64,000 nt of DNA, taken from NCBI GenBank assembly GCA_001798595.1, contig MGSS01000097.1:22333-86332 (forward strand), in the 5' to 3' direction. The first letter of the stretch is position 1. Every line of letters starts with the position of its first letter. Source of the DNA: Deltaproteobacteria bacterium RIFCSPLOWO2_12_FULL_60_19. GTDB lineage: Bacteria; Desulfobacterota; Binatia; UBA9968. Both the position numbers and the translations under genes were made by a program. This document shows, piece by piece, positions 1 through 64,000 of this stretch. A model generated the notes under the pieces. That model made no database searches, was not told the origin of the DNA, and saw only the letters and a program-made list of their open reading frames with translations.

Positions 1-143
1 CCCGGCACGCCTTCCAACAGCGCGTGGCCGCCGGCGAAAAAGGCGATAATCACCTTGCGGACAGCATCCTCGTGGCCGACGATTACTTTTTTGACTTCCG
101 CCTCGATGCGAGAAAATATCTCTTGGAATTTCTTCGGCTCCAT
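1..143 (-). CDS. MoxR-family AAA+ ATPase, N-terminal part (truncated by window edge)
   Basis: Minus-strand translation from the ATG at 143: [48 protein letters not shown], typical MoxR N-terminus leading into Walker A. Confidence 0.85.
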   Translation of the reverse strand, partial: [47 protein letters not shown]

Positions 144-160
144 CGGTCTCCCTTTTGTTG

Positions 161-1528
161 TTACTTGATCAGTCCGCGGTATTCCAGCGGCATCCTCTGC
201 TGCTCGGGCGCTGCTTCAGGAGAATCGGGCCGGCGCAACGGGAGATTGCCGACCGGCGGCCGGGCTATCGAACCTTTTTTCTTTCTCGTGCCGGTCGAAC
301 CGCTGCCCGATGAACCTTCGATCTCCTCTTCCGGCAGTTGGACGATCACGAAACGGGCGTCTTTTGCCCCTGGCCCGCCCTGCTCGCCGGGCCGCAGAAA
401 ACGCTCGGAAGCCCTACCCGTCGGGTTTCCCTTCCCCAGGCCCGTAGCCGGCTTCGCCCGCGCCCCCTCCGTCTGATCAGCCTTGGATGCATCCCCCTGC
501 TCTTTTCCCCGCGGCTCTGCGCCAGCGCCGCTCCGGCCCCCTTCGCTCTTTCCCTTCGAATCCATAGCTCCCGCCGTTGGCGACTGCGCGGGTGATGATT
601 CTGCCAGGTCCTTCGAGGGCGACTGCCCATCGCGCTGTTGGATGTCCTTCGTCCCCTCGCCCTCGCTTTGCTCTCCCCTGCCGCCTCGTCCCAGAGGCGA
701 TCGCTCGGCGCTGCCGCCCGCGTCGCCCGATTCGCCCTTCTCCAGGTTGTCTTGCAGCGCGCTGAGGGTGTTTTTCGTCTGTTGAAGCAGCTCTTGGTTA
801 TTGCCCCCCTGCTCCGGTTGGGCGGAGAGTTGCTTCTTGACCTGCTCCGACGCCCGTTCGATCGCCAATCGCTTCTCATCCACTGTCACCGTTGGGTCGG
901 GAAGTTTCGCCGCCAGGGTCTTGAGCCGCTCGGCAAGCTCGGCGAAGCGCGGAACCTGGCTGAGCCGCTCCGCCAACGCCGCGGGATCTTCAACCGTTTT
1001 CTGCCTGCCGGCGAGCCGGGGCTCAAGCTCGATAAACAGATGAAACAGCAGAATCAGCAGCAGCGAGGCAATCAAGGAATCATAAAAGCTCCGCCGCAGC
1101 CGAAACGGAAAATCTCTATCGACATCGAGACGGCGCAGAAACGAGACCGCCTCCTGGCGCAGGCGGGACCAGAGCGCGGGCGAGGAGGAGCGCGGATCGA
1201 CGGTCGCCAGTGTAACAAAGCGACTTTCGGCCTGGGTTCGCTCGTCGATCAGGCGAGCCACCGCGGCGAGCGACGGAACCAGAGAGTAATAGCGCCAAAG
1301 GCCCAGCGCACCGCAGCCGAGAAAAAAAAGCGCGCCGGCGGCCAGCAAAACCGACGGCGCGAGCCGTCCAAAGCGGTAGGAGAAAAAGGCGATGTAACAA
1401 AACGCCAGCAGCGTGGGGAGAGAAAAGAGCAGCGCATCCCAGGCGGCGTGGCGCGCGAGATGCCGTCGCACCCCCAGCAGCAGCCCTTCCGGCCGCAAAG
1501 CCTCCGCTTCGGCGACAGAGACGGCCAT
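161..1528 (-). CDS. DUF4175-like membrane protein with low-complexity charged C-terminal region
   Basis: 455 aa ORF, two N-terminal TM segments plus one near aa 150, Q/G/S/E-rich region; immediately upstream of MoxR. Confidence 0.65.
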   Translation of the reverse strand: MAVSVAEAEALRPEGLLLGVRRHLARHAAWDALLFSLPTLLAFCYIAFFSYRFGRLAPSVLLAAGALFFLGCGALGLWRYYSLVPSLAAVARLIDERTQAESRFVTLATVDPRSSSPALWSRLRQEAVSFLRRLDVDRDFPFRLRRSFYDSLIASLLLILLFHLFIELEPRLAGRQKTVEDPAALAERLSQVPRFAELAERLKTLAAKLPDPTVTVDEKRLAIERASEQVKKQLSAQPEQGGNNQELLQQTKNTLSALQDNLEKGESGDAGGSAERSPLGRGGRGEQSEGEGTKDIQQRDGQSPSKDLAESSPAQSPTAGAMDSKGKSEGGRSGAGAEPRGKEQGDASKADQTEGARAKPATGLGKGNPTGRASERFLRPGEQGGPGAKDARFVIVQLPEEEIEGSSGSGSTGTRKKKGSIARPPVGNLPLRRPDSPEAAPEQQRMPLEYRGLIK

Positions 1529-1596
1529 GGCTGTTCAATATAACATGGCCGCCGCCGGAATAAAGCCGCCCTGGCCGTCGATCAGGGGCGCTGGTC

Positions 1597-1716
1597 GTGA
1601 CTCGTGTTCGTGTCACTTCGAAGCAGTCCTCCGAGCTTTCGTGTTCGTCCTCTACCCCGAGCACGAGCCACGATCACGAGCACGGACTTTAACGATGGGC
1701 CTTTTTCAGCAGGCTC
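1597..1716. repeat. Dispersed repeat with CACGA/TCGTG-rich palindrome, copy 1
   Basis: gtgactcgtgttcgtgtcacttcgaagcag...gagcacgagccacgatcacgagcacggac...gatgggcctttttcagcaggct. Confidence 0.75.
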
Positions 1717-1721
1717 ACAGG

Positions 1722-2717
1722 TCAGCGGCCGGCGCGCTGATAGAGCTTCACCGCCTGGTTGTGCTCCTTGAGGTCGACCGAGAAGAGATGCGAGCCGTCG
1801 TTCTTCGAGACGAAGTAGAGATAGGGCACCGCGGCGGGCGAGAGCGCCGCTTTGAGCGAAGCGAGGCCGGGATTGCAGATCGGTCCGGGAGGGAGGCCTT
1901 TGACGCGATAGGTGTTGTACGGGTGGTCGGTCCGAAGATCTTTGCGCGTAATATTTTTTGTCCCCTGCACCGCGTAGATCACGGTCGGATCGCTTTGCAG
2001 CGGCATCCTGAGCTTCAGCCGATTGTGAAACACGGCGGAGACCAGAGGCCGCTCGGCCTCCGTGCCGGTCTCCTTTTCGATGACCGAAGCCAGCGTCACC
2101 ACTTCATGGACCGTAAACCCCATCGTCTTCGTCTGCTCCTCCATGGCCGCGCTGAACGCGGCGCGAAACTGCTCCACCATCGAGATCAAGACCTCTTTCT
2201 CCGTTATCCAGCGCGGGAGTTGGTAGGTGTCGGGAAAAAGATATCCCTCGACCCCGCCGCTTTCATCTAAGCGCAGTTCTGAAAGCAGTCCGGGGCTCTC
2301 GGCTTCCCTCAATAGCCGCTCCTTATCGACGACGCCTCCCTTTTCGAGCAGCTCCGCCGCCTCGCGCAGCGTCAACCCCTCCGGGACCGTGACCCGGTAA
2401 AAAAAACCCCTGCCGGGGATCATCTGGTCCAGCGCCGCGGCCGATGCCAGCGGCAGCTCAAAGCGGTAGAAGCCCCAGTGGACCCTTTTGTCCAGGCCGT
2501 TCAGCCAGGCCCAAATCGAAAAGATCCGCTCGTTGGCGATCACCGATTTTTCCTTGAGCTTGCGGACGACGGATGAAAACGGCTCGCCGCGCTCGATTTT
2601 GATCTCCACTTTTCCCGCGGCCTGCCGTCCGGGCGCGAACAAGCCGGCGACCAGCGAGCCAAAGACGATCAGCAACGAAAGAAACGCAAAGAGAGAGGTT
2701 AGAACAAATCGTTTCAC
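1722..2717 (-). CDS. mltG: Endolytic transglycosylase MltG (YceG-like)
   Basis: 331 aa; N-terminal TM, LysM-like region, VVTLASVIEKETG..AERPLVSAVFHNRLKLRMPLQSDPTVIYA and NTYRVKGLPPGPICNPGLASLKAAL. Confidence 0.95.
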   Translation of the reverse strand: MKRFVLTSLFAFLSLLIVFGSLVAGLFAPGRQAAGKVEIKIERGEPFSSVVRKLKEKSVIANERIFSIWAWLNGLDKRVHWGFYRFELPLASAAALDQMIPGRGFFYRVTVPEGLTLREAAELLEKGGVVDKERLLREAESPGLLSELRLDESGGVEGYLFPDTYQLPRWITEKEVLISMVEQFRAAFSAAMEEQTKTMGFTVHEVVTLASVIEKETGTEAERPLVSAVFHNRLKLRMPLQSDPTVIYAVQGTKNITRKDLRTDHPYNTYRVKGLPPGPICNPGLASLKAALSPAAVPYLYFVSKNDGSHLFSVDLKEHNQAVKLYQRAGR

Positions 2718-2772
2718 GATTGCACGGCCTCGGACAAATTATAGGGAAGAGTCGAAGAAGCTCGCTGCAAGG

Positions 2773-3342
2773 CTAATTCTCGGTCAGGTTGACTTTCATC
2801 CAACCCTCGATCTGCCTCACGAAGCCGGCGAAGGGATCTTCCCCCGGCGCCGGGGCGAAATAGGCTTTACGCATGTAGTCGAGGGCGCCCGAGTAGTACT
2901 CGAACTTCTTCGACAGCTCCTGAAAGAGAATAAACCCGGTGCGGTAAAGCGAGATATCCATCTCGGAAACGGTCCAGTAGGAGCGGCTGCCTTCCTGAAG
3001 GTAGTAATCGAGGAAGCCCCGCTTTTCAACGTGGGAGCGAAAGATGCCGCTCATGAACAGGGTATAATCGCCTAGATATTTTCTGACCGCCCGCTCTCTT
3101 AAGAGCCCGGCGTCTCCCGCGCCCTCGTGGCGGGTTGCCGATAGGATTTCAACGACGCTCTCCATCTTCTTGCCGGCGCGCGAGCGGAGGCGGTAGAGGC
3201 TGTCGGTGGCGGAGAAGTCGGTCAGCACGTCCGCCACGTACGTTGCGACCGTCGCGTCGTCGATGCCGAGCTGCCGGAAACTGCGGCGCGTCAGCTCGTG
3301 AAAGAAGTTGTGTAAGCGATCCGGGGAGACTTTCTTCTCCAT
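2773..3342 (-). CDS. Conserved hypothetical protein
   Basis: 189 aa ORF with coding-like composition, between mltG and a divergent gene. Confidence 0.6.
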   Translation of the reverse strand: MEKKVSPDRLHNFFHELTRRSFRQLGIDDATVATYVADVLTDFSATDSLYRLRSRAGKKMESVVEILSATRHEGAGDAGLLRERAVRKYLGDYTLFMSGIFRSHVEKRGFLDYYLQEGSRSYWTVSEMDISLYRTGFILFQELSKKFEYYSGALDYMRKAYFAPAPGEDPFAGFVRQIEGWMKVNLTEN

Positions 3343-3488
3343 ACCTGTCTCTAAATAATACCAGACTCGTCAAGCGTTGAAAACAAAATTCTCCCGGCGG
3401 GCTGCCTCCCCTGGTCATTTTCCCGGGCGGCGATATAATGGGACCGTTGTTTCTCCCCGGCGGCTCTTCAATCTCCCAGGAGGCGCTT

Positions 3489-4010
3489 ATGGCACGGGAT
3501 CTCAAAGAAGTGTTTTTCCGCTTGGACGGGGCCTGGGCCTCATTCGAGCTGATGTCGATTCGCAAGCGCGAGGACTATTTGAAGCCTTTCCATGTCCTGC
3601 GCTGCAAGATCGACGACCAGGTGGATTTCGAGGCCCCCGAGGACGCGCGCAATACGACCGAGGCCTCGGTGTTGATCGAGATCTTCGGCGATGAGGAGCT
3701 GGTCGCCGCGACCGGCCGCGGCCCGGTCCATGCGGTGGACAACGCCATGCGCAAGGTCTTGGAAAAGCACTATCCGCAACTGGCCGAAGTCAGGCTCGAA
3801 GAGTTCGACGTGCGGCTGTTACACCACGGGGAGGTTTTCGAGGACGACGAAGAAAGAGGCGCGGGCGGGCCGGTGCGGGTGCTGGGGATTTTTTCCGATG
3901 GGAAAGAGAGATGGGGAACCGTCGGCGTGGCGGAGGATATTTTACAGGCGAGCGTCGCCTGCATTATCGACGGATTGGAATGGAAGCTGCGCGGGGAGCA
4001 CAAACACTGA
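3489..4010 (+). CDS. Stand-alone LeuA/CimA C-terminal regulatory (dimerisation) domain protein
   Basis: ATG at 3489 with AGGAGG upstream; GRGPVHAVDNAMRKVLEKHYPQLAEVRLEEFDVRLL...RWGTVGVAEDILQASVACIIDGLEWKL matches the LeuA dimer-domain pattern; no HMGL-like catalytic domain. Confidence 0.8.
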   Translation: MARDLKEVFFRLDGAWASFELMSIRKREDYLKPFHVLRCKIDDQVDFEAPEDARNTTEASVLIEIFGDEELVAATGRGPVHAVDNAMRKVLEKHYPQLAEVRLEEFDVRLLHHGEVFEDDEERGAGGPVRVLGIFSDGKERWGTVGVAEDILQASVACIIDGLEWKLRGEHKH

Positions 4011-4011
4011 A

Positions 4012-4142
4012 GCAGGCCGCTGAAAAAGGCCCATCTACGGCGTTGCGCTTCGAAACGCCTCGCTCGACGTACTAAAAGAGTACGCCTGCGCTCGTCGATT
4101 TCTCGCGCGCCTTGTATCTGGGACCTTTTTGAGCGGCCTGAA
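4012..4142. repeat. Long imperfect palindrome (dispersed-repeat type)
   Basis: CAGGCCGCTGAAAAAGGCCCATCT... pairs with ...ATCTGGGACCTTTTTGAGCGGCCTG; centre GTACTAAAAGAGTAC. Confidence 0.8.
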
Positions 4143-4169
4143 AACGGAGCTTTCAACACTAGGCCCGGC

Positions 4170-5015
4170 GTGAATCTCCTATCGTTCATGAGGACTCGCC
4201 CTTTCGGATTGCTGCCGTTCGTGTCGTTGATGCTGTGGGGTTGTCCGATGGAAGAGAAATTCATCTTTTTTCCCTCGTCCGCCATCGAACAAACTCCGCG
4301 CGATATCGGGCTTGCCTTTGAAGACGTGTTTTTCACCGCGAGCGACGGCGTTCGACTGAACGGCTGGTTCGTTCCTCACCCGCAGGCCACGACTACGCTC
4401 CTCTGGTTTCACGGCAACGCCGGCAACATCAGCCATCGGCTGGGAAATCTCCGCCTGCTCCACGACAAGGTCAAAACCAACGTCTTTGCGGTCGACTATC
4501 GCGGTTATGGGCGAAGCGACGGAACGGTTTCCGAGCAAGGCACCTACCGGGACGCGGAGGCCGCGCTCCGCCATCTGCGGGCACGGCAGGAGATCGACGC
4601 TAAAAACACCGTGATCTTCGGTCAATCCCTGGGCGCCGCCGTAGCCACGGAGCTGGCGAGTCGCCAAACCTGCCTCGCCCTCATTCTCGAAGCGCCCTTC
4701 GCGTCGGTGCGGGCGATGGCGCGCGTCGCCTTCCCCTGGCTGCCGATCGGCCCGCTCATCCGCACCCGCTACGAGGTGATCGAAACGATCAAACGAGTCA
4801 AGGCGCCGATTCTCATCCTCCACGGCGACCGGGACGAGGTGGTGCCTTTCGACCAGGGCAAACAGGTCTTCGCGGCGGCCCCGGAACCCAAAGAGTTTTA
4901 CACGATCGCCGGCTCGCACCACAACGACACCTACGTCGTGGGCGGCGACGCCTACTTCGCCACGATCAAGGACTTCATTGAGAAGGCCGCGCTCCGCCCG
5001 ACAAAAGCGCCGTAG
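4170..5015 (+). CDS. Alpha/beta hydrolase (ABHD13/17-like), signal/lipoprotein-like N-terminus
   Basis: LWFHGNAGNISHRL, VIFGQSLGAAVATELA, ILILHGDRDEVVPF, GSHHND. Confidence 0.85.
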   Translation: MNLLSFMRTRPFGLLPFVSLMLWGCPMEEKFIFFPSSAIEQTPRDIGLAFEDVFFTASDGVRLNGWFVPHPQATTTLLWFHGNAGNISHRLGNLRLLHDKVKTNVFAVDYRGYGRSDGTVSEQGTYRDAEAALRHLRARQEIDAKNTVIFGQSLGAAVATELASRQTCLALILEAPFASVRAMARVAFPWLPIGPLIRTRYEVIETIKRVKAPILILHGDRDEVVPFDQGKQVFAAAPEPKEFYTIAGSHHNDTYVVGGDAYFATIKDFIEKAALRPTKAP

Positions 5016-5037
5016 CCTCTATCATCATCCCCCCGCA

Positions 5038-5254
5038 GGCGAGACCTCATGGCGCAAGTCTTCGGGCCGCGGCCGATAGGTAGCTACCATGAGTCGAAGC
5101 TCTCTCATCGGACGTCCGCGGCCCTCTCCCTCGCGCCCGTCGGTCTCGCCGGGAAAGCCGCTGCCCGGTCGAAGAGCCCGCGCATCCGATACCGCCGGTA
5201 GGATTAAGCCGCTACCCATTGCGCGGGCTCGGAGAGCGGGTGGCGGCTTTCCCC
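5038..5254 (-). ncRNA. Candidate structured RNA/dispersed element, copy 1 (two adjacent stem domains)
   Basis: Domain A 5151-5254 closes with GGGAAAGCCG/CGGCTTTCCC; domain B 5038-5150 closes with GGCGAGACC/GGTCTCGCC; homologous to 57584-57815 on the opposite strand. Confidence 0.6.
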
Positions 5255-5320
5255 GTCAACACACTAGACAATAACCCGCCGGTTAGCTTATAAGGATACT
5301 CCTAGGGGAGGAATGGATTT

Positions 5321-6046
5321 ATGGGCCGCGTCTCATCTGGTTTCATCGAAGCTCTCGATCGTATCGTCGCCGACTACCAGCTCAGCCTCAAATGGTGCGC
5401 CTATTCCAAAGACCGGCTGACCGTGCACGGCGCGCGGACGCTGGTCCAGCAGTGGGGAATCTTCACCCGCCACAGCCGCCGCTGCTGGGCTTACGTCGTG
5501 GGCAACTGTTCCCATCTCGAAATCCGCAAATTCGTCGTCACCGAGAATCTCTATGAAGAAGAGGCGCTCGAAGGCCACTCCCATTATGAGTTGCTCGTGC
5601 GCATGGGCCAGGCCGTGGGGCTGAGCCGGGAGGAGATCGAGCAGGCCAAGCCGCTGCCGACCACGGTCGTCGCGCTCCACGCCTGGGAGACCCTGACCAA
5701 GAACCGCACTTGGTATGAAGGGTTGGCGGCCAAAGGGGTGCTGGAGCGGACCAATAACCCCCACTGCGGAAACTTCTCCGCGCTCGAAGGCGAGCGCTGG
5801 ATGCGCCAGCTCAAGCTCTCGCGCAAAGACGTCGAGTTCTGGCTGCTGCACGACTCGGTCGACCAGGTGCACGGCGACGGCTCGTTCCGCATGCTGGAGA
5901 AATATTTGAAAACCGACGCCGAGCGGGAAGCGGCGATCCGCGCCGCCGAGGAATCGATGATGGCCTGGAGAGTCTATTTCGACGGCATGTATGAAGCCGG
6001 GATCGAACGGACCCCGATGAAGGAGCGCTGGTATGGCACAGCCTGA
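5321..6046 (+). CDS. Heme-oxygenase-like diiron oxidase family (TenA/PqqC-like 'iron-containing redox enzyme')
   Basis: 241 aa helical protein with E/H-rich segments (ENLYEEEALEGHSHYELLVRMGQAVGL; LLHDSVDQVHG); RBS GGGGAGGA upstream. Confidence 0.7.
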   Translation: MGRVSSGFIEALDRIVADYQLSLKWCAYSKDRLTVHGARTLVQQWGIFTRHSRRCWAYVVGNCSHLEIRKFVVTENLYEEEALEGHSHYELLVRMGQAVGLSREEIEQAKPLPTTVVALHAWETLTKNRTWYEGLAAKGVLERTNNPHCGNFSALEGERWMRQLKLSRKDVEFWLLHDSVDQVHGDGSFRMLEKYLKTDAEREAAIRAAEESMMAWRVYFDGMYEAGIERTPMKERWYGTA

Positions 6047-7133
6047 GCATAAACCGGCTCTCAAAGCGTTCGACGAGGAGCTGAAGCGGGTCCACATGAC
6101 GGGCCAGTGGATCTACGAGGAGCTTTTGTCAAAGGCCATCGGCGGCCCGCGGCCCAAAGGCGTTCCCTACATCTGGCCGTGGGACCTGGTCTATCCCAAG
6201 CTGCTGGAGGCCTGCGACGCCCTGCCCGAAAGCGAGACCGCGCGGCGCAGCCTGTTGTTCGACAATCCTGGCATCGAAACGCACGGCACGACGCACACCC
6301 TCCTCATGGGTATCCAGATGATCAAGCCCGGCGAGCATGCCTGGGCGCACCGCCACACGATGGCCGCGATCCGCTTCGTCATCCAGGGCGACGGCAACGT
6401 CTGCACGACCGTGGACGGCGAGCCCTGCCCGATGGAGGACTACGATCTCATCTTGACGCCGACGTGGACCTGGCACGACCACCGCAATCCGACCTCGAAG
6501 AGCACGATCTGGCTCGACGCGTTGGATGTCCCGCTGGTGCTGGGTCTCAACGTTCCGTTTTACGAGCCTTATCCGGGGAATCAACTGCAGGCGCTGAGGG
6601 ACGAAGGCGACTACCTGCAGCGCAGGGCCGCCACCGTGCGCCCCACCTGGGAAAAAGCCAAGACGGCGAACCTACCGATGCGCTATCGCTGGAAAGACAC
6701 CGATGCGCAGCTCAAAGCCCTGGCGAAAACTCCCGGCAGTCCTTACGACGGCGTCTCGCTCGAATACGTCAATCCGGTCGCGGGCGGCTCGACGCTGGCG
6801 ACGATGGGCTGCTGGATCCAGATGCTCCGGCCCGGCGAGCGGACAAAAAAACATCGCCATACTTCGAGCGCGATGTATTTTGTGGTTCGCGGCGAAGGGA
6901 CAACGATGGTCGGCGAGCAGGCGCTGGAGTGGAAACAGCACGACTCTTTCGTGATTCCGAATTGGGCCTGGCACGAGCATGTCAACCGCTCGCACGGCGA
7001 CGAGGCGATTCTGTTTTCCGTCAACGACATTCCGGTGCTGAACGCCTTCGGGCTTTACCGCGAGGAGCCGGAGAATTCGCTCGGCGCCGTCTCGGCCCCG
7101 CCCGTCCCGGCGGTCGCACAGGCAAAACACTAA
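6033..7133 (+). CDS. Bicupin protein, gentisate 1,2-dioxygenase-like
   Basis: Two cupin motifs (GEHAWAHRHTMAAIRFVIQGDG; GERTKKHRHTSSAMYFVVRGEG...WAWHEHVN); overlaps preceding ORF. Confidence 0.85.
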   Translation: MAQPEHKPALKAFDEELKRVHMTGQWIYEELLSKAIGGPRPKGVPYIWPWDLVYPKLLEACDALPESETARRSLLFDNPGIETHGTTHTLLMGIQMIKPGEHAWAHRHTMAAIRFVIQGDGNVCTTVDGEPCPMEDYDLILTPTWTWHDHRNPTSKSTIWLDALDVPLVLGLNVPFYEPYPGNQLQALRDEGDYLQRRAATVRPTWEKAKTANLPMRYRWKDTDAQLKALAKTPGSPYDGVSLEYVNPVAGGSTLATMGCWIQMLRPGERTKKHRHTSSAMYFVVRGEGTTMVGEQALEWKQHDSFVIPNWAWHEHVNRSHGDEAILFSVNDIPVLNAFGLYREEPENSLGAVSAPPVPAVAQAKH

Positions 7134-7145
7134 AAAATAGGGAGC

Positions 7146-8123
7146 ATGAGGATGAGGACTACTTTAGCCGCGTTACTGGGGGCGCTATTTTTTCTTTCCG
7201 CCGTGCCTGAGAGCCGGGCGCAGGCGCCGTTGCAGAAAGTGACGATCAGCTACTCCAGCAGCGGCATCACTTCGATTGAATTTTTCATCGCCAAAGAAAA
7301 AGGCTTCTTTCGCGAGGAAGGTCTGGAGCCGCAGTTGGTTCAAATGTCCGCCAACGCGGCGATCGCCGCCGGAATCACGGGCGATTTGATCGGCTTGAGC
7401 TCGATCGGCAGCGCCATACGGGCGATCCAGCGCGGCCTTCCGCTGAAGGCGGTCTCCGTAACGCTGCGCCGCCCGCTCTTCTGGCTGATTTCCCGGCCCG
7501 AATACAAATCGGTCAAGGATCTTAAAGGAAAGATCATGGGCATCGTGACCTTCGGCGGGAGCCAGCACACGGCGGCGAGGAAACTGATAAGCCTTGGCGG
7601 CCTCGATCCGGACAAAGACCTCACGGCGATCCAGGCGGGAGAGGAAAGCCGGCAGCTCCAGGCGCTGGTCACCAACGCGATCCAGGTTTCGGCGATCAGC
7701 CCGCCGTGGGTGCTGATCGGCCGCGACAAATTCAAGATGAATATCCTGGACAGCTCGATCGATAAGTTCGCCAGCATTCAGAACGGCCTGGCGGTTCATG
7801 TAAAAACCCTTCAGGAAAAACCCGACCTGGTGAAGAAGATACTGCGCGCCAAGGCCAAGGCGGCGCGCTATTTCGAACAAAACGAAAGAGAGGTGAGCCA
7901 GATGCTCGCCAAGATGTGGAACACTGAGCTGCCGATCGCGCTGGAATCCTATCGCATGTCCAAGCCCGCGTTCACGGGATCGGGGATTCCTTCGGATGAA
8001 GAGATCAAGGAATACCTGGCGCTCGACGCTCAGATCCTCAAGCTCCCGGAGCCGATGGCGCCCTCGCAGGTATTCGACTTCGCGTTGCGCCGCGAGGTCA
8101 ACCGGGAGTTGGGGATCAAATAA
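7146..8123 (+). CDS. ABC transporter substrate-binding protein, NMT1/SsuA-like
   Basis: Signal peptide, EFFIAKEKGFFREEGLEPQLVQMSANAAIAAGITGDL. Confidence 0.9.
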   Translation: MRMRTTLAALLGALFFLSAVPESRAQAPLQKVTISYSSSGITSIEFFIAKEKGFFREEGLEPQLVQMSANAAIAAGITGDLIGLSSIGSAIRAIQRGLPLKAVSVTLRRPLFWLISRPEYKSVKDLKGKIMGIVTFGGSQHTAARKLISLGGLDPDKDLTAIQAGEESRQLQALVTNAIQVSAISPPWVLIGRDKFKMNILDSSIDKFASIQNGLAVHVKTLQEKPDLVKKILRAKAKAARYFEQNEREVSQMLAKMWNTELPIALESYRMSKPAFTGSGIPSDEEIKEYLALDAQILKLPEPMAPSQVFDFALRREVNRELGIK

Positions 8124-8197
8124 TAATTGTGAATTTTGAGTGTTGAATTTTGAGTTAAAATCCAAAATCGGATGCGGCAGAGGACAGGAGGGGGAAG

Positions 8198-9817
8198 ATG
8201 GCAAAGAGCGCTGCGAGAGTTGCGGGAGCAGAAAGAGGATACGCCGATCTGCGCGATCACATAGACGCGCTGGAGCACGCGGGGTTGCTGGTCCGGGTCA
8301 AGCGCGAGATCAACAAGGACACCGAGATGCATCCGCTGGTCCGCTGGCAGTATCGCGGCGGCCTGCCGGAGAAAGATTGGCGCGGCTTTTTGTTCGAGAA
8401 CGTCACCGGCGCGAAAGGACGGCGCTACGATATTCCGGTCGGCGTCGGCGTGATGGCGGGATCGAAGTATATCTGCGCCGTCGGCCTGACCTGCAAGCCC
8501 GAAGAGATCCCCGACAAGTGGCAACATGCCTTCAGCAATCCAATCGAGCCGACTATCGTGAAGAGCGGCCCGGTACAGGAGATCATACAAACGAAGGATG
8601 AGTTGAAGCGCGCCGGCGGGCTCGATCAGTTCCCGGTCCCGATCTCGACGCCGGGATTCGACGGCGCGCCGTTCATCACCGCCGGCCACTGGATCACCAA
8701 AGATCCCGAGACCGGCATCCGCAACGTGGGGAACTACCGCGGCCACCTGAAAGCGCAGGACCGGTTGGGGATCTTTCCCGGCCCCGGACAGCATGTCCTG
8801 GCCCACTGGAACAAACACCGGGAGCGCAAAATCCCGATGCAGGCCGCGGTCGTCGTCGGCCCGCCGCCGGTGGTTTCCTATGCGGCGGTGCAGAAAGTCC
8901 CCTACGGCGTCGATGAGATCGCCGTCGCCGGCGGCCTGGCCGGCGAGCCGATCCGGCTGGTGAAGTGCCAAACGGTGGATCTGGAAGTTCCTGCGGACGC
9001 CGAGATCGTCATCGAAGGGATTCTCGCCACCGATCTATTGGAGCCGGAGGGGCCGTTCGGCGAATCGCACGGCTACATGCACCCACGCATGATGAACCCC
9101 TTCATGGAAGTCACCTGCATCACGCGCAAGAAGAATCCGATTCTCGTCTCCTGGACCAGCCAGGTCACGCCGAGCGAATCGAGTATTATCAAGCGAGTCG
9201 GCTACGAGCCGCTGTTTCTCAAATTTCTCAAAGCCGAGCTGGGGATCAAGAGCGTTGTGCGGGTCGCGATGCACGAGCCGCTCACCAATCTGCGCAAGGT
9301 GATCGTCGTGCAGATGAAAAAACCGACTGAGGCGGAGATCTGGCGCGCGCTCACCGGCGCGGCGACGTTTCATCCGGGCGTGGGAAAATTTCTGGTCGCG
9401 GTGGACGAGGATATCGACCCCTGGGACATGGACATGGTGATGTGGGCGATCAGCTACCGCTCCCAGCCACATCGGGACACGCAAATCCTGCGCGGCCGCG
9501 AGGCCGGCCACGGGCCGCCGTTCGGCCGCGACGACCAGCCCGTCGAGACGCGCACAGCCGACGAATCGGCGCTGTTGATCAACGCCATCCTGCGCGATAA
9601 ATTTCCGCCGGTCTCTTTGCCGAAGAAGGAATACATGGAAAACGCCAAAAAGATTTGGGAAGAGTTGGGGCTGCCGCGGCTCTCGCCGAAAAATCCCTGG
9701 TACGGCTATGAGCTGGGCGATTGGGACGAGGAACTCGACGAAGAGGCAAGGCTCGCGGTGGAGGGCGAGTATCTGAAAAACGGCGAGAAGCTCAAGGGCC
9801 TGCGGAAAAAAGTCTAA
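8198..9817 (+). CDS. UbiD family decarboxylase
   Basis: 539 aa; EIPDKWQHAFSNPIEPTIVKSGPVQE, PFGESHGYMHPRMMNPFMEVTCITRKKNPI, YRSQPHRD. Confidence 0.93.
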   Translation: MAKSAARVAGAERGYADLRDHIDALEHAGLLVRVKREINKDTEMHPLVRWQYRGGLPEKDWRGFLFENVTGAKGRRYDIPVGVGVMAGSKYICAVGLTCKPEEIPDKWQHAFSNPIEPTIVKSGPVQEIIQTKDELKRAGGLDQFPVPISTPGFDGAPFITAGHWITKDPETGIRNVGNYRGHLKAQDRLGIFPGPGQHVLAHWNKHRERKIPMQAAVVVGPPPVVSYAAVQKVPYGVDEIAVAGGLAGEPIRLVKCQTVDLEVPADAEIVIEGILATDLLEPEGPFGESHGYMHPRMMNPFMEVTCITRKKNPILVSWTSQVTPSESSIIKRVGYEPLFLKFLKAELGIKSVVRVAMHEPLTNLRKVIVVQMKKPTEAEIWRALTGAATFHPGVGKFLVAVDEDIDPWDMDMVMWAISYRSQPHRDTQILRGREAGHGPPFGRDDQPVETRTADESALLINAILRDKFPPVSLPKKEYMENAKKIWEELGLPRLSPKNPWYGYELGDWDEELDEEARLAVEGEYLKNGEKLKGLRKKV

Positions 9818-9850
9818 TCTCCAGCCGGTCTCATCACGCCCGAATCATTT

Positions 9851-9870
9851 TTGCTACACGGGTGTAGCAA
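9851..9870. promoter_or_regulatory. Inverted repeat TTGCTACAC-GG-GTGTAGCAA
   Basis: 9-bp perfect arms, 2-nt spacer; overlaps the end of a decayed minus-strand ORF (ETLENYERDGMRISFATPV). Confidence 0.4.
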
Positions 9871-10015
9871 AGCTGATACGCATTCCATCGCGCTCGTAAT
9901 TCTCGAGCGTCTCAATCTCCGAAGAAATTGGCCATAATTTCAACGACTTGACATTCGCGTGCCATCCGGGCAACTGTGGCACGGGCCTTGCGCTTGAACT
10001 TCGCTGGAGAAAACC

Positions 10016-11007
10016 ATGAGCCGCCGCCTTGTGGTGCTATTCGCTCTGATCCTGAGCTGGGCAGTTGTCCATCCCGCCGCGGCGCAGCAGACCAAGAAAG
10101 TTCCCCGAATCGGTTATCTGTCGCCGTTTTCTCCCGCATCCGAAGCAAGCAAGCCTTCGTTGGAAGCCTTCCAGCAAGGCCTCCGTGATCTGGGTTGGAT
10201 TCCGGGAAAGAATGTAAACGTCGAGTACCGCTGGGCGGCAGAAAAGTACGAACGGCTCCCTGAGCTTGCCACCGAGCTGATCCGTCTCAACGTAGATGTC
10301 ATCTACGCCATGGCTGCCGCAGCTGCTCTCGCTGCTAAACGCGCTACAACCACCATACCGATTGTCTTTGTCGGGCTGGGCGATCCGGGGTGAGCCTCGG
10401 ACTGGTCGACGGTCTTGCACGACCGGGGGGAAACGTCACGGGGTTGGGAGGCCTCACCTTGGAATTGAGCGGCAAACGGCTGGAGCTACTGAAGGAGGTC
10501 GCGCCAAGAGTCACTCGCGTCGCAGTTTTAGCGAATCCTTCACACCCGATGACCGCCCCGACGATGCGTGAAATACAGAGCGCGGCTAACGCTCTGGGCC
10601 TACGGATTCAGATACATGAGGTGCGAGAGGCCCAGAAAATCGAGGGAGCCTTCGCAGCAATGACCCGACAACGGGCGGGTGGGCTTATGGTGCTCCAAGA
10701 CCCGCTGTTCTTCAGTCAAAATAAACAGATCTTGTCACTTGCGGTAAAAAGCCGCCTTCCCGCGGTCTATGTAGAGAGCGGCTGGGCGCCAGCGGGAGGA
10801 CTTATGAGCTATGCTCCAAGCTTGCCTGATTTGCACCGGCGAGCCGCCATTTACGTGGACAAAATCCTAAAAGGCGCCAAGCCCGCCGACCTGCCGGTGG
10901 AGCAGCCGATGAGGTTTGAGTTTATCATCAATCTAAAGGCGGCCAAGCAAATCGGGTTAACAATTCCCCCTAATGTTTTGGCTAGAGCCGACAAAGTAAT
11001 CCGATGA
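10016..11007 (+). pseudogene. ABC transporter substrate-binding protein (PF04392-like), split by frameshift at ~10390
   Basis: Two ORFs (10016-10393 and 10390-11007) give one continuous family match: ...IPIVFVGLGDP / SLGLVDGLARPGGNVTGLGGL...; GGGG run at the junction. Confidence 0.85.
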
Positions 11008-11053
11008 CCGAACAATCTAAAATCCAAAATCGAAAATCTAAAATCGTTAGGCG

Positions 11054-11098
11054 ATTCCGCCGAATGTGCTGGCAAGGGCGGACAAGGTCATTAGGTAG
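11054..11098 (+). pseudogene. C-terminal remnant of a second ABC_sub_bind paralog
   Basis: Translates as IPPNVLARADKVIR*, identical to the C-terminus of the upstream ORF (IPPNVLARADKVIR*) but with different codons. Confidence 0.75.
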
Positions 11099-11207
11099 CA
11101 GAGCGCAAAGTGCAAAGCGTAGAAGAAACTAACGAGCGAAATAGTAGTCCGTGGTCAGTCGTCTGTGGTCAGGCATACCCTGACTAAGTTTTTCATACCG
11201 CTGCCTC

Positions 11208-11346
11208 CTAGCGCGGCGGGAGCGGGTCGGCCCCCATAACTTTTTTGTAAACGTGATTGGCCGCCTTCCGGCCTCCCCCGCCGGGCATATACTCGTTAAT
11301 GAGCATCGGATTCCCCGCAGTATATTTCTGCAGGAAGGTAAACATA
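11208..11346 (-). pseudogene. Fragment of a TctC/Bug solute-binding protein
   Basis: MFTFLQKYTAGNPMLINEYMPGGGGRKAANHVYKKV aligns with MGKHIPGNPTIVVENMTGAGSLIAANYTYN of the neighbouring TctC. Confidence 0.7.
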
Positions 11347-11404
11347 GCTCTCACCCTGAGATCGCCAGCGCCGCCGAAAGCGCGAAGCGACCGGTCTGTA
11401 ACCG

Positions 11405-13471
11405 CTAGTCGAACAGATTGAACCAATCAAAAACCACTCCTTCGGGAAAAGGCAGGTGGAGGAAATAATCGAATAGACCGTAAAAAAACACCCCCGCCGC
11501 TAAACTCAACAGGATGGATATCGGCCATTTCTCCCCTCCCGCGAAGCGAAAATATAGAAAGCTCGCCACGGGGACCGCGATGACAAAGCCCAGGAGCCAA
11601 ATGGCCAGGAAAAATCCTAAAGTCCACGCGACGATGGAGACGGCGCGTCTGCGTATGGCCCCTAGCTCGGGAGACGACGAGATTGCCGGGGGATCGGTTC
11701 GGCCGGTAGTGCGCCGTAGGATATAAAAAAATTCCTGGCCAAAAGCTAAAAGGGCCAGAGCTAGACACGGAATGCCGAGAACCATGGGAAATAGGGCGGC
11801 CCGCTCTTCCATGGGCTGGATCTCATAAAAAGTCTCGCGCAGCACATAGATAAACAGGGCCACGAAGAAGAGCGCAAAAATCGGCCGATGGATGGGGCTA
11901 CTGAGCATCACGATTTCGGGTTCCGGCGCTGCTTCTGGAACAGCCGGTCGGGATTTCCTTTTCTCGCGCAGGATTTGGCTAATCGAGTAGACAATCGCCC
12001 CGACGATGAACAAACCGATAATAAGAACTCCCGGATGCGTGAGCCAGGCGGCCCCATACGCCTGGGTGGAGATCCAGAAGTTTCTCTCTGTGATGGTCCC
12101 TAAAACCAACCCCACGAGCAAGGGCGGCCTCTGCCAGTCGAACTGGACCATGAGCCAGCCGAGCGCGCCGAAGATGAGCACCATGATCATATCGCCGAAG
12201 CTGTTCTTGGCGGTGAATCCGCCGAGATAAATCAGCACAAGAAGGAAAGGGATGAGCAGGGATCCTCTGATCTTGGTGATCTTTGCCAGCGGGTTGAGAA
12301 AAAGGAAACAGGCGGCGACGGTGATGATGTTGGCGACGATGATGATCCAGACGAAGGAAAAGGTAAGCGTGAGGTGTTTGGCCGGATTCAGCATATCCGG
12401 GCCCGGCACGATCCCTTGGATCAGGAAGGCTCCGAACAAGATGGCCGTGGAGACGCTGCTCGGGATGCCAAAGGCAACCGTGGTAATGAGATCCCCTCCC
12501 CGCGTCGAGTTATTGGCGGCTCCAGGGCCGAGCACTCCTTCGACAGCACCCTTCCCGAAGCGCTCCTTGTCAGGGGAGCTCTGAACCGCGTAGGCGTATG
12601 CCACCCACTGGGCTGTGCCGCCTCCTACTCCAGGAAGTAAGCCGACATAGGCGCCGAGAGCGCTGCACTTGAGAACCAGCCACCAGTGGCGGAAGGTATC
12701 TTTCACCCCTTCCATGACACCGCCTAGTTTTCCAACCTGCTCGCGGGCGATGCTGGTTCCCTTGACGGCCAAATCGATAATTTCGGGGATGGCAAAAAGC
12801 CCTATAGTCACCGCAACGAGGTCTATGCCGTCCCACAAGAAGATCGAAGGCCCCTGTCCGAGAATTCCCTCAAAAGTGAATCGTGGTACGCCCCGTATAG
12901 GGTCCAAGCCGATGATAGAGATCATCAACCCGAGACCCCCGGCCATCAGGCCTTTGACGATGTTTCCGCCGCTCAGCGATCCGACGAAGGTGATGCCCAG
13001 GATGGCGAGCATAAAAAACTCCGGAGAGCCGATGGAGAGGACCAGCGGAGCGGCAATGGGGATCGCCGCCGCCAACACAAAGGCGCCAAAAATAGCGCCC
13101 ACCAGTGAGCTCATCAGAGCGGCGCCCAAGGCTCGCCCGGCCTCCCCCTTCTTCGCCATGGGATGGCCATCGACGATCGTGGAAGCGGTTGTCCCTTCGC
13201 CCGGGACGCCGAATAAAATTGAGGTGATATCTCCGGTGGTAGCCGTTACGGCATTCGCCCCTAGCAGAAAGGCGAAGGCCGTCGTCGGATCCATCTTGTA
13301 GATGAAAGGGAGCATGAGAGCCAGGGTGGCGGCGCCTCCCAGGCCGGGCAGGATGCCGACCCAGAAGCCGATAAAGACTCCCACCAGCATGAAAAAGAAG
13401 GCCTGCTGGCCCTGGCTGGTAAAAGGCAAGATGTTAATTAGGGCATTATAAAGCGCCTCGATATATTCCAT
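11405..13471 (-). CDS. Tripartite tricarboxylate transporter, TctA-TctB fusion
   Basis: TctA motifs (GILPGLGGAATLALMLPF, GVPGEGTTASTIVDGHPMAKKGEAGRALG) then linker and a C-terminal 4-TM TctB-like domain; 688 aa. Confidence 0.9.
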   Translation of the reverse strand: MEYIEALYNALINILPFTSQGQQAFFFMLVGVFIGFWVGILPGLGGAATLALMLPFIYKMDPTTAFAFLLGANAVTATTGDITSILFGVPGEGTTASTIVDGHPMAKKGEAGRALGAALMSSLVGAIFGAFVLAAAIPIAAPLVLSIGSPEFFMLAILGITFVGSLSGGNIVKGLMAGGLGLMISIIGLDPIRGVPRFTFEGILGQGPSIFLWDGIDLVAVTIGLFAIPEIIDLAVKGTSIAREQVGKLGGVMEGVKDTFRHWWLVLKCSALGAYVGLLPGVGGGTAQWVAYAYAVQSSPDKERFGKGAVEGVLGPGAANNSTRGGDLITTVAFGIPSSVSTAILFGAFLIQGIVPGPDMLNPAKHLTLTFSFVWIIIVANIITVAACFLFLNPLAKITKIRGSLLIPFLLVLIYLGGFTAKNSFGDMIMVLIFGALGWLMVQFDWQRPPLLVGLVLGTITERNFWISTQAYGAAWLTHPGVLIIGLFIVGAIVYSISQILREKRKSRPAVPEAAPEPEIVMLSSPIHRPIFALFFVALFIYVLRETFYEIQPMEERAALFPMVLGIPCLALALLAFGQEFFYILRRTTGRTDPPAISSSPELGAIRRRAVSIVAWTLGFFLAIWLLGFVIAVPVASFLYFRFAGGEKWPISILLSLAAGVFFYGLFDYFLHLPFPEGVVFDWFNLFD

Positions 13472-13485
13472 CCATTAAACCCGGC

Positions 13486-14529
13486 CTATTTTTTCGGCTT
13501 GGTCGCTAAGAAGTCGAGAAGCTCTTTCGCCTTGGGAGTAATCGATAGGACCTGATTCACATATTTGTCTACCTCTTCCCCTGAGACGTAAGTTGTTTCC
13601 AACTTGGATTTTTCGGTATCAGCTATGAACCCGGGGTCCTTCATCGTGTCCGCGAAAGCTTTGCGCAGGAGTTGAAGTCGCTCCTTCGGCGTGCCTGGCG
13701 GAACGCTGAACGGCCGCTGAAACTCGTAGGTTCCCGCCCACGTCCGGTAAGCAGAAAGGTTGTCCTCGCCTTTGATGACTTCCGGAATGAGCGGAAGGTC
13801 TTTGACTTCAGGATCCGGCTCCCGGCTATGGATCAAGAACGGGATCAGCTTCTCCTCCCCTTTCGCGTTTAACATCGGCCTGGCTGTGGTCCGCGCCGAC
13901 TCCCAGCCCCAGCAACCGCCGTCTACTTCCTTTCTTCGCATGGCCACGAGGATCGTGCTGGTTCCCTCATAACCGCTGACCACTTTAAACTTCGTGCCGA
14001 TGGTCTGGTTCAATATCCGAGGCGTGTCGTCATAGGTGGAGCCGGGTCCGGTTGAACCCATCTTGATCTCCCGGTCGGCGACAAGAATATCCTTCAGTGA
14101 TTTCAACCCGGTGTGGGCCATGATGCTACAATGAGGCGTCCCTTTGGTTGGAGCGCCAAGCCAACCGAACTTTCGCGCGTCGAACCTCATGGCTTTGTCG
14201 CCAAGGGCCTGGCGCAGGACCAGGGAACTATTCCAGATCCCAACGAAAAGGCCGTCAGGCTTGGCGCTATTGTAGGTGTAGTTCGCGGCGATAAGGCTTC
14301 CGGCGCCGGTCATGTTCTCCACGACGATGGTGGGGTTTCCGGGAATATGCTTTCCCATGTGCCGTCCAATGGTCCGAGCCGAGAGGTCATAGCCCCCGCC
14401 CGCCGCGAGCCCCACCACGAAACGGATCGTCTTGTCTTTGTAGAAGTCGGCGGCGCCGACCGGCGACAGAAACGCAAAGACAAACAATCCCGAGAGAACG
14501 GATGTCACCCATAAGATTTTACGCTTCAT
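13486..14529 (-). CDS. Tripartite tricarboxylate transporter substrate-binding protein (Bug/TctC)
   Basis: Signal peptide, KTIRFVVGLAAGGGYDLSARTIGRHMGKHIPGNPTIVVENMTGAGSLIAAN. Confidence 0.92.
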   Translation of the reverse strand: MKRKILWVTSVLSGLFVFAFLSPVGAADFYKDKTIRFVVGLAAGGGYDLSARTIGRHMGKHIPGNPTIVVENMTGAGSLIAANYTYNSAKPDGLFVGIWNSSLVLRQALGDKAMRFDARKFGWLGAPTKGTPHCSIMAHTGLKSLKDILVADREIKMGSTGPGSTYDDTPRILNQTIGTKFKVVSGYEGTSTILVAMRRKEVDGGCWGWESARTTARPMLNAKGEEKLIPFLIHSREPDPEVKDLPLIPEVIKGEDNLSAYRTWAGTYEFQRPFSVPPGTPKERLQLLRKAFADTMKDPGFIADTEKSKLETTYVSGEEVDKYVNQVLSITPKAKELLDFLATKPKK

Positions 14530-14553
14530 GACCTTTACCTCCTTTTCCGTAGA

Positions 14554-15582
14554 TCACTTACCCAACAGTTTTTTCATCCGTGCGACGACCTCCGGCGGTT
14601 GGACCACTATGGCCGTCGCCAGTTTTTCCAACTCCTCACCCGCAGCAGGTTTGATCTCCAGATTCCGCCTTTTTGCCTCGGCCAAGAACTCTCGATCAGC
14701 CATTGTCTTCGCGAAAGCCTCACGGAGCATCCTGGCTTGATCCGGGGAAATTCCAGGCGGAGCGACATATGGCCGACCGAAAATATTGGAGGCGAGCACG
14801 ACATCGGCCAAGCGTCGGTCGTTCTCCCCCGTCCTGTACTGATCCATGAGCTCGTAAAGACTCGGCAGGTCAGGAAGCCGCTCATCGCGCTTGCGGCCGG
14901 TCTGGATAAGCAGGCGAGCGAATCCATCCTTGCGCCAGTTCCGGTACAGCTCACCGCCGAACCAGGCCGTGGTCGTGAACGCGCGACATTGGGCTTCGTT
15001 TCGTTCCACCGCCAGATCCATTTCCGGACCGCCCGGATAACCGAGGATGATATGAAATTTCGTGCCGATCGTTTCCTCCAAAAGCTTGGGTAGATAGTGT
15101 CCCGTCGTGCCCGTCGCCGTGGCAGTGCACTTGGGAGGATTGGCGGCAGTGCGCACGTCGTGAATCGTCTTGTAAGGGGTGTCCGTTCGCATATAAAGCA
15201 CGTGGTCCGACCGGTCGGGGCTGCCGAGCCAGTTGAACTTGCTCCAGTCGAACTGAACTTCCTTTCGGCCCGCGAGTTGATTAAAATAAAGCGCCGGATT
15301 GATCGACGCGATGGTCAAGCCGTCGGGCTTCGAAACTCCATAGGCAAAATTGGCGGCAATCATGGAGCCGCCCCCCGGCATGTTTTGAACGACGAAGCTC
15401 GGGCTCCCCGGCAGATGTTTGCCAAGATGTTGGGCGACGAGCCGCGCGTACGTGTCATAGGTGCTGCCCGCGCTCGTTCCCGTAATGATTGTGACTGTTT
15501 TCCCCTGATAAACGTCTGCCTCGGCCTGGCCGGGTCTCAACAGAAGAGCCAAAAACAGGACCGCAACGAGGATCGCTTTCAT
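14554..15582 (-). CDS. Tripartite tricarboxylate transporter substrate-binding protein (Bug/TctC), paralog
   Basis: KTVTIITGTSAGSTYDTYARLVAQHLGKHLPGSPSFVVQNMPGGGSMIAAN; start chosen at MKAILVAV. Confidence 0.92.
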   Translation of the reverse strand: MKAILVAVLFLALLLRPGQAEADVYQGKTVTIITGTSAGSTYDTYARLVAQHLGKHLPGSPSFVVQNMPGGGSMIAANFAYGVSKPDGLTIASINPALYFNQLAGRKEVQFDWSKFNWLGSPDRSDHVLYMRTDTPYKTIHDVRTAANPPKCTATATGTTGHYLPKLLEETIGTKFHIILGYPGGPEMDLAVERNEAQCRAFTTTAWFGGELYRNWRKDGFARLLIQTGRKRDERLPDLPSLYELMDQYRTGENDRRLADVVLASNIFGRPYVAPPGISPDQARMLREAFAKTMADREFLAEAKRRNLEIKPAAGEELEKLATAIVVQPPEVVARMKKLLGK

Positions 15583-15633
15583 TTTAAGTTTCCTCCTCTG
15601 AACTGGCCTTATGTCCATCTTGGATTCGGCGCC

Positions 15634-16011
15634 TCAAGCTCTTCTCACACTCGCGTCTCTGAACGCCTCCAGGAGCACTTCCAGTCCGTGAAGGTTGAGC
15701 AAGATTGTGTCAGGCACGGTTGCGGCGATGGTCCCAATGACGTTTCCGCCCGGTTCGCCGCAGCCGGCGACGATTACGATTTCGGTCGAGCTGCTGATGT
15801 CGCGCAAATTGAAAACGGTCTCGGCCAAGTCCATTTCTTTCCCTGTAGAAATGAGAACGGCTGCGTCAAAGATTTCCCGACGAATCTTATAAACAGCCCC
15901 GTCACCGTTGCCGACTTTCGTGACCCTGCAGCCGGCGCGGGTCAGACACTCCTCCACCTCCTCACAACCGTCCGAACAAACCAGCAAGGTTCTGTCAAAA
16001 GGCCGCAACAT
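15634..16011 (-). CDS. Receiver-like (pseudo-receiver) domain protein
   Basis: MLRPFDRTLLVCSDGCEEVEECLTRAGCRVTKVGNGDGAVYKIRREIFDAAVLISTGKEMDL; REC-like pattern but Ser at the phospho-Asp position. Confidence 0.55.
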   Translation of the reverse strand: MLRPFDRTLLVCSDGCEEVEECLTRAGCRVTKVGNGDGAVYKIRREIFDAAVLISTGKEMDLAETVFNLRDISSSTEIVIVAGCGEPGGNVIGTIAATVPDTILLNLHGLEVLLEAFRDASVRRA

Positions 16012-16124
16012 CGAACACCCGAAACGAGCAACGCTAATCGTCCCGCTGATCGAAGCCGTAGCTGAGACTGGACGATAGTGATTAAACGTTCTTTGAAACG
16101 CCGCCAGACCTAGCCCCGTTAAGT

Positions 16125-16142
16125 CGTGCCGCGAACGGCACG
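16125..16142 (-). promoter_or_regulatory. Hairpin CGTGCCG-CGAA-CGGCACG in presumed 5' leader
   Basis: 7-bp perfect stem, tetraloop, between the sigma54-like promoter and the 16011 start. Confidence 0.4.
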
Positions 16143-16162
16143 GATCGACTTTACTCAGGGGA

Positions 16163-16178
16163 TGCAATCGAAATGCCA
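16163..16178 (-). promoter_or_regulatory. Sigma54 (-24/-12) promoter candidate
   Basis: Minus strand TGGCATTTCGATTGCA; GG-N10-GC spacing. Confidence 0.65.
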
Positions 16179-16268
16179 GCGATGAAAACGGTCGGGTAAA
16201 ACAAGGTAAGTGTAAAATTATTAAGGCAAATGTATCGAGGATCAACCAGGCACAAAAAAAAGTTATGA

Positions 16269-16286
16269 GTGCGCACAAATACGCAC
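16269..16286. promoter_or_regulatory. Candidate upstream activator site 2
   Basis: GTGCG-N8-CGCAC palindrome, centre 32 bp from the 16301 site. Confidence 0.45.
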
Positions 16287-16300
16287 GTTCTCTTGGGAAG

Positions 16301-16318
16301 TGTGCAGATTACTGCACA
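16301..16318. promoter_or_regulatory. Candidate upstream activator site 1
   Basis: TGTGCAGATTACTGCACA (TGTGC-N8-GCACA). Confidence 0.55.
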
Positions 16319-16386
16319 GGACTGGTGGACGGATCTTAGCAAGTTGCGGCTAAAAACAGACTCGCCCGATCGCGCCTCCCATGACT

Positions 16387-17754
16387 TTAGGTTAATCCGT
16401 GCTTTTTGAGTTTGTTGTAAAGCGCCCGGCGACTGATTCCGAGCTTCTCGGCCGCTTCCTTTTTATTCCCGTTGGTCAAGAAAAGAGTCGCCTTAATGAA
16501 CTCTCTCTCGACCGCATCAAGGGTGGTGCCGGCAAGCATCGGAAGGTGCGGGGCTGCGGCGGTGGTTTCGGCTGTGCCCGTAGTTCTAATTCTCAATGGG
16601 AGAAGGTCAGGCGTCAACTCGGGGCCCTTAGCCATCAACACCGCGCGCTGAATAACGTTCCTCAATTCCCGCACGTTGCCCGGCCAGGAGTAGCTCCTAA
16701 GACAGCGCCAGGTTTCGACCGCGATGGAGCGGACCTTTTTCTTATAGATGGAGTTGAAATGAGGCACAAAATGGTTGGTCAGGAGCGTGACTCCTCCCGG
16801 ACGCTCCCGAAGGGCCGGCACATGAATGTGAAAAACCTCGAGACGATAGAAAAGGTCTTCCCTGAACCTTTTCTGTTTGACCGCCTCTTCCAGGTTTTCA
16901 TTGGTGGCCGCAATCACCCGAACGTCAACGGGGATGTCCTTTTCCCCTCCGACGCGGCGGATGCTCTTGCTTTCCAGAACACGGAGGAGGCTGACTTGCG
17001 CCTTTTCGCTGATCGTGCTGATCTCATCGAGGAAGATCGTCCCGCCCTGGGCTTCTTCGAAACGCCCCTTGGTGGTCTCTACCGCGCCTGTGAAAGCGCC
17101 TCGTTCATGGCCGAAGAGTTCGCTTGCGACCAGTTCCGACGGCATGGCGCCGGTATTGACGGCGATGTAGGGGCTGTTTTTCCGCCGGCTCCTCTTATGG
17201 ATCGCCGCGGCGACCATGTCCTTGCCGGTACCCGTTTCGCCGGTGACCAATACGGAGATGTCCTCTGAAGCCGCCTCCAAAATCCGTTGAAATAGCTCCT
17301 GCATCGGCAGGCTGACCCCCAGCATGCCCTCGAACTCAAGGGGAATGCGCGCTTCCTGATCGATGCTCGCCCCATTTTTCAAGGCCTGCTGACGCAAGGC
17401 TTGAGTGACAAGCGCGCAGATCTCATCTTCATCCACGGGCTGAGTCAGGGTCCGGTGAGCGTAGCCTTTAAGTCGATCGAGGGGCAGAAGCCCTCCCTCC
17501 GGATCCGTCAAAACGATAGTGTACGTTCTGCTCGAATCTTTGGTAAGGAGATTGAGCAGCTCAAGCCCTTTCGACTGCTCCGTTTTCGATGTGTCCGCAT
17601 CCCAGATGAGCACGTCGTAGCCACCGGGCTTAAACTTTTCCAAAGCGCCACTAATAAAGGGCATGGCGTCCACAGAGAGGTCATGGCCCGCAAACCTCTG
17701 AGCGAGCAAGGCCTGAATCTTACCCGTCTTTTGGACCACCAAAAGTCGCAACAT
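16387..17754 (-). CDS. Sigma54-dependent transcriptional activator (NtrC family) with atypical receiver
   Basis: VTGETGTGKDM, ELFGHERGAFTGAVETTKGRFEEAQGGTIFLDEI, C-terminal Fis HTH NGNKKEAAEKLGISRRALYNKLKKHG. Confidence 0.93.
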   Translation of the reverse strand: MLRLLVVQKTGKIQALLAQRFAGHDLSVDAMPFISGALEKFKPGGYDVLIWDADTSKTEQSKGLELLNLLTKDSSRTYTIVLTDPEGGLLPLDRLKGYAHRTLTQPVDEDEICALVTQALRQQALKNGASIDQEARIPLEFEGMLGVSLPMQELFQRILEAASEDISVLVTGETGTGKDMVAAAIHKRSRRKNSPYIAVNTGAMPSELVASELFGHERGAFTGAVETTKGRFEEAQGGTIFLDEISTISEKAQVSLLRVLESKSIRRVGGEKDIPVDVRVIAATNENLEEAVKQKRFREDLFYRLEVFHIHVPALRERPGGVTLLTNHFVPHFNSIYKKKVRSIAVETWRCLRSYSWPGNVRELRNVIQRAVLMAKGPELTPDLLPLRIRTTGTAETTAAAPHLPMLAGTTLDAVEREFIKATLFLTNGNKKEAAEKLGISRRALYNKLKKHGLT

Positions 17755-17958
17755 ATCGCCTTCACCGGCCGGCTTTATCGAGAAAGCCCTTCGATTCGTC
17801 CGCCACTTCTACGCCGATGGTCGTATCCATATCAAAACACAGTGCTCCAAGTCCAGCCGGTTCCAGCTTGCCCGCCCGGACGAATCAGGAAGGCGGAAGC
17901 CGGGCCCGGAGCCTGCCGTTTTTGATCCGTGACCAGAGGGAATCCGCGAATTCGATGC

Positions 17959-19305
17959 TTATCGCTCCGATGCCGCCACCTTGGCGGCGAGCCAGCGGGC
18001 GGTGCGGAGAAGTTTGGCGTCGCCGTCTCGTGGACCGACGAGTTGGACGCCGATGGGCAAACCATTCGAACTCTGAAGCAGCGGCAGGCTGATCGCGGGC
18101 ATGCCGCACAAAGTCCAGAGCGTGCAGAACGAGGGATCGCCGGTAGAGGCAAGACCTTTCGGCGCCGCGCCCGGAGCTGCCGGCGTCAGGATCGCGTCAT
18201 AGCGCTGCTCGAACAGCTCTAAAAAACCTTCATATACCGGCCGGATGCGGCCCAGGGCGCGCTGGTAATCGACCGCTCGGACTTCCCGCCCTCTCTCGAT
18301 CTGTGCCTGCAATAATTCCGAAAGACAGTCGCGCGCCTTCTCCCACTCCCGCTCCAAATTCGCCGCCATCTCGGCTTGCGCGATCGTCCGGTGCCAGTCC
18401 CATGCGGCCATAGCGGAGGGAAAGAGCCCGACCTCTTCTACGCGATCTCCCAGCTGTTCGATAATCTCCGCAAACCCTTCTTTCGTCTCCTCGTCCACCC
18501 GCTCCCAATACGGCGTCTTCACGAACGCAAACATCGGTTCAAGCGGCGGCTCCTCGGCCGCCACTTCAACGAACCGAACGCGCGCGCGCGGTCGCGTGTC
18601 GGGGTCGCGCTCGTCGTAACCGGCAAGCTGCTCCGCCAGCAGCGCGATATCGTCGATCGTCCGCGCAAACAGCCCGACGTGATCGAGCGTGCGGGAAGTC
18701 GCGAGCATTCCGTGGCGCGGGATCAGGCCGTGCGTCGGCTTGAAGCCGACGATCCCGCAAAAGGTCGCGGGACGGATGGTCGAGCCGTTGGTCTGGCTGC
18801 CGAGCGCGAGCGGCGCCATTCCGGCGGCGACCGCCGCGGCCGAGCCGCTGGAGGAGCCGCCCGGCGTGTGCTCTGGATTTTGCGGGTTGCGCGTCTTGCC
18901 TGGCGACAGGTAAGCGAACTCAGTGGTCACGGTTTTGCCCATAATCACCGCGCCGGCGGCGCGCAACTTTGCCACCACCGTTGCGTCGCGCGACGGCGTG
19001 TTGCCGGCGTAAAGCGCCGAGCCATACTCGGTCGGCATGTCGGCGGTGTCGAAGATGTCCTTGACGCCCACCGGGACGCCGTGCAGCGGCCCGATCGGCT
19101 TTCCGGAGAGGCGCAACTCGTCGGCCGCGCGCGCCTGCGCCAGCGCATAATCCGGATCGAGAAACGCCCAGGCCTGCACCTGCTCGTCGATCTCGCGCAC
19201 GCGCGCGAGACAGACTTCGACCAGTTGCTCCGAGCTGATAATGCCGTCGCGGATCAACCGCGCCGCCTCGGAAGCGGAGAGTAAGTGGAGGTTATTCAAA
19301 TCCAT
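17959..19305 (-). CDS. Amidase (amidase-signature family)
   Basis: GVPVGVKDIFDTADMPTEYGS, TPGGSSSGSAAAVAAGMAPLALGSQTNGSTIRPATFCGIVGFKPTHG. Confidence 0.93.
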   Translation of the reverse strand: MDLNNLHLLSASEAARLIRDGIISSEQLVEVCLARVREIDEQVQAWAFLDPDYALAQARAADELRLSGKPIGPLHGVPVGVKDIFDTADMPTEYGSALYAGNTPSRDATVVAKLRAAGAVIMGKTVTTEFAYLSPGKTRNPQNPEHTPGGSSSGSAAAVAAGMAPLALGSQTNGSTIRPATFCGIVGFKPTHGLIPRHGMLATSRTLDHVGLFARTIDDIALLAEQLAGYDERDPDTRPRARVRFVEVAAEEPPLEPMFAFVKTPYWERVDEETKEGFAEIIEQLGDRVEEVGLFPSAMAAWDWHRTIAQAEMAANLEREWEKARDCLSELLQAQIERGREVRAVDYQRALGRIRPVYEGFLELFEQRYDAILTPAAPGAAPKGLASTGDPSFCTLWTLCGMPAISLPLLQSSNGLPIGVQLVGPRDGDAKLLRTARWLAAKVAASER

Positions 19306-19319
19306 TTGGGTGACAGGAT

Positions 19320-19432
19320 CGTTTTCGTAATTTCAATGCAAAATGAAAATTCTAAAATGCAAAAATCAAAATGGCCGGGAGTCCGGAATCTTTCAGTTTT
19401 CATTTTGCACTTTGCATTTTGCAATCAGCTTC
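19320..19432. repeat. A/T-rich (CAAAATG/CATTTTG) intergenic inverted repeat
   Basis: caatgcaaaatgaaaattctaaaatgcaaaaatcaaaatgg ... ttttcattttgcactttgcattttgcaatc. Confidence 0.75.
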
Positions 19433-21467
19433 CATAGAGAAACTCGGGTAGCCACAACGTCATTCCCGGCCAGATGTACATGAAGGCCAGACAGATGCAG
19501 ACGATGATCATATAGGGCATCATGCCGGCGAAGATCTGGTTGAGCGTCACATGTTTCGGCGCGACGCCCTTCAGGTAGAACGCCGACATCGCCACGGGCG
19601 GCGACAGGAACGCCGCCTGGAGATTGACCGCCACCATCGTGCCGAACAGGATCGGGTCCACCTGAAAGTGACTCAGCAACGGGATGAAGATCGGGCAAAA
19701 GATCACGATAATCTCGGTCCACTCGAGCGGCCAGCCCAAGATGAAGATGATCAGCTGGGCCACGATCATGAAACCGAGCGGCGACAGGTTCATGCCGAGC
19801 ACCCATCGCTCGATCAGCCCCTGGCCGCCGTGTAGCGCGAACACGGCGGAGAAGAGCGCCGAGCCGACGAACAGCCAGCACACCATCGCGGTCGTCTTCG
19901 CCGTGAGGAACGTCGCTTCCTTGATGTTCCGCCGAAGATCCGGTGAGGTTTTGAGATTCCAGAGCCCCGGCACGACCGTGCCCAAGAACGTGCCGCCGAG
20001 TGAGCCCGACACGATCAGGGAGGCGAAATCCTCGCCCTGCCACCATCCGAGGCTGACGCCGATGATGGCTCCAGCTAAACTCCACCACAAGACTTGGCGT
20101 TGGTACTTCGCCATGACAGCGAGATACAGCGCGCCCAGGGCTCCCACCGCCGCCGACTCGGTTGCGGTGCAGATGCCGAACAGGATCACCGCGAGCACGA
20201 CGAACGTGAGGACCCCGAGGGGCACCACCGATGCCGACAGCTCCTTGAGGATCTCGAGCTGCTCGCCGTCCATGCGCCGGTAGTAGATGGCGAGAAGGAG
20301 CGCCGAGAACGCGGCCAGTCCCCAGAACCATTGATAGAAATGCGCGGGGACCTCGCCCGCTCCAGCCACGCCCGACTCGGTCACGGAGCCCATCTCCTCG
20401 GGTGGCGCGTCCGCGGCCCGCCCGGGCTCGTCGCTTTTCACCTCGGTCTCCGCCTCCCCTAGCTCTTGCGGCTTCTCCGAATCAGCCGTGGCGGGCGCTG
20501 CGGCGGGTGGCGCCGTGATCGCTGCAGCCTTCGGCGCCGAGACAGCCGCAGTTGTCGCCGCCGTCGGCGCGTTGTGAATGACGACGTACCACCAGGTCGC
20601 GCCGAACGTGCCGACCGTGAGTGCCAACGGCACCATGAGCGCCAGCACATCGTTGACGATGAGACCATACCTCACCGGCCGGCCGTCCGGCGCCGTCGCT
20701 CCCTGCACCAGGCTCGGCCGGAACACAGTGGCAAGCAGCCCGCCGACAACCCGCCGGGAATGGCCCCGCTCGAGTCGCTGGAGATAATCCGGCACCGCGA
20801 CACGGTACTTGTCGGGCGGCAGCTTGGGCGCGATCTTCGGATTGAGGATCGCCCAGCCGAGGATGTAGACGAGATAGAGGAACGTTAAAAAAAACCCTGG
20901 CAGCATGGCCGCCGCGTAGAGCTTGACGATCGACTGCCCGGCCACCGCGGCGTAGACGATAATCATCACGGAGGGCGGGATCAGGATGCCCAGCGTGCCG
21001 CCGGCGGTGATGACGCCCGAGGCGAGCCGCACGTCGTAGCCGGCATTCAGCATCGGCCTGAGCGAGATAACGCCCATCAGCACCACCACGGCGCCGACAA
21101 TGCCGGAGGCGATGCCCCAGAACGCGGACACCATGAGCGTGGTGACGGCGAGCGAGGCGGGCACGCGCCGGAACGCGAGCTGCACGCTGTGGAACATCCG
21201 GTCGACCAGCGCCGCGCGCTCCATGATGTAGCCCATGAAAACGAACAGCGGAACGGAGAGCAGTGTGTCGTTGGTCATCACCCCGTAGCTCCGCTGCACG
21301 ATCAGGTCGAAAATTCGATTATCGTACCAGAGGTGACCCGGCACCCAGAACGCGATGTAGCCGAAGATCATCCCCAGACCCATGAGCGTGAAGGCGGTCG
21401 GGAAACCCATCATGATCGCGACCACGATGAGCCCCAGCATGGTGAGGCCGAGTGATGGATCGCTCAT
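19425..21467 (-). CDS. TRAP transporter large permease (DctM) with central insertion
   Basis: MSDPSLGLTMLGLIVVAIMMGFPTAFTLMGLGMIFGY; FVFMGYIMERAALVDRMF; GTLGILIPPSVMIIVYA; C-terminal DctM half. Confidence 0.9.
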   Translation of the reverse strand: MSDPSLGLTMLGLIVVAIMMGFPTAFTLMGLGMIFGYIAFWVPGHLWYDNRIFDLIVQRSYGVMTNDTLLSVPLFVFMGYIMERAALVDRMFHSVQLAFRRVPASLAVTTLMVSAFWGIASGIVGAVVVLMGVISLRPMLNAGYDVRLASGVITAGGTLGILIPPSVMIIVYAAVAGQSIVKLYAAAMLPGFFLTFLYLVYILGWAILNPKIAPKLPPDKYRVAVPDYLQRLERGHSRRVVGGLLATVFRPSLVQGATAPDGRPVRYGLIVNDVLALMVPLALTVGTFGATWWYVVIHNAPTAATTAAVSAPKAAAITAPPAAAPATADSEKPQELGEAETEVKSDEPGRAADAPPEEMGSVTESGVAGAGEVPAHFYQWFWGLAAFSALLLAIYYRRMDGEQLEILKELSASVVPLGVLTFVVLAVILFGICTATESAAVGALGALYLAVMAKYQRQVLWWSLAGAIIGVSLGWWQGEDFASLIVSGSLGGTFLGTVVPGLWNLKTSPDLRRNIKEATFLTAKTTAMVCWLFVGSALFSAVFALHGGQGLIERWVLGMNLSPLGFMIVAQLIIFILGWPLEWTEIIVIFCPIFIPLLSHFQVDPILFGTMVAVNLQAAFLSPPVAMSAFYLKGVAPKHVTLNQIFAGMMPYMIIVCICLAFMYIWPGMTLWLPEFLYGS

Positions 21468-22195
21468 GGCTTGTTCTGCTCGTCCTTTTTTATCGCTCTC
21501 TCGTGCACCACGCCTTCTTCCATTACGCTGCGGTGGCGCGCGGCTTCGTCGATGGCGTGCGCCGTCTCCATCGCGGCCAGGCGCGACTCTTCGTCCACGT
21601 ACTCGCTGTGGGAGAGCTGCGTGTCGATCACGTCGATCTCCTCGACGTCTTCGAGCCGCAAAGGCCAGGCGCCGGTGCGCAGGCACTCGATGCAGCGGAC
21701 GATCTCGGCCAGCCCCTGGAGCATCACCAGCGCGCCCGCGATCGGGATCACCGATTTGAAGTGGTAGATGGGCGGTCCCTCCGCCGTGATAGTCGAGTGC
21801 TCCCCGATGCGCCAGGAGTCGGCGGCGTAGCCGTAGCCCGCGTAGATAAGCCCCAGAATGCCCGGGATGAAAAACAGCAAGTAGAGCGCGAGGTCGAGGG
21901 CGGCCTGGGCGCGCGGGCGCAGGTAGATGTAGACGAAGTCGGCGCGCACATGCGCGCTAAGTGCCAGCGTGTAGGCGCCGCACATCATGAAGAGCGTGCC
22001 GTAGAGCATGTTATTGAAGTCGAAGATCCAGGCGGTCGGTGCGTTCAGGATGTAGCGCTTGAAGACCTCAATTGACACCACGAACGTCAGCGCCACGATC
22101 AGCCAGGCAAAGGCTTTGCCCGACCAGTAGCTGACCTCGTCGATGGCGTGGACCAAGCGCTGGGCGTTCATTGAGGCAGGAAAATGGCCAGCCAT
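21464..22195 (-). CDS. TRAP transporter small permease (DctQ)
   Basis: 4 TM, EVFKRYILNAPTAWIFDFNNMLYGTLFMMCGAYTLALSAHVRADF. Confidence 0.9.
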   Translation of the reverse strand: MAGHFPASMNAQRLVHAIDEVSYWSGKAFAWLIVALTFVVSIEVFKRYILNAPTAWIFDFNNMLYGTLFMMCGAYTLALSAHVRADFVYIYLRPRAQAALDLALYLLFFIPGILGLIYAGYGYAADSWRIGEHSTITAEGPPIYHFKSVIPIAGALVMLQGLAEIVRCIECLRTGAWPLRLEDVEEIDVIDTQLSHSEYVDEESRLAAMETAHAIDEAARHRSVMEEGVVHERAIKKDEQNKP

Positions 22196-22250
22196 CAGCC
22201 TAATCAGCCTAAGGCTGATGGCTGGCCTAGTTAGCAGGGGCCACGCAGAG

Positions 22251-23486
22251 CTAGCCTTTCTTGGCCGCCGGGGCCTCGGGTTTGGCGGCCGGCGCTGCGG
22301 GCTTGGCTGCCTGTGGGGCCGGTTTAGCGGCCGGCTTCTTGGCGAAGTAGTGGTTATACGCCATTCGGGAGCTAACTTGGGTGTCGAGGAACCATTTCAC
22401 CGCGCGCTCGGCAAACTTGCGCTGCGACTCGGCGATCTCCTTGAACATTGGCGTCTGCGCCGAGTACTTCGCCAGGACCCCGTCGAAGATGTCGAGCTGC
22501 TTCTGCAGCACCGAATCCGGGGTCTTGTAGAACCTCACCTTATCTTTGGTCTGCAGCTCGATGTAGTCTTGCGAGTAGCGATCGATCGCCTTCCATGACA
22601 TGTCGGCGGACGCCGCCTCGACGGCGAGCGCGATGATCGCCTTCATTTTGTCCGGCAGCGCGTCATACTTGGTCTTGTTGAACGTGATCTCGAACTGCTC
22701 GGCGTTCTGGTGGTAGCTCTGCAGCATGCAGACCTTGGAAACGTCAGCGAAGCCGAGGAGTCGGTCTGAGGACGCATTATTGAATTCTGCGGCATCGAGG
22801 AGCCCCCGGTCCATCGCCGGCACGATCTCGCCGCCGGGCAGCGCGTTCACCGCCGCGCCCATACCCTGGAATAGGTCAATCGAAATGCCCACGGTGCGGA
22901 ACTTGAGCCCCTTGAAGTCGTCGGGCTTGGTGATCGGCTTCTTGAACCAACCGAGCGGCTGCGTCGGCATCGGCCCGTAGGGGAAGGAGACGACGTTGGC
23001 GCCGATCGACGCGTAGAGCTTGCTGAGCAGCTCCTTGCCGCCGCCGTACTTGTGCCAGGAAAGCATCATGTTGGCGTCCATGGCGAACGCGGGGCTCGAA
23101 CCCCAGAGCGCGAGCGCATTGCTCTTACCGTAGTGGTACACGAGCACGCCGTGGCCGCCGTCGAGCGTGCCCTTCGACACGGCGTCGAGCAGTTGGAAGG
23201 CCGGCACGACAGCGCCTGCGGGCAACACCTCGATCTTCAAGTCGCCGCCGGTCATGTCGTTGACCTTCTTGGCGTAGTCGAGGGCGTACTCGTGGAAGAT
23301 GTCCTTCTGCGGCCAGGTGCTCTGCCAGCGCATCGAGATCGGCCCCACCTGCCCCTTGGCGATCATCGGGAAGCCGAGCGCCGCGGCCCCGCCTGCGGCC
23401 ACCGCCGCCTTGAGGATGTTGCGGCGGGATACTTTCTTATCCTTATCACCTCTCGCCTGGAGCTTGTTTTGATCGGTCATGGTCAT
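22251..23486 (-). CDS. TRAP transporter substrate-binding protein (DctP), Tat signal
   Basis: SRRNILKAAVAAGGAAALG twin-arginine; WPQKDIFHEYALDYAKKVNDMTGGDLKIEVLPAGAV; Ala/Pro/Lys-rich C-tail. Confidence 0.92.
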   Translation of the reverse strand: MTMTDQNKLQARGDKDKKVSRRNILKAAVAAGGAAALGFPMIAKGQVGPISMRWQSTWPQKDIFHEYALDYAKKVNDMTGGDLKIEVLPAGAVVPAFQLLDAVSKGTLDGGHGVLVYHYGKSNALALWGSSPAFAMDANMMLSWHKYGGGKELLSKLYASIGANVVSFPYGPMPTQPLGWFKKPITKPDDFKGLKFRTVGISIDLFQGMGAAVNALPGGEIVPAMDRGLLDAAEFNNASSDRLLGFADVSKVCMLQSYHQNAEQFEITFNKTKYDALPDKMKAIIALAVEAASADMSWKAIDRYSQDYIELQTKDKVRFYKTPDSVLQKQLDIFDGVLAKYSAQTPMFKEIAESQRKFAERAVKWFLDTQVSSRMAYNHYFAKKPAAKPAPQAAKPAAPAAKPEAPAAKKG

Positions 23487-23589
23487 CTCCTCCTTCCGTT
23501 ACATAACGTCAGCCGCTTATATATATTTTGGGACCGCGCGTCAATCCCTATTTGACACCCCCTCCACACCTCGGATAGGCTTCTGTCAA

Positions 23590-25026
23590 ATGAGCCGCGA
23601 CGATCTCATTAATCAACTGCGCGCCATCGTCGGCGAAAAGTATCTCCTGCTGGAGAAAGAAGACGTCATCGTCTATGAGCAGGACGGCTCGATCCTCCAG
23701 GCGATGCCGGAGATTGTCGTCCTGCCGGGCAACGCCGGCGAGGTGGCGGAGGTGGTGAAAGCGGCTAAGCGCGCCGGCGCTCCTATTGTCCCGCGCGGCT
23801 CGGGCACCGGCCTGGCGGGCGGCGCGGTGCCGGCGGAAGGCGGGATCGTCCTCTCCCTCGCCCGCTTGAACCGCATTCTTGAGATCGACCTGAAAAACCG
23901 CCTGGCCGTCGTCGAGCCGGGCGTGATCAACCTGGACGTGAGCAAAGCGATCGCGCAGGACGGTTTTTTCTACGCGCCCGACCCCAGCAGCCAGGCCGCC
24001 TGCTCCATCGGCGGCAACGTCGCCAACAACTCCGGCGGCCCCCACACGCTGGCCTACGGCGTGACTACGAATCACGTGCTCGGCGTCGAGGTCGTGCTGG
24101 ACGACGGCCGAGTCGTCTGGCTTGGCGGCCGCGTGGCCGACTCGCCGGGCTACGACCTCTGCGGCGTGTTCGTCGGCTCCGAAGGAACGATGGGGATCGT
24201 GACCAAAGCGGCGGTGCGGCTCATGCGAACGCGCGAGTCGGTGCGCACGTTGCTCGCCGTCTTCGATCGCACGGAGGCGGCCACCAAGACCGTGGTCGAT
24301 GTCACCGCGGCCGGCATCATCCCGGCGGCGCTGGAGATGATGGATAGGCTGACGATCTCCGCCGTCGCCCAGGCCGTTCCCGGTGTCTACCCGCGCGACG
24401 CGGAGGCCGTCCTCCTCGTGGAAGTGGAGGGGTTAACCGAGACCACGGAGCGGGCGATCCGTCTCGTGCAAACGATCTGCGAGCGCAGCGGCGCGCGCGA
24501 GGTCAGGATCGCCGCGAACCAAGCTGAGCGCCAATTATTATGGAAAGGACGCAAAGAGGCCTTCGGCGCGATGGGCCTCCTCGCGCCCAACTACTACGTG
24601 CAGGACGGCGTCGTGCCGCGCAGCCGGCTGCCTGAGATCATGAAACAGGTGGCGGAGATCGGTGAGCGCTATCGTCTGAGGATTGCCAACGTCTTTCATG
24701 CCGGCGACGGCAACCTGCACCCGAATATTTTGTTCGACATGCGCGCGCCCGGAGAATTAGACCGCGTGATCGAGGCGGGCGCGGCGATACTCAAGGCCTG
24801 CGTGGACGCGGGCGGGAGCATCACCGGCGAGCACGGCATCGGCCTGGAGAAAAAGGCTTACATCGGCCTGCTGTTTAATGAGTATGACCTCGAGGCCATG
24901 GCGCGGGTCAGGCGCGTGTTCGACCCCGAGGGGCGCTTCAATCCGGCGAAATTGTTCCCGACGCCGGTAAGCTGCGGCGAGGTGCGCCGCCAGCCGCAGA
25001 CTATTCCGGCGGGACTGTGGATCTGA
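23590..25026 (+). CDS. glcD: Glycolate oxidase subunit GlcD (FAD-linked)
   Basis: VVLPGNAGEVAEVVKAAKRAGAPIVPRGSGTGLAGGAVPAEGGIVLSLARLNRI; FHAGDGNLHPNILFD; GSITGEHGIGLEKK. Confidence 0.92.
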   Translation: MSRDDLINQLRAIVGEKYLLLEKEDVIVYEQDGSILQAMPEIVVLPGNAGEVAEVVKAAKRAGAPIVPRGSGTGLAGGAVPAEGGIVLSLARLNRILEIDLKNRLAVVEPGVINLDVSKAIAQDGFFYAPDPSSQAACSIGGNVANNSGGPHTLAYGVTTNHVLGVEVVLDDGRVVWLGGRVADSPGYDLCGVFVGSEGTMGIVTKAAVRLMRTRESVRTLLAVFDRTEAATKTVVDVTAAGIIPAALEMMDRLTISAVAQAVPGVYPRDAEAVLLVEVEGLTETTERAIRLVQTICERSGAREVRIAANQAERQLLWKGRKEAFGAMGLLAPNYYVQDGVVPRSRLPEIMKQVAEIGERYRLRIANVFHAGDGNLHPNILFDMRAPGELDRVIEAGAAILKACVDAGGSITGEHGIGLEKKAYIGLLFNEYDLEAMARVRRVFDPEGRFNPAKLFPTPVSCGEVRRQPQTIPAGLWI

Positions 25027-25140
25027 CCCATTGCAAAATGAAAATTGCAAAATGCAAAGGTCAAAATTTTAGATTTCGGCTTCCGGACGGCGTTTCTTCA
25101 ATTTTGCATTTTTCAGTTTGCACTTTGCATTTTGCATTGA
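25027..25140. repeat. A/T-rich (CAAAATG/CATTTTG) intergenic inverted repeat
   Basis: cattgcaaaatgaaaattgcaaaatgcaaagg ... attttgcatttttcagtttgcactttgcattttgcattg. Confidence 0.75.
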
Positions 25141-25155
25141 CCGTCTTAGTCGTCT

Positions 25156-26475
25156 ATGGAGCGCGCATTGACACAAACTGAAGCTTCCATCGAGGCAAAG
25201 GTATCCGGCCTTCCCGCTCTGGATATCCCCGAACTCTACCAGTGCGTCCACTGCGGCCTCTGCTTGGACCAGTGTCCGACCTATCGCGCGCTGCACATCG
25301 AATCGGAATCGCCGCGCGGCCGTATCCATCTGGTGCGGGCCGCTGCCGAAGGCCGCATCGAGCTCAATGAAAGATTCGCGAGCCATCTCAATCTCTGCCT
25401 GATGTGCCGGGCCTGTGAGAGCGCCTGCCCCTCCGGAGTCCAATACGGCCGCATCGCCGAGGCGGCGCGAGAGATTCTGGGACCGCCGGGATCGCCGCTC
25501 GCCCGCGCCGTTCAGCGGGCGGCGTTTCAATATCTGCTCCCCTCTCCCCTGCGCTTGAGAATAGCCGCGCGCCTGCTCGGGTTCTACCAGCGGAGCGGCC
25601 TTGGGCGCCTGCTTGAGCTCGCCCTCCCGGAACGATTGCGCGAGATGCAGTCGATGATGCCGGCCGTGCCGCGCCGCTTCTTCAACCCACGGTCCGAGGT
25701 GATGCCGGCGATCGCGAAAAATCGCGCGCGCGTCGGCATGCTGAGCGGCTGCGTGATGAGCGTCCTCTTCCCCGAGGTCAACGAAGCGACGCTCCGAGTG
25801 CTCAGGCTGAACGGCTGCGACGTGGTCCTCCCGAAAAAGCAGCTCTGCTGCGGCGCGCTCAACGTTCACAACGGCGAGACCGTGACGGCCAAGGCGATGG
25901 CGCGGCAAAACATCGACGCCTTTCTCGAATCGAAGCTGGATGCCGTCGTGGTGAACGCCGCCGGCTGCGGCGCGGCGATGAAGGAGTACGGCCATCTGCT
26001 GCGCGACGATCCGGCCTACGCGGAAAAGGCCGAGCGCTTCGGCCGGCTGGTAAAAGATGCCGGCGAATATCTGTTCGAGCTCGGCCCGCGCGCGCCGCAA
26101 CGCCCGATCGAACGGGTCGTCACCTATCAGGATCCCTGCCATCTGGCCCACGGCCAGAAAATCAGAAGCCAGCCGCGCGAGCTGCTCAAGGCCATTCCCG
26201 GAATCGAGCTGAGAGAGATGAACGGCGCCGACCGCTGCTGCGGCAGCGCCGGGATCTACAATCTCACCCATCCCGAGATGTCGCAGGAGCTGTTGCAAGA
26301 AAAAATGGCGGCGATCGCGGAGACTTCCGCCGAAATCGTCGTCGCGCCCAATCCCGGCTGCATGCTGCAGCTGCGCTACGGCGCCAAGCGCTACGGCCCG
26401 CCGGTCGAAGTTCTCCACCTCATGGATCTCCTGGATCGGGCCTACGACGCGAACCAGGGTTTTTCGCTCAGATGA
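25156..26475 (+). CDS. glcF: Glycolate oxidase iron-sulfur subunit GlcF
   Basis: CVHCGLCLDQCPTYRAL, CLMCRACESACPSGVQYG, CCG-containing heterodisulfide-reductase-like domains. Confidence 0.92.
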   Translation: MERALTQTEASIEAKVSGLPALDIPELYQCVHCGLCLDQCPTYRALHIESESPRGRIHLVRAAAEGRIELNERFASHLNLCLMCRACESACPSGVQYGRIAEAAREILGPPGSPLARAVQRAAFQYLLPSPLRLRIAARLLGFYQRSGLGRLLELALPERLREMQSMMPAVPRRFFNPRSEVMPAIAKNRARVGMLSGCVMSVLFPEVNEATLRVLRLNGCDVVLPKKQLCCGALNVHNGETVTAKAMARQNIDAFLESKLDAVVVNAAGCGAAMKEYGHLLRDDPAYAEKAERFGRLVKDAGEYLFELGPRAPQRPIERVVTYQDPCHLAHGQKIRSQPRELLKAIPGIELREMNGADRCCGSAGIYNLTHPEMSQELLQEKMAAIAETSAEIVVAPNPGCMLQLRYGAKRYGPPVEVLHLMDLLDRAYDANQGFSLR

Positions 26476-27764
26476 AGCTCTCCGGCGAAGCTTTGCGCGC
26501 CCGATTGGAACAAGAGCTGGGCGCCGAGTCCGTGGAATTCCGTCCGCTCTTTTTGGAAGCGTACGCCGTCGACGGCAAGTCGCCGGGCCTGCTCTGCCTT
26601 CCCGCCGGGCCGGAAGAGGTGGCGTCGGTCCTGCGCCTCTGCGCGGAGAATCAAGCCTCAGTCATCCCGTGGGGCGGCGGGACATCCATGAGTTTGGGAA
26701 ATATTCCGCGCGCTGCGGGTGTCGTGGTCGGACTGGAAAAGTTGGCGCAGTTGATCGAGCACGACGACGCCAATCTCACGGCTACGGCCCAGGCGGGGAT
26801 GCAGGTCGCCGCGTTTCAGGAGCTCCTGGGACAGCGTCGCCAGTTTTTTCCGGTCGATCCGCCTCTCGCTCAGCTGGCCACGCTCGGCGGGATCGTCGCC
26901 GCAAATGTCAATGGCCCGCGCCGGATGCAATACGGCGGCGTGCGCGACCTGACGATCGGCATGAAAGTGGCGCTCGCTACCGGCGAACAAATCAAGTCGG
27001 GCGGCAAGGTGGTGAAAAACGTCGCCGGCTACGATCTGTGCAAGCTCTTTGTCGGCTCGTTGGGCACGCTCGGCATCATTACCGAGGTGACGCTCAGGAT
27101 GGCGCCGCTCCCCGACAGCGCGGCTTCGGTTGTGGCCGCAGGCCCGTTGGATCGATGCGCCCGTTTTGTGGAGCAACTCTCCGACGGGCCGCTGCTGCCG
27201 GCCGCCGTAACCATCTTGAGCGCCGGCGGCAATGCGCAAACACCGGCGGTCGCAACCTGGGTGGAGGGATTTGAGGAAGCGGTCGCGCGCCAGCTCCGCG
27301 ACCTGGCGGCGCTGGCGGACGAGGCCGGGCTGGCCTCTGAAGCGCTCCGCCAGGAGCCGCACCGGCGTCTATGGGAAGAAGTTGAAGATTTCGGTGCGAA
27401 CGGCGAGGGCGTGCTCTTCCGGATCGCCGTCCCCATAGGGGCGATGGGGGAGATATTGGCGACCATCGATCGCTGGAGCGGCGAAGCGGCGACGCCGGCG
27501 CGCTACGTGGCGCACGCCGGAACGGGAACGGTGTGGCTGCTCGCCGGCAACGATCCATCGAGCCTGGGATGGTTTCCCAGACTGATCGCGCTGGCTCAGG
27601 GCCACAAAGGCCACGTGGTCGTCGCGGCGGCGCCCCCGGAATTAAAAGCCGGCATCGACGTGTGGGGGCCGGCCCCGGCAAGCCTGGGGCTGATGCGCGA
27701 GATCAAGCGGCGGTTCGATCCTCAGGAAATATTGAACCCCGGCCGCTTCCTCGGCGGTCTGTAA
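26472..27764 (+). CDS. glcE: Glycolate oxidase subunit GlcE (FAD-binding)
   Basis: PAGPEEVASVLRLCAENQASVIPWGGGTSMSLGN; KVVKNVAGYDLCKLFVGSLGTLGIITE. Confidence 0.9.
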   Translation: MKLSGEALRARLEQELGAESVEFRPLFLEAYAVDGKSPGLLCLPAGPEEVASVLRLCAENQASVIPWGGGTSMSLGNIPRAAGVVVGLEKLAQLIEHDDANLTATAQAGMQVAAFQELLGQRRQFFPVDPPLAQLATLGGIVAANVNGPRRMQYGGVRDLTIGMKVALATGEQIKSGGKVVKNVAGYDLCKLFVGSLGTLGIITEVTLRMAPLPDSAASVVAAGPLDRCARFVEQLSDGPLLPAAVTILSAGGNAQTPAVATWVEGFEEAVARQLRDLAALADEAGLASEALRQEPHRRLWEEVEDFGANGEGVLFRIAVPIGAMGEILATIDRWSGEAATPARYVAHAGTGTVWLLAGNDPSSLGWFPRLIALAQGHKGHVVVAAAPPELKAGIDVWGPAPASLGLMREIKRRFDPQEILNPGRFLGGL

Positions 27765-27788
27765 AGACTCAAAGGAAGACAAGATGAC

Positions 27789-27861
27789 TCGCGCAAAGAC
27801 GCAAAGCGCGCCAAGTTCGGAGAAATATTTCTCTCTTTGCGTTCTTGGCGTCTTGGCGCGA
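27789..27861. repeat. Palindromic intergenic repeat (GCGCAAAGACGCAAAG type)
   Basis: TCGCGCAAAGACGCAAAG... / ...CTTTGCGTTCTTGGCGTCTTGGCGCGA. Confidence 0.7.
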
Positions 27862-27912
27862 TAAATTTTTTTGCAGTCGTTGTGCATAACATTATCGAAA
27901 GGAGTTCGGCTC

Positions 27913-28572
27913 ATGAAAAACACCAACCTGGCGGCGCTCAAGAAGGACTTCGTGACCGCCATGCGAATTATCAGCCGCGAGGGGCTGAGCGACGCCTTCG
28001 CGCACTTAAGCGCGCGCGTCGATGGCGACAAGATGCTCTTTATGCCGCGCCAAAGCCCGGCGCTGGTCAAACCGAAAAATCTTTTCCTCGTCGATTTTAC
28101 CAAACAGGTGCCGCAATCGTCCGTCCACCAGGCGTTTTACCAAGCGCGCCCGGACATCGGCGCGGTGATCCATTTTCATTCGCCGCGCGTGATCCTGCTG
28201 ACCGTGGTGGGTGAAACCGTCCGCCCGATGCACAACTACAGCGCGATTTTTTTCGAAGGCGTGCCGCTGTTCGAAGGGACGGGACAAGTGGAGACGCCGG
28301 AGCGCGCGGCGGAAATCGCCAGGCTTCTGGGACCTGCTAAGGCGGTTCTGCTGCGCGGGCACGGCGCGGTCGTGGCCGGACAGAGCATCCCCGAGGTCTG
28401 CCTGCTGGCGCTTTACCTCGAAGAATCGGCGCGCTTGCAGACGGAAGCGATGAAGCTCGGAGAGCCGCGCTTTCTCAGCCGCGAGGAGGCGGAGCGGGTC
28501 GCGCGCCGGACGTTCAAGCCGGCGTCCAATCAGCGCGCTTGGGAGCATTTTAGAGCGAAGGTGAGCATGTGA
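27913..28572 (+). CDS. Class II aldolase/adducin family protein
   Basis: ISREGLSDAFAHLSARVDGDKMLFMPRQSP; AVIHFHSPRV; LLRGHGAVVAGQSIPEVCLLALYLEESARLQ. Confidence 0.9.
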   Translation: MKNTNLAALKKDFVTAMRIISREGLSDAFAHLSARVDGDKMLFMPRQSPALVKPKNLFLVDFTKQVPQSSVHQAFYQARPDIGAVIHFHSPRVILLTVVGETVRPMHNYSAIFFEGVPLFEGTGQVETPERAAEIARLLGPAKAVLLRGHGAVVAGQSIPEVCLLALYLEESARLQTEAMKLGEPRFLSREEAERVARRTFKPASNQRAWEHFRAKVSM

Positions 28573-28574
28573 GC

Positions 28575-28694
28575 CGTGTTCGTGGCACTCCGAAGCCGTT
28601 CTCCCAAGTTTCGTGCCTGTGTTCGTGTTTTTCCGGCACGAGCACGATTCACGAACACGAGCACGACTCCGGATGGGCCTTTTTTCAGCCGCCT
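28575..28694. repeat. Dispersed repeat with CACGA/TCGTG-rich palindrome, copy 2
   Basis: Homologous to 1597-1716: cgtgttcgtg..cactccgaagc...cgagcacga..cacga..cacgagcacg...ggatgggccttttttcagccgcct. Confidence 0.75.
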
Positions 28695-28772
28695 GTTGAC
28701 AGTTGATCCCCATTATAGGAGTATCCGGCTGTTTATGAGCCGGCCTACGTTACTTTGTCATGAGGAGAAGTT

Positions 28773-28970
28773 ATGGCTTCGATGAATCGCGACACGTTCA
28801 TGACCACTAAAGAGGTTGCCCGCTATCTGCGAGTCGATCAGTACACGATCTACCGCCTGGTCACTCAGAAAAAGATCCCCGCCTTCAAGATCGGCAACCA
28901 GTGGCGCTTTAAACGGAGCATCCTCGACCGCTGGCTCAAGAGCAAGATGAACACCACCGCCACCCACTAA
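28773..28970 (+). CDS. Helix-turn-helix (excisionase/MerR-like) DNA-binding protein
   Basis: 65 aa: FMTTKEVARYLRVDQYTIYRLVTQKKIPAFKIGNQWRFKRSILDRWLK. Confidence 0.9.
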   Translation: MASMNRDTFMTTKEVARYLRVDQYTIYRLVTQKKIPAFKIGNQWRFKRSILDRWLKSKMNTTATH

Positions 28971-29202
28971 CCTCGGCTCTCGACGAACTATTGTTCCAAC
29001 GAATTCCGCCGGACCGCCGGCGTACCGGTCCTCCCCCTCCGCCGTTTCTCATCTTCGACATGTTTCGCCAGGAGCGGATGTCGCCTTTCTTCGCGGCAAC
29101 TCACAGCCGCAGCTAAAGGAATTCTTCGTTACCAGCGCATCGGCGAGGGCGGCTACGGCGAGAGCGAATCGTGGATCCGCCGCCTCCTGGCGGAGGCGGC
29201 AG

Positions 29203-29219
29203 TGTGCGGGAATTGCACA
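29203..29219. promoter_or_regulatory. Candidate upstream activator site
   Basis: TGTGCGGGAATTGCACA, 172 bp upstream of the -24/-12 element at 29392. Confidence 0.55.
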
Positions 29220-29391
29220 ACGACATCCCTCCGATAACCAAGGCTCCTCGCTGCTTTCGCGCTCCTTCTCAGGCATAAGAAGAAATATCTCTCTGGCCTC
29301 TCTTTTCCTGCCAAGCACTTCTTACGCAAGTCCTCGCATTGTCACAACATTCGGCAGCTTCTCTGCAATCTAGAGCTTACCCTTATATCGC

Positions 29392-29407
29392 TGGCATAGC
29401 CCTTGCT
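29392..29407 (+). promoter_or_regulatory. Sigma54 promoter candidate
   Basis: TGGCATAGCCCTTGCT, GG-N10-GC. Confidence 0.75.
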
Positions 29408-29445
29408 CAAAACCTCTCGGCCGAGTGAGGATTTAGCCGCGGAAT

Positions 29446-30795
29446 ATGCTCTTGCAAGCTACCTACACCCAGGGTTTCTTCTCTTTACGTCTGCTGACTG
29501 CGTCTATCTTTGCGACGGTTTTCTTACTGACAACGGGACACAGGGCGGCGTGGAGTCAGTCGACAGAAAAGGGAGAGTCTCGCATAGATAATGGGAGGGC
29601 GCTTATCCGTGACCTTGGCTGCGTTGTTTGCCATGAGATCAAAGACCAGGAGACAGCTGTACGAAGCGAAGCGCCGAATCTCACCTACGAAGGCGAAATC
29701 GTCCCGCGCGACTGGCTGTATGATTTTATCAAGAAACCCCACGGAATCAGACCCGCCATCAAGGCACGCATGCCCAATTTGAGGCTCGCCGACAGGGAGG
29801 CCCTCGCGATCACGGAATTCCTCGCGGGCTTGCGGGATGGGGAGACGGTTCCCAAAGAGTTTCGCTACCCGAGAAAGGTCTCGGCGGAGGAGACGGAAGC
29901 GGCAAAGAAGCTCGTCTCTCCGGATTATTTGAACTGCTTTAATTGCCATATGCTGGGCGACAAGAAACCAACCGGACAGCCGGAGGAATGGGCGCCGGAC
30001 CTGGCGCAGATAAAGGGCCGGATCAACCCGGACTTTCTCTTGAAGTGGCTGCGCGACCCGAGCAAATATCGGCCGGGAACAAAGATGCCGGCGTTCTTCC
30101 CGGACAAGGATTCGGGGCCGGATGATATTCTGGGCGGCGACGAGATGAGGCAGATGGCCGCGATCCGGGACTATCTCATGAGCATTGGGAAGGCTGAAAG
30201 TTTCCCTGAGTATGCCCAGGCCAAAGCTAGATTTGCAGACGTGACGCCATCTGAGGGAAGGTCATTGATGGTGAGGCTTAACTGCGTTGGCTGCCATGAG
30301 GTCGGAGTTCTCCCGCAAGGCAAAAAGGTCGGGCCCAATCTCACCTATGAGGGAAGCCGGGTCCGAAAAGATTGGCTGATCGGTTTTCTGCGCGCGCCTC
30401 ATACGATCAAGCCCGAATTTGCCTTGATGGGGAGTCCGACGCGGATGCCGACTTTTCCTCTGACAGTGGCGGAAACCCTTGCCGTTGCCGAGTATATCTC
30501 CCAGGCGCTGGTGGATAAGAACGTCCAGCAGGATGGTGGGATCGATCCCTCTCTTGCCAAAGGAGGACGAAGGCTTTTTAAGGAAAAAACCTGCGACAAC
30601 TGCCATCGAATCGGCTCCAGTCCGGGAGGCATCGGCCCCGATTTGACCGCGGCCGGAGAGAGGTTGCGCCCGGGATGGGTCATTAAATTCATTCAGAAAC
30701 CCGAGCACTACCTTGAGACACGCATGCCCAATCTGAAAGTTTCGCCGGAGGAGGCCAGGGCGTTGGCAGCCTACGTTTTTGGCCCCAAAAATTAG
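29446..30795 (+). CDS. Secreted c-type cytochrome with four heme-binding cyt c domains
   Basis: Four CXXCH (CVVCH, CFNCH, CVGCH, CDNCH), each with downstream Met-containing motifs. Confidence 0.88.
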   Translation: MLLQATYTQGFFSLRLLTASIFATVFLLTTGHRAAWSQSTEKGESRIDNGRALIRDLGCVVCHEIKDQETAVRSEAPNLTYEGEIVPRDWLYDFIKKPHGIRPAIKARMPNLRLADREALAITEFLAGLRDGETVPKEFRYPRKVSAEETEAAKKLVSPDYLNCFNCHMLGDKKPTGQPEEWAPDLAQIKGRINPDFLLKWLRDPSKYRPGTKMPAFFPDKDSGPDDILGGDEMRQMAAIRDYLMSIGKAESFPEYAQAKARFADVTPSEGRSLMVRLNCVGCHEVGVLPQGKKVGPNLTYEGSRVRKDWLIGFLRAPHTIKPEFALMGSPTRMPTFPLTVAETLAVAEYISQALVDKNVQQDGGIDPSLAKGGRRLFKEKTCDNCHRIGSSPGGIGPDLTAAGERLRPGWVIKFIQKPEHYLETRMPNLKVSPEEARALAAYVFGPKN

Positions 30796-30799
30796 CAGC

Positions 30800-32185
30800 A
30801 TGAGAATGGACGTCAGAAGCCGGCTTCCGCTTTTCGCGGTTCTTGTCGTTTGGCTCTTGTTGCCCGCCAGGACGGCCGATGCCGCTGCGGCCGAGAAAAA
30901 GTCCTGCCTCGGCTGCCACAGCAATCTCGCACAGCAGCGTTATGTCCATGGCCCGGTTGCGGCCGGGGAATGCGTCCGCTGCCATGAACCGGTCGACAAA
31001 GAGACGATGTACGATGCCAGTAAACATCGCTTCAAGCTGGCGCGGGAAGAGCGGGACATCTGCTACACCTGTCACGAAAGGCGCCTCGATGTTCAGAAAG
31101 TCGTTCACGGCCCGGTGCGCTTCGGGCTCTGCACGGCTTGCCACGATCCACACCAGTCGCCGAATCGTTATCGTTTGAAGGCTAGTCCGCCGAGCAAGCT
31201 CTGTTTTCAATGCCACATCAACGACAAGACCACCGATAAGGAAGTGCACGGCCCGGTGGCCGTGGGGGACTGCGTCGCCTGCCATGATCCCCACAGCTCG
31301 CCTTATCAGTATCGCTTGATCGCCCAGGGGCAGAATCTTTGTTTCACCTGCCATACGGAAAAAAAAGAAGAGTTTCTCTCCAAGAGATTCGGTCATCCGC
31401 CGGCGGTGATCAACTGCTCGAACTGCCATGATCCGCATACCTCCCCCAATCCGCTGCGCCTAAACAACTCGGTTCCGGCCTTGTGTTTTGGCTGCCATCC
31501 GGAAAAAAAGGACCATATCCGCAATGTCAAAACCGAGCACGACGCCTACAAAATCGATAAAAAGTGCTTGAACTGCCACGATCCCCACTACACGAACTTC
31601 CCCAAGCAATTGAAGGCAGCCCCGGCGGAGCTTTGTCTTTCCTGCCACAACAAGGAGTTGGATACTCCGACGGGAAAGATCGCCAACATGAAGAAATTGC
31701 TCGAGCAAAACCGCGACTGGCACGGGCCGATCCGGCAAAAAGATTGCCCGGCGTGTCATAACCCGCACGGCTCGGATAACATGCGCATCCTGAAGCGCTC
31801 CTATCCTCGGGACTTTTACGCGCCGTTCGCCGTGGAAAAATATGCGCTCTGCTTCGGCTGTCACGAGAAGACCCTGGCCCTCGATCGTTTCACCACCACG
31901 CTCACCAATTTTCGCAACGGAGATGAGAATCTGCACTTCCGTCACGTCAATCAGACGGTTAAAGGGAGGACCTGCCGAGCCTGCCACGAGGTCCACGCCA
32001 GCAACAACCCGAGACATATCCGCGATTCCGTCCCCTACGGCGAGTGGAACCTTCCAACGAACTACGTAAAATTTAGGAATGGAGGGAAATGCGCTTCCGG
32101 CTGTCATGTTCCCCGTGGCTACAGCCGGGCGAGAAAGGTTCAAAACCCGATCGACTATGAAAAATTCAATCCCGATCAATCGTAA
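30800..32185 (+). CDS. Multiheme cytochrome c (doubled-CXXCH type)
   Basis: 14 CXXCH plus one CX3CH (CASGCH); repeated VHGPV..GxCxxCHDPHxSP units. Confidence 0.93.
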   Translation: MRMDVRSRLPLFAVLVVWLLLPARTADAAAAEKKSCLGCHSNLAQQRYVHGPVAAGECVRCHEPVDKETMYDASKHRFKLAREERDICYTCHERRLDVQKVVHGPVRFGLCTACHDPHQSPNRYRLKASPPSKLCFQCHINDKTTDKEVHGPVAVGDCVACHDPHSSPYQYRLIAQGQNLCFTCHTEKKEEFLSKRFGHPPAVINCSNCHDPHTSPNPLRLNNSVPALCFGCHPEKKDHIRNVKTEHDAYKIDKKCLNCHDPHYTNFPKQLKAAPAELCLSCHNKELDTPTGKIANMKKLLEQNRDWHGPIRQKDCPACHNPHGSDNMRILKRSYPRDFYAPFAVEKYALCFGCHEKTLALDRFTTTLTNFRNGDENLHFRHVNQTVKGRTCRACHEVHASNNPRHIRDSVPYGEWNLPTNYVKFRNGGKCASGCHVPRGYSRARKVQNPIDYEKFNPDQS

Positions 32186-32186
32186 G

Positions 32187-33368
32187 ATGAAAACGGTTCT
32201 CGCCCTGTGGCTGGGAGCCCTATGTCTTGCCTTGCCCGCCTTCGCTCTCGATGGGCTACAGGTCGGCATGAAGGCGCCCCTGATCAAGCTCAAGGATCTC
32301 CAGGGCAAGGAAGTGGCGCTGGCGGACCAGCGGGATGCCAACGCTGTGGTCGTCGTGTTCTGGGCGACCTGGAGCGACAACTCGCCTGCGATGCTCGAGC
32401 GCCTGGAGCGCCTCTACCGCACGCAGAAGAGAGAGAAGTTGCGGGTGCTCGCGGTCAACGTGGAAAAGCAGCAGCCCGACGCCCAGGATCTTGCCGAGAT
32501 CAAAAAGACGGCCGCGCGTTTGGGACTGAGCTTTCCCGTGCTCATGGACGAGGGGCTCAAGACCTTTCGCGAATATGGCGTAGTGGCGGTTCCCTCGACC
32601 GTGGTGATCGACAAGGAGGGGACGATTCGCGGTGAGATGGCCTCGTTTCCGCTCGCCCAAAGAGAGGATCTGTTTGAGTTGATCGAGGCGTTGGCGGAGA
32701 AGCGGGAGATAGCGAAACGCGAGGCGCAAACCGGCTATCAGCCCGCTCCGAGGGCCGTGCGGTATTACAACCTGGCCCGCGCCATGATCGGCCGGGGAAT
32801 GTCGGATGCGGTGGATGACGAGCTCAAAAAATCGATTTCCGCTGACTCGAAATTTGTTCTCCCGCTGCTCCTCCTTGCCAGACTCTATCGCGAGAGGGCG
32901 GAGACCGAAGAGGCCATCGAGTATCGGGGCACGGCGGTCGTAACCGCGAGTTTCAAGGCCGAAAAGGAAAAGTACTTGAAAGAGGCCGCTAAGCTCATAG
33001 AAAGCGCATCCAAGCTGGCGCCTCAAAGCGCTCCCGTTCTGGTGGAAGATGCCCTGGTGCTTATGGCCATGGGCAAGAGAGATCCAGCAAGGGAGAAACT
33101 CACGCAGGCGATCAAGAGCGACGGCTCCTACACTCCGGCGCAATTTCTTTTGGCTTCGCTGCTCGTGCGCGAGGGAAGGATCAAGGAGGGCGAGACCGAG
33201 TTTCAAAAGGCGGTCCGGTTGAATCCTTTAGACTATCAGGGGCATTTCTCGATGGCCAATGCCTACGAAGAGAAAAACCTGCCAAAGAACGCGGTCGCCT
33301 TTTACAAGAAGGTTTATGAGCTGCTGTATCTAGAAAGGGAGCTTTTCCCGCTTTCCTATGGGCGTTGA
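32187..33368 (+). CDS. TlpA/ResA-like thioredoxin-fold protein fused to TPRs, active-site Cys absent
   Basis: GLQVGMKAPLIKLKDLQGKEVALAD...VVVFWATWSDNSPAMLERLERLY; C-terminal TPR-like repeats. Confidence 0.8.
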   Translation: MKTVLALWLGALCLALPAFALDGLQVGMKAPLIKLKDLQGKEVALADQRDANAVVVVFWATWSDNSPAMLERLERLYRTQKREKLRVLAVNVEKQQPDAQDLAEIKKTAARLGLSFPVLMDEGLKTFREYGVVAVPSTVVIDKEGTIRGEMASFPLAQREDLFELIEALAEKREIAKREAQTGYQPAPRAVRYYNLARAMIGRGMSDAVDDELKKSISADSKFVLPLLLLARLYRERAETEEAIEYRGTAVVTASFKAEKEKYLKEAAKLIESASKLAPQSAPVLVEDALVLMAMGKRDPAREKLTQAIKSDGSYTPAQFLLASLLVREGRIKEGETEFQKAVRLNPLDYQGHFSMANAYEEKNLPKNAVAFYKKVYELLYLERELFPLSYGR

Positions 33369-34029
33369 GAAAAAAATCGGGCGGTGGCTTGCGCTGCCGG
33401 TGATCGTTTCGCTGGCGTTAGCCGGCGTGTTCCGTCCTTTGTCCGCCGGCCAGGCGGCGAACGCGGATCACTGGGCCAAAATCGCCGCCGACACCAACGC
33501 CGATACCAACCTGCGAATGGAGGCGGCGAGGAAACTGGGAGAGGCGAAGGATCCAAAGTATCTGGAGGTTCTGACCGACGGTTTGAAGGACAGCAACAAG
33601 GCTATCCGCTGGACCGCCGCGGAGGCGTTGTGGGACTTAGGGGACAAGCGGGCTCTGCCGGCGCTCATTGAGTATCTGGAGAAGAGCGAGGCTTATGAGT
33701 GGGGCAAGGTGATCACCATGAACGCTCTGGCCTCTTTCAAAGATCCTCAGGCGATCGACCCTTTAATCAAAGTGCTGCAGAGTCCCAACCCTTTTTTGCG
33801 CCGCTCGGCGGCGGTGGCGCTGTTCACCATAGGAAACGACAGGGCGATACCGGCGCTGATCGAACTACTGAAAGATGACGAAGGATTCATTCAACGCATC
33901 GCGCGGAATTTCCTGATCGATATGACGAGAGACAGGATGACGGGCGAACCGCCTTTGGAATATGACGCATGGATCAAGTGGCACCAAAGTAATTCCTATC
34001 GCCTGAAGATTGAGGGAGCAAAACAATAA
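33358..34029 (+). CDS. HEAT-repeat protein, exported
   Basis: Repeated ALPALIEYLEKSE / AIDPLIKVLQSPNPFLRRSAAVALFTIGNDRAIPALIELLKDDE. Confidence 0.85.
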   Translation: MGVEKKIGRWLALPVIVSLALAGVFRPLSAGQAANADHWAKIAADTNADTNLRMEAARKLGEAKDPKYLEVLTDGLKDSNKAIRWTAAEALWDLGDKRALPALIEYLEKSEAYEWGKVITMNALASFKDPQAIDPLIKVLQSPNPFLRRSAAVALFTIGNDRAIPALIELLKDDEGFIQRIARNFLIDMTRDRMTGEPPLEYDAWIKWHQSNSYRLKIEGAKQ

Positions 34030-34562
34030 TGAAGGCGACCGCCTTACCGTTGATGGGCGCGCTTATGATTTTTTCCGCCGTCGCGCAGGCGGCCTCGAGT
34101 GGCTACGATTGGCGCGGGATCCGGGTCCACCAATCTACGGTCAATGACGTTAAGAAAGCTCTCGGAGAACCGACCCGGGAGTATCGGGAACAACTTCTTT
34201 ACGAGGACCAAGTGTTTGACCCTGCCGGCCCCGACGCCGGGCAGATAAGGCTCAGTACCGTGGTCCTCAATGTCGGGGCGAAAGGGATGATCGAGTCGGT
34301 TTTTCTGTCACCCGAGTGGGGAACTACGGATCGGGAGCTTCGGCCTTTTTTCGGCAATGGCAGAAAGATGACCTATAGACAATTTCTCTCGACAATGGGC
34401 GAGGTCAAGGTCGGCGCCGGGACCCGACCCGACGAAAAACTCCACTACATCGGTCTTGAGTCGTACTGCGAGCTCTTTCCCCAATCCCGGGTGCTGTTTC
34501 TGTACCAACAAGAAGACGTCGTTTCGGGAAACTATCTCGTGCAGTTCGTTCTCTTTTACTAA
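34029..34562 (+). CDS. Hypothetical exported protein
   Basis: 177 aa with signal peptide, translationally coupled in the operon. Confidence 0.7.
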   Translation: MKATALPLMGALMIFSAVAQAASSGYDWRGIRVHQSTVNDVKKALGEPTREYREQLLYEDQVFDPAGPDAGQIRLSTVVLNVGAKGMIESVFLSPEWGTTDRELRPFFGNGRKMTYRQFLSTMGEVKVGAGTRPDEKLHYIGLESYCELFPQSRVLFLYQQEDVVSGNYLVQFVLFY

Positions 34563-34573
34563 GGAGTTGGCGT

Positions 34574-35563
34574 ATGGCGCGGCGTTTGGCGGTTTGTTTT
34601 CTGTTTGTCGAGTTTTTGTTGTTACCCGAGCTTCCCTTCGCCTTTCGCGCGGTCTCCGTAGGGGACATGGCGCCTGCGACGGCTGTAAAAGATCTCGGCG
34701 GGAGGGAGGTCAAGCTGGCATGGAGCCGCCGCCCCGTAGTGCTGGTTTTTTGGCGCTCGAATCAAGCTTTTAGCCTCGAAGCGCTAAAGGATCTGGAACA
34801 GATTAAGAAAGAATTCTCTCAGAAGGGCCTCGAGGTCCTGGCCGTCGCGGAAGGAAGGGAGTCTAACTCGACCGTGCAAGCGGCGATTAAGAGTCTGAAC
34901 CTTTCTTATCCCATTTATTTGGATGCGGAACGCAAGGCGGAGCTGGGGTTCGGCGTTATCGTCTTTCCGAGCACGGGAATCGTGGGCGCGGATGGACGAC
35001 TCAAATTCTATCTGCCGAGCCGCAATAGCAATTACCGCGAAATTCTTCAGGCGAGACTCAAGGTCGAATTCGGCCTGATGAAAGAGAGCGAGTTCGACCA
35101 GCAGATGAAGCGGATCGGGGAAGAATTGGGCAGCGAGAGGGCCAGGGCTGAGGACCACCTCAAGACCGGCCTGCGCTTATCCCGTCAAGGCAAGCCGAGG
35201 GAGGCCGTTCAGGAGCTGAAGCAAGCGCTCTCTTTCGACCAACAATTGCTCGACGCCCATTTGGGCTTGGGCTACGCCTACCTCAATTTAGGAGAGCCAT
35301 CTAGCGCGCAGAAGGAGTTTGAGCTGGTTTTGAAGCAACATCCGGCATCGCCAAGCGCTAGATTGGGGATGGGCATATGCGCTGTGCGTCTCGGCGAGTT
35401 GGACAGGGGAATAGAGATGCTAAAGGACGCGGTGCAAATCAACCCCGATCCCGTCCAGGGCTATTTCGAGCTGGGGAGCGCATACGAAAAGAAGGGAGAT
35501 CTTAAAGAGGCCATGCACGCCTATAAGTGGGCCGTCAGAAAGCTCCTCCAGGGGAGGCGCTAA
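34574..35563 (+). CDS. Thioredoxin-fold/TPR protein, active-site Cys absent
   Basis: VSVGDMAPATAVKDLGGREVKLAWSRRPVVLVFWRSNQAFSLEALKDLEQI; TPR: LDAHLGLGYAYLNLGEPSSAQKEFELVL. Confidence 0.8.
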   Translation: MARRLAVCFLFVEFLLLPELPFAFRAVSVGDMAPATAVKDLGGREVKLAWSRRPVVLVFWRSNQAFSLEALKDLEQIKKEFSQKGLEVLAVAEGRESNSTVQAAIKSLNLSYPIYLDAERKAELGFGVIVFPSTGIVGADGRLKFYLPSRNSNYREILQARLKVEFGLMKESEFDQQMKRIGEELGSERARAEDHLKTGLRLSRQGKPREAVQELKQALSFDQQLLDAHLGLGYAYLNLGEPSSAQKEFELVLKQHPASPSARLGMGICAVRLGELDRGIEMLKDAVQINPDPVQGYFELGSAYEKKGDLKEAMHAYKWAVRKLLQGRR

Positions 35564-35588
35564 AACAAACAGAGAAAGGAGTCGAGCC

Positions 35589-36131
35589 ATGGCACAGGAA
35601 GGAATAAATATCGTACTGGGGGGAATTTTACTTTTCCTCTTCGCATCCTCGTCCGTGAGCGTTTCGGTGGCGGCTGAAGCTAGGGACCCCACGAAAGAGA
35701 CCGTGCTCATAGGGGTCAACGAGGCCGGCGGCATGATGATCAAACTTGAGATCGAGCCGGCGCAGAGTATGTTCATGCAAATGCACGGGACCTGGACGGA
35801 GATGAAGCCTGCAAAGGGCGAGATTCATCACTTCGAAGTTAAGCCTGAGGACCCTGGTTCGAAGACACGGCTCCCCTATGCGTCGGTGAAGTTTCGCGCG
35901 GTCAACACGACCACCGGAAAAGCCGTGGAGAAAGAGCTCCATCCCATGTGGGGCGGCAGCGGTCTTCATTACGCGGCCAATGGTGCTCTGCCCGGGGACG
36001 GTGTCTATGTGGCTGAGGTCACGGTGGAGCCACCGACTTTTGCCCGCGGGCCCAAAAACAAAGAGATGTGGAGGAAGCCCGTGCGGACTGAATTCCGGTT
36101 TAATATGAAAAACGGTCAGGTCATTCCATAG
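35589..36131 (+). CDS. P19/Tp34-like periplasmic iron/copper-binding family protein (probable)
   Basis: MMIKLEIEPAQSMFMQMHGTW...ELHPMWGGSGLHYAANGALPGDGVYVAEVTVEPPTFAR. Confidence 0.55.
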   Translation: MAQEGINIVLGGILLFLFASSSVSVSVAAEARDPTKETVLIGVNEAGGMMIKLEIEPAQSMFMQMHGTWTEMKPAKGEIHHFEVKPEDPGSKTRLPYASVKFRAVNTTTGKAVEKELHPMWGGSGLHYAANGALPGDGVYVAEVTVEPPTFARGPKNKEMWRKPVRTEFRFNMKNGQVIP

Positions 36132-36139
36132 GCAAGATT

Positions 36140-36829
36140 ATGAGACGAGCAGTCGCCGTAATTTTGGGTGCTATGGCTTTGGCCTTTCAGGCTGTCCCTC
36201 TTGCAGCCGAGACAGTGCTCCTTAGGTCGGGCAAAGAGGTCGAGATCATCGACGGAGCTCTTCCCGAAACGGCCGCCGAGGAAGCTCTGCGCGAGGCATC
36301 GGATTGGCTCAAGAAAGGGCGGCTCGATTACGCGAGGGAAACCTGGCGGCTCCTCGTCGAAAAGGGCAAAGGCGCCGCTGCGGCGCGCGCCGCTTCCGCC
36401 CAGGAAAAGTTGCCCAAAATCGAGCACAGCAGTAACGTCATTCTGAAGAACGGAAAAATCATCACCGGCAAAGTCAAAGCGAACTTGCGCACGGATCTCT
36501 TGGGATTAGAGGGCAAGGAGGAGATTCCCATTTGGCAAATCGAAGAGATAATTGCGGAGTATCACCCCGGCTACAGCCAGGTAAGCAAAACCTACTATCC
36601 CTTGATCCTATTGGAGATCAAGCTTCGCGGCCAACAACTGAAGAGCTCAAGGATTACGCAGGAAGTCACGTTTGTAGTGGAGGGAGGCGACGGCTCCGTT
36701 ACCAAGGCTATCTTGGGCAAGGAATATGAGGTGTTACATCCTCAGGATCTAGGCGGCCAAATGGAGACCTTGACTGCGGATCGAATTCTCAAAGTCGTCA
36801 TCTACCCCGAGATTAGAAAGTTCGAATAA
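36140..36829 (+). CDS. Hypothetical exported protein
   Basis: 229 aa, signal peptide; operon position between P19-like and octaheme genes. Confidence 0.7.
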   Translation: MRRAVAVILGAMALAFQAVPLAAETVLLRSGKEVEIIDGALPETAAEEALREASDWLKKGRLDYARETWRLLVEKGKGAAAARAASAQEKLPKIEHSSNVILKNGKIITGKVKANLRTDLLGLEGKEEIPIWQIEEIIAEYHPGYSQVSKTYYPLILLEIKLRGQQLKSSRITQEVTFVVEGGDGSVTKAILGKEYEVLHPQDLGGQMETLTADRILKVVIYPEIRKFE

Positions 36830-37825
36830 ATGCGGCACCTCGAGGTCGGTGTCCTTTTAATATCCGCCGCTTTGCTGATCTTGTTGGTTCGGGGAGACGG
36901 CAAGGCCGCGGCCCCGTCGGCCCTCAATTTGCTTCATCCCGCCGATAAGTCCGTCGTAAGTGGCGCGGGCCTATCTCATATCATTGTCGAATTGAGCCAG
37001 CCGGCGAGCCTGTTAGTCCGCCTAAACGGCAAGCTTCAGGAAAACGCGAAGATCAAGGAAACGATTTACCACTATTCGGTTCGTCTGGATTTCGGTCTGA
37101 ATACGCTTGAGGTGGAAGCATCCGCGGGCGGAACGGTGCTGGCGCGGGACAAGCGCGACCTGTTTTTCTTTTCCCCGATCGCCAAAGAGAAAGAGATCCC
37201 GCAAGGATTTGTTTCAACTCCCTTTCACAAACTAGGATCGACGTCAGAAAAATGCAGGGCCTGTCACACTCTGGAGCCTCAAAGGACCGATCGTGCCCCT
37301 CCAACCCCCGGTGTTTCCACTTGCTACACCTGTCACAAAGAAATAACCCAGTTCAAGCAGGTGCACGGACCCGCGGCATTGTGGAACTGCTTGGCATGCC
37401 ATAATTCGAGTTCTGCGCCGCAAAAATATACGACCCCGGTCCCGGTGCGCGACCTTTGTTACGGCTGCCATATAGATCAGAAGAATTATTTTTTCTCCGC
37501 GCAGTTTCAACATGGCCCGACCGCCACCGGCATGTGCACCATTTGCCATAACCCCCACGCAAGCGACCACGAGTTTTGGCTGAAGAAAGAGCCGTGGGAC
37601 CTCTGCACGACCTGTCACAGTGACAAAGCATCGGGGCGGCATATTCTGGCTTGGGGCCCTACCGGCGACACGCATCCGACGCGGGGCCGCCCCGACCCTA
37701 TGAAACCGGAGAGAGAGTTCAGTTGCCGCAGCTGCCACAACCCGCATGCGTCCAATGCGCCCAAGCTGTGGAACTTCGATGCCACCACAGCCTACCAGCT
37801 TTGCTGGACCTGCCACAAAAAATAA
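36830..37825 (+). CDS. Octaheme c-type cytochrome (doubled-CXXCH type)
   Basis: 8 CXXCH motifs (CRACH, CYTCH, CLACH, CYGCH, CTICH, CTTCH, CRSCH, CWTCH). Confidence 0.92.
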   Translation: MRHLEVGVLLISAALLILLVRGDGKAAAPSALNLLHPADKSVVSGAGLSHIIVELSQPASLLVRLNGKLQENAKIKETIYHYSVRLDFGLNTLEVEASAGGTVLARDKRDLFFFSPIAKEKEIPQGFVSTPFHKLGSTSEKCRACHTLEPQRTDRAPPTPGVSTCYTCHKEITQFKQVHGPAALWNCLACHNSSSAPQKYTTPVPVRDLCYGCHIDQKNYFFSAQFQHGPTATGMCTICHNPHASDHEFWLKKEPWDLCTTCHSDKASGRHILAWGPTGDTHPTRGRPDPMKPEREFSCRSCHNPHASNAPKLWNFDATTAYQLCWTCHKK

Positions 37826-37858
37826 TGGAACTGGGGATTGTGGCTCCCGGATTCTGAA

Positions 37859-38407
37859 TTACAGGTTATGGCAAGAAAAACAGAGGCGGGAGCCGGAATT
37901 GCTCATCACCAGCTTCGCCCGTAGCTGCGAATTGGAATCGTGGCAGCTTGTGCAACCTACCTGACCATTTTCCAGTTTCACTGCCGGGTCAAGCAGGCTT
38001 GGATGTTTCAACCGTCCCCTGCTCTTGAGAGAAGCCGGGAGATAGTCAACCCCGACAGGGTGACCGCGGTCGACGCAGAAATCCCCCGGCGTATCCCCCT
38101 GAAAATTTCCCCGCTGGCTGAAATCCTGGCTGAGAATGTTGCGCCCTATGGTCCCGTCGTGACAAGTCAGGCAGAAGCGGGAGCCTCGAAGCATCTCACT
38201 CGCGATATTTCCGTAATTGTCGAACGGCAAAGCCGGGCCCGCGTAAACCGCCACGAAGGCACAGGTCAGCAACCAGGAGAGAACTGAACCCCCAAAGGAA
38301 AGATCCACGATGGCTAAAGACCCAAGCGAGAGCTTCACGGTTGCACCCCTTTGACCCGAATCATCGCCGTCTACGCAGGCTGTAAACGAAAGGGCGGCTT
38401 CCGTCAA
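37859..38407 (-). CDS. Small multiheme c-type cytochrome (3 CXXCH); start uncertain
   Basis: CLTCH, CTSCH, CFSCH; signal-like segment VLSWLLTCAFVAVYAGPA. Confidence 0.75.
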   Translation of the reverse strand: MTEAALSFTACVDGDDSGQRGATVKLSLGSLAIVDLSFGGSVLSWLLTCAFVAVYAGPALPFDNYGNIASEMLRGSRFCLTCHDGTIGRNILSQDFSQRGNFQGDTPGDFCVDRGHPVGVDYLPASLKSRGRLKHPSLLDPAVKLENGQVGCTSCHDSNSQLRAKLVMSNSGSRLCFSCHNL

Positions 38408-38432
38408 GCGCCGCTTGCCCGGCGCACAGCGG

Positions 38433-38873
38433 CTAGCGGAACCTCTTGAGGCCCAGCAGATAGGCGGTCAGATCATCCATGTCCGCATCCGAGAGCTTCA
38501 CCGGCGGCTTGACCGAGGTAGGGATGATCGAGCGAGGATCGGAGAGATATCTGCGAAACCAATAGGCATCGGTGTGGCTCTCTCCCGCGCGGGCGAGGTC
38601 AGGACCGAGCTTGCCCCCTTTGCCATCCAACGTGTGACAGGTAGGACACCCCCAGGATTGATAAATCCGCTCCCCTCTCTGTGGATCTCCTTTCGGCGGA
38701 GCTCCCGGGATTGCGGGCATCCCCGGGACTCCGGACGGGGGATAGATGGGAGAGATTGGCTCAGGGATTTTCCGCTTGGTTGGGGGCTGTGCGGCAAAGG
38801 CCGCAGCGCTCATCAAGCAAAGGCTCAGGCTCAGCCCTAAGAGATAAACACAACGCCGAAACGTAATTTTCAT
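38433..38873 (-). CDS. Monoheme cytochrome c
   Basis: Signal peptide; SWGCPTCHTLDGKGGKLGPDLARAGE...DLTAYLLGLK. Confidence 0.88.
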   Translation of the reverse strand: MKITFRRCVYLLGLSLSLCLMSAAAFAAQPPTKRKIPEPISPIYPPSGVPGMPAIPGAPPKGDPQRGERIYQSWGCPTCHTLDGKGGKLGPDLARAGESHTDAYWFRRYLSDPRSIIPTSVKPPVKLSDADMDDLTAYLLGLKRFR

Positions 38874-38885
38874 AGCTCGCCTCCT

Positions 38886-39539
38886 TTAATAATAAAACGC
38901 CGATGTGCTGTTTAGCTTGTCCAAAGAAACCTCGATTTCTTTCTCCGTTCGCGCCTCCACCGGCAGGAGCCAATAGTAGTGAACCTCCATGCCGGCGATT
39001 TCAAAATGGGCGTAGACAAGATAGCGTCCCGGAACAATTCCGGCGAAAGTGAATTTACCTTCGGAATCCGTTTTTGTCTTGGCAAAAGTATGCTTGGCTA
39101 TAAGCTCGTTCGCCTCTTTTGCGTAGGTCTCCTTGAGCTCGGCGAGTTTAGCCCGCTCCTGTCTGAGAACTACGCTCTTTCTATCCGTCTCTGCTTTACT
39201 GCCCCGTCCGGCGCGGAGAAGATCATCTTGCGCTTTGTTGACCACCCCAAGCTGCTTGTTGATCGTAGGCAAGCGATTCTGGCGCAGCGCCGCCAGATTC
39301 GCCTCAAAACTTCCATCTCCTCGAAGTATCATGACTTCCACGCCGGCGCCTCGCATGACGAGGTCGCCTTCGAGCTTTCCCGATGGGCTGATAAAGACCG
39401 CCCCTTGGATCTTAGCCTGGCCCTCCGCTGGTTCTACCACAGACGGAAGAAGCCATAGAAACAGAGCGGCCAGCGCAGACAACCGGTTTACCGTTCTCTG
39501 TTTTTGCTTAGCGTTTAGTCTCTGACCATACGGATTCAT
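38886..39539 (-). CDS. Exported protein with carboxypeptidase-regulatory-like/FN3-like domain and coiled coil
   Basis: TKTDSEGKFTFAGIVPGRYLVYAHFEIAGMEVHYYWLLPVE. Confidence 0.65.
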   Translation of the reverse strand: MNPYGQRLNAKQKQRTVNRLSALAALFLWLLPSVVEPAEGQAKIQGAVFISPSGKLEGDLVMRGAGVEVMILRGDGSFEANLAALRQNRLPTINKQLGVVNKAQDDLLRAGRGSKAETDRKSVVLRQERAKLAELKETYAKEANELIAKHTFAKTKTDSEGKFTFAGIVPGRYLVYAHFEIAGMEVHYYWLLPVEARTEKEIEVSLDKLNSTSAFYY

Positions 39540-39552
39540 AGCTGTCCCCTTT

Positions 39553-41625
39553 TTACGGCAGGTCTCCCGACGGCGGCCGATAGCTAAACCCGCTCATCAC
39601 AGCATTGCTGGGCGCGTGGCACTGGACCCAGCAACGCCGCTCCTTTGTAAGGGTGCTGAACTCCCACTCGGGCTTGGCCCTCCCGCCAATGGCGCGGACA
39701 TCGGGGTGAAAATTGACCAGCCGCGACGGAGTGCTCGGTGGCGGCGTGGTGGTAACGAAGCCGCTGATGTTGTACTGCGTGTTGGGCGCCTCCTGGTTGC
39801 TGTGGATATTATAGTGGCACGACTTGCACACGGCTCGCGCTTTGTCCACCTTATCGACCAAATGAAACCAGTGGAGGTTGCCCTTGCCCCTGTCGTTGGC
39901 GCAACCGCCGCAGCCTTCGTCATCAAAATTGCTCCGCGCGCCCTCACCGAACCTGCGCGACGTGAGCCGATTGACGTCATGGCAGCGAAAACAGAGATTG
40001 AAATTCGCCGAGCTCCAGAACGACGGCCCCGGGAGCGTGGTTTCATACCTAGCGCGGCGAATGCTCCCATAACTCGACCCGTGGGGCCCCACAGCAGTGG
40101 AGACCGACCCGTAGCTCGGTGCCCGGCCGGAGGTGCTCTCATAGGCTTCGCTGTTGTGACAATCGGTGCATTTGATGACCGAGTTGGTATTGAGGCCGTT
40201 GGGGGTGAGTTGATCGTTTAGGTTGGCAGAGCGATTTCGTCCGGGCCCTCCTATGGGATGGAACGCGCTGTTGGCGGTCTGGAACTCGATTTTCTTGTTG
40301 CTCGGCGTGGCGCCGCTCGGCAGCGTGCCCACACCGATGACGGTAGAATAGGTGTCCCCGTGACAACGAAGGCAGATGGGATATTGTTGCGCGCTCGGCG
40401 CGCCATCGGCCGGCGCCGGATCATTGATGACGTTCTGGACGGTATTACCGCTCAGGTCGATGCCGCGCATTCCCTCCGTGCGGTTCGTCCTTTTAACCTT
40501 GTGCGGATTGTGACAGTCCACGCACTCGACATGTTTCGAGTCCGTAAAGCGCGGGTCGGGCGCGGCCTGTCCAGGCTTTAGCAGAACTCCTTCCGGCAAA
40601 CCCGTCGGGGGAGTGGGAATGAAAACCGGTTTGTGCCCCGCATAGGACGCTATCGGCATACGCGAGATCTTGTTAAACTCGGACTGAATATCCTGGGCTA
40701 TCCCACCCGCGGCTGCCGACTTATGGCATAGGTAGCAGGTCTCTTCTATCGCCGAGGCGCCACCAACGGCTGCGTTGCGCAAAAGCCTCTCCGCCCCGTC
40801 GACCGTATGCGGGGTATGGCAGCCAAAACAGGAGTGGTCCCTCACCTGCGTCGTAGTCTGGTTCTTCGGCCAGAAAAAAGTGTCCGACTCATGCGTGCTT
40901 CCGACCCAGCCGGGCTTCTGATGGCAGGTGAGGCACAGGTTGTCGCTTTGCCCCGTAGGACTCTTGCGCAGGAATTTGCCGATCCTCCCCTCGTGCGGGT
41001 CGTGACACGAGGTGCACTGCACGGAGTCAATCACACCGGGATTGGCTCCCGGATAGAGCTTGATTGGCCCAGTGAGGAGCGCTGGATCGACCAGCTCCTG
41101 ATCGGCGGAGCGGAGCGCCTGGTCGAAGACAAACGAGATCGGATGATCGTTGGTTAAAGTCGTACCGATCAGAGTCGCGCCAAGCGGCAAGGGCGCTTCC
41201 AAGCCGCTCACTACGCTGGGCTGACCGCCAAGGTTACGCACGGAGCCGATCGCGATCGTTCCATCATGACAACTGAGGCAGAGTTTCGAGTAGCTCGTGG
41301 GTTGGCCCACGGAGGCTTGCAGTGAAGGGCTGGTGTATGGCACATAGTTGCCCGAAGCAAATTCCCGGTTCCAAAGAGGAGGCTGGAGAGGGTTGGCGCC
41401 GTGCGGCGTGTGGCAGAAAACACAGATCTGAGTCTCCGTGGTTGCCTTGATAGCTCCTGGACCCGTGACCGAGAGGTTGTGCTTGGTCTTGGCAATCCCC
41501 GTTACCTGGCCTATGGCATGCGGTGAGCTCAGAATCAGGATGAGGCCGACGATCTGAATAGTTGCCGCAGATTTCAATGCGCAATTTGAGATTTGCAATT
41601 TGAGATTCCTATCTTCGCGGCCCAT
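39553..41625 (-). CDS. Dodecaheme-type c-type cytochrome
   Basis: 690 aa with 11 CXXCH plus one CX3CH (CWVQCH). Confidence 0.92.
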   Translation of the reverse strand: MGREDRNLKLQISNCALKSAATIQIVGLILILSSPHAIGQVTGIAKTKHNLSVTGPGAIKATTETQICVFCHTPHGANPLQPPLWNREFASGNYVPYTSPSLQASVGQPTSYSKLCLSCHDGTIAIGSVRNLGGQPSVVSGLEAPLPLGATLIGTTLTNDHPISFVFDQALRSADQELVDPALLTGPIKLYPGANPGVIDSVQCTSCHDPHEGRIGKFLRKSPTGQSDNLCLTCHQKPGWVGSTHESDTFFWPKNQTTTQVRDHSCFGCHTPHTVDGAERLLRNAAVGGASAIEETCYLCHKSAAAGGIAQDIQSEFNKISRMPIASYAGHKPVFIPTPPTGLPEGVLLKPGQAAPDPRFTDSKHVECVDCHNPHKVKRTNRTEGMRGIDLSGNTVQNVINDPAPADGAPSAQQYPICLRCHGDTYSTVIGVGTLPSGATPSNKKIEFQTANSAFHPIGGPGRNRSANLNDQLTPNGLNTNSVIKCTDCHNSEAYESTSGRAPSYGSVSTAVGPHGSSYGSIRRARYETTLPGPSFWSSANFNLCFRCHDVNRLTSRRFGEGARSNFDDEGCGGCANDRGKGNLHWFHLVDKVDKARAVCKSCHYNIHSNQEAPNTQYNISGFVTTTPPPSTPSRLVNFHPDVRAIGGRAKPEWEFSTLTKERRCWVQCHAPSNAVMSGFSYRPPSGDLP

Positions 41626-42676
41626 CCGCCCCGGCCTCTCTTAAATACTGAAAAACCTGAATCCTGTTATTGTAAGAGTCGGCCACATAGATGCGGTCCT
41701 GCGGGTCGATGTAGATCCCCGTCGCCAACCAGAACTGCCCCGGACCGTTGCCCGGCCCGCCGAAGTTCAGCAGCAACCGCCCTGTCCGGTCAAAGATTAT
41801 GACCGTGTCAAAAAGCCCCTCCACAACATACACGTGTCCCTCGCTGTCGATGGCGATCCCCTTGGGCTTGGAGAAATCGCCCAGCGCGTCTCCGAGACGG
41901 CCAAAAAGGGAGATAAGGTTTCCCTGAGGATCGAAGACCTGGACACGGAAGTTAAGCGAGTCGGTCACGTAGAGAAAGCCCTTTCGGTCCACGGTGATAT
42001 TGGTGGGAAAGTTGAATTCACCGCTGCCATTCCCCCGGCGGCCGAATCGGCGTTGAAGTTTTCCCTGCGGATCGTAGACCAGAACCTCGTGCTGGAGGAC
42101 ATCGACCACGTAGATGAGTCCGTTGACCGGGTTGTAGGCGATACCCGCGGGCCTTTTCAGGCTCCCTTCACCGCCGATCTCGCCGATGAGTTTTCCTCCG
42201 GTGTCGTACTTCAATACGCGGCCCAGCTCCGCATCCGTGACGAATATCTGTTCCTGCGCGCCGATCGCGATATCGATCGGGAACTTCAATTTTTCCGGAT
42301 CGCCGATCTTGTTGTAGCTTTTCCCTTCGGGATCGAATACGTGGATCAGCCGGGCCACCGAGTCGACCACATAGATCCTTCCCCTGGCGTCCGTCTGAAT
42401 GCCGTAGGGTTTGACGATCCTTTCATCTTCGCTTCCGACGACAAACTCCCAGATCCTGCGCCAAAAGGATTTGGCGATCCCCAGGTCCTTGGGTGTGGCG
42501 ATTGTCCTAAGATATCTAATCCTAGGGGTTTCCGGCGGATTGGGCCAGGCCAACTCCGGAGCTGGCTGGGGCACCTCGGGAGGGGGCGCTCCCACCAGGG
42601 CGCATCCCTTAACTGCACAAGATACCAGGAAAAGTATAAGACCGGCCGTAACGATAAAATGCTTTATCGGCTTCAT
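41609..42676 (-). CDS. NHL-repeat / six-bladed beta-propeller lipoprotein
   Basis: Lipobox LFLVSCAVKG; repeated GIAxDSEGHVYVVEGLFDTVIIFD-type blades; start at MKPIKHF. Confidence 0.88.
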   Translation of the reverse strand: MKPIKHFIVTAGLILFLVSCAVKGCALVGAPPPEVPQPAPELAWPNPPETPRIRYLRTIATPKDLGIAKSFWRRIWEFVVGSEDERIVKPYGIQTDARGRIYVVDSVARLIHVFDPEGKSYNKIGDPEKLKFPIDIAIGAQEQIFVTDAELGRVLKYDTGGKLIGEIGGEGSLKRPAGIAYNPVNGLIYVVDVLQHEVLVYDPQGKLQRRFGRRGNGSGEFNFPTNITVDRKGFLYVTDSLNFRVQVFDPQGNLISLFGRLGDALGDFSKPKGIAIDSEGHVYVVEGLFDTVIIFDRTGRLLLNFGGPGNGPGQFWLATGIYIDPQDRIYVADSYNNRIQVFQYLREAGADGPRR

Positions 42677-42709
42677 CCTGGCATGCTGGGAGGTCCAACA
42701 ATTAGCCAA

Positions 42710-42725
42710 TGCAAAATCCTTGCCT
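42710..42725 (-). promoter_or_regulatory. Sigma54 promoter candidate
   Basis: Minus AGGCAAGGATTTTGCA, GG-N10-GC, ~35 bp upstream of the 42676 start. Confidence 0.55.
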
Positions 42726-42773
42726 AGAGCGCTTCATTGTAATCGTCCAGCTCGCCAAAGGTCAATACAGCCC

Positions 42774-44477
42774 TCAAAAACGGAATCTGAAGGGCCGATT
42801 GATCGTGATCATCACGGCGTGCGCCTGCCCGGGCTGGTCAAAGCTCTTATGGGATTCGAAGCGGTACTCGAAATTAACCGTCGATTGACCGAATTGGTAA
42901 AGCGCCCGAGTTGTTAGTTCATAGCGGGTCAGCTGGTTCAAGGTATCGGTTTCCCACAGGCCGCTCAGCTGAATGGTTAACCGATCTCTAGGCCGATAGT
43001 TGACGTTAGCCGTGACGCGCATCAGCCAAGAGGAGCTTATATCGGTCTGAGTTCGGACCGCGTTCGCCCCCAGATCGAGATAGAGTTGCGGGATACCCGT
43101 GTAACTCAAGCCGCTGCCGATGGCGATGGTTGTCTGCTTCGAGGAGATCGTGGCCTCGCGATCGGAAAATGTGGCATCCTCGCGGAAAAAATCCGCGTTG
43201 GAGCGCAAAATAAGGCTTGGGGTAACGGGCGCGTCGGCGCGCAAGCTTGCCTGGTGGCGATTCCGCTCTGTGAGAGTGCGCTCCAGAGTAAACATATAGT
43301 CGCCGCGTAGGCGTACCGGTTTAAGAAAAGTGCTCTCAAGACCCGCGTGAACCTGTTGGGTCATGCCTATATTGGTCTCTTCCGATCCTTCTTTGGTGTA
43401 GGAAACGCCGGCGCCGTAGTCGACACTGGCGATCAGGGAGGGGAAGTAGGTCGATACCACGGATGTTCCCAAAGACCCGTTCGCGAGCAGCGAGTTCCCC
43501 GTGGATGTTCCCGAAGACCCGTTCGCGAGGGGCGAGTTCCCCATCTCGCCGGAGTCGAACCGCCGGGAGACGAAAGTGGCGGCGAAGGGCCTGATCGACA
43601 GGGTCGGATACGGCTGATACGCTTTGGACAAGCTCCCATTGGCATCCAGGGTGGTCTGTTCTTGCCCATCGATGCTTGTGTTTCGGACCCCGAGGCCTAA
43701 GCTGCGGGTGAGAGTCGGGTCGGGCCGGTTAAGCAGAGAGAAGTTGGCGCCCATGCTGCGGCTCCCCTCTTGCATGAAATAGTCTCCTATCAGTCGCAGG
43801 GTCGTGGCCGGGCTCCAGGGGGTTGTGTCGCTGAACCTGCCGAAGTGTCTTAAGATAGAAGTGCCCTGGACGTTGTCGGAAAAATGCTGTACGCCAAATT
43901 CCGCGTCGACGTCGGAGTCGAAGATCCTTTTCGCCAAACGCAAGGTACCCGTGGTGAAGGTGGTGTCGGCTTCTGTTTGTCCCGTGTTTTGAATGTTGAC
44001 CCGATCAAAGTTAAGAAAAACCGACGGCCACTCCTGATAGACGACCCGCCAGCTCCCGCCGAAGGATAGGACGTCCGTATTTGAAGCGCTGGTAAGACGA
44101 GATTTAGAGAAGCGGAGATCCAGCGGATAGGGTTTCCCCGGTAGCAACGTGACGTTAGTGAGCAGCGATAGCAAACGGGAGTCGACGGCCGCGGATTGCT
44201 GATTGGAACTGAGATCCGACGTTGACAGGGCGCCTGCGATGTTAAACGTGGCGAGACGCGCGTCGAGGATGTTTCCCTGGAGTCCCAAATTGTAACTGTT
44301 GGTCCTAGCCATGCTCCAGTTGGCGACCTCTCCCTCTATCTGCTTCGAATAACTGAAACCGCTCCCTAGATTCCCGGAAACATTAAGGCCCAATTGCGCC
44401 GTCGCGTCCGTCAAATTGAGAAAGAAGGAAGCGGCGAAAACCAAAAGCAGTGTGTTTGTCCGGGGATGGCGCATCAA
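42774..44477 (-). CDS. Predicted outer-membrane beta-barrel protein
   Basis: Signal peptide; alternating amphipathic strands throughout, C-terminal terminal-Phe-type strand (AHAVMITINRPFRFRF). Confidence 0.75.
   Translation of the reverse strand: MMRHPRTNTLLLVFAASFFLNLTDATAQLGLNVSGNLGSGFSYSKQIEGEVANWSMARTNSYNLGLQGNILDARLATFNIAGALSTSDLSSNQQSAAVDSRLLSLLTNVTLLPGKPYPLDLRFSKSRLTSASNTDVLSFGGSWRVVYQEWPSVFLNFDRVNIQNTGQTEADTTFTTGTLRLAKRIFDSDVDAEFGVQHFSDNVQGTSILRHFGRFSDTTPWSPATTLRLIGDYFMQEGSRSMGANFSLLNRPDPTLTRSLGLGVRNTSIDGQEQTTLDANGSLSKAYQPYPTLSIRPFAATFVSRRFDSGEMGNSPLANGSSGTSTGNSLLANGSLGTSVVSTYFPSLIASVDYGAGVSYTKEGSEETNIGMTQQVHAGLESTFLKPVRLRGDYMFTLERTLTERNRHQASLRADAPVTPSLILRSNADFFREDATFSDREATISSKQTTIAIGSGLSYTGIPQLYLDLGANAVRTQTDISSSWLMRVTANVNYRPRDRLTIQLSGLWETDTLNQLTRYELTTRALYQFGQSTVNFEYRFESHKSFDQPGQAHAVMITINRPFRFRF
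43458..43544. repeat. In-gene tandem duplication (2 x ~42 bp) in the barrel gene
   Basis: (C)CACGGATGTTCCCAAAGACCCGTTCGCGAGCAGCGAGTTC / CCGTGGATGTTCCCGAAGACCCGTTCGCGAGGGGCGAGTTC. Confidence 0.85.
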
Positions 44478-44833
44478 TACCCCTTCATCGACCTCTGCTT
44501 CTTGCGGTAGACGGGAACGGCTAATCCCTGTTTTCTAAGGGAACGGAGATCCCGCTTGATGGTGCTTTTGCTGGTTAGAAGAAGATTTGTCAGATCCTCG
44601 TAGGCAAGAAGCGCTTCCTGTTCATGAGCCTCTGTGCAGAGGCGCAAGAGGCGGGCCTGACGCAAAAAAGCCAGTCCCCGGTTGACAAGGATCTCATCAT
44701 CCTCCTCGGCGATGACGGTGAGAAGCACCGTTTTTTTTCTCAGAGATAACGTGGCGGGCTTTGCGATATAGGCATCGTGGAGTATCTTTCCTCGTTCGTG
44801 GAGTGGTTGTTCAAGGAATTTCACCGCTTCCAT
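44474..44833 (-). CDS. DUF1670-like / HTH protein
   Basis: 119 aa; QARLLRLCTEAHEQEALLAYEDLTNLLLTSKSTIKRDLRSLRKQGLAVPVYRKKQ. Confidence 0.55.
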   Translation of the reverse strand: MEAVKFLEQPLHERGKILHDAYIAKPATLSLRKKTVLLTVIAEEDDEILVNRGLAFLRQARLLRLCTEAHEQEALLAYEDLTNLLLTSKSTIKRDLRSLRKQGLAVPVYRKKQRSMKGY

Positions 44834-44883
44834 ACAGCTCTCCTATCGGCTCATTTGACCCTTATTTTTTTTGGGCAAAAAAA

Positions 44884-44910
44884 GGGCTCGGTGACGTTCC
44901 CGAGCCCTTC
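44884..44910 (-). terminator. Rho-independent terminator for the tetraheme gene
   Basis: Minus: GGGCTCGG-GAACGTCA-CCGAGCCC followed by TTTTTTT. Confidence 0.8.
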
Positions 44911-44925
44911 TTACTCTCCTTATCT

Positions 44926-45717
44926 TTACTTTAGATGGCAGGTGATACAGAGGGCGCTGGCAGTATTGGCGGCCCGTAGAAACATCACGCTTCCCCCGGT
45001 CCCGCTCTGGGCGGCAAAGCTCCTGGCCTCATGGGGATCATGACAGGAGCCGCACTCCACCTTCGCAGTCGCTTGACTCGATCCATAAAGGGGTAAAGTG
45101 ACCGTACCGTTCACTACGGTCCACCTGTTGCCAGAGCCGGCTGAAGCTCTAAAGCCGGCCGCATGGGTGTCCTCGCCGATGGCGCCCCCTGTCCCATAGC
45201 TAAGGGCATCAGCGTAATTCATCGACACCGGATGGTCGTCGCTGAGATCCCTGCCGATAAGAGCCATATTGTTGACCCCCGGAGGAACAGTGCCGATCTG
45301 GTTGCTGGAATCAGGGTTGGGAACAAACGCTGCCCCACTCCCTCTGCCTGGCCAGTTGATCAATTGATTCAAGCCCAAGGTTCCATCATGACAGCTCAGG
45401 CAGGCCTTGGAGACTCCGGTGGGAGGGTTGCTTCGCGCGGCGTCAACCGTGTAGCTGTTATAGACCGTGAATGCGCCACCTGTGGTCGGGTCGTAATTCC
45501 TGTTCCACAGAGGAGCCCAATCTCCAGCAGGATCAATCGCCTTTTTACCCCCGTGCGGCGTATGGCAGTATACGCAGATTTCGTCCACTGCGCCTTTTAT
45601 ACCGTTAGGGCCGCCGGAACTCAGATTATGCAGTGAGCTTGCGATCTGGGCAGATGCAAGGGAGGCGAAGGCTAAGAACCCGATCCCCACTGCAACCAAT
45701 GTGATAAATTTTTTCAT
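44926..45717 (-). CDS. Tetraheme c-type cytochrome (doubled-CXXCH type)
   Basis: CVYCH, CLSCH, CGSCH, CITCH; signal peptide. Confidence 0.9.
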   Translation of the reverse strand: MKKFITLVAVGIGFLAFASLASAQIASSLHNLSSGGPNGIKGAVDEICVYCHTPHGGKKAIDPAGDWAPLWNRNYDPTTGGAFTVYNSYTVDAARSNPPTGVSKACLSCHDGTLGLNQLINWPGRGSGAAFVPNPDSSNQIGTVPPGVNNMALIGRDLSDDHPVSMNYADALSYGTGGAIGEDTHAAGFRASAGSGNRWTVVNGTVTLPLYGSSQATAKVECGSCHDPHEARSFAAQSGTGGSVMFLRAANTASALCITCHLK

Positions 45718-45747
45718 GGGCGTTATCTCCTTTCGGTCAGACCTTAG

Positions 45748-45763
45748 AGCAGGCGCCGTGCCA
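45748..45763 (-). promoter_or_regulatory. Sigma54 promoter candidate
   Basis: Minus TGGCACGGCGCCTGCT, GG-N10-GC. Confidence 0.75.
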
Positions 45764-45910
45764 TGCTTTCACAAAATTGAAGGGCCAGTGAAACGTGAAA
45801 AAAACCGGCGTGATACTAACGAGTTAGAAATTCGATGGGGCAGGAGACGGGAGCGAAAGTGTTTGTTTGATCACTAGGCCTGGAAGAACGATTGTTACTA
45901 ATTCGCACAG

Positions 45911-45927
45911 TGTGCGGATTCCGCATA
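45911..45927. promoter_or_regulatory. Candidate upstream activator site
   Basis: TGTGCGGATTCCGCATA, ~147 bp upstream of the 45748-45763 promoter. Confidence 0.6.
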
Positions 45928-45939
45928 GTTTCGGAGCGA

Positions 45940-46986
45940 TTATCCAGCTTTTGTTTTAGCCACCTTCGCACGGTATTTTTCTCCCAGGTACTGGAAGACC
46001 TGCACCCGGCGGTTGTAGGAGTCCACGACGTAAATCTTATCCTCGTTATCGATGTGCATACCTGCCGGAAGCCAGAAAGTTCCGGGGCGGTGACCGGCAG
46101 CCCCTACAAAGAGATAGAGCCTTCCCTCTTCATCAAAGATCTGGAAATTGTCAAAGGCGGCATCTGCCACGTAGATATGGCCTTCGCTGTCCGCGGCGAC
46201 GCCTCTCGGCCGGGCGAGCTGTCCGGGACCGTCTCCGACATCGCCGAACTTCTTTAAGTACTTTCCGTCGAGGTCAAAGATTTGAATACGAAAGTTGCCC
46301 GTGTCCGTGATGTAGAGTTTGCCGTTGCCGATAAACAGATTGGTTGGGAAATTAAGCTCACCGTCCTCTTTACCTCTTTTGCCAAACTCAAAGGCGAAGC
46401 TTCCGTCAGCGCTATTGTAAACCCTGATTTTGTGCGCCCGGGGATCGGCTACGTAGAGGCGGCCGGAGGCTCTGTCGATTGCCAGGCCCGAAGGGTTGAT
46501 CAGTTCGTCCTTTTTACCTATCGCCACCACAAGGTTGCCTTCTCGGTCAAGCCCAAAGACTCGCTGCAGAACGACATCCGAAACAAAAATGATGCCCCGA
46601 TCGTCCACCGCAATCCCGATAGGCTGTTTGAGTTGTCCCTGACCGGAAGTTCCAAGAAAACTGACTTTCTTTTCTTTTTCGTCGAAGACCCAGACTGCCC
46701 CTTGCCCGCTGTCGGTTACGTAAACTCTCCCTTCCTGGTCGGTTGCAACCCCATAGGGCTTGGACATGGCGCCGCTTACGTCCTCGCCGAAGAGAGTCTC
46801 AAGCCAGCTCCTTCCAGAGCGGCCAAACTCATCGACTTGGGAAAGGCTTCTGATGTATCTGATGCGAGGCGTCTCCGGGGGATTGGGCCAAACCATATCC
46901 ACGGGTTTTTCCACTGCCTGAGGGGCGCAACCCGCGAGGAGCACAACAACCGTATAGCACAAACCTATGCTGCGGAGATTTTTCAT
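45940..46986 (-). CDS. NHL-repeat / six-bladed beta-propeller lipoprotein, paralog of 41609-42676
   Basis: Shares WPNPPETPRIRY(L/I)R; NHL blades; lipobox VVLLAGCAP. Confidence 0.88.
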   Translation of the reverse strand: MKNLRSIGLCYTVVVLLAGCAPQAVEKPVDMVWPNPPETPRIRYIRSLSQVDEFGRSGRSWLETLFGEDVSGAMSKPYGVATDQEGRVYVTDSGQGAVWVFDEKEKKVSFLGTSGQGQLKQPIGIAVDDRGIIFVSDVVLQRVFGLDREGNLVVAIGKKDELINPSGLAIDRASGRLYVADPRAHKIRVYNSADGSFAFEFGKRGKEDGELNFPTNLFIGNGKLYITDTGNFRIQIFDLDGKYLKKFGDVGDGPGQLARPRGVAADSEGHIYVADAAFDNFQIFDEEGRLYLFVGAAGHRPGTFWLPAGMHIDNEDKIYVVDSYNRRVQVFQYLGEKYRAKVAKTKAG

Positions 46987-47008
46987 GGCACAGACCTTCC
47001 TTCGGGCT

Positions 47009-48376
47009 CTATTCGTCGCCCGGCTTCAGGGGAATGCCGAGTCGCGTGGCCTTGTCGTACAGGGTCCTTCGGCCGATGCCGATTCTCTTCGCCGCCTCGC
47101 TCTTGTTCCAGTTGCATTCGAGTAGGGTCCTCTCGATCAGTTGCTTCTCGAGTTCTTCTAAAGTGGAAAGCGGATGCGCACCGTTGTTGGTCGGCGGGCC
47201 CAACGGAAGATCGCCCGGCTGAATGACCCCACCGCAAGCCATGATCATGGCCCTCTCAAGAGCATTCTCCAGCTCCCGAATATTTCCAGGCCAGGAATAG
47301 GCCATCACCGCGTCAAGCGCCTTTTTGCTCAGCCCTTCGATCTTCTTCGTCATTCTCAAGGATAGCCGGTGCAAGGAATGCTCCACGAGCAGAGGGATGT
47401 CTTCCCTTCTCTCTCGCAAAGGCGGCAGATGGATATGGACGACGCCGAGACGATAAAAGAGATCGTCGCGAAATGCGCCCTTTGCGATTTCTTTTTTAAG
47501 GTCCTTGTTTGTGGCGGAGATAATACGCACGTCCACGCTGAGATTCTTTGTGCCGCCAACCCGCTTGAGCTCGTTTTCCTCCACCGCCCTGAGAAGCTTG
47601 GCCTGAAAGGCGAGACTCGTATCACCGATCTCATCGAGATAGAGCGTCCCCCGATCCGCAAGCTCGAAGAGTCCTTTCCTGCTCGCAACGGCGCCGGTGA
47701 ATGCTCCTTTCTCGTGGCCGAACAGCTCGCTCTCCAAGAGGCTCTCCGTCAGGGCCACGCAGTTAACGGCGAAGAACTTCTCTTTTCTTCTTGGACTCAT
47801 CCGGTGAACTGCCCGAGCGATCACCTCCTTGCCTGTTCCGCTTTCTCCTGTCAGGAGAACTCGGCATTCCGTCTCCTTCAGCCGGTCCAGGGCCTCGAGG
47901 ATTCTTTTTATGGGGTCGCTTTTCCCGATGATCTCGGGCGCGGAAGACAGCCCCTGCATCTCCTCACGGAGGGAGCGGTTTTCATCGAGGAGCCGGGCAT
48001 GATTCAAGGCTTTCTTTATTTTGAGAAGCAAATCGTCCGAGTGGAACGGCTTTGACAGAAAATCGTCAGCCCCTTTTTTCATTGCCTCCACAGCGGCATC
48101 GATGGTCGCGCAGCCGGTAACCACGATGACGGGCAGATAGGGGTAATCTTTTTTAATGAGTTCTAGAACTTCCAAGCCACCGCCTCCCGCGATCTTTGGC
48201 CCGAAGACAAGGAGGTCCGGCTGACTGTTGGCGATTAAATCTTGCGCCTTGCCGCCATCGGAATTGACCGTACAGTCGAAGCCGGCCCGGGCCAACGTCA
48301 GGCCGATTGACTCCGCCATATCGGCGCTGTCATCGAGGACCAGAATCCGCGCCTTCCCTTCCACCATAGCTCGCAC
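47009..48376 (-). CDS. Sigma54-dependent activator (NtrC family), receiver lacks phospho-Asp
   Basis: ELFGHEKGAFTGAVASRKGLFELADRGTLYLDEIGD; Fis HTH NWNKSEAAKRIGIGRRTLYDKATRLG; receiver PDLLVFGPKIAG. Confidence 0.93.
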   Translation of the reverse strand: MRAMVEGKARILVLDDSADMAESIGLTLARAGFDCTVNSDGGKAQDLIANSQPDLLVFGPKIAGGGGLEVLELIKKDYPYLPVIVVTGCATIDAAVEAMKKGADDFLSKPFHSDDLLLKIKKALNHARLLDENRSLREEMQGLSSAPEIIGKSDPIKRILEALDRLKETECRVLLTGESGTGKEVIARAVHRMSPRRKEKFFAVNCVALTESLLESELFGHEKGAFTGAVASRKGLFELADRGTLYLDEIGDTSLAFQAKLLRAVEENELKRVGGTKNLSVDVRIISATNKDLKKEIAKGAFRDDLFYRLGVVHIHLPPLRERREDIPLLVEHSLHRLSLRMTKKIEGLSKKALDAVMAYSWPGNIRELENALERAMIMACGGVIQPGDLPLGPPTNNGAHPLSTLEELEKQLIERTLLECNWNKSEAAKRIGIGRRTLYDKATRLGIPLKPGDE

Positions 48377-48382
48377 CAGGCC

Positions 48383-49660
48383 CTAGGGGTGATGAGCGGG
48401 GAGAGAAATCGAAAAGAACGATCCCTCTCCAGGACTGCTTTTGACTGAAATCAAGCCATTATGCTTTTTGATGACGCTGAGACTTGTGGATAAACCCAGC
48501 CCGATCCCGCCTGTATTGTGCTTCGTGCTGAAGAACGGATTGAAGATCCTTTCGAGGTTGTCTTTGGAAATTCCCACCCCATTATCGGTTATCGCGCATT
48601 CCACGACTCCTCCATCCTCGGAACTCAGGCGCGTGGCGATCTCGATGGTCCCACCATGAGGAAGGGCATCTATGGCATTGCTGATGAGATTGATCAACAC
48701 GCCCTTAAGTTCGTAGGGGTCACCCATAATCAGAGGAAGGCGGGGCATAAGTCGCTTTTCTAACTTGATACCCCTCTCCTTAAGTCCTCTTTCCATCAGC
48801 AGGAGATTTTCCTCGACCAGTTGGTTGAAATCGAGCGGCTTCATCTCAAAGCCCTTTTGCTTCGAGAGAGTCGACAGGGCTTTGGTGACCTGAGCCAACT
48901 GATGGCTGGACCTGTGGATGACCTCCAATCCTGAAATGAACTCTTGCGCGAAGCCGCGCTCGCGGGCTTCCTGCATCAAGACCTCCGCACGGATGGCCAT
49001 GACTCCGCAAGGACCGTTGATGCTTTCTGAGATTTCGCCGATGAGTTTGCCGATCGAGAGGTGACGGTAGGTCATCTCAAGGATTGTGTTTTTGCGGGAG
49101 AGTTCCTGGTTTAACTCCTCTACGATTTTCCTCGCTTTTTTTTCTCGCTCCGCCAAGAGACCCAGGGAGCAAGTGATCAGGAAAAGAAAGATAATACGCA
49201 GCGCAAAGTCCGGCCACGAAGCGATGGACAAGCCGCCGCGATCGAGGTGCGCAGCGAGATAAAAGATGGACGAAAGCAGCGCCGCGGCCAGGCCGGTCTT
49301 GAGGCCAAAGTAAAATGAATGGACGGCAACCAGCAGGTAGAATGCTAGGAAATAGCTTCCCCGCACCTGCCCAATGTATCGTACCAAGGTGAAGGCAAAA
49401 ATGAGGTCCACTGCGAGCGTGGTCAAATAAAAAGATCGAACGGCGTCGGGCCAACGAAAGATGCCCGCATAGAGCAGGCAACTATAAATCGAGTACAGCG
49501 AGAGTAGCCAGATCAGGATCTCTTTGCGCAGCGGATCATACGGGACAACGAGATACCACAGCCAACCGCCGACGACGGTAAAAAGGCGCAGAGCCAGAAA
49601 ATAGAAATCCACCCTCTCTGCGAGAGGCTGCTTCCATCGGAGACTCAGAGAATTCAGCAT
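48383..49660 (-). CDS. Membrane sensor histidine-kinase-like protein, H-box His absent
   Basis: 6 TM, HATPase motifs LISNAIDALPHGG, DNGVGISKDNLERIFNPFFSTKHNTGGIGLGLS; H-box position reads GEISESINGPCGVM. Confidence 0.88.
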   Translation of the reverse strand: MLNSLSLRWKQPLAERVDFYFLALRLFTVVGGWLWYLVVPYDPLRKEILIWLLSLYSIYSCLLYAGIFRWPDAVRSFYLTTLAVDLIFAFTLVRYIGQVRGSYFLAFYLLVAVHSFYFGLKTGLAAALLSSIFYLAAHLDRGGLSIASWPDFALRIIFLFLITCSLGLLAEREKKARKIVEELNQELSRKNTILEMTYRHLSIGKLIGEISESINGPCGVMAIRAEVLMQEARERGFAQEFISGLEVIHRSSHQLAQVTKALSTLSKQKGFEMKPLDFNQLVEENLLLMERGLKERGIKLEKRLMPRLPLIMGDPYELKGVLINLISNAIDALPHGGTIEIATRLSSEDGGVVECAITDNGVGISKDNLERIFNPFFSTKHNTGGIGLGLSTSLSVIKKHNGLISVKSSPGEGSFFSISLPAHHP

Positions 49661-49684
49661 AGAAGTTCCCAATTGATAACACCC

Positions 49685-49699
49685 GCAAACGCTGTGCCA
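49685..49699 (-). promoter_or_regulatory. Sigma54 promoter candidate
   Basis: Minus TGGCACAGCGTTTGC, GG-N10-GC, 25 bp upstream of the 49660 start. Confidence 0.75.
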
Positions 49700-49853
49700 T
49701 TTTTGCCCAGCCGTTGTCTCCCGCCGATACACGACTGAGACGAGCAAGAGAGGTGCTCGCAAGCTATGGATCACAATGCATAATTGGTTGATTTTCTGAG
49801 TGATTTACGCTTGAGCGGCTGGTTATTGAGCTACGGTATGCACTGTGGACTGC

Positions 49854-49870
49854 TGTGCGGAATCCGCACA
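49854..49870. promoter_or_regulatory. Candidate upstream activator site (perfect palindrome)
   Basis: TGTGCGGAATCCGCACA, ~155 bp upstream of the 49685-49699 promoter. Confidence 0.65.
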
Positions 49871-49887
49871 AACGAAACAGGCCTTTC

Positions 49888-49938
49888 CCTCTTCCGGAAT
49901 TTTCCCAGGAAAAGGAGAAAGGCCCTTTATTTTTTAGA
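49888..49938. terminator. Probable terminator downstream of the cupredoxin-like gene
   Basis: AGGCCTTTCCC..AGAAAGGCCCTTTATTTTTT hairpin. Confidence 0.5.
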
Positions 49939-49954
49939 ATCTAGGAAACCGGAA

Positions 49955-50674
49955 CTAGTTTTTGACCAACTCGAACGTCACTTTGGCGTCTTCACCTGTC
50001 TTGACCGTAACCTCTTTAGTCAGTTTTCCCAGCGTCTCGTGCCAGACCTCCATCTTATGAATTCCCGGAGGGACATCGGTAAGTTTAAACGAGCCGGCGC
50101 CGTCGGTTGGCACTGCATAAGGATGGTCGGTAACCACAATCCAACCTACCATCCATGGGTGGGCGTCGCAGGTTAGTTTGATAATCTCCGGCTGGCCAAA
50201 GGTCTCCGTCATTTTCTTTTTGAAGCCCGGCTGTGCCTTATTGATCGGCGTGTTCTTGGTGCTGTAGGTGTGAACGTTGTGCAGGATGCCGTCGTTGTTG
50301 AGGATATCGACCGGAGCGCCCGCCGGAGCAACGACAACGCGTGGAGTAAACGCGCAACCTTTTTGATCGAGGACGACATTCTTGTCAGTCTTGACACCGC
50401 TGCCTTTGACTCCTATGAGACTCACCACGGCGTTCTTAACACCTCGGTCCGCAGATACAACCAGGTCATCCGCAAATCGCTCTGTGCCGCATTTCTCCTT
50501 GTCCTTTGTTATCTCCAGCTTTCGAAGCTGCGGGGCGTCACGGCTGATCATCACCCGCCCGGATATGCTCCCCGTAGATTGGGCGGATACCGCTCGGATT
50601 AGGTCTCCACTCAACGAGGCCAATCCCCACAAAAACAGCCCCCCAACGATTGATCCTTTCATTAATCGACCCAT
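49955..50674 (-). CDS. Exported cupredoxin-like (plastocyanin-type) domain protein with C-terminal carboxypeptidase-regulatory-like domain
   Basis: VDILNNDGILHNVHTYS...KLTCDAHPWMVGWIVVTDHPYAVPTDGAGSFKLTDVPPGIHKMEVWHE. Confidence 0.8.
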   Translation of the reverse strand: MGRLMKGSIVGGLFLWGLASLSGDLIRAVSAQSTGSISGRVMISRDAPQLRKLEITKDKEKCGTERFADDLVVSADRGVKNAVVSLIGVKGSGVKTDKNVVLDQKGCAFTPRVVVAPAGAPVDILNNDGILHNVHTYSTKNTPINKAQPGFKKKMTETFGQPEIIKLTCDAHPWMVGWIVVTDHPYAVPTDGAGSFKLTDVPPGIHKMEVWHETLGKLTKEVTVKTGEDAKVTFELVKN

Positions 50675-50716
50675 TATGTGCTCCTTTCCTGTTGAGATTT
50701 TAACTCGCTCACGCTG

Positions 50717-50732
50717 AGCAATTCTTATGCCA
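50717..50732 (-). promoter_or_regulatory. Sigma54 promoter candidate
   Basis: Minus TGGCATAAGAATTGCT, GG-N10-GC, upstream of 50674. Confidence 0.7.
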
Positions 50733-50885
50733 TGAACCGCCGGCCGTAGGTGCGACAAGAAGGAGCTGCCACTCCTGATGCAGCGCTTGTTAGAGAGGGA
50801 GAACGGGCGCGACAGCTTTCTTCTGTGCAAAAAGTCGCAGCGGGGGATCGGCGTTGCCATCCCTTTGTACAGTTCTCCCTTATAG

Positions 50886-50900
50886 TGGTATGATTTTTGC
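50886..50900 (+). promoter_or_regulatory. Sigma54-like promoter candidate
   Basis: TGGTATGATTTTTGC, GG-N10-GC; predicted +1 about 3 nt before the tRNA-like gene. Confidence 0.4.
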
Positions 50901-50914
50901 GGTGGATTCGTGAT

Positions 50915-51021
50915 GTCCCTATCGTCTAGCGGCCCAGGACGCCGTTTTTTTCCCCGTAATCGCGCCGCATTAAACGGGGAGGCTCGCAGCGGAAACCGGG
51001 GTTCGAATCCCTGTAGGGACG
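50915..51021 (+). tRNA. tRNA-Glu-like gene of atypical length (~107 nt), anticodon unclear
   Basis: Acceptor GTCCCTA/TAGGGAC, D-arm GTCTAGCGGCCCAGGAC, T-arm CGGGG-TTCGAAT-CCCTG as in tRNA-Glu; ~30 nt extra including hairpin CCCCGTAAT..ATTAAACGGGG between D- and T-arms. Confidence 0.6.
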
Positions 51022-51083
51022 CCGAAAGGTTTTAATTATTTCTTGCTGAGGACTCTGTGGTGCCTTAAGAAAGCGGAAACGGT

Positions 51084-51629
51084 ATGTTAAGCAAAGCCCA
51101 TAGCAGATTGGGGAATGCTGCCGGGATAGCTCTGGCCGCGCTATTTCTTACAGCCGCGCAGGGAATGGGTCAAACTGATACCACTCCTCCCGCTAGCCAC
51201 ACGATCTTTGTGACGGGTTTGGAAGTCAAGGGGGGAACAACCGTAGACAAGTTAGCGCCGCCTTCCATTAACCCAAAGGATCTCTCCAGGGGCTACGACT
51301 TCAAGCCGCCGGGGGAGGCTGACAAGGCGAATCCGAAAAGGTGGGAGGTTTCCAGCTATAGGTTTGATCCAGGTTTTGTAACTGTTCGCCAAGGGGATAC
51401 CGTGAAGCTGGTTGTTTTCATTGTCAACGGCGATAAGCACCTGGTATGGATCGCTGCTCCCGATGGGAAGAAAGCCGTGAGCGATACGGTTTGGAGCCGG
51501 GGCCGAGAGTACGTGCTTCAATTCGTAGCGGAGAAAACCGGCGTCTACCATCTCGTATGCTCGGAGCACGCCCCAACCATGGCCGTCACCATCCTGGTTC
51601 TGCCGGGCAGGCAAGTAATTAACCCGTGA
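51084..51629 (+). CDS. Exported cupredoxin-domain protein
   Basis: FVTVRQGDTVKLVVFIVNGDKHLVWI...GVYHLVCSEHAPTMAVTILVL (C-x2-H-x3-M copper-site pattern). Confidence 0.82.
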   Translation: MLSKAHSRLGNAAGIALAALFLTAAQGMGQTDTTPPASHTIFVTGLEVKGGTTVDKLAPPSINPKDLSRGYDFKPPGEADKANPKRWEVSSYRFDPGFVTVRQGDTVKLVVFIVNGDKHLVWIAAPDGKKAVSDTVWSRGREYVLQFVAEKTGVYHLVCSEHAPTMAVTILVLPGRQVINP

Positions 51630-53059
51630 TAAGGTTAGATTTCAAGACTCCTTCTTCTCCCTTGCGCCTCTTTACCCGTTTTGCGGTCGCGGGGCTCATT
51701 GGGTTTCTTGTTATCTCTCTTCTTCTCTTTTATCTTTGGACGCGGACATTCGAGCGCCGCCTGATCGCCGAAACCAAAGAGACCCGAGCAAGATACACCA
51801 ACGCTCTGGTTGGGCATATGCTCACGCGCGACGACTTCGCCGGCGTTAAAAAGGGAGCCGAGTGGGCGGTCTTCCGAGAAAAGATCTCGGATCTCTTTTC
51901 TATGCCGGAGGTGGTGCGAGTTAAAATTTATAACCCAGAGGGAATTCTGATCTGGTCCGACTCCGTGAAGCTTATGGAACTTGCTCCTCAGGCACAGAAG
52001 AACCCGCAATTGATCAGCGCGCTCGCCGGCCGTGTCGAGGCCAATATCTCCACTCTGGGGAAAGAGGAACACCGGTTTGAGCGGGGCGCTTTCCGCAGCC
52101 TCATGGAACTTTATGTGCCCGTTCATTTCACCCAAGGAGAACCGCCGGCCGGAGTGGTGGAGGTGTATCTCAACCTCGACCCCCTCTTTGCAACGATTGG
52201 GGACACCAGCAGGCTGATCGGGCTAACCGTCGTCGGCGGCTTAGGGCTTCTTCTGGCCGTTTCTTTCACCGGTCTAGGCCGCGCGGTTGTAGTCATTCAC
52301 AAGCAGAATCAGGAACTCCGCGACCGTTTAGAAGAGATCTTTAAAACTACCCGGATGAAAAACGAGATCTTCGCCGAGCTCTCGCATGAGGTGCGCAATC
52401 CTCACGCCGTTATGAGCTACGCCAATCTTCTCTGGCATGGAGCCTTCGGGGACTTGCCGGAAAAAACAAGGAAAGCGAAACCTCCGTTGGACAAGTTGCG
52501 CAACACCGCTGCGGAAGTTCTCTCCCATTTCGCAAGAATTGTGGAACTCTCGCGGCTCAAGGTTGGCGATGTCCAGCCCCAAAGAGAACCGGTTGAGCTG
52601 ATTGAGCTTCTCCGGGGAGTCGCGAACGACCTCCGCCTTCTCTCGGGAAACGGCACCGTAAAACTGAGCTTGGCGGTCCCTTCGGACCCTGTGATCATCA
52701 ACTCTGACCAAAGGCTGCTGCAGCAGGTGGTTTTTAATCTTGTAACCAACGCCCTCAAATTTACTCCCAGCGGGGAGATCGCTGTGTGTTTGGAGAGAGA
52801 CTTGGCTCTGGGCCGGGTCATGATTGTCGTGGAGGACACGGGGATTGGGATTAAGCCGGATGAGTTGCCTAGGATCTTTGAAGATTTTTACCGCGGAAAT
52901 CATCTCGACGCCCGTTTTAACAGCGGTGTTGGACTTGGCTTGGCCATCGTGAAGAGGTCACTTGAGCTTTTAGAAGGGGAAATCCAAGTAGAGAGCCTTT
53001 ACGGCAAAGGATCGAAGTTCACAGTGACTTTGCAGGAAGGCTTCAAGCGAGCCGCATGA
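51626..53059 (+). CDS. Sensor histidine kinase (H-box intact)
   Basis: GTGA overlap with preceding gene; ELSHEVRNPHAVMSYANLLWHG; DTGIGIKPDELPRIFEDFYRG...GVGLGLAIVKRSLELLEGEI. Confidence 0.92.
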   Translation: MIRLDFKTPSSPLRLFTRFAVAGLIGFLVISLLLFYLWTRTFERRLIAETKETRARYTNALVGHMLTRDDFAGVKKGAEWAVFREKISDLFSMPEVVRVKIYNPEGILIWSDSVKLMELAPQAQKNPQLISALAGRVEANISTLGKEEHRFERGAFRSLMELYVPVHFTQGEPPAGVVEVYLNLDPLFATIGDTSRLIGLTVVGGLGLLLAVSFTGLGRAVVVIHKQNQELRDRLEEIFKTTRMKNEIFAELSHEVRNPHAVMSYANLLWHGAFGDLPEKTRKAKPPLDKLRNTAAEVLSHFARIVELSRLKVGDVQPQREPVELIELLRGVANDLRLLSGNGTVKLSLAVPSDPVIINSDQRLLQQVVFNLVTNALKFTPSGEIAVCLERDLALGRVMIVVEDTGIGIKPDELPRIFEDFYRGNHLDARFNSGVGLGLAIVKRSLELLEGEIQVESLYGKGSKFTVTLQEGFKRAA

Positions 53060-53170
53060 GGCGCTACCGCACGATTCCAACCGACGATCCGGGAGCAGCC
53101 TCCACAATCCAGTAGACATTTCCCCTTCGCTAGAGTAAGAGGGCCTTAAAAACCCGCGAGGCGCATCCCT

Positions 53171-54187
53171 ATGAACTTCTCGAAGGTTTGGCCGACGGCC
53201 GTCCTCCTCCCGCTCGTTTCGTGCTTCCTCGCCTTTTATCCGCCGCCCGTTGCAGCGGCGGCGGACAAGCTGGTGGGAATCCACTCGGCCCGCGTGTTGT
53301 CGCAGGCGATGCCCTGGATCGCTCAGGAGGCGGGCCTCTTCAAAAAATACGATCTCGATTTTCGCCTGGTCTATATCGCCTCTTCCCCGGCCGTGACGGC
53401 GGCGATGCTCGGCGGGGACGCCGAGATCGCCCTGACGGGCGGCGAGGGGGTTCTGAGGGCCTATGTGCAGGGAGCCGCCGATTTTGTTTTTATCGGCGGC
53501 GTGAAAAACGTGCTGACCCATAGCATTCTGGCGCGTCCCGAGATCAAGAAGCCCGAGGATTTTAAAGGTAAAAAAATCGGCATCAACCGCATCGGCAGCA
53601 ACCCCCATTTCTTCGCCGTTCAGGCCCTAAGGCAGGCGGGGCTGGACCCCGCGAAAGACGTACAGTTCATCCAGTCGGGCGGCTCGCCCGAAACCCTCGC
53701 GGCGCTGGTCTCCGGCGCCCTGGATGCCGCTTCTTTGGCTCCGCCCGCCGATACTCAGGCGATCGCGCGCGGCTTTCACTATGCGATCTACGGGCCCGAG
53801 CTGCGCATCTCCTATCCGGCGACGATGTTTGTGACCCTGCGCCCGGCGCTCGCCCGACGCGGCGAGGTTGTGGGGAGGTTTATGCGCGCCATGGCCGAAG
53901 CCGCCGTCATCCTCCATACCGACCGCGAGTACGTCTACAAAGTGCTCGGAAAGTATCTCAGGCTGACCGATCGAAAGATTCTCGACTCCTCTTACAACGG
54001 CGAGATTAAGAGCCTGGAACCGAGGCTGGACATCAAAACCGACGCGCTCCAATCCGTTTTGGAGGAGATCGCCAAGGTCGATCCGCGCGCCAAAAAGGTC
54101 AAAGCCGAGGAGCTGATTGACCGCCGCTATCTGGCGGAAATGGACAAGAGCGGCTTTTCCGACAGCCTTTGGAAAGGGAAAAAATAG
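53171..54187 (+). CDS. ABC transporter substrate-binding protein, NMT1/SsuA-like
   Basis: MPWIAQEAGLFKKYDLDFRLVYIASSPAVTAAMLGGDAEIALTGGEGVLRAYVQG. Confidence 0.9.
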   Translation: MNFSKVWPTAVLLPLVSCFLAFYPPPVAAAADKLVGIHSARVLSQAMPWIAQEAGLFKKYDLDFRLVYIASSPAVTAAMLGGDAEIALTGGEGVLRAYVQGAADFVFIGGVKNVLTHSILARPEIKKPEDFKGKKIGINRIGSNPHFFAVQALRQAGLDPAKDVQFIQSGGSPETLAALVSGALDAASLAPPADTQAIARGFHYAIYGPELRISYPATMFVTLRPALARRGEVVGRFMRAMAEAAVILHTDREYVYKVLGKYLRLTDRKILDSSYNGEIKSLEPRLDIKTDALQSVLEEIAKVDPRAKKVKAEELIDRRYLAEMDKSGFSDSLWKGKK

Positions 54188-54963
54188 TAACGGCCACGCT
54201 GAACAACGATAAGCCCGTAGGCCTGATCACGGGCGCGGCCACCGGAATCGGGCGGAGCGCCGCCCTCGCCCTGGCGAAACACGGCTACGATGTCGTGATC
54301 AACTTTAGCCGGAGCGAGGACGCGGCCAAGAGCACGGCTCGGGATGCCGAAGCCGCGGGCGCGCGGACGTTCCTCTACCGCTGCGACGTGAGCGACGACG
54401 CGGGCGTGCGCGCCATGCTGGCGGAGGCCGAAAAACAGTTCGGCCGGCTCGACGCTTTGATCAACAATGCCGGCACCACGATCGACGTCGAGCCGAAAAA
54501 CCTCGACGCCGTAGAAATCGACGGGTGGAACCGCGTCTTCGCGGTCAACGTTCTCGGATTGTTTCTCGTCACCCGCGCCGCCGTGCCGCTGCTCAGAAAA
54601 TCGCCGAACGGCTCGGTCGTCAATGCGTGCAGCATCGCCGGCCTGCGCCCGAGCGCGCAGCCGCTCCCCTACGCCGCCAGCAAAGCTGCCGTCGCGAATC
54701 TCACGAAGACCCTCGCCAACGCCCTGGGGCCCGAGATCCGGGTCAACGCCGTCGCTCCCGGTTGGATGGAGGGCGACTGGATGAAGCGGACGCTCGCGGA
54801 AAATTACGACGGGCTGATGGCGCGCCGCGCCAAGTATACGCCGCTCAAGCGCTGCTGCACGGCCGACGACGTGGCCGAGACGATGATGACCCTCATCTCG
54901 GGCAACCGCTTCGTCACCGGCGAGATCGTCGTCATCGACGGCGGATTCTCCAGCACCACGTAG
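54169..54963 (+). CDS. SDR family oxidoreductase
   Basis: GLITGAATGIGRSAALALAKHG; LINNAGTT; YAASKAAVANLTKTLANALGPEIRVNAVAPGWM. Confidence 0.92.
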   Translation: MEREKIVTATLNNDKPVGLITGAATGIGRSAALALAKHGYDVVINFSRSEDAAKSTARDAEAAGARTFLYRCDVSDDAGVRAMLAEAEKQFGRLDALINNAGTTIDVEPKNLDAVEIDGWNRVFAVNVLGLFLVTRAAVPLLRKSPNGSVVNACSIAGLRPSAQPLPYAASKAAVANLTKTLANALGPEIRVNAVAPGWMEGDWMKRTLAENYDGLMARRAKYTPLKRCCTADDVAETMMTLISGNRFVTGEIVVIDGGFSSTT

Positions 54964-54969
54964 CCCTGC

Positions 54970-55032
54970 GGGCATCTCAAATTTCAAATCTCACATGGCA
55001 ATTTGAAATCTGAGATCTGCGATTTGAGATTC
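54970..55032. repeat. Short A/T-rich CAAATTTCAAATCTC-type repeat
   Basis: atctcaaatttcaaatctcacatggcaatttgaaatctgagatctgcgatttgagattcc; related to 41575-41610. Confidence 0.65.
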
Positions 55033-55050
55033 CGAGCGGAGCGAGGACAC

Positions 55051-56700
55051 ATGCTTGACGGCGTCGTTCGATTTCCTCCTGAGTTCGCCGCGCGCTACCG
55101 CGCGAAGGGTTATTGGGAGGACCGCTCTCTCGCCGACACTTTTTCCGAAGTATTCGCCAAATACGCCGATCGCGTGGCGATTATCGACCGCGACCGGCAC
55201 ATCACCTACGCCGAGATTGATGAACGTTCAACCCGGCTTGCGCTGAACCTGCTCGACGAAGGGATCAAGCCGCTCGACCGCGTCGTCATGCAGCTTCCCA
55301 ACGTCGTCGAGTTCGTCTATCTCTACTTCGCGCTCCAGAAAATCGGCTGCATTCCCATCCTGGCGCTCCCCACCCACCGCTTCCGCGAGGTGAGCCAGTT
55401 CGTCGAGTTGTCGGGCGCCGTCGCCTGCGCCGCGCCGGACCGTGCCAAAGAGTTCGACTACCGGGAGATGATCCGTAGAATCCGCGACACAAGCAAAACG
55501 CTGCGCTGGGGCATGATCCTGGGCGACGCGCCGCCGGGCTTTCTCTCTTTAACCGATCTGATCGAGCGGCAAACCAAGCGCTCGCCGGGAGAGCTCAAGA
55601 AAATCATCATCGATCCCGAAGATCCCGCGCTGTTTCAACTTTCGGGCGGCACGACCGGCATTTCCAAGCTCATACCGCGGACTCATAACGACTACGTCTA
55701 TAATTCCAAGCTGGCCGCCTCCGTCACCGCGGTCGGCGCCGCTAAAGTTTTGCTCGACGTGCTGCCGCTGGCCCATAACCTGCCGCTCGCCTGCCCCGGC
55801 TTGCAGGGCTTCCTGCTCCACGGCGGCAAAGTCGTCCTGGCTACTACGACGCGCGGCGAGGATATCTTCCGGTTGATCGAGCGCCACCGCGTCACGCACG
55901 TTCACGTCGTTCCGGCGCTCTTGATCCGTTGGCTTAACGACCCGCTGATTAAAGGATTCGATTTATCCTCTTTGCAGGTCATACAGAGCGGCGGCCAGCG
56001 GCTGCAGCCGGAGGTCCGCCGCCGCGCCGAGGAGCTGATCCCGAGCGTCACCGTCCAGGAAAATTTCGGCATGGCCGAGGGGATGCTGATGTTCGTCCGT
56101 CTCGACGATCCCGAAGAGGTGCGGATGGAGATGGTGGGAAGGCCGATCAGCCCCGACGATGAAGTTCGCCTCGTGGACGAGGACGACCATGAAGTGGCGC
56201 CCGGCGAGGTGGGTGAATTTCTGGCGCGCGGCCCCTATACGCTTCGCGGCTATTACGGCGTGCCGGAATATAATGCCAAAGCGTTTACCAGGGACGGCTT
56301 TTACCGTTCGGGCGATCTGATGCGACGCCACCCGTCGGGAAACTATCTGGTCGCGGGGCGGAAAAAGGACCTGATCAACCGCGGCGGCGAGAAGATCAGC
56401 GCCGAGGAGATCGAGAATCTCATCCTGACCCATCCCGCCGTCCAGAACGTCGCCTGCGTGCCGATGCCGGACCCGCTGCTCGGCGAGCGCATGTGCGCCT
56501 GCGTCGTCCTGCGACGCGGCGGCGTGTTGACTCTGAAAGAGCTTGTGGCCTTCCTCGCCAACGAGGAGATCGCCAGGCACAAGCTGCCCGAGCGGCTGGA
56601 GATCGTGGACGACTTTCCGCTCTCGCCCTTTGGCAAAGTTTCAAAAAAAGAGCTGACGGAAACGATCACGATGAAGCTCAAGGAGGAGGAGAAGCTTTGA
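55051..56700 (+). CDS. AMP-dependent synthetase/ligase (2,3-dihydroxybenzoate-AMP-ligase-like)
   Basis: LFQLSGGTTGISKLIPRTHNDYVYN; FYRSGDLMRRHPSGNYLVAGRKKDLINRGGEKISAEEIE. Confidence 0.92.
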   Translation: MLDGVVRFPPEFAARYRAKGYWEDRSLADTFSEVFAKYADRVAIIDRDRHITYAEIDERSTRLALNLLDEGIKPLDRVVMQLPNVVEFVYLYFALQKIGCIPILALPTHRFREVSQFVELSGAVACAAPDRAKEFDYREMIRRIRDTSKTLRWGMILGDAPPGFLSLTDLIERQTKRSPGELKKIIIDPEDPALFQLSGGTTGISKLIPRTHNDYVYNSKLAASVTAVGAAKVLLDVLPLAHNLPLACPGLQGFLLHGGKVVLATTTRGEDIFRLIERHRVTHVHVVPALLIRWLNDPLIKGFDLSSLQVIQSGGQRLQPEVRRRAEELIPSVTVQENFGMAEGMLMFVRLDDPEEVRMEMVGRPISPDDEVRLVDEDDHEVAPGEVGEFLARGPYTLRGYYGVPEYNAKAFTRDGFYRSGDLMRRHPSGNYLVAGRKKDLINRGGEKISAEEIENLILTHPAVQNVACVPMPDPLLGERMCACVVLRRGGVLTLKELVAFLANEEIARHKLPERLEIVDDFPLSPFGKVSKKELTETITMKLKEEEKL

Positions 56701-57539
56701 GAATCATCGACCTTCACTGTTATCCCAACACCGAGCCGTGGATCAAATCTCAGGGGCCGTACGTCGAGGCGCTGGCAAAATACTGGAACCGTTCCTGGAC
56801 GGCCAAAACGGAGGCGGAGGTTATCGACGACTTCAAAAAGGCCGGCGTCGAGCCGCTGCTCGTCGCCTTCGACATCGAGACGGTAACGGGCAGTTCGCCC
56901 TGTTCCAACGAATACGTCGCGCATATGCGGGACCGCAACTCCGGCGTGATCTTACAGGCGTGGGCGGCGGTCGATCCGTTCAAGGGCGAGCGGGCCATCG
57001 AAAAGGCGAAGCGGGCGATCCGGGAGCTCCGCCTGTTCGGCTTTCACTTTCATCCGATCATGGGCCATTTCTCCGCGGACGACCGGCGTCTTTATCCGTT
57101 GTGGGAAACGATCGACGAGCTGCGGGTTCCGGTCATGATCGACGTGGGGACGACGGGCATGGGCGCCGGCATGCCCGGTGGCCTGGGCGCGGTCATTCGC
57201 CACGCGCATCCCGCGGCGATCGATCAGCTCGCCGCCGACTTTCCCAATTTGAGCATCGTCGCCGCGCATCCGGGATGGCCCTGGACCGAGGAGATGATCG
57301 CCGTGGCGCTGCACAAAGGGAACGTCTCCTGGGAGCTGTCGGGCTGGGCGCCGAAGTATTTTCCGGAAGCGTTGAAGCGCGACATTAAAGGCCGGCTCCA
57401 GGATAAGATCATGTTCGGCAGCGACTATCCCAGCATTCCTTACGAGCGACTGTTCCGCGAATGGCAGGAACTCGGTTACTCCGACGCGTTGATGGAGAAA
57501 ATCTTCCACGGCAACGCCGAGCGGATTTTGGGTTTGTAG
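56697..57539 (+). CDS. Amidohydrolase family protein (TTG start, translationally coupled)
   Basis: TTGA overlap, AAGGAGGAGG RBS; IIDLHCYPNTEP; DKIMFGSDYPSIPYERLFREWQ. Confidence 0.85.
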   Translation: MRIIDLHCYPNTEPWIKSQGPYVEALAKYWNRSWTAKTEAEVIDDFKKAGVEPLLVAFDIETVTGSSPCSNEYVAHMRDRNSGVILQAWAAVDPFKGERAIEKAKRAIRELRLFGFHFHPIMGHFSADDRRLYPLWETIDELRVPVMIDVGTTGMGAGMPGGLGAVIRHAHPAAIDQLAADFPNLSIVAAHPGWPWTEEMIAVALHKGNVSWELSGWAPKYFPEALKRDIKGRLQDKIMFGSDYPSIPYERLFREWQELGYSDALMEKIFHGNAERILGL

Positions 57540-57583
57540 CTTGGGGTTTCATAAATCGGGTACCGATTTCATGTACACTTTGA

Positions 57584-57815
57584 CAGTGAGAGCCGTCACC
57601 CGCTCTCCGAGCCCGCGCAATGGGGTGATGCTTATTCCCACCGGCAGTATCGGATGCGCGGGCTCTCCGAACGGGCGGCGGCTCTCACTGCGAGGCGGAA
57701 TATTGTACTGTGTTGATCGAGGGGGCGAGCCATGACGGACAAGGGCACCGGACGCGAAGGTCGGCTAAAGGTAGCGCTCTATTGCCCTTGACCGGAAGGG
57801 CTCGTCCCCGAGATC
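57584..57815 (+). ncRNA. Candidate structured RNA/dispersed element, copy 2 (two stem domains)
   Basis: Domain A 57584-57690 closes with CAGTGAGAGCCG/CGGCTCTCACTG; domain B 57715-57815 closes with GATCGAGGGGGCGAGCC/GGCTCGTCCCCGAGATC; homologous to 5038-5254. Confidence 0.6.
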
Positions 57816-57847
57816 GCGAATATTCGAGATTAGTAAGGATGTAAGCC

Positions 57848-58825
57848 ATGAACATCGATTTCCATTGCCACCTTTACCCCGAGGAATATTTGAAACGACT
57901 CGAAGCGTCCAAGGGCGACGCGAGAATCGAGAGGAACGAAAAAGGGGAAAGAATTATCCTGAGCATGGGGGCCAAGGCCGGGCCGGTGACCGAGGACTTT
58001 TTCGATATCGAAGTGCGGCTGGATAAGATCAAGCAGAACAAGATCGACATGCAGATCCTGACGACCCCCCATCCGGGCATCGACCGCTTCTCTCCCGAGG
58101 AAAGCGCCGAGATGAGCCGGGTCATAAACGACGGCCTCGCCAGGGTCGTAAAGAAGTATCCCAAAAATTTTCAGGCGCTGGCCATGCTGCCGTTGATCGA
58201 CACCAAACTCGCGCTCAAGGAGCTCGACCGGGGGATTTTCGATCTCGGGCTGAAGGGCATCTGCATGTTGACTAACGTGGCGGGCCAAACTTCGGACTCG
58301 GATTTTCTTCTGCCGGTCTATGAGAGGGCCCAATCGCTGGGCATCCCGATTTTCATCCATCCCACGACCCCCGTGGGCGCTCAGGTGATGAAAGAGTGGC
58401 GGCTGGCGATCATCCTGGGCTTTGAATTCGACATCATGCTTTCCGCGACGCGGCTCGCCTATTCCGGAATTCTCGAGAAGTTCCCCGAGCTGAATTTCGT
58501 GATCGCCCACCTCGGCGCCGGCATCCCGTTTCTCGCCGGCAGGATCGACCGGGGATACTACGACCCGACCTGCGGCATCAAAACCAAAAAGCCGACGACT
58601 GAATATTTAAAGGAGCTCTATTGCGACGCCGTCTGCTTCTACAAGCCGACGCTCATGATGGCCTATAATTTTTTCGGCGCCGACAGGATGCTTATGGGAA
58701 GCGACTTCCCGCTCCCTATAGGCGACCTGCAGGCCGCCGTTCCGAGCATCGAGGAGATGGATATATCCGGGGACGAAAAAGAAAAGATTCTAGGAAGGAA
58801 TGTCCAAAAGCTCCTGAAGCTCTGA
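57848..58825 (+). CDS. Amidohydrolase family protein (ACMSD/gamma-resorcylate-decarboxylase-like)
   Basis: NIDFHCHLYPEEYLKRL; IPIFIHPTTPVG; LNFVIAHLGAGIPFLAGRIDRGY; MLMGSDFPLP. Confidence 0.9.
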   Translation: MNIDFHCHLYPEEYLKRLEASKGDARIERNEKGERIILSMGAKAGPVTEDFFDIEVRLDKIKQNKIDMQILTTPHPGIDRFSPEESAEMSRVINDGLARVVKKYPKNFQALAMLPLIDTKLALKELDRGIFDLGLKGICMLTNVAGQTSDSDFLLPVYERAQSLGIPIFIHPTTPVGAQVMKEWRLAIILGFEFDIMLSATRLAYSGILEKFPELNFVIAHLGAGIPFLAGRIDRGYYDPTCGIKTKKPTTEYLKELYCDAVCFYKPTLMMAYNFFGADRMLMGSDFPLPIGDLQAAVPSIEEMDISGDEKEKILGRNVQKLLKL

Positions 58826-58878
58826 GCCCTGAGCGGCTGAAATCCCCGACGAACCGATCGCCGGCGTAAAGGAAATTT

Positions 58879-58914
58879 TGGAGCCACCCGCCGGACTCGA
58901 ACCGGCGACTTGCT
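58879..58914 (-). pseudogene. tRNA 3'-end remnant (T-arm plus acceptor 3' strand)
   Basis: Minus CAGCAAGTCGCCGGTTCGAGTCCGGCGGGTGGCTCCA; no matching 5' half within the adjacent ~80 nt. Confidence 0.65.
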
Positions 58915-58929
58915 GAACAAAGAATTCCG

Positions 58930-60546
58930 TCACTCCGGTTCATGCCCGGGTGCAGGTACGCGTTCGCGCTCCATTCTCTTTCCGGTCTCGTAGTAACGGC
59001 CCTCGATTGCCAGTTTCCCCGCTTTTTTCTCAGCCTCAGACCACCATCCGAGATCGTAACCGTACCAGGGCGTGCGGAGTTGGAGGGGAGGTAAGCCGAT
59101 TTCCCGCCAAATGGAAGCGACGTTCTCCATGATCTCCCTGGGCGGAAGCGAGACCGGAGGGTACGGCCACTTCCGGGTCGCATCCATGAGCATCACCGAT
59201 ACTCTCATCTCCGGCTCATGCGTCTGAAAGCCGCCTGGATCGCCGCTGCCCGGCGGAAATGCCGACCAGTCCGCAGAAACCAGGCCCATCTGCTTGACCT
59301 TCATGTCCCTGTGCGGCTGCAAACGATATGTGATGGCCCACACGATGGACTCGGTGTCTCTGGGGTCGATGTCGTCGTCCACGACGACGATCATCTTGCT
59401 GCGGATCACGGGCGAACTTGTAGACGCCTCTAAAATTGCGTCCACTTCGCCTTCTTTCGGATGACTCACCTGAATGCAGCAAAGTCCCCAACCCCCGCTC
59501 GATTCATTGTAACCGACGTCCTTGACGCATTCGAAGCCACGACCGCGCAGATACGAAAGCCCGTTTCCCTCGCTGCCCACAGTCCGTATCTTGCTGGATT
59601 CGGAAGGGGGAAACTGGCTCAGCATGGTGACGAAGACCGGATTCCGGCGGTGTGTGATGCAAGTGATCTCGAAGATCGGGTTCCATTGTTGGGGATCCAT
59701 ATAGCCGGTGAATTCACCGAACGGCGCCTCGGGCTCCAGCACGTCGGTGCGGAGAAACCCTTCGATCACGATCTCGGCGTTTGCCGGCACCTCGATGTCG
59801 ACTGTTTTCCCCTTCACCACCGCCACCGGCTCTCCGGCCAGCCCTCCCGCGACCGCGTACTCATCGACACCATACGGTATTTTTATCACCGACGCGTAGG
59901 AGACGTTGGGAGGGGCGCCGATCACAACCGCGGCCGGCATCGGCTTGCCGAGTTTCTGCCATTTTCGCCAGTGCTGGGAAATATGTTGCGCGCCGCCGGC
60001 ATTCATTCCAAGTCTCGTGCGGGCTTTCACCATGCCGCGATAGGTCCCGATATTTCTAACTCCGGTTTCGGGATCCTTGGTGATCCATTGGCTGCAACTG
60101 GTGTAGGGAGCCGCGTCGAAGCCGGGAGTGGAGATCGGTATCGGAAACTCCTCCAATCCCATACCGGCCAGATCGAGCTCGTCACGCATGTGCACTTCTT
60201 CCTGTGCCAAACCGCCGCTCACCAGCACGGGTTCGATCGGTTTTTCGCGCGCGTTGGCCCATTTCTCGGAGATTTTTTCCGGGTCGCATTGCAGACCCAT
60301 GCCATAGATACGACGGGAGGCGGCCAAACATCCAACGACAACGGGAATAGAGAACTGCCGTCCTAGCACGTCGGTCACGTTGGTAAACACAAACGCTTTT
60401 CTCTCGGCCTCCGGAAGGCCGCGAAACTGCAGCCGCACCAGCGGGTGCAACTCCGTATCCTTGTTGATCCGGCGGTCGACTCGCACCAGTAAACCGGCCG
60501 TCTCCAGCGCCGCGAGGTGCTCTCGAACATCTTTGTAATATGCCAT
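58930..60546 (-). CDS. UbiD family decarboxylase, paralog of 8198-9817
   Basis: MAYYKDVREHLAALETAGLLVRVDRRINKDTELHPLVRLQFRGL...PFGEFTGYMDPQQWNPIFEITCITHRRNPVFVTMLSQFPPSESS. Confidence 0.93.
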   Translation of the reverse strand: MAYYKDVREHLAALETAGLLVRVDRRINKDTELHPLVRLQFRGLPEAERKAFVFTNVTDVLGRQFSIPVVVGCLAASRRIYGMGLQCDPEKISEKWANAREKPIEPVLVSGGLAQEEVHMRDELDLAGMGLEEFPIPISTPGFDAAPYTSCSQWITKDPETGVRNIGTYRGMVKARTRLGMNAGGAQHISQHWRKWQKLGKPMPAAVVIGAPPNVSYASVIKIPYGVDEYAVAGGLAGEPVAVVKGKTVDIEVPANAEIVIEGFLRTDVLEPEAPFGEFTGYMDPQQWNPIFEITCITHRRNPVFVTMLSQFPPSESSKIRTVGSEGNGLSYLRGRGFECVKDVGYNESSGGWGLCCIQVSHPKEGEVDAILEASTSSPVIRSKMIVVVDDDIDPRDTESIVWAITYRLQPHRDMKVKQMGLVSADWSAFPPGSGDPGGFQTHEPEMRVSVMLMDATRKWPYPPVSLPPREIMENVASIWREIGLPPLQLRTPWYGYDLGWWSEAEKKAGKLAIEGRYYETGKRMERERVPAPGHEPE

Positions 60547-60637
60547 CAGCCAAGCTCCTCTTCTAATAATAGGTTGAGAGTCGTACAATCCCGGAAACTC
60601 TGCCCTCAACGCGCCACAAGACCCTCGACCGTTGCCG

Positions 60638-62320
60638 TCAGGGGCGCAGACCGGAACCCACAAGGCGCGCCAGCAATAGGAGAACTAGAACGAGGAATAC
60701 GATGAATAAGCCGATAATCGCGGCTCGCTCCATGTTGGCCTCGGCTATGGAGTCCAGCATCAGCAGGGAAATCGTCCGGGACTGGTTGGTCGAGAGAAAG
60801 ACGACGGCCGGGATCTCCCTCACCGCCGAGATGAACGTGATAATCGCGACCGCGGAAAGCGTCGGCGTGAGCAGCGGGATCAAGATGCGCCGGAAGGTGG
60901 TAAGCCAGGAAGCGCCCGAAGTGTCGGAGGCCTCCTCCAGCTCCTTGCTGAGCTGAAGGACGCCCGCCTTGATGATTTGGCTCCCTAAAGGCATCTCTTT
61001 GACGATGATCGCCAGGATGAGCAGCGAGACGGTTCCGTAGAGTGGCTTCAGTACGCCGCCCGAACCTAAGACCGCCCAGAGCATCGCCAGACTGATCAGC
61101 ACTCCCGGCAGGGCCCAGGGCAACCAAGACAGAAGGTCGATCAGCTTTCGCCCGGGAAGCCGGGTTCGAGCGATGCAATAACTAACCGACAAATAAAAGA
61201 GCGTGCCCAAAATACTCGCTCCGAGCCCCAGCGTAAGAGTGTTCCAGAGAGAGCGGAGAAATGTCGGATCGTGAAATGCGGCGTTCCAGTGACGCGCCGT
61301 CCACACCTTGGCGAGATCAAAAAATCCGAAGACCTCCATAAAGGTCCCCATCACCAGCGTGCCCAGGGGGAGAAGGATCATGACGGCGATAAAGAGAACA
61401 CAGATGGCGAAAGTCACCCATCGCCAGGCGCCGAGGGCCAACGGTCTGACAAGGTAGCCGCGGCCCGTGACCGTGGTGTACTGCCTCGCTCCGAGCATTA
61501 ACCTCTGTAGCCAAACCAGCGCGAAAATGACTACCAGAAAAACGCTGGATAGCGCGGTGGCCCGGCCATAGAGGGGAGGCTCCCAATGGAGAAAATCGTA
61601 GATCCGCGTAGGAAGAACGTAAATCCCCGCCGGAACCCCCAGGACCAGTTCGATCTCGAACGATTCGAGGCTCTTGATGAAACCTAATGCCGTGGAAGCG
61701 AGCACGGCCGGCGCGAGGACAGGGATCGTAATTCGCAACAGCGTTCCCAGCGTAGTGCTCCCTGAGACCTGCGCCGCCTCTTCCAATACCGCGTCCATCG
61801 CTCGAAACGCCGGCGTGAGCAAAAGAAACCGCACCGACGTGCTGAACGCCAGGTGGCACCAGATAATCCCCCAGTACGAGAAGACATTAAACGGCGCGGC
61901 CGATAAATTCAGCACTTTGACCAAGGCCTTGTTGAGCAGCCCGTAATGAGAATCCAACAGCAGAATCCAGCCCATGGTCATAGGCAGCAGCGGCAAAAAA
62001 AAACCCAACCAGAGCGCGAATTCGATGGCGCCCTTGAAGGGAGTGTCGGTGCGGGCCACCACCCACGCGAAAAAGAGCGCGAGGACGGTGGTAATAGCGA
62101 TTCTGACTGTGGCTAAACTGAACGTGTTGGCGAGGACCGGCAGCAGGGCGCGATCGCCGAAGGCGCTGATCCATCCCTGCAAGCCCCAGACCGTGGGTTG
62201 TCCCGGACGGCTCAGGGCAAAACTCTTGAGAAAGATAAGAGCGACCGGGTAGGCGGTTACAAGAAGCACCACTCCGAAAAGCGGCAGCAAAATAATCGAT
62301 GTCCAGGATAGTCGCGGCAC
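60638..62320 (-). CDS. ABC transporter permease, two fused permease domains (FbpB-like)
   Basis: 560 aa, ~12 TM, two EAA-type loops (EEAAQVSGSTTLGTLLRITIPVLAP; EEASDTSGASWLTTFRRILIPLLTP). Confidence 0.92.
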   Translation of the reverse strand: MPRLSWTSIILLPLFGVVLLVTAYPVALIFLKSFALSRPGQPTVWGLQGWISAFGDRALLPVLANTFSLATVRIAITTVLALFFAWVVARTDTPFKGAIEFALWLGFFLPLLPMTMGWILLLDSHYGLLNKALVKVLNLSAAPFNVFSYWGIIWCHLAFSTSVRFLLLTPAFRAMDAVLEEAAQVSGSTTLGTLLRITIPVLAPAVLASTALGFIKSLESFEIELVLGVPAGIYVLPTRIYDFLHWEPPLYGRATALSSVFLVVIFALVWLQRLMLGARQYTTVTGRGYLVRPLALGAWRWVTFAICVLFIAVMILLPLGTLVMGTFMEVFGFFDLAKVWTARHWNAAFHDPTFLRSLWNTLTLGLGASILGTLFYLSVSYCIARTRLPGRKLIDLLSWLPWALPGVLISLAMLWAVLGSGGVLKPLYGTVSLLILAIIVKEMPLGSQIIKAGVLQLSKELEEASDTSGASWLTTFRRILIPLLTPTLSAVAIITFISAVREIPAVVFLSTNQSRTISLLMLDSIAEANMERAAIIGLFIVFLVLVLLLLARLVGSGLRP

Positions 62321-62386
62321 ATCACCCCCAGTAAAACCCGATACTCCACGATTTTCCGTTTCGTTTGTGATGACGAACGAAGGCGG

Positions 62387-63529
62387 CTACCTCGCGAAGA
62401 GGTCTTTCAGTATTTTCTCCTCTTCGGGAGTTCGGGTTTGAGCCTTCTCGCTGTATCCGATCCAGTACTTCACGCCCGGCTTAGGAATCGTATAGGCAAA
62501 CAAATGGTCAATGGGCACGTCCAATCTTCTGCTGACGTGATTCATCGCCTTGCTCCAAAGCAACTGCCCCTCTTTGGTCAGCAACCAGTTGAGAAAGACC
62601 GTGGCGGCATTGGGATGAGGGGCTTTGTTAATGAGCATGGCGGTGCCGAAACTGGCGCCGATATAGGTCCCGTGGTCCTTAAAGTCCTCCAGCACTTCGA
62701 ACTTTATCCCGCGCTGGAGAAGCTGGGCCATGACCCCATCGCTCGGGGCAACCAGGATCGCATACTTGCCCTGGGCAATCCACTCGATCTGCCGCCGCTG
62801 GTCACGATCTACGGCGCCTGCCTGGGCGCGCAATCTTTTGTAATAATCCGTCGCCTTTTGCGGCCCCAGTGTCTCCCAGATAAAGCGGAAGACGGGAACC
62901 GCCGCCCCGGATACAAGAGGATCGTTAATCACGATTTTCCCCTTGAACTTGGGATCGAGCAGCTCGTAGAGCTCGTCAATCTCCTCGCGCTTGACCTGCC
63001 GGGGATCGTAGATGAGAGGCGCAGAGACCTGACCGACAAACACTAAATCGTAGAGACCGTCGGTGTCGGAGAACTCGTGCCGGTTGTCGCGCCAGTACTT
63101 CACGTCGGCGACTTCAGGCAAGATCAGCGCCGGTCTTACCGGGTCCAGCGCCTTCATCGGCTTGAGCTGAAAGTTAGCCGTCGTCGGCCCGCCCACAAAA
63201 ACATCGGCGCTGAATATCCCGCCGTCTCTTTCGGCACCGAGCTTGACCGCCTGCTCGCCGCTCCTTCTGCCCGAATACTCCATGTTGATGTTGGGGTAAG
63301 CTTTTCTAAAGCCTTCGGTCATGGCGTTGCGAATCAGATCACCGGGAGGTCCCAGAACCACGACCGTGCCTTCCTTCTTCGCATCGGCCAGAACTTTTTC
63401 CCACCGTTCCTGCCATGCAGGCTTGGTTTGCGAGAACGCTGATTCGGGCTGGAACCATAACGCGCCCGCGAACGCCGCGACGACACCGGCAAACAGATAC
63501 AAGCGGACCTTATTGGATGCATTTTTCAT
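62387..63529 (-). CDS. Extracellular solute-binding protein (Fe3+/FbpA-like)
   Basis: KEGTVVVLGPPGDLIRNAMTEGFRKAYPNINMEYSGRRSGEQAVKLGAERDGGIFSADVFVGG. Confidence 0.9.
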   Translation of the reverse strand: MKNASNKVRLYLFAGVVAAFAGALWFQPESAFSQTKPAWQERWEKVLADAKKEGTVVVLGPPGDLIRNAMTEGFRKAYPNINMEYSGRRSGEQAVKLGAERDGGIFSADVFVGGPTTANFQLKPMKALDPVRPALILPEVADVKYWRDNRHEFSDTDGLYDLVFVGQVSAPLIYDPRQVKREEIDELYELLDPKFKGKIVINDPLVSGAAVPVFRFIWETLGPQKATDYYKRLRAQAGAVDRDQRRQIEWIAQGKYAILVAPSDGVMAQLLQRGIKFEVLEDFKDHGTYIGASFGTAMLINKAPHPNAATVFLNWLLTKEGQLLWSKAMNHVSRRLDVPIDHLFAYTIPKPGVKYWIGYSEKAQTRTPEEEKILKDLFAR

Positions 63530-63556
63530 AAGTCAGCCTTTCTCCTTATCGCGCCG

Positions 63557-64000
63557 TCAGGCGACAACAGACAGGCCCGCTTGCCGCAAGGCATGGGCCA
63601 ACACGGTCTTATCTTCCGACGACAAGGGTTTTGTGGTCCAACGCGGAAATTTCTTCACGGCGAACCCTCTCAGCCGGACCGCTTCGCACTGCACCCCGCG
63701 GCCGTATACCCGTCCAAGAGTCCGCAACGTTTTCTGCAACTCGTTGATTTTCATCTGCTGTAGCAACGCTTCTTCGAGATTTTTCGCTTCGAGCGCGCGC
63801 CAGAGCGCCACTCCCAGCTCTGGGTAAGCAATCATCGGCGGCACGATCGTGCCCCGGATGCCGTAGAGGGCTCCGGGCAATAGAGCCGAGGCCAAACCAT
63901 AAATGGCAAACTCTTTGGGAAGCTGCTGAAGGTAGTTCAACGCGATCTCCAGGCTATCGGCGGAGATTTTGGTGCCGAAGATCTGCGGCACCCGCTCCTT
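63557..64000 (-). CDS. DapA-family (dihydrodipicolinate synthase/NAL-like) protein, C-terminal part, truncated by window edge
   Basis: PQIFGTKISADSLEIALNYLQQLPKEFAIYGLASALLPGALYGIRGTIVPPMIAYPELGVALWRAL; frame stays open to the window end. Confidence 0.7.
   Translation of the reverse strand, partial: KERVPQIFGTKISADSLEIALNYLQQLPKEFAIYGLASALLPGALYGIRGTIVPPMIAYPELGVALWRALEAKNLEEALLQQMKINELQKTLRTLGRVYGRGVQCEAVRLRGFAVKKFPRWTTKPLSSEDKTVLAHALRQAGLSVVA

Follow-up and report, generated by a model that had tools for sequence, protein, structure and literature searches.

A pseudo-receiver sigma54 activator and its co-operonic pseudo-histidine kinase beside a multiheme-cytochrome cluster

Introduction

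How might an NtrC-family sigma54 activator be controlled when its receiver lacks the phospho-accepting Asp, and the kinase encoded beside it lacks the phospho-accepting His, that a canonical two-component system requires? Such a pair lies in the window analyzed here, a 64,000-nucleotide stretch of the genome of Deltaproteobacteria bacterium RIFCSPLOWO2_12_FULL_60_19. According to a 2025 review, the ways in which bacterial pseudo-receivers work "remain a mystery" (PMC12632262); here, one such receiver and a pseudo-kinase are encoded in a single operon. The locus also comes with an evolutionary series in three grades, from intact through loss of the His alone to loss of both residues, and its predicted promoters and near locus-exclusive operator allow control of a receiver by contact alone to be tested directly.

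Results

The operon reads, 5′ to 3′ on the minus strand, HK2 (the kinase), the activator, and an NHL-repeat protein, with a gap of 6 bp between HK2 and the activator (Table 1). The activator ORF is a complete gene with a GTG start, the ATG at 48367 being the likelier start judging from orthologs. Its receiver still matches Response_reg (PF00072) at E 2e-20 despite the Asp-to-Gly change and retains the acidic pair (LDDS), the Thr (VVTG), the Lys (SKPF), and, with the Thr and Lys, the aromatic K-3 residue of the Y-T coupling switch. The preliminary description had placed a Gly at the phospho-Asp site, and we confirmed this: a HMMER alignment matches the Gly column with the phospho-Asp of the solved NtrC-family regulator 4l4u. 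It had also described the output domains as intact, and Pfam finds the AAA+ (Sigma54_activat, with GAFTGA), lid, and Fis-type HTH domains complete, the first and last being the domains that a bEBP requires. The nearest solved full-length proteins are the NtrC1-type 4l4u and 1ny5, with ZraR (1ojl) also related; our structure model of the activator is of low confidence because the alignment is shallow.

HK2 is closest by sequence and structure to ZraS (9jfj), with ZraS-type DHp and ATPase domains. Alignment of its H-box (GEISESINGP) with that of ZraS (AGVAHEIRNP) puts Glu at the His position, bearing out the earlier claim of a partner kinase without His, and the ATP-binding boxes N, G1, F, and G2 are all intact. 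HK2 thus has the hallmarks of a pseudo-histidine kinase, a DHp-CA region that has lost the phospho-accepting His and kept its ATP boxes. The structure model, of moderate confidence (mean pLDDT 71), shows N-terminal helices followed by DHp/CA. Translation most likely starts at the ATG at 49660, not at the GTG at 49774, because a -24/-12 promoter sits within the longer ORF. With both His and Asp missing, the sequences rule out ordinary phosphotransfer from HK2 to the activator at both ends.

Table 1. Features of the locus, in window coordinates
Feature	Position	Strand	Basis or remark
11-heme cytochrome	39553..41625	-	Domain search, heme motifs
Second NHL-repeat protein	41609..42709	-	Domain search
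Putative outer-membrane beta-barrel	42774..44477	-	Position conserved; without Pfam match, barrel presumed
DUF1670 protein, after tetraheme cytochrome	44474-44833		
Tetraheme cytochrome (4 CXXCH), own promoter; probable first target gene	44926..45717	-	Domain search, heme motifs
Sigma54-type promoter TGGCACGGCGCCTGCT before tetraheme cytochrome gene	45748..45763	-	Motif scan
Predicted double operator TATGCGGAATCCGCACACTGTGCGAA upstream of tetraheme cytochrome	45902..45927	.	Motif search
NHL-repeat protein, third gene of operon	45940..46986	-	Domain search; ortholog at same position in G007, G013
NtrC-family sigma54 activator, pseudo-receiver	47009..48376	-	Pfam Response_reg, Sigma54_activat, AAA_lid_14, HTH_8; translation
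Codon GGG (Gly) at phospho-Asp position; residue 59 counted from GTG	48200..48202	-	Translation, alignment
HK2, membrane-helical pseudo-histidine kinase (His to Glu), ATPase boxes intact, ATG start	48383..49660	-	HATPase_c; ZraS alignment; structure model
H-box codon GAA (Glu) at His position	49025..49027	-	ZraS alignment, translation
Sigma54-type -24/-12 promoter TGGCACAGCGTTTGCG, 23 bp before HK2 ATG	49684..49699	-	Motif scan; orthologous sites in G007, G013
Predicted operator dyad TGTGCGGATTCCGCACA, ~160 bp upstream of -24 of HK2 promoter	49854..49870	.	Motif search
HK1, neighboring kinase, intact His (ELSHEVRNP)	51626..53059	+	H-box reading; homologs in HK2-regulator operon of G004, G121

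Relatives of HK2 at E ≤ 1e-12 occur in 6 of the 148 genomes of the class. The HK2-activator pair is also found in three further genera of the family (genomes G007, G013, and G004), adjacent and co-operonic in all four, and the activator is 69% identical to those of G007 and G013 and 50% to that of G004. In G007 and G013, the same NHL and cytochrome genes adjoin the pair. A scan of genome contigs recovered just three loci, each belonging to this family and recorded as Deltaproteobacteria MAGs, and a plasmid search returned generic NtrC relatives alone. Across the phylum, related membrane-domain kinases keep an ordinary HExxNP wherever the H-box is readable.

The His-to-Glu change is present in all four HK2 proteins of the family, arguing against recent decay, and the receivers carry a range of states. 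The phospho-Asp codon specifies Gly both here (GGG) and in G007 (GGC); G013 has the Asp (GAT), with the acidic pair changed to Glu-Ser and metal ligand DD2 lost to Ser; and the site is intact in G004 (GAT), though its kinase lacks the His. In outgroup G121 both the kinase His (VAHHINNP) and the receiver are intact, and outgroup G035 reads VAHNINNP; the acidic residue after the His is already gone in both. Because every family kinase is His-less, the receivers are variously lesioned or intact, and G121 keeps both residues, the His was lost first and the receiver chemistry later, by lesions that differ between lineages. The preliminary description had proposed a co-loss of His and Asp. Both are indeed absent here and in G007, but simultaneous loss is ruled out by G004 and by the differing receiver lesions, and the ortholog survey was mixed for the Asp, which is absent from two of the three close receivers, disabled by other means in the third, and intact in the more distant G004. 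The definition of a pseudo-receiver given by Bourret et al. (PMC12632262) covers all three close receivers (here, G007, and G013). Published frequencies are 0.9% for His-less HisKA domains and 2.0% for Asp-less receivers (PMC12632262); given two such rare states, and a pair repeated in the independent MAG G007, the double loss exceeds chance. Branching among the three close orthologs stays unsettled in the regulator tree (84/21), the kinase tree (84/83), and the concatenated tree. Flanking genes favor own,(G007,G013), and on this grouping the Asp was therefore lost (D to G) twice, or lost once and regained.

Two further kinase loci were seen in G007. One (L037 16013-17404, +) encodes a chimera that joins a membrane domain of HK2 type to a kinase core of HK1 type whose His is intact (SLSHEVRTP). 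The other (L038 394-3056, +), a neighboring kinase-regulator pair, retains both His and Asp, is related to the activator, and comes with a sigma54-type site and a cytochrome cluster of its own.

A kinase that the preliminary description of the locus had left out, HK1, is encoded 2 kb from the pair, in an operon that runs divergently and also contains a pseudoazurin-like gene, and is conserved beside the locus in G007 and G013. In G004 and G121, an HK1-homologous kinase (~28% identity; HEINNP/HEVNNP) directly precedes HK2 and the regulator. We infer that the system originally had three genes, and that the true kinase moved out of the operon while the regulator dropped its phospho-site and stayed with the pseudo-kinase.

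To compare constraint, dN/dS was calculated per domain by Nei-Gojobori counts; it is ~0.08–0.15 for the receiver, HTH, DHp, and ATPase domains wherever dS is unsaturated, dS being near saturation overall. Identity among the three close activators is 62–66% in the receiver, 74–80% in the AAA+ domain, and 75–86% in the HTH. These values indicate that the receiver is evolving faster than the AAA+ and HTH domains, yet under constraint, and that purifying selection continues to act on the receiver and DHp. Assembly error is ruled out by the orthologs in independent MAGs together with the low dN/dS.

RpoN is encoded in the same genome. The -24/-12 site before HK2 has counterparts in the same position in G007 (TGGCACATCAATTGCA, a perfect match) and G013 (TGGCACACGAATTGCC), and that of the tetraheme cytochrome is likewise present in all three genomes, with one or two mismatches; in G004 and G121, a -24/-12 site precedes a heme-motif gene located after the regulator. 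The window holds 7 such sites with at most one mismatch, versus 1.8 expected, and none of 100 shuffles reached seven. About 140–160 bp upstream of the two promoters sit the predicted operator dyads. Copies of TGTGCGGATTCCGCACA within one mismatch are confined to this locus in the whole 4.2-Mb genome, and in the G007 and G013 genomes to the orthologous cytochrome promoter; in outgroup G121, a related dyad, GTGCGGTTGCCGCAT, of which none is expected by chance, precedes the cytochrome gene that follows the regulator. Because the dyad is locus-restricted and a related one is present in G121, the operator is probably local and older than the loss of the phospho-site. The dyad as such was not found at the G007 HK2 promoter; in both G013 (L039 5120-5160) and G007 (L037 14640-14690), an operator-like variant sits right against the HK2 -24 element rather than 160 bp upstream of it, possibly for autorepression. 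Position and co-occurrence point to the activator as the protein that binds the dyad, although another factor could in principle do so. The DUF1670 protein was considered as the operator's owner and is disfavored, no homolog being found in the operator-bearing G013 stretch or in the G121 stretch. With RpoN, promoters, operators, and intact AAA+ and HTH domains all present, the activator is probably a working sigma54 regulator.

Several further sigma54-type features were observed in the window. Site TGGCATAGCCCTTGCT (29392-29407, +) lies directly before cytochrome genes 29446-32185, and another site (50717-50732, -) falls inside the over-long ORF 49955-50860, whose true start is probably the ATG of MGRLMKGSIVGG. 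A second sigma54 activator (16387-17754, -), with no kinase noticed adjoining it, has a degenerate receiver (VVQKTG, DVLIWDADTS, LTQPV) that has lost the acidic pair and Lys; immediately behind it comes a -24/-12-like site (16163-16178, -), which in turn precedes a tripartite tricarboxylate transporter (11405-13471, -).

Discussion

We consider it reasonably probable that the pseudo-kinase gates the pseudo-receiver activator by protein contact and so drives its own operon and the multiheme-cytochrome cluster. The membrane helices at the N terminus of HK2 would detect a membrane or redox-related signal, and its DHp and ATP-binding domains, with ATP or ADP bound, would shift position in response. 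HK2 would then dock on the pseudo-receiver and, depending on its state, hold the activator inactive or release it. The freed AAA+ ring, acting from its dedicated dyad operator, would open the sigma54 promoters of the operon and of the adjacent multiheme-cytochrome/NHL/barrel cluster. We infer the contact, the sign of control, the nucleotide dependence, and the signal alike. Contact control would fit the retention of the ATP-binding domain, the DHp, the receiver fold, and the switch residues. NtrC1-type receivers repress the AAA+ domain, and because the nearest solved relatives of the activator (4l4u and 1ny5) are of this type, relief of repression seems the likelier sign. According to their entry titles, PDB 6rh7 and 6rh8 hold a crystallized complex of HK853 H260A with RR468 D53A; docking, on this showing, therefore needs neither His nor Asp. 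A histidine kinase and a Nif-specific regulatory protein are listed jointly in PDB 9qq6. Given the His-less kinase and intact receiver of G004, HK2 may at first have been an adaptor rather than a direct input.

Among the points that weigh against this contact reading is HK1, which has an intact His 2 kb away and could signal to the activator without Asp chemistry. HK1 might be the true input to the activator or to HK2, phospho-dependent or allosteric, with HK2 in an accessory adaptor role comparable to that of DivL toward CckA. Its conservation by the locus in G007 and G013, and its co-operonic homologs in G004 and G121, would suit such a role, which we nonetheless judge improbable: the activator has no means of accepting phosphate at its usual position, HK1 here belongs to a divergent operon of its own, and its identity to the G004 and G121 kinases is only ~28%. 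It is unlikely, if slightly less so, that the activator is constitutive, its pseudo-receiver non-regulatory, control resting on its own abundance through sigma54 autoregulation, and HK2 vestigial or serving elsewhere. The Asp and metal-ligand losses would suit a relaxed need for receiver chemistry, and the operon does own a sigma54 promoter, but purifying selection on the receiver and on HK2 DHp/CA, the kept switch residues and ATP boxes, and the co-operonic position of HK2 in all four genomes argue otherwise.

Modification of the receiver elsewhere (on Ser, Thr, Cys, or another Asp) by another enzyme has been discussed for pseudo-receivers (PMC4395418, PMC12632262); it is highly improbable here, as the orthologs show no conserved substitute acceptor at the site and no obvious modifying enzyme was found in the cluster. 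Early pseudogene decay of a two-component system, which the disappearance of active-site residues from both partners might suggest, is hardly credible, given full-length ORFs across several genera at 60–69% identity, low dN/dS, conserved promoters and operators, and a His loss common to four genera.

Gating by contact thus remains our preferred reading. The preliminary proposal of a phosphotransfer-independent sigma54 switch fares well on the sequence side, with the residues missing, the proteins conserved under selection, and the AAA+, HTH, promoters, and operators intact; direct contact stays at the level of a model, and the redox or ligand input that it suggested is unproven. We give about even chances to the fuller account, in which the system shed phosphotransfer stepwise to become a contact-only, nucleotide-gated membrane switch with a private operator, controlling an extracellular-electron-transfer cytochrome conduit. 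The locus reveals one order in which phosphotransfer can be given up.

To call this an undescribed system, as had been suggested, is an overstatement: contact control is known from NifL-NifA, and pseudo-receivers and pseudo-kinases have each been described separately. An operonic pseudo-kinase/pseudo-receiver pair driving a sigma54 activator was not found described in the open-licence papers searched. The nearest relatives by sequence and structure, the ZraS-ZraR, AtoS-AtoC, and NtrC1-type systems, have a phosphorylated His and Asp, both of which are lost here. The Asp-less regulators FleQ, RitR, HP1043, and NblR share the receiver fold without phosphotransfer residues (PMC4395418, PMC12632262); of the bacterial atypical regulators reviewed, 18 of 20 are orphans (PMC12632262), whereas the activator described here shares its operon with a pseudo-kinase. 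Pseudo-histidine kinases such as DivL are signaling adaptors with a kinase fold that lacks the phospho-accepting His (PMC4211667), but DivL acts with CckA and phospho-DivK, whereas the partner receiver of HK2 is itself dead. In Azotobacter vinelandii, NifL, a kinase-like protein with a GHKL nucleotide-binding domain, controls the sigma54 activator NifA by direct complex (PMC12540587, PMC8219145), which ADP stabilizes (PMC12540587). By analogy, our pair would work like NifL-NifA, a kinase-like protein controlling a sigma54 activator by (here presumed) contact, yet falls outside that system, because Pfam finds no PAS or GAF domains in it at E ≤ 0.001 and the NCBIfam NifL and NifA models match it only below their cut-offs. 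Where NifL senses through PAS domains and NifA carries a GAF domain, our pair sets a membrane-helical sensor opposite a pseudo-receiver in a ZraS/NtrC1-type frame.
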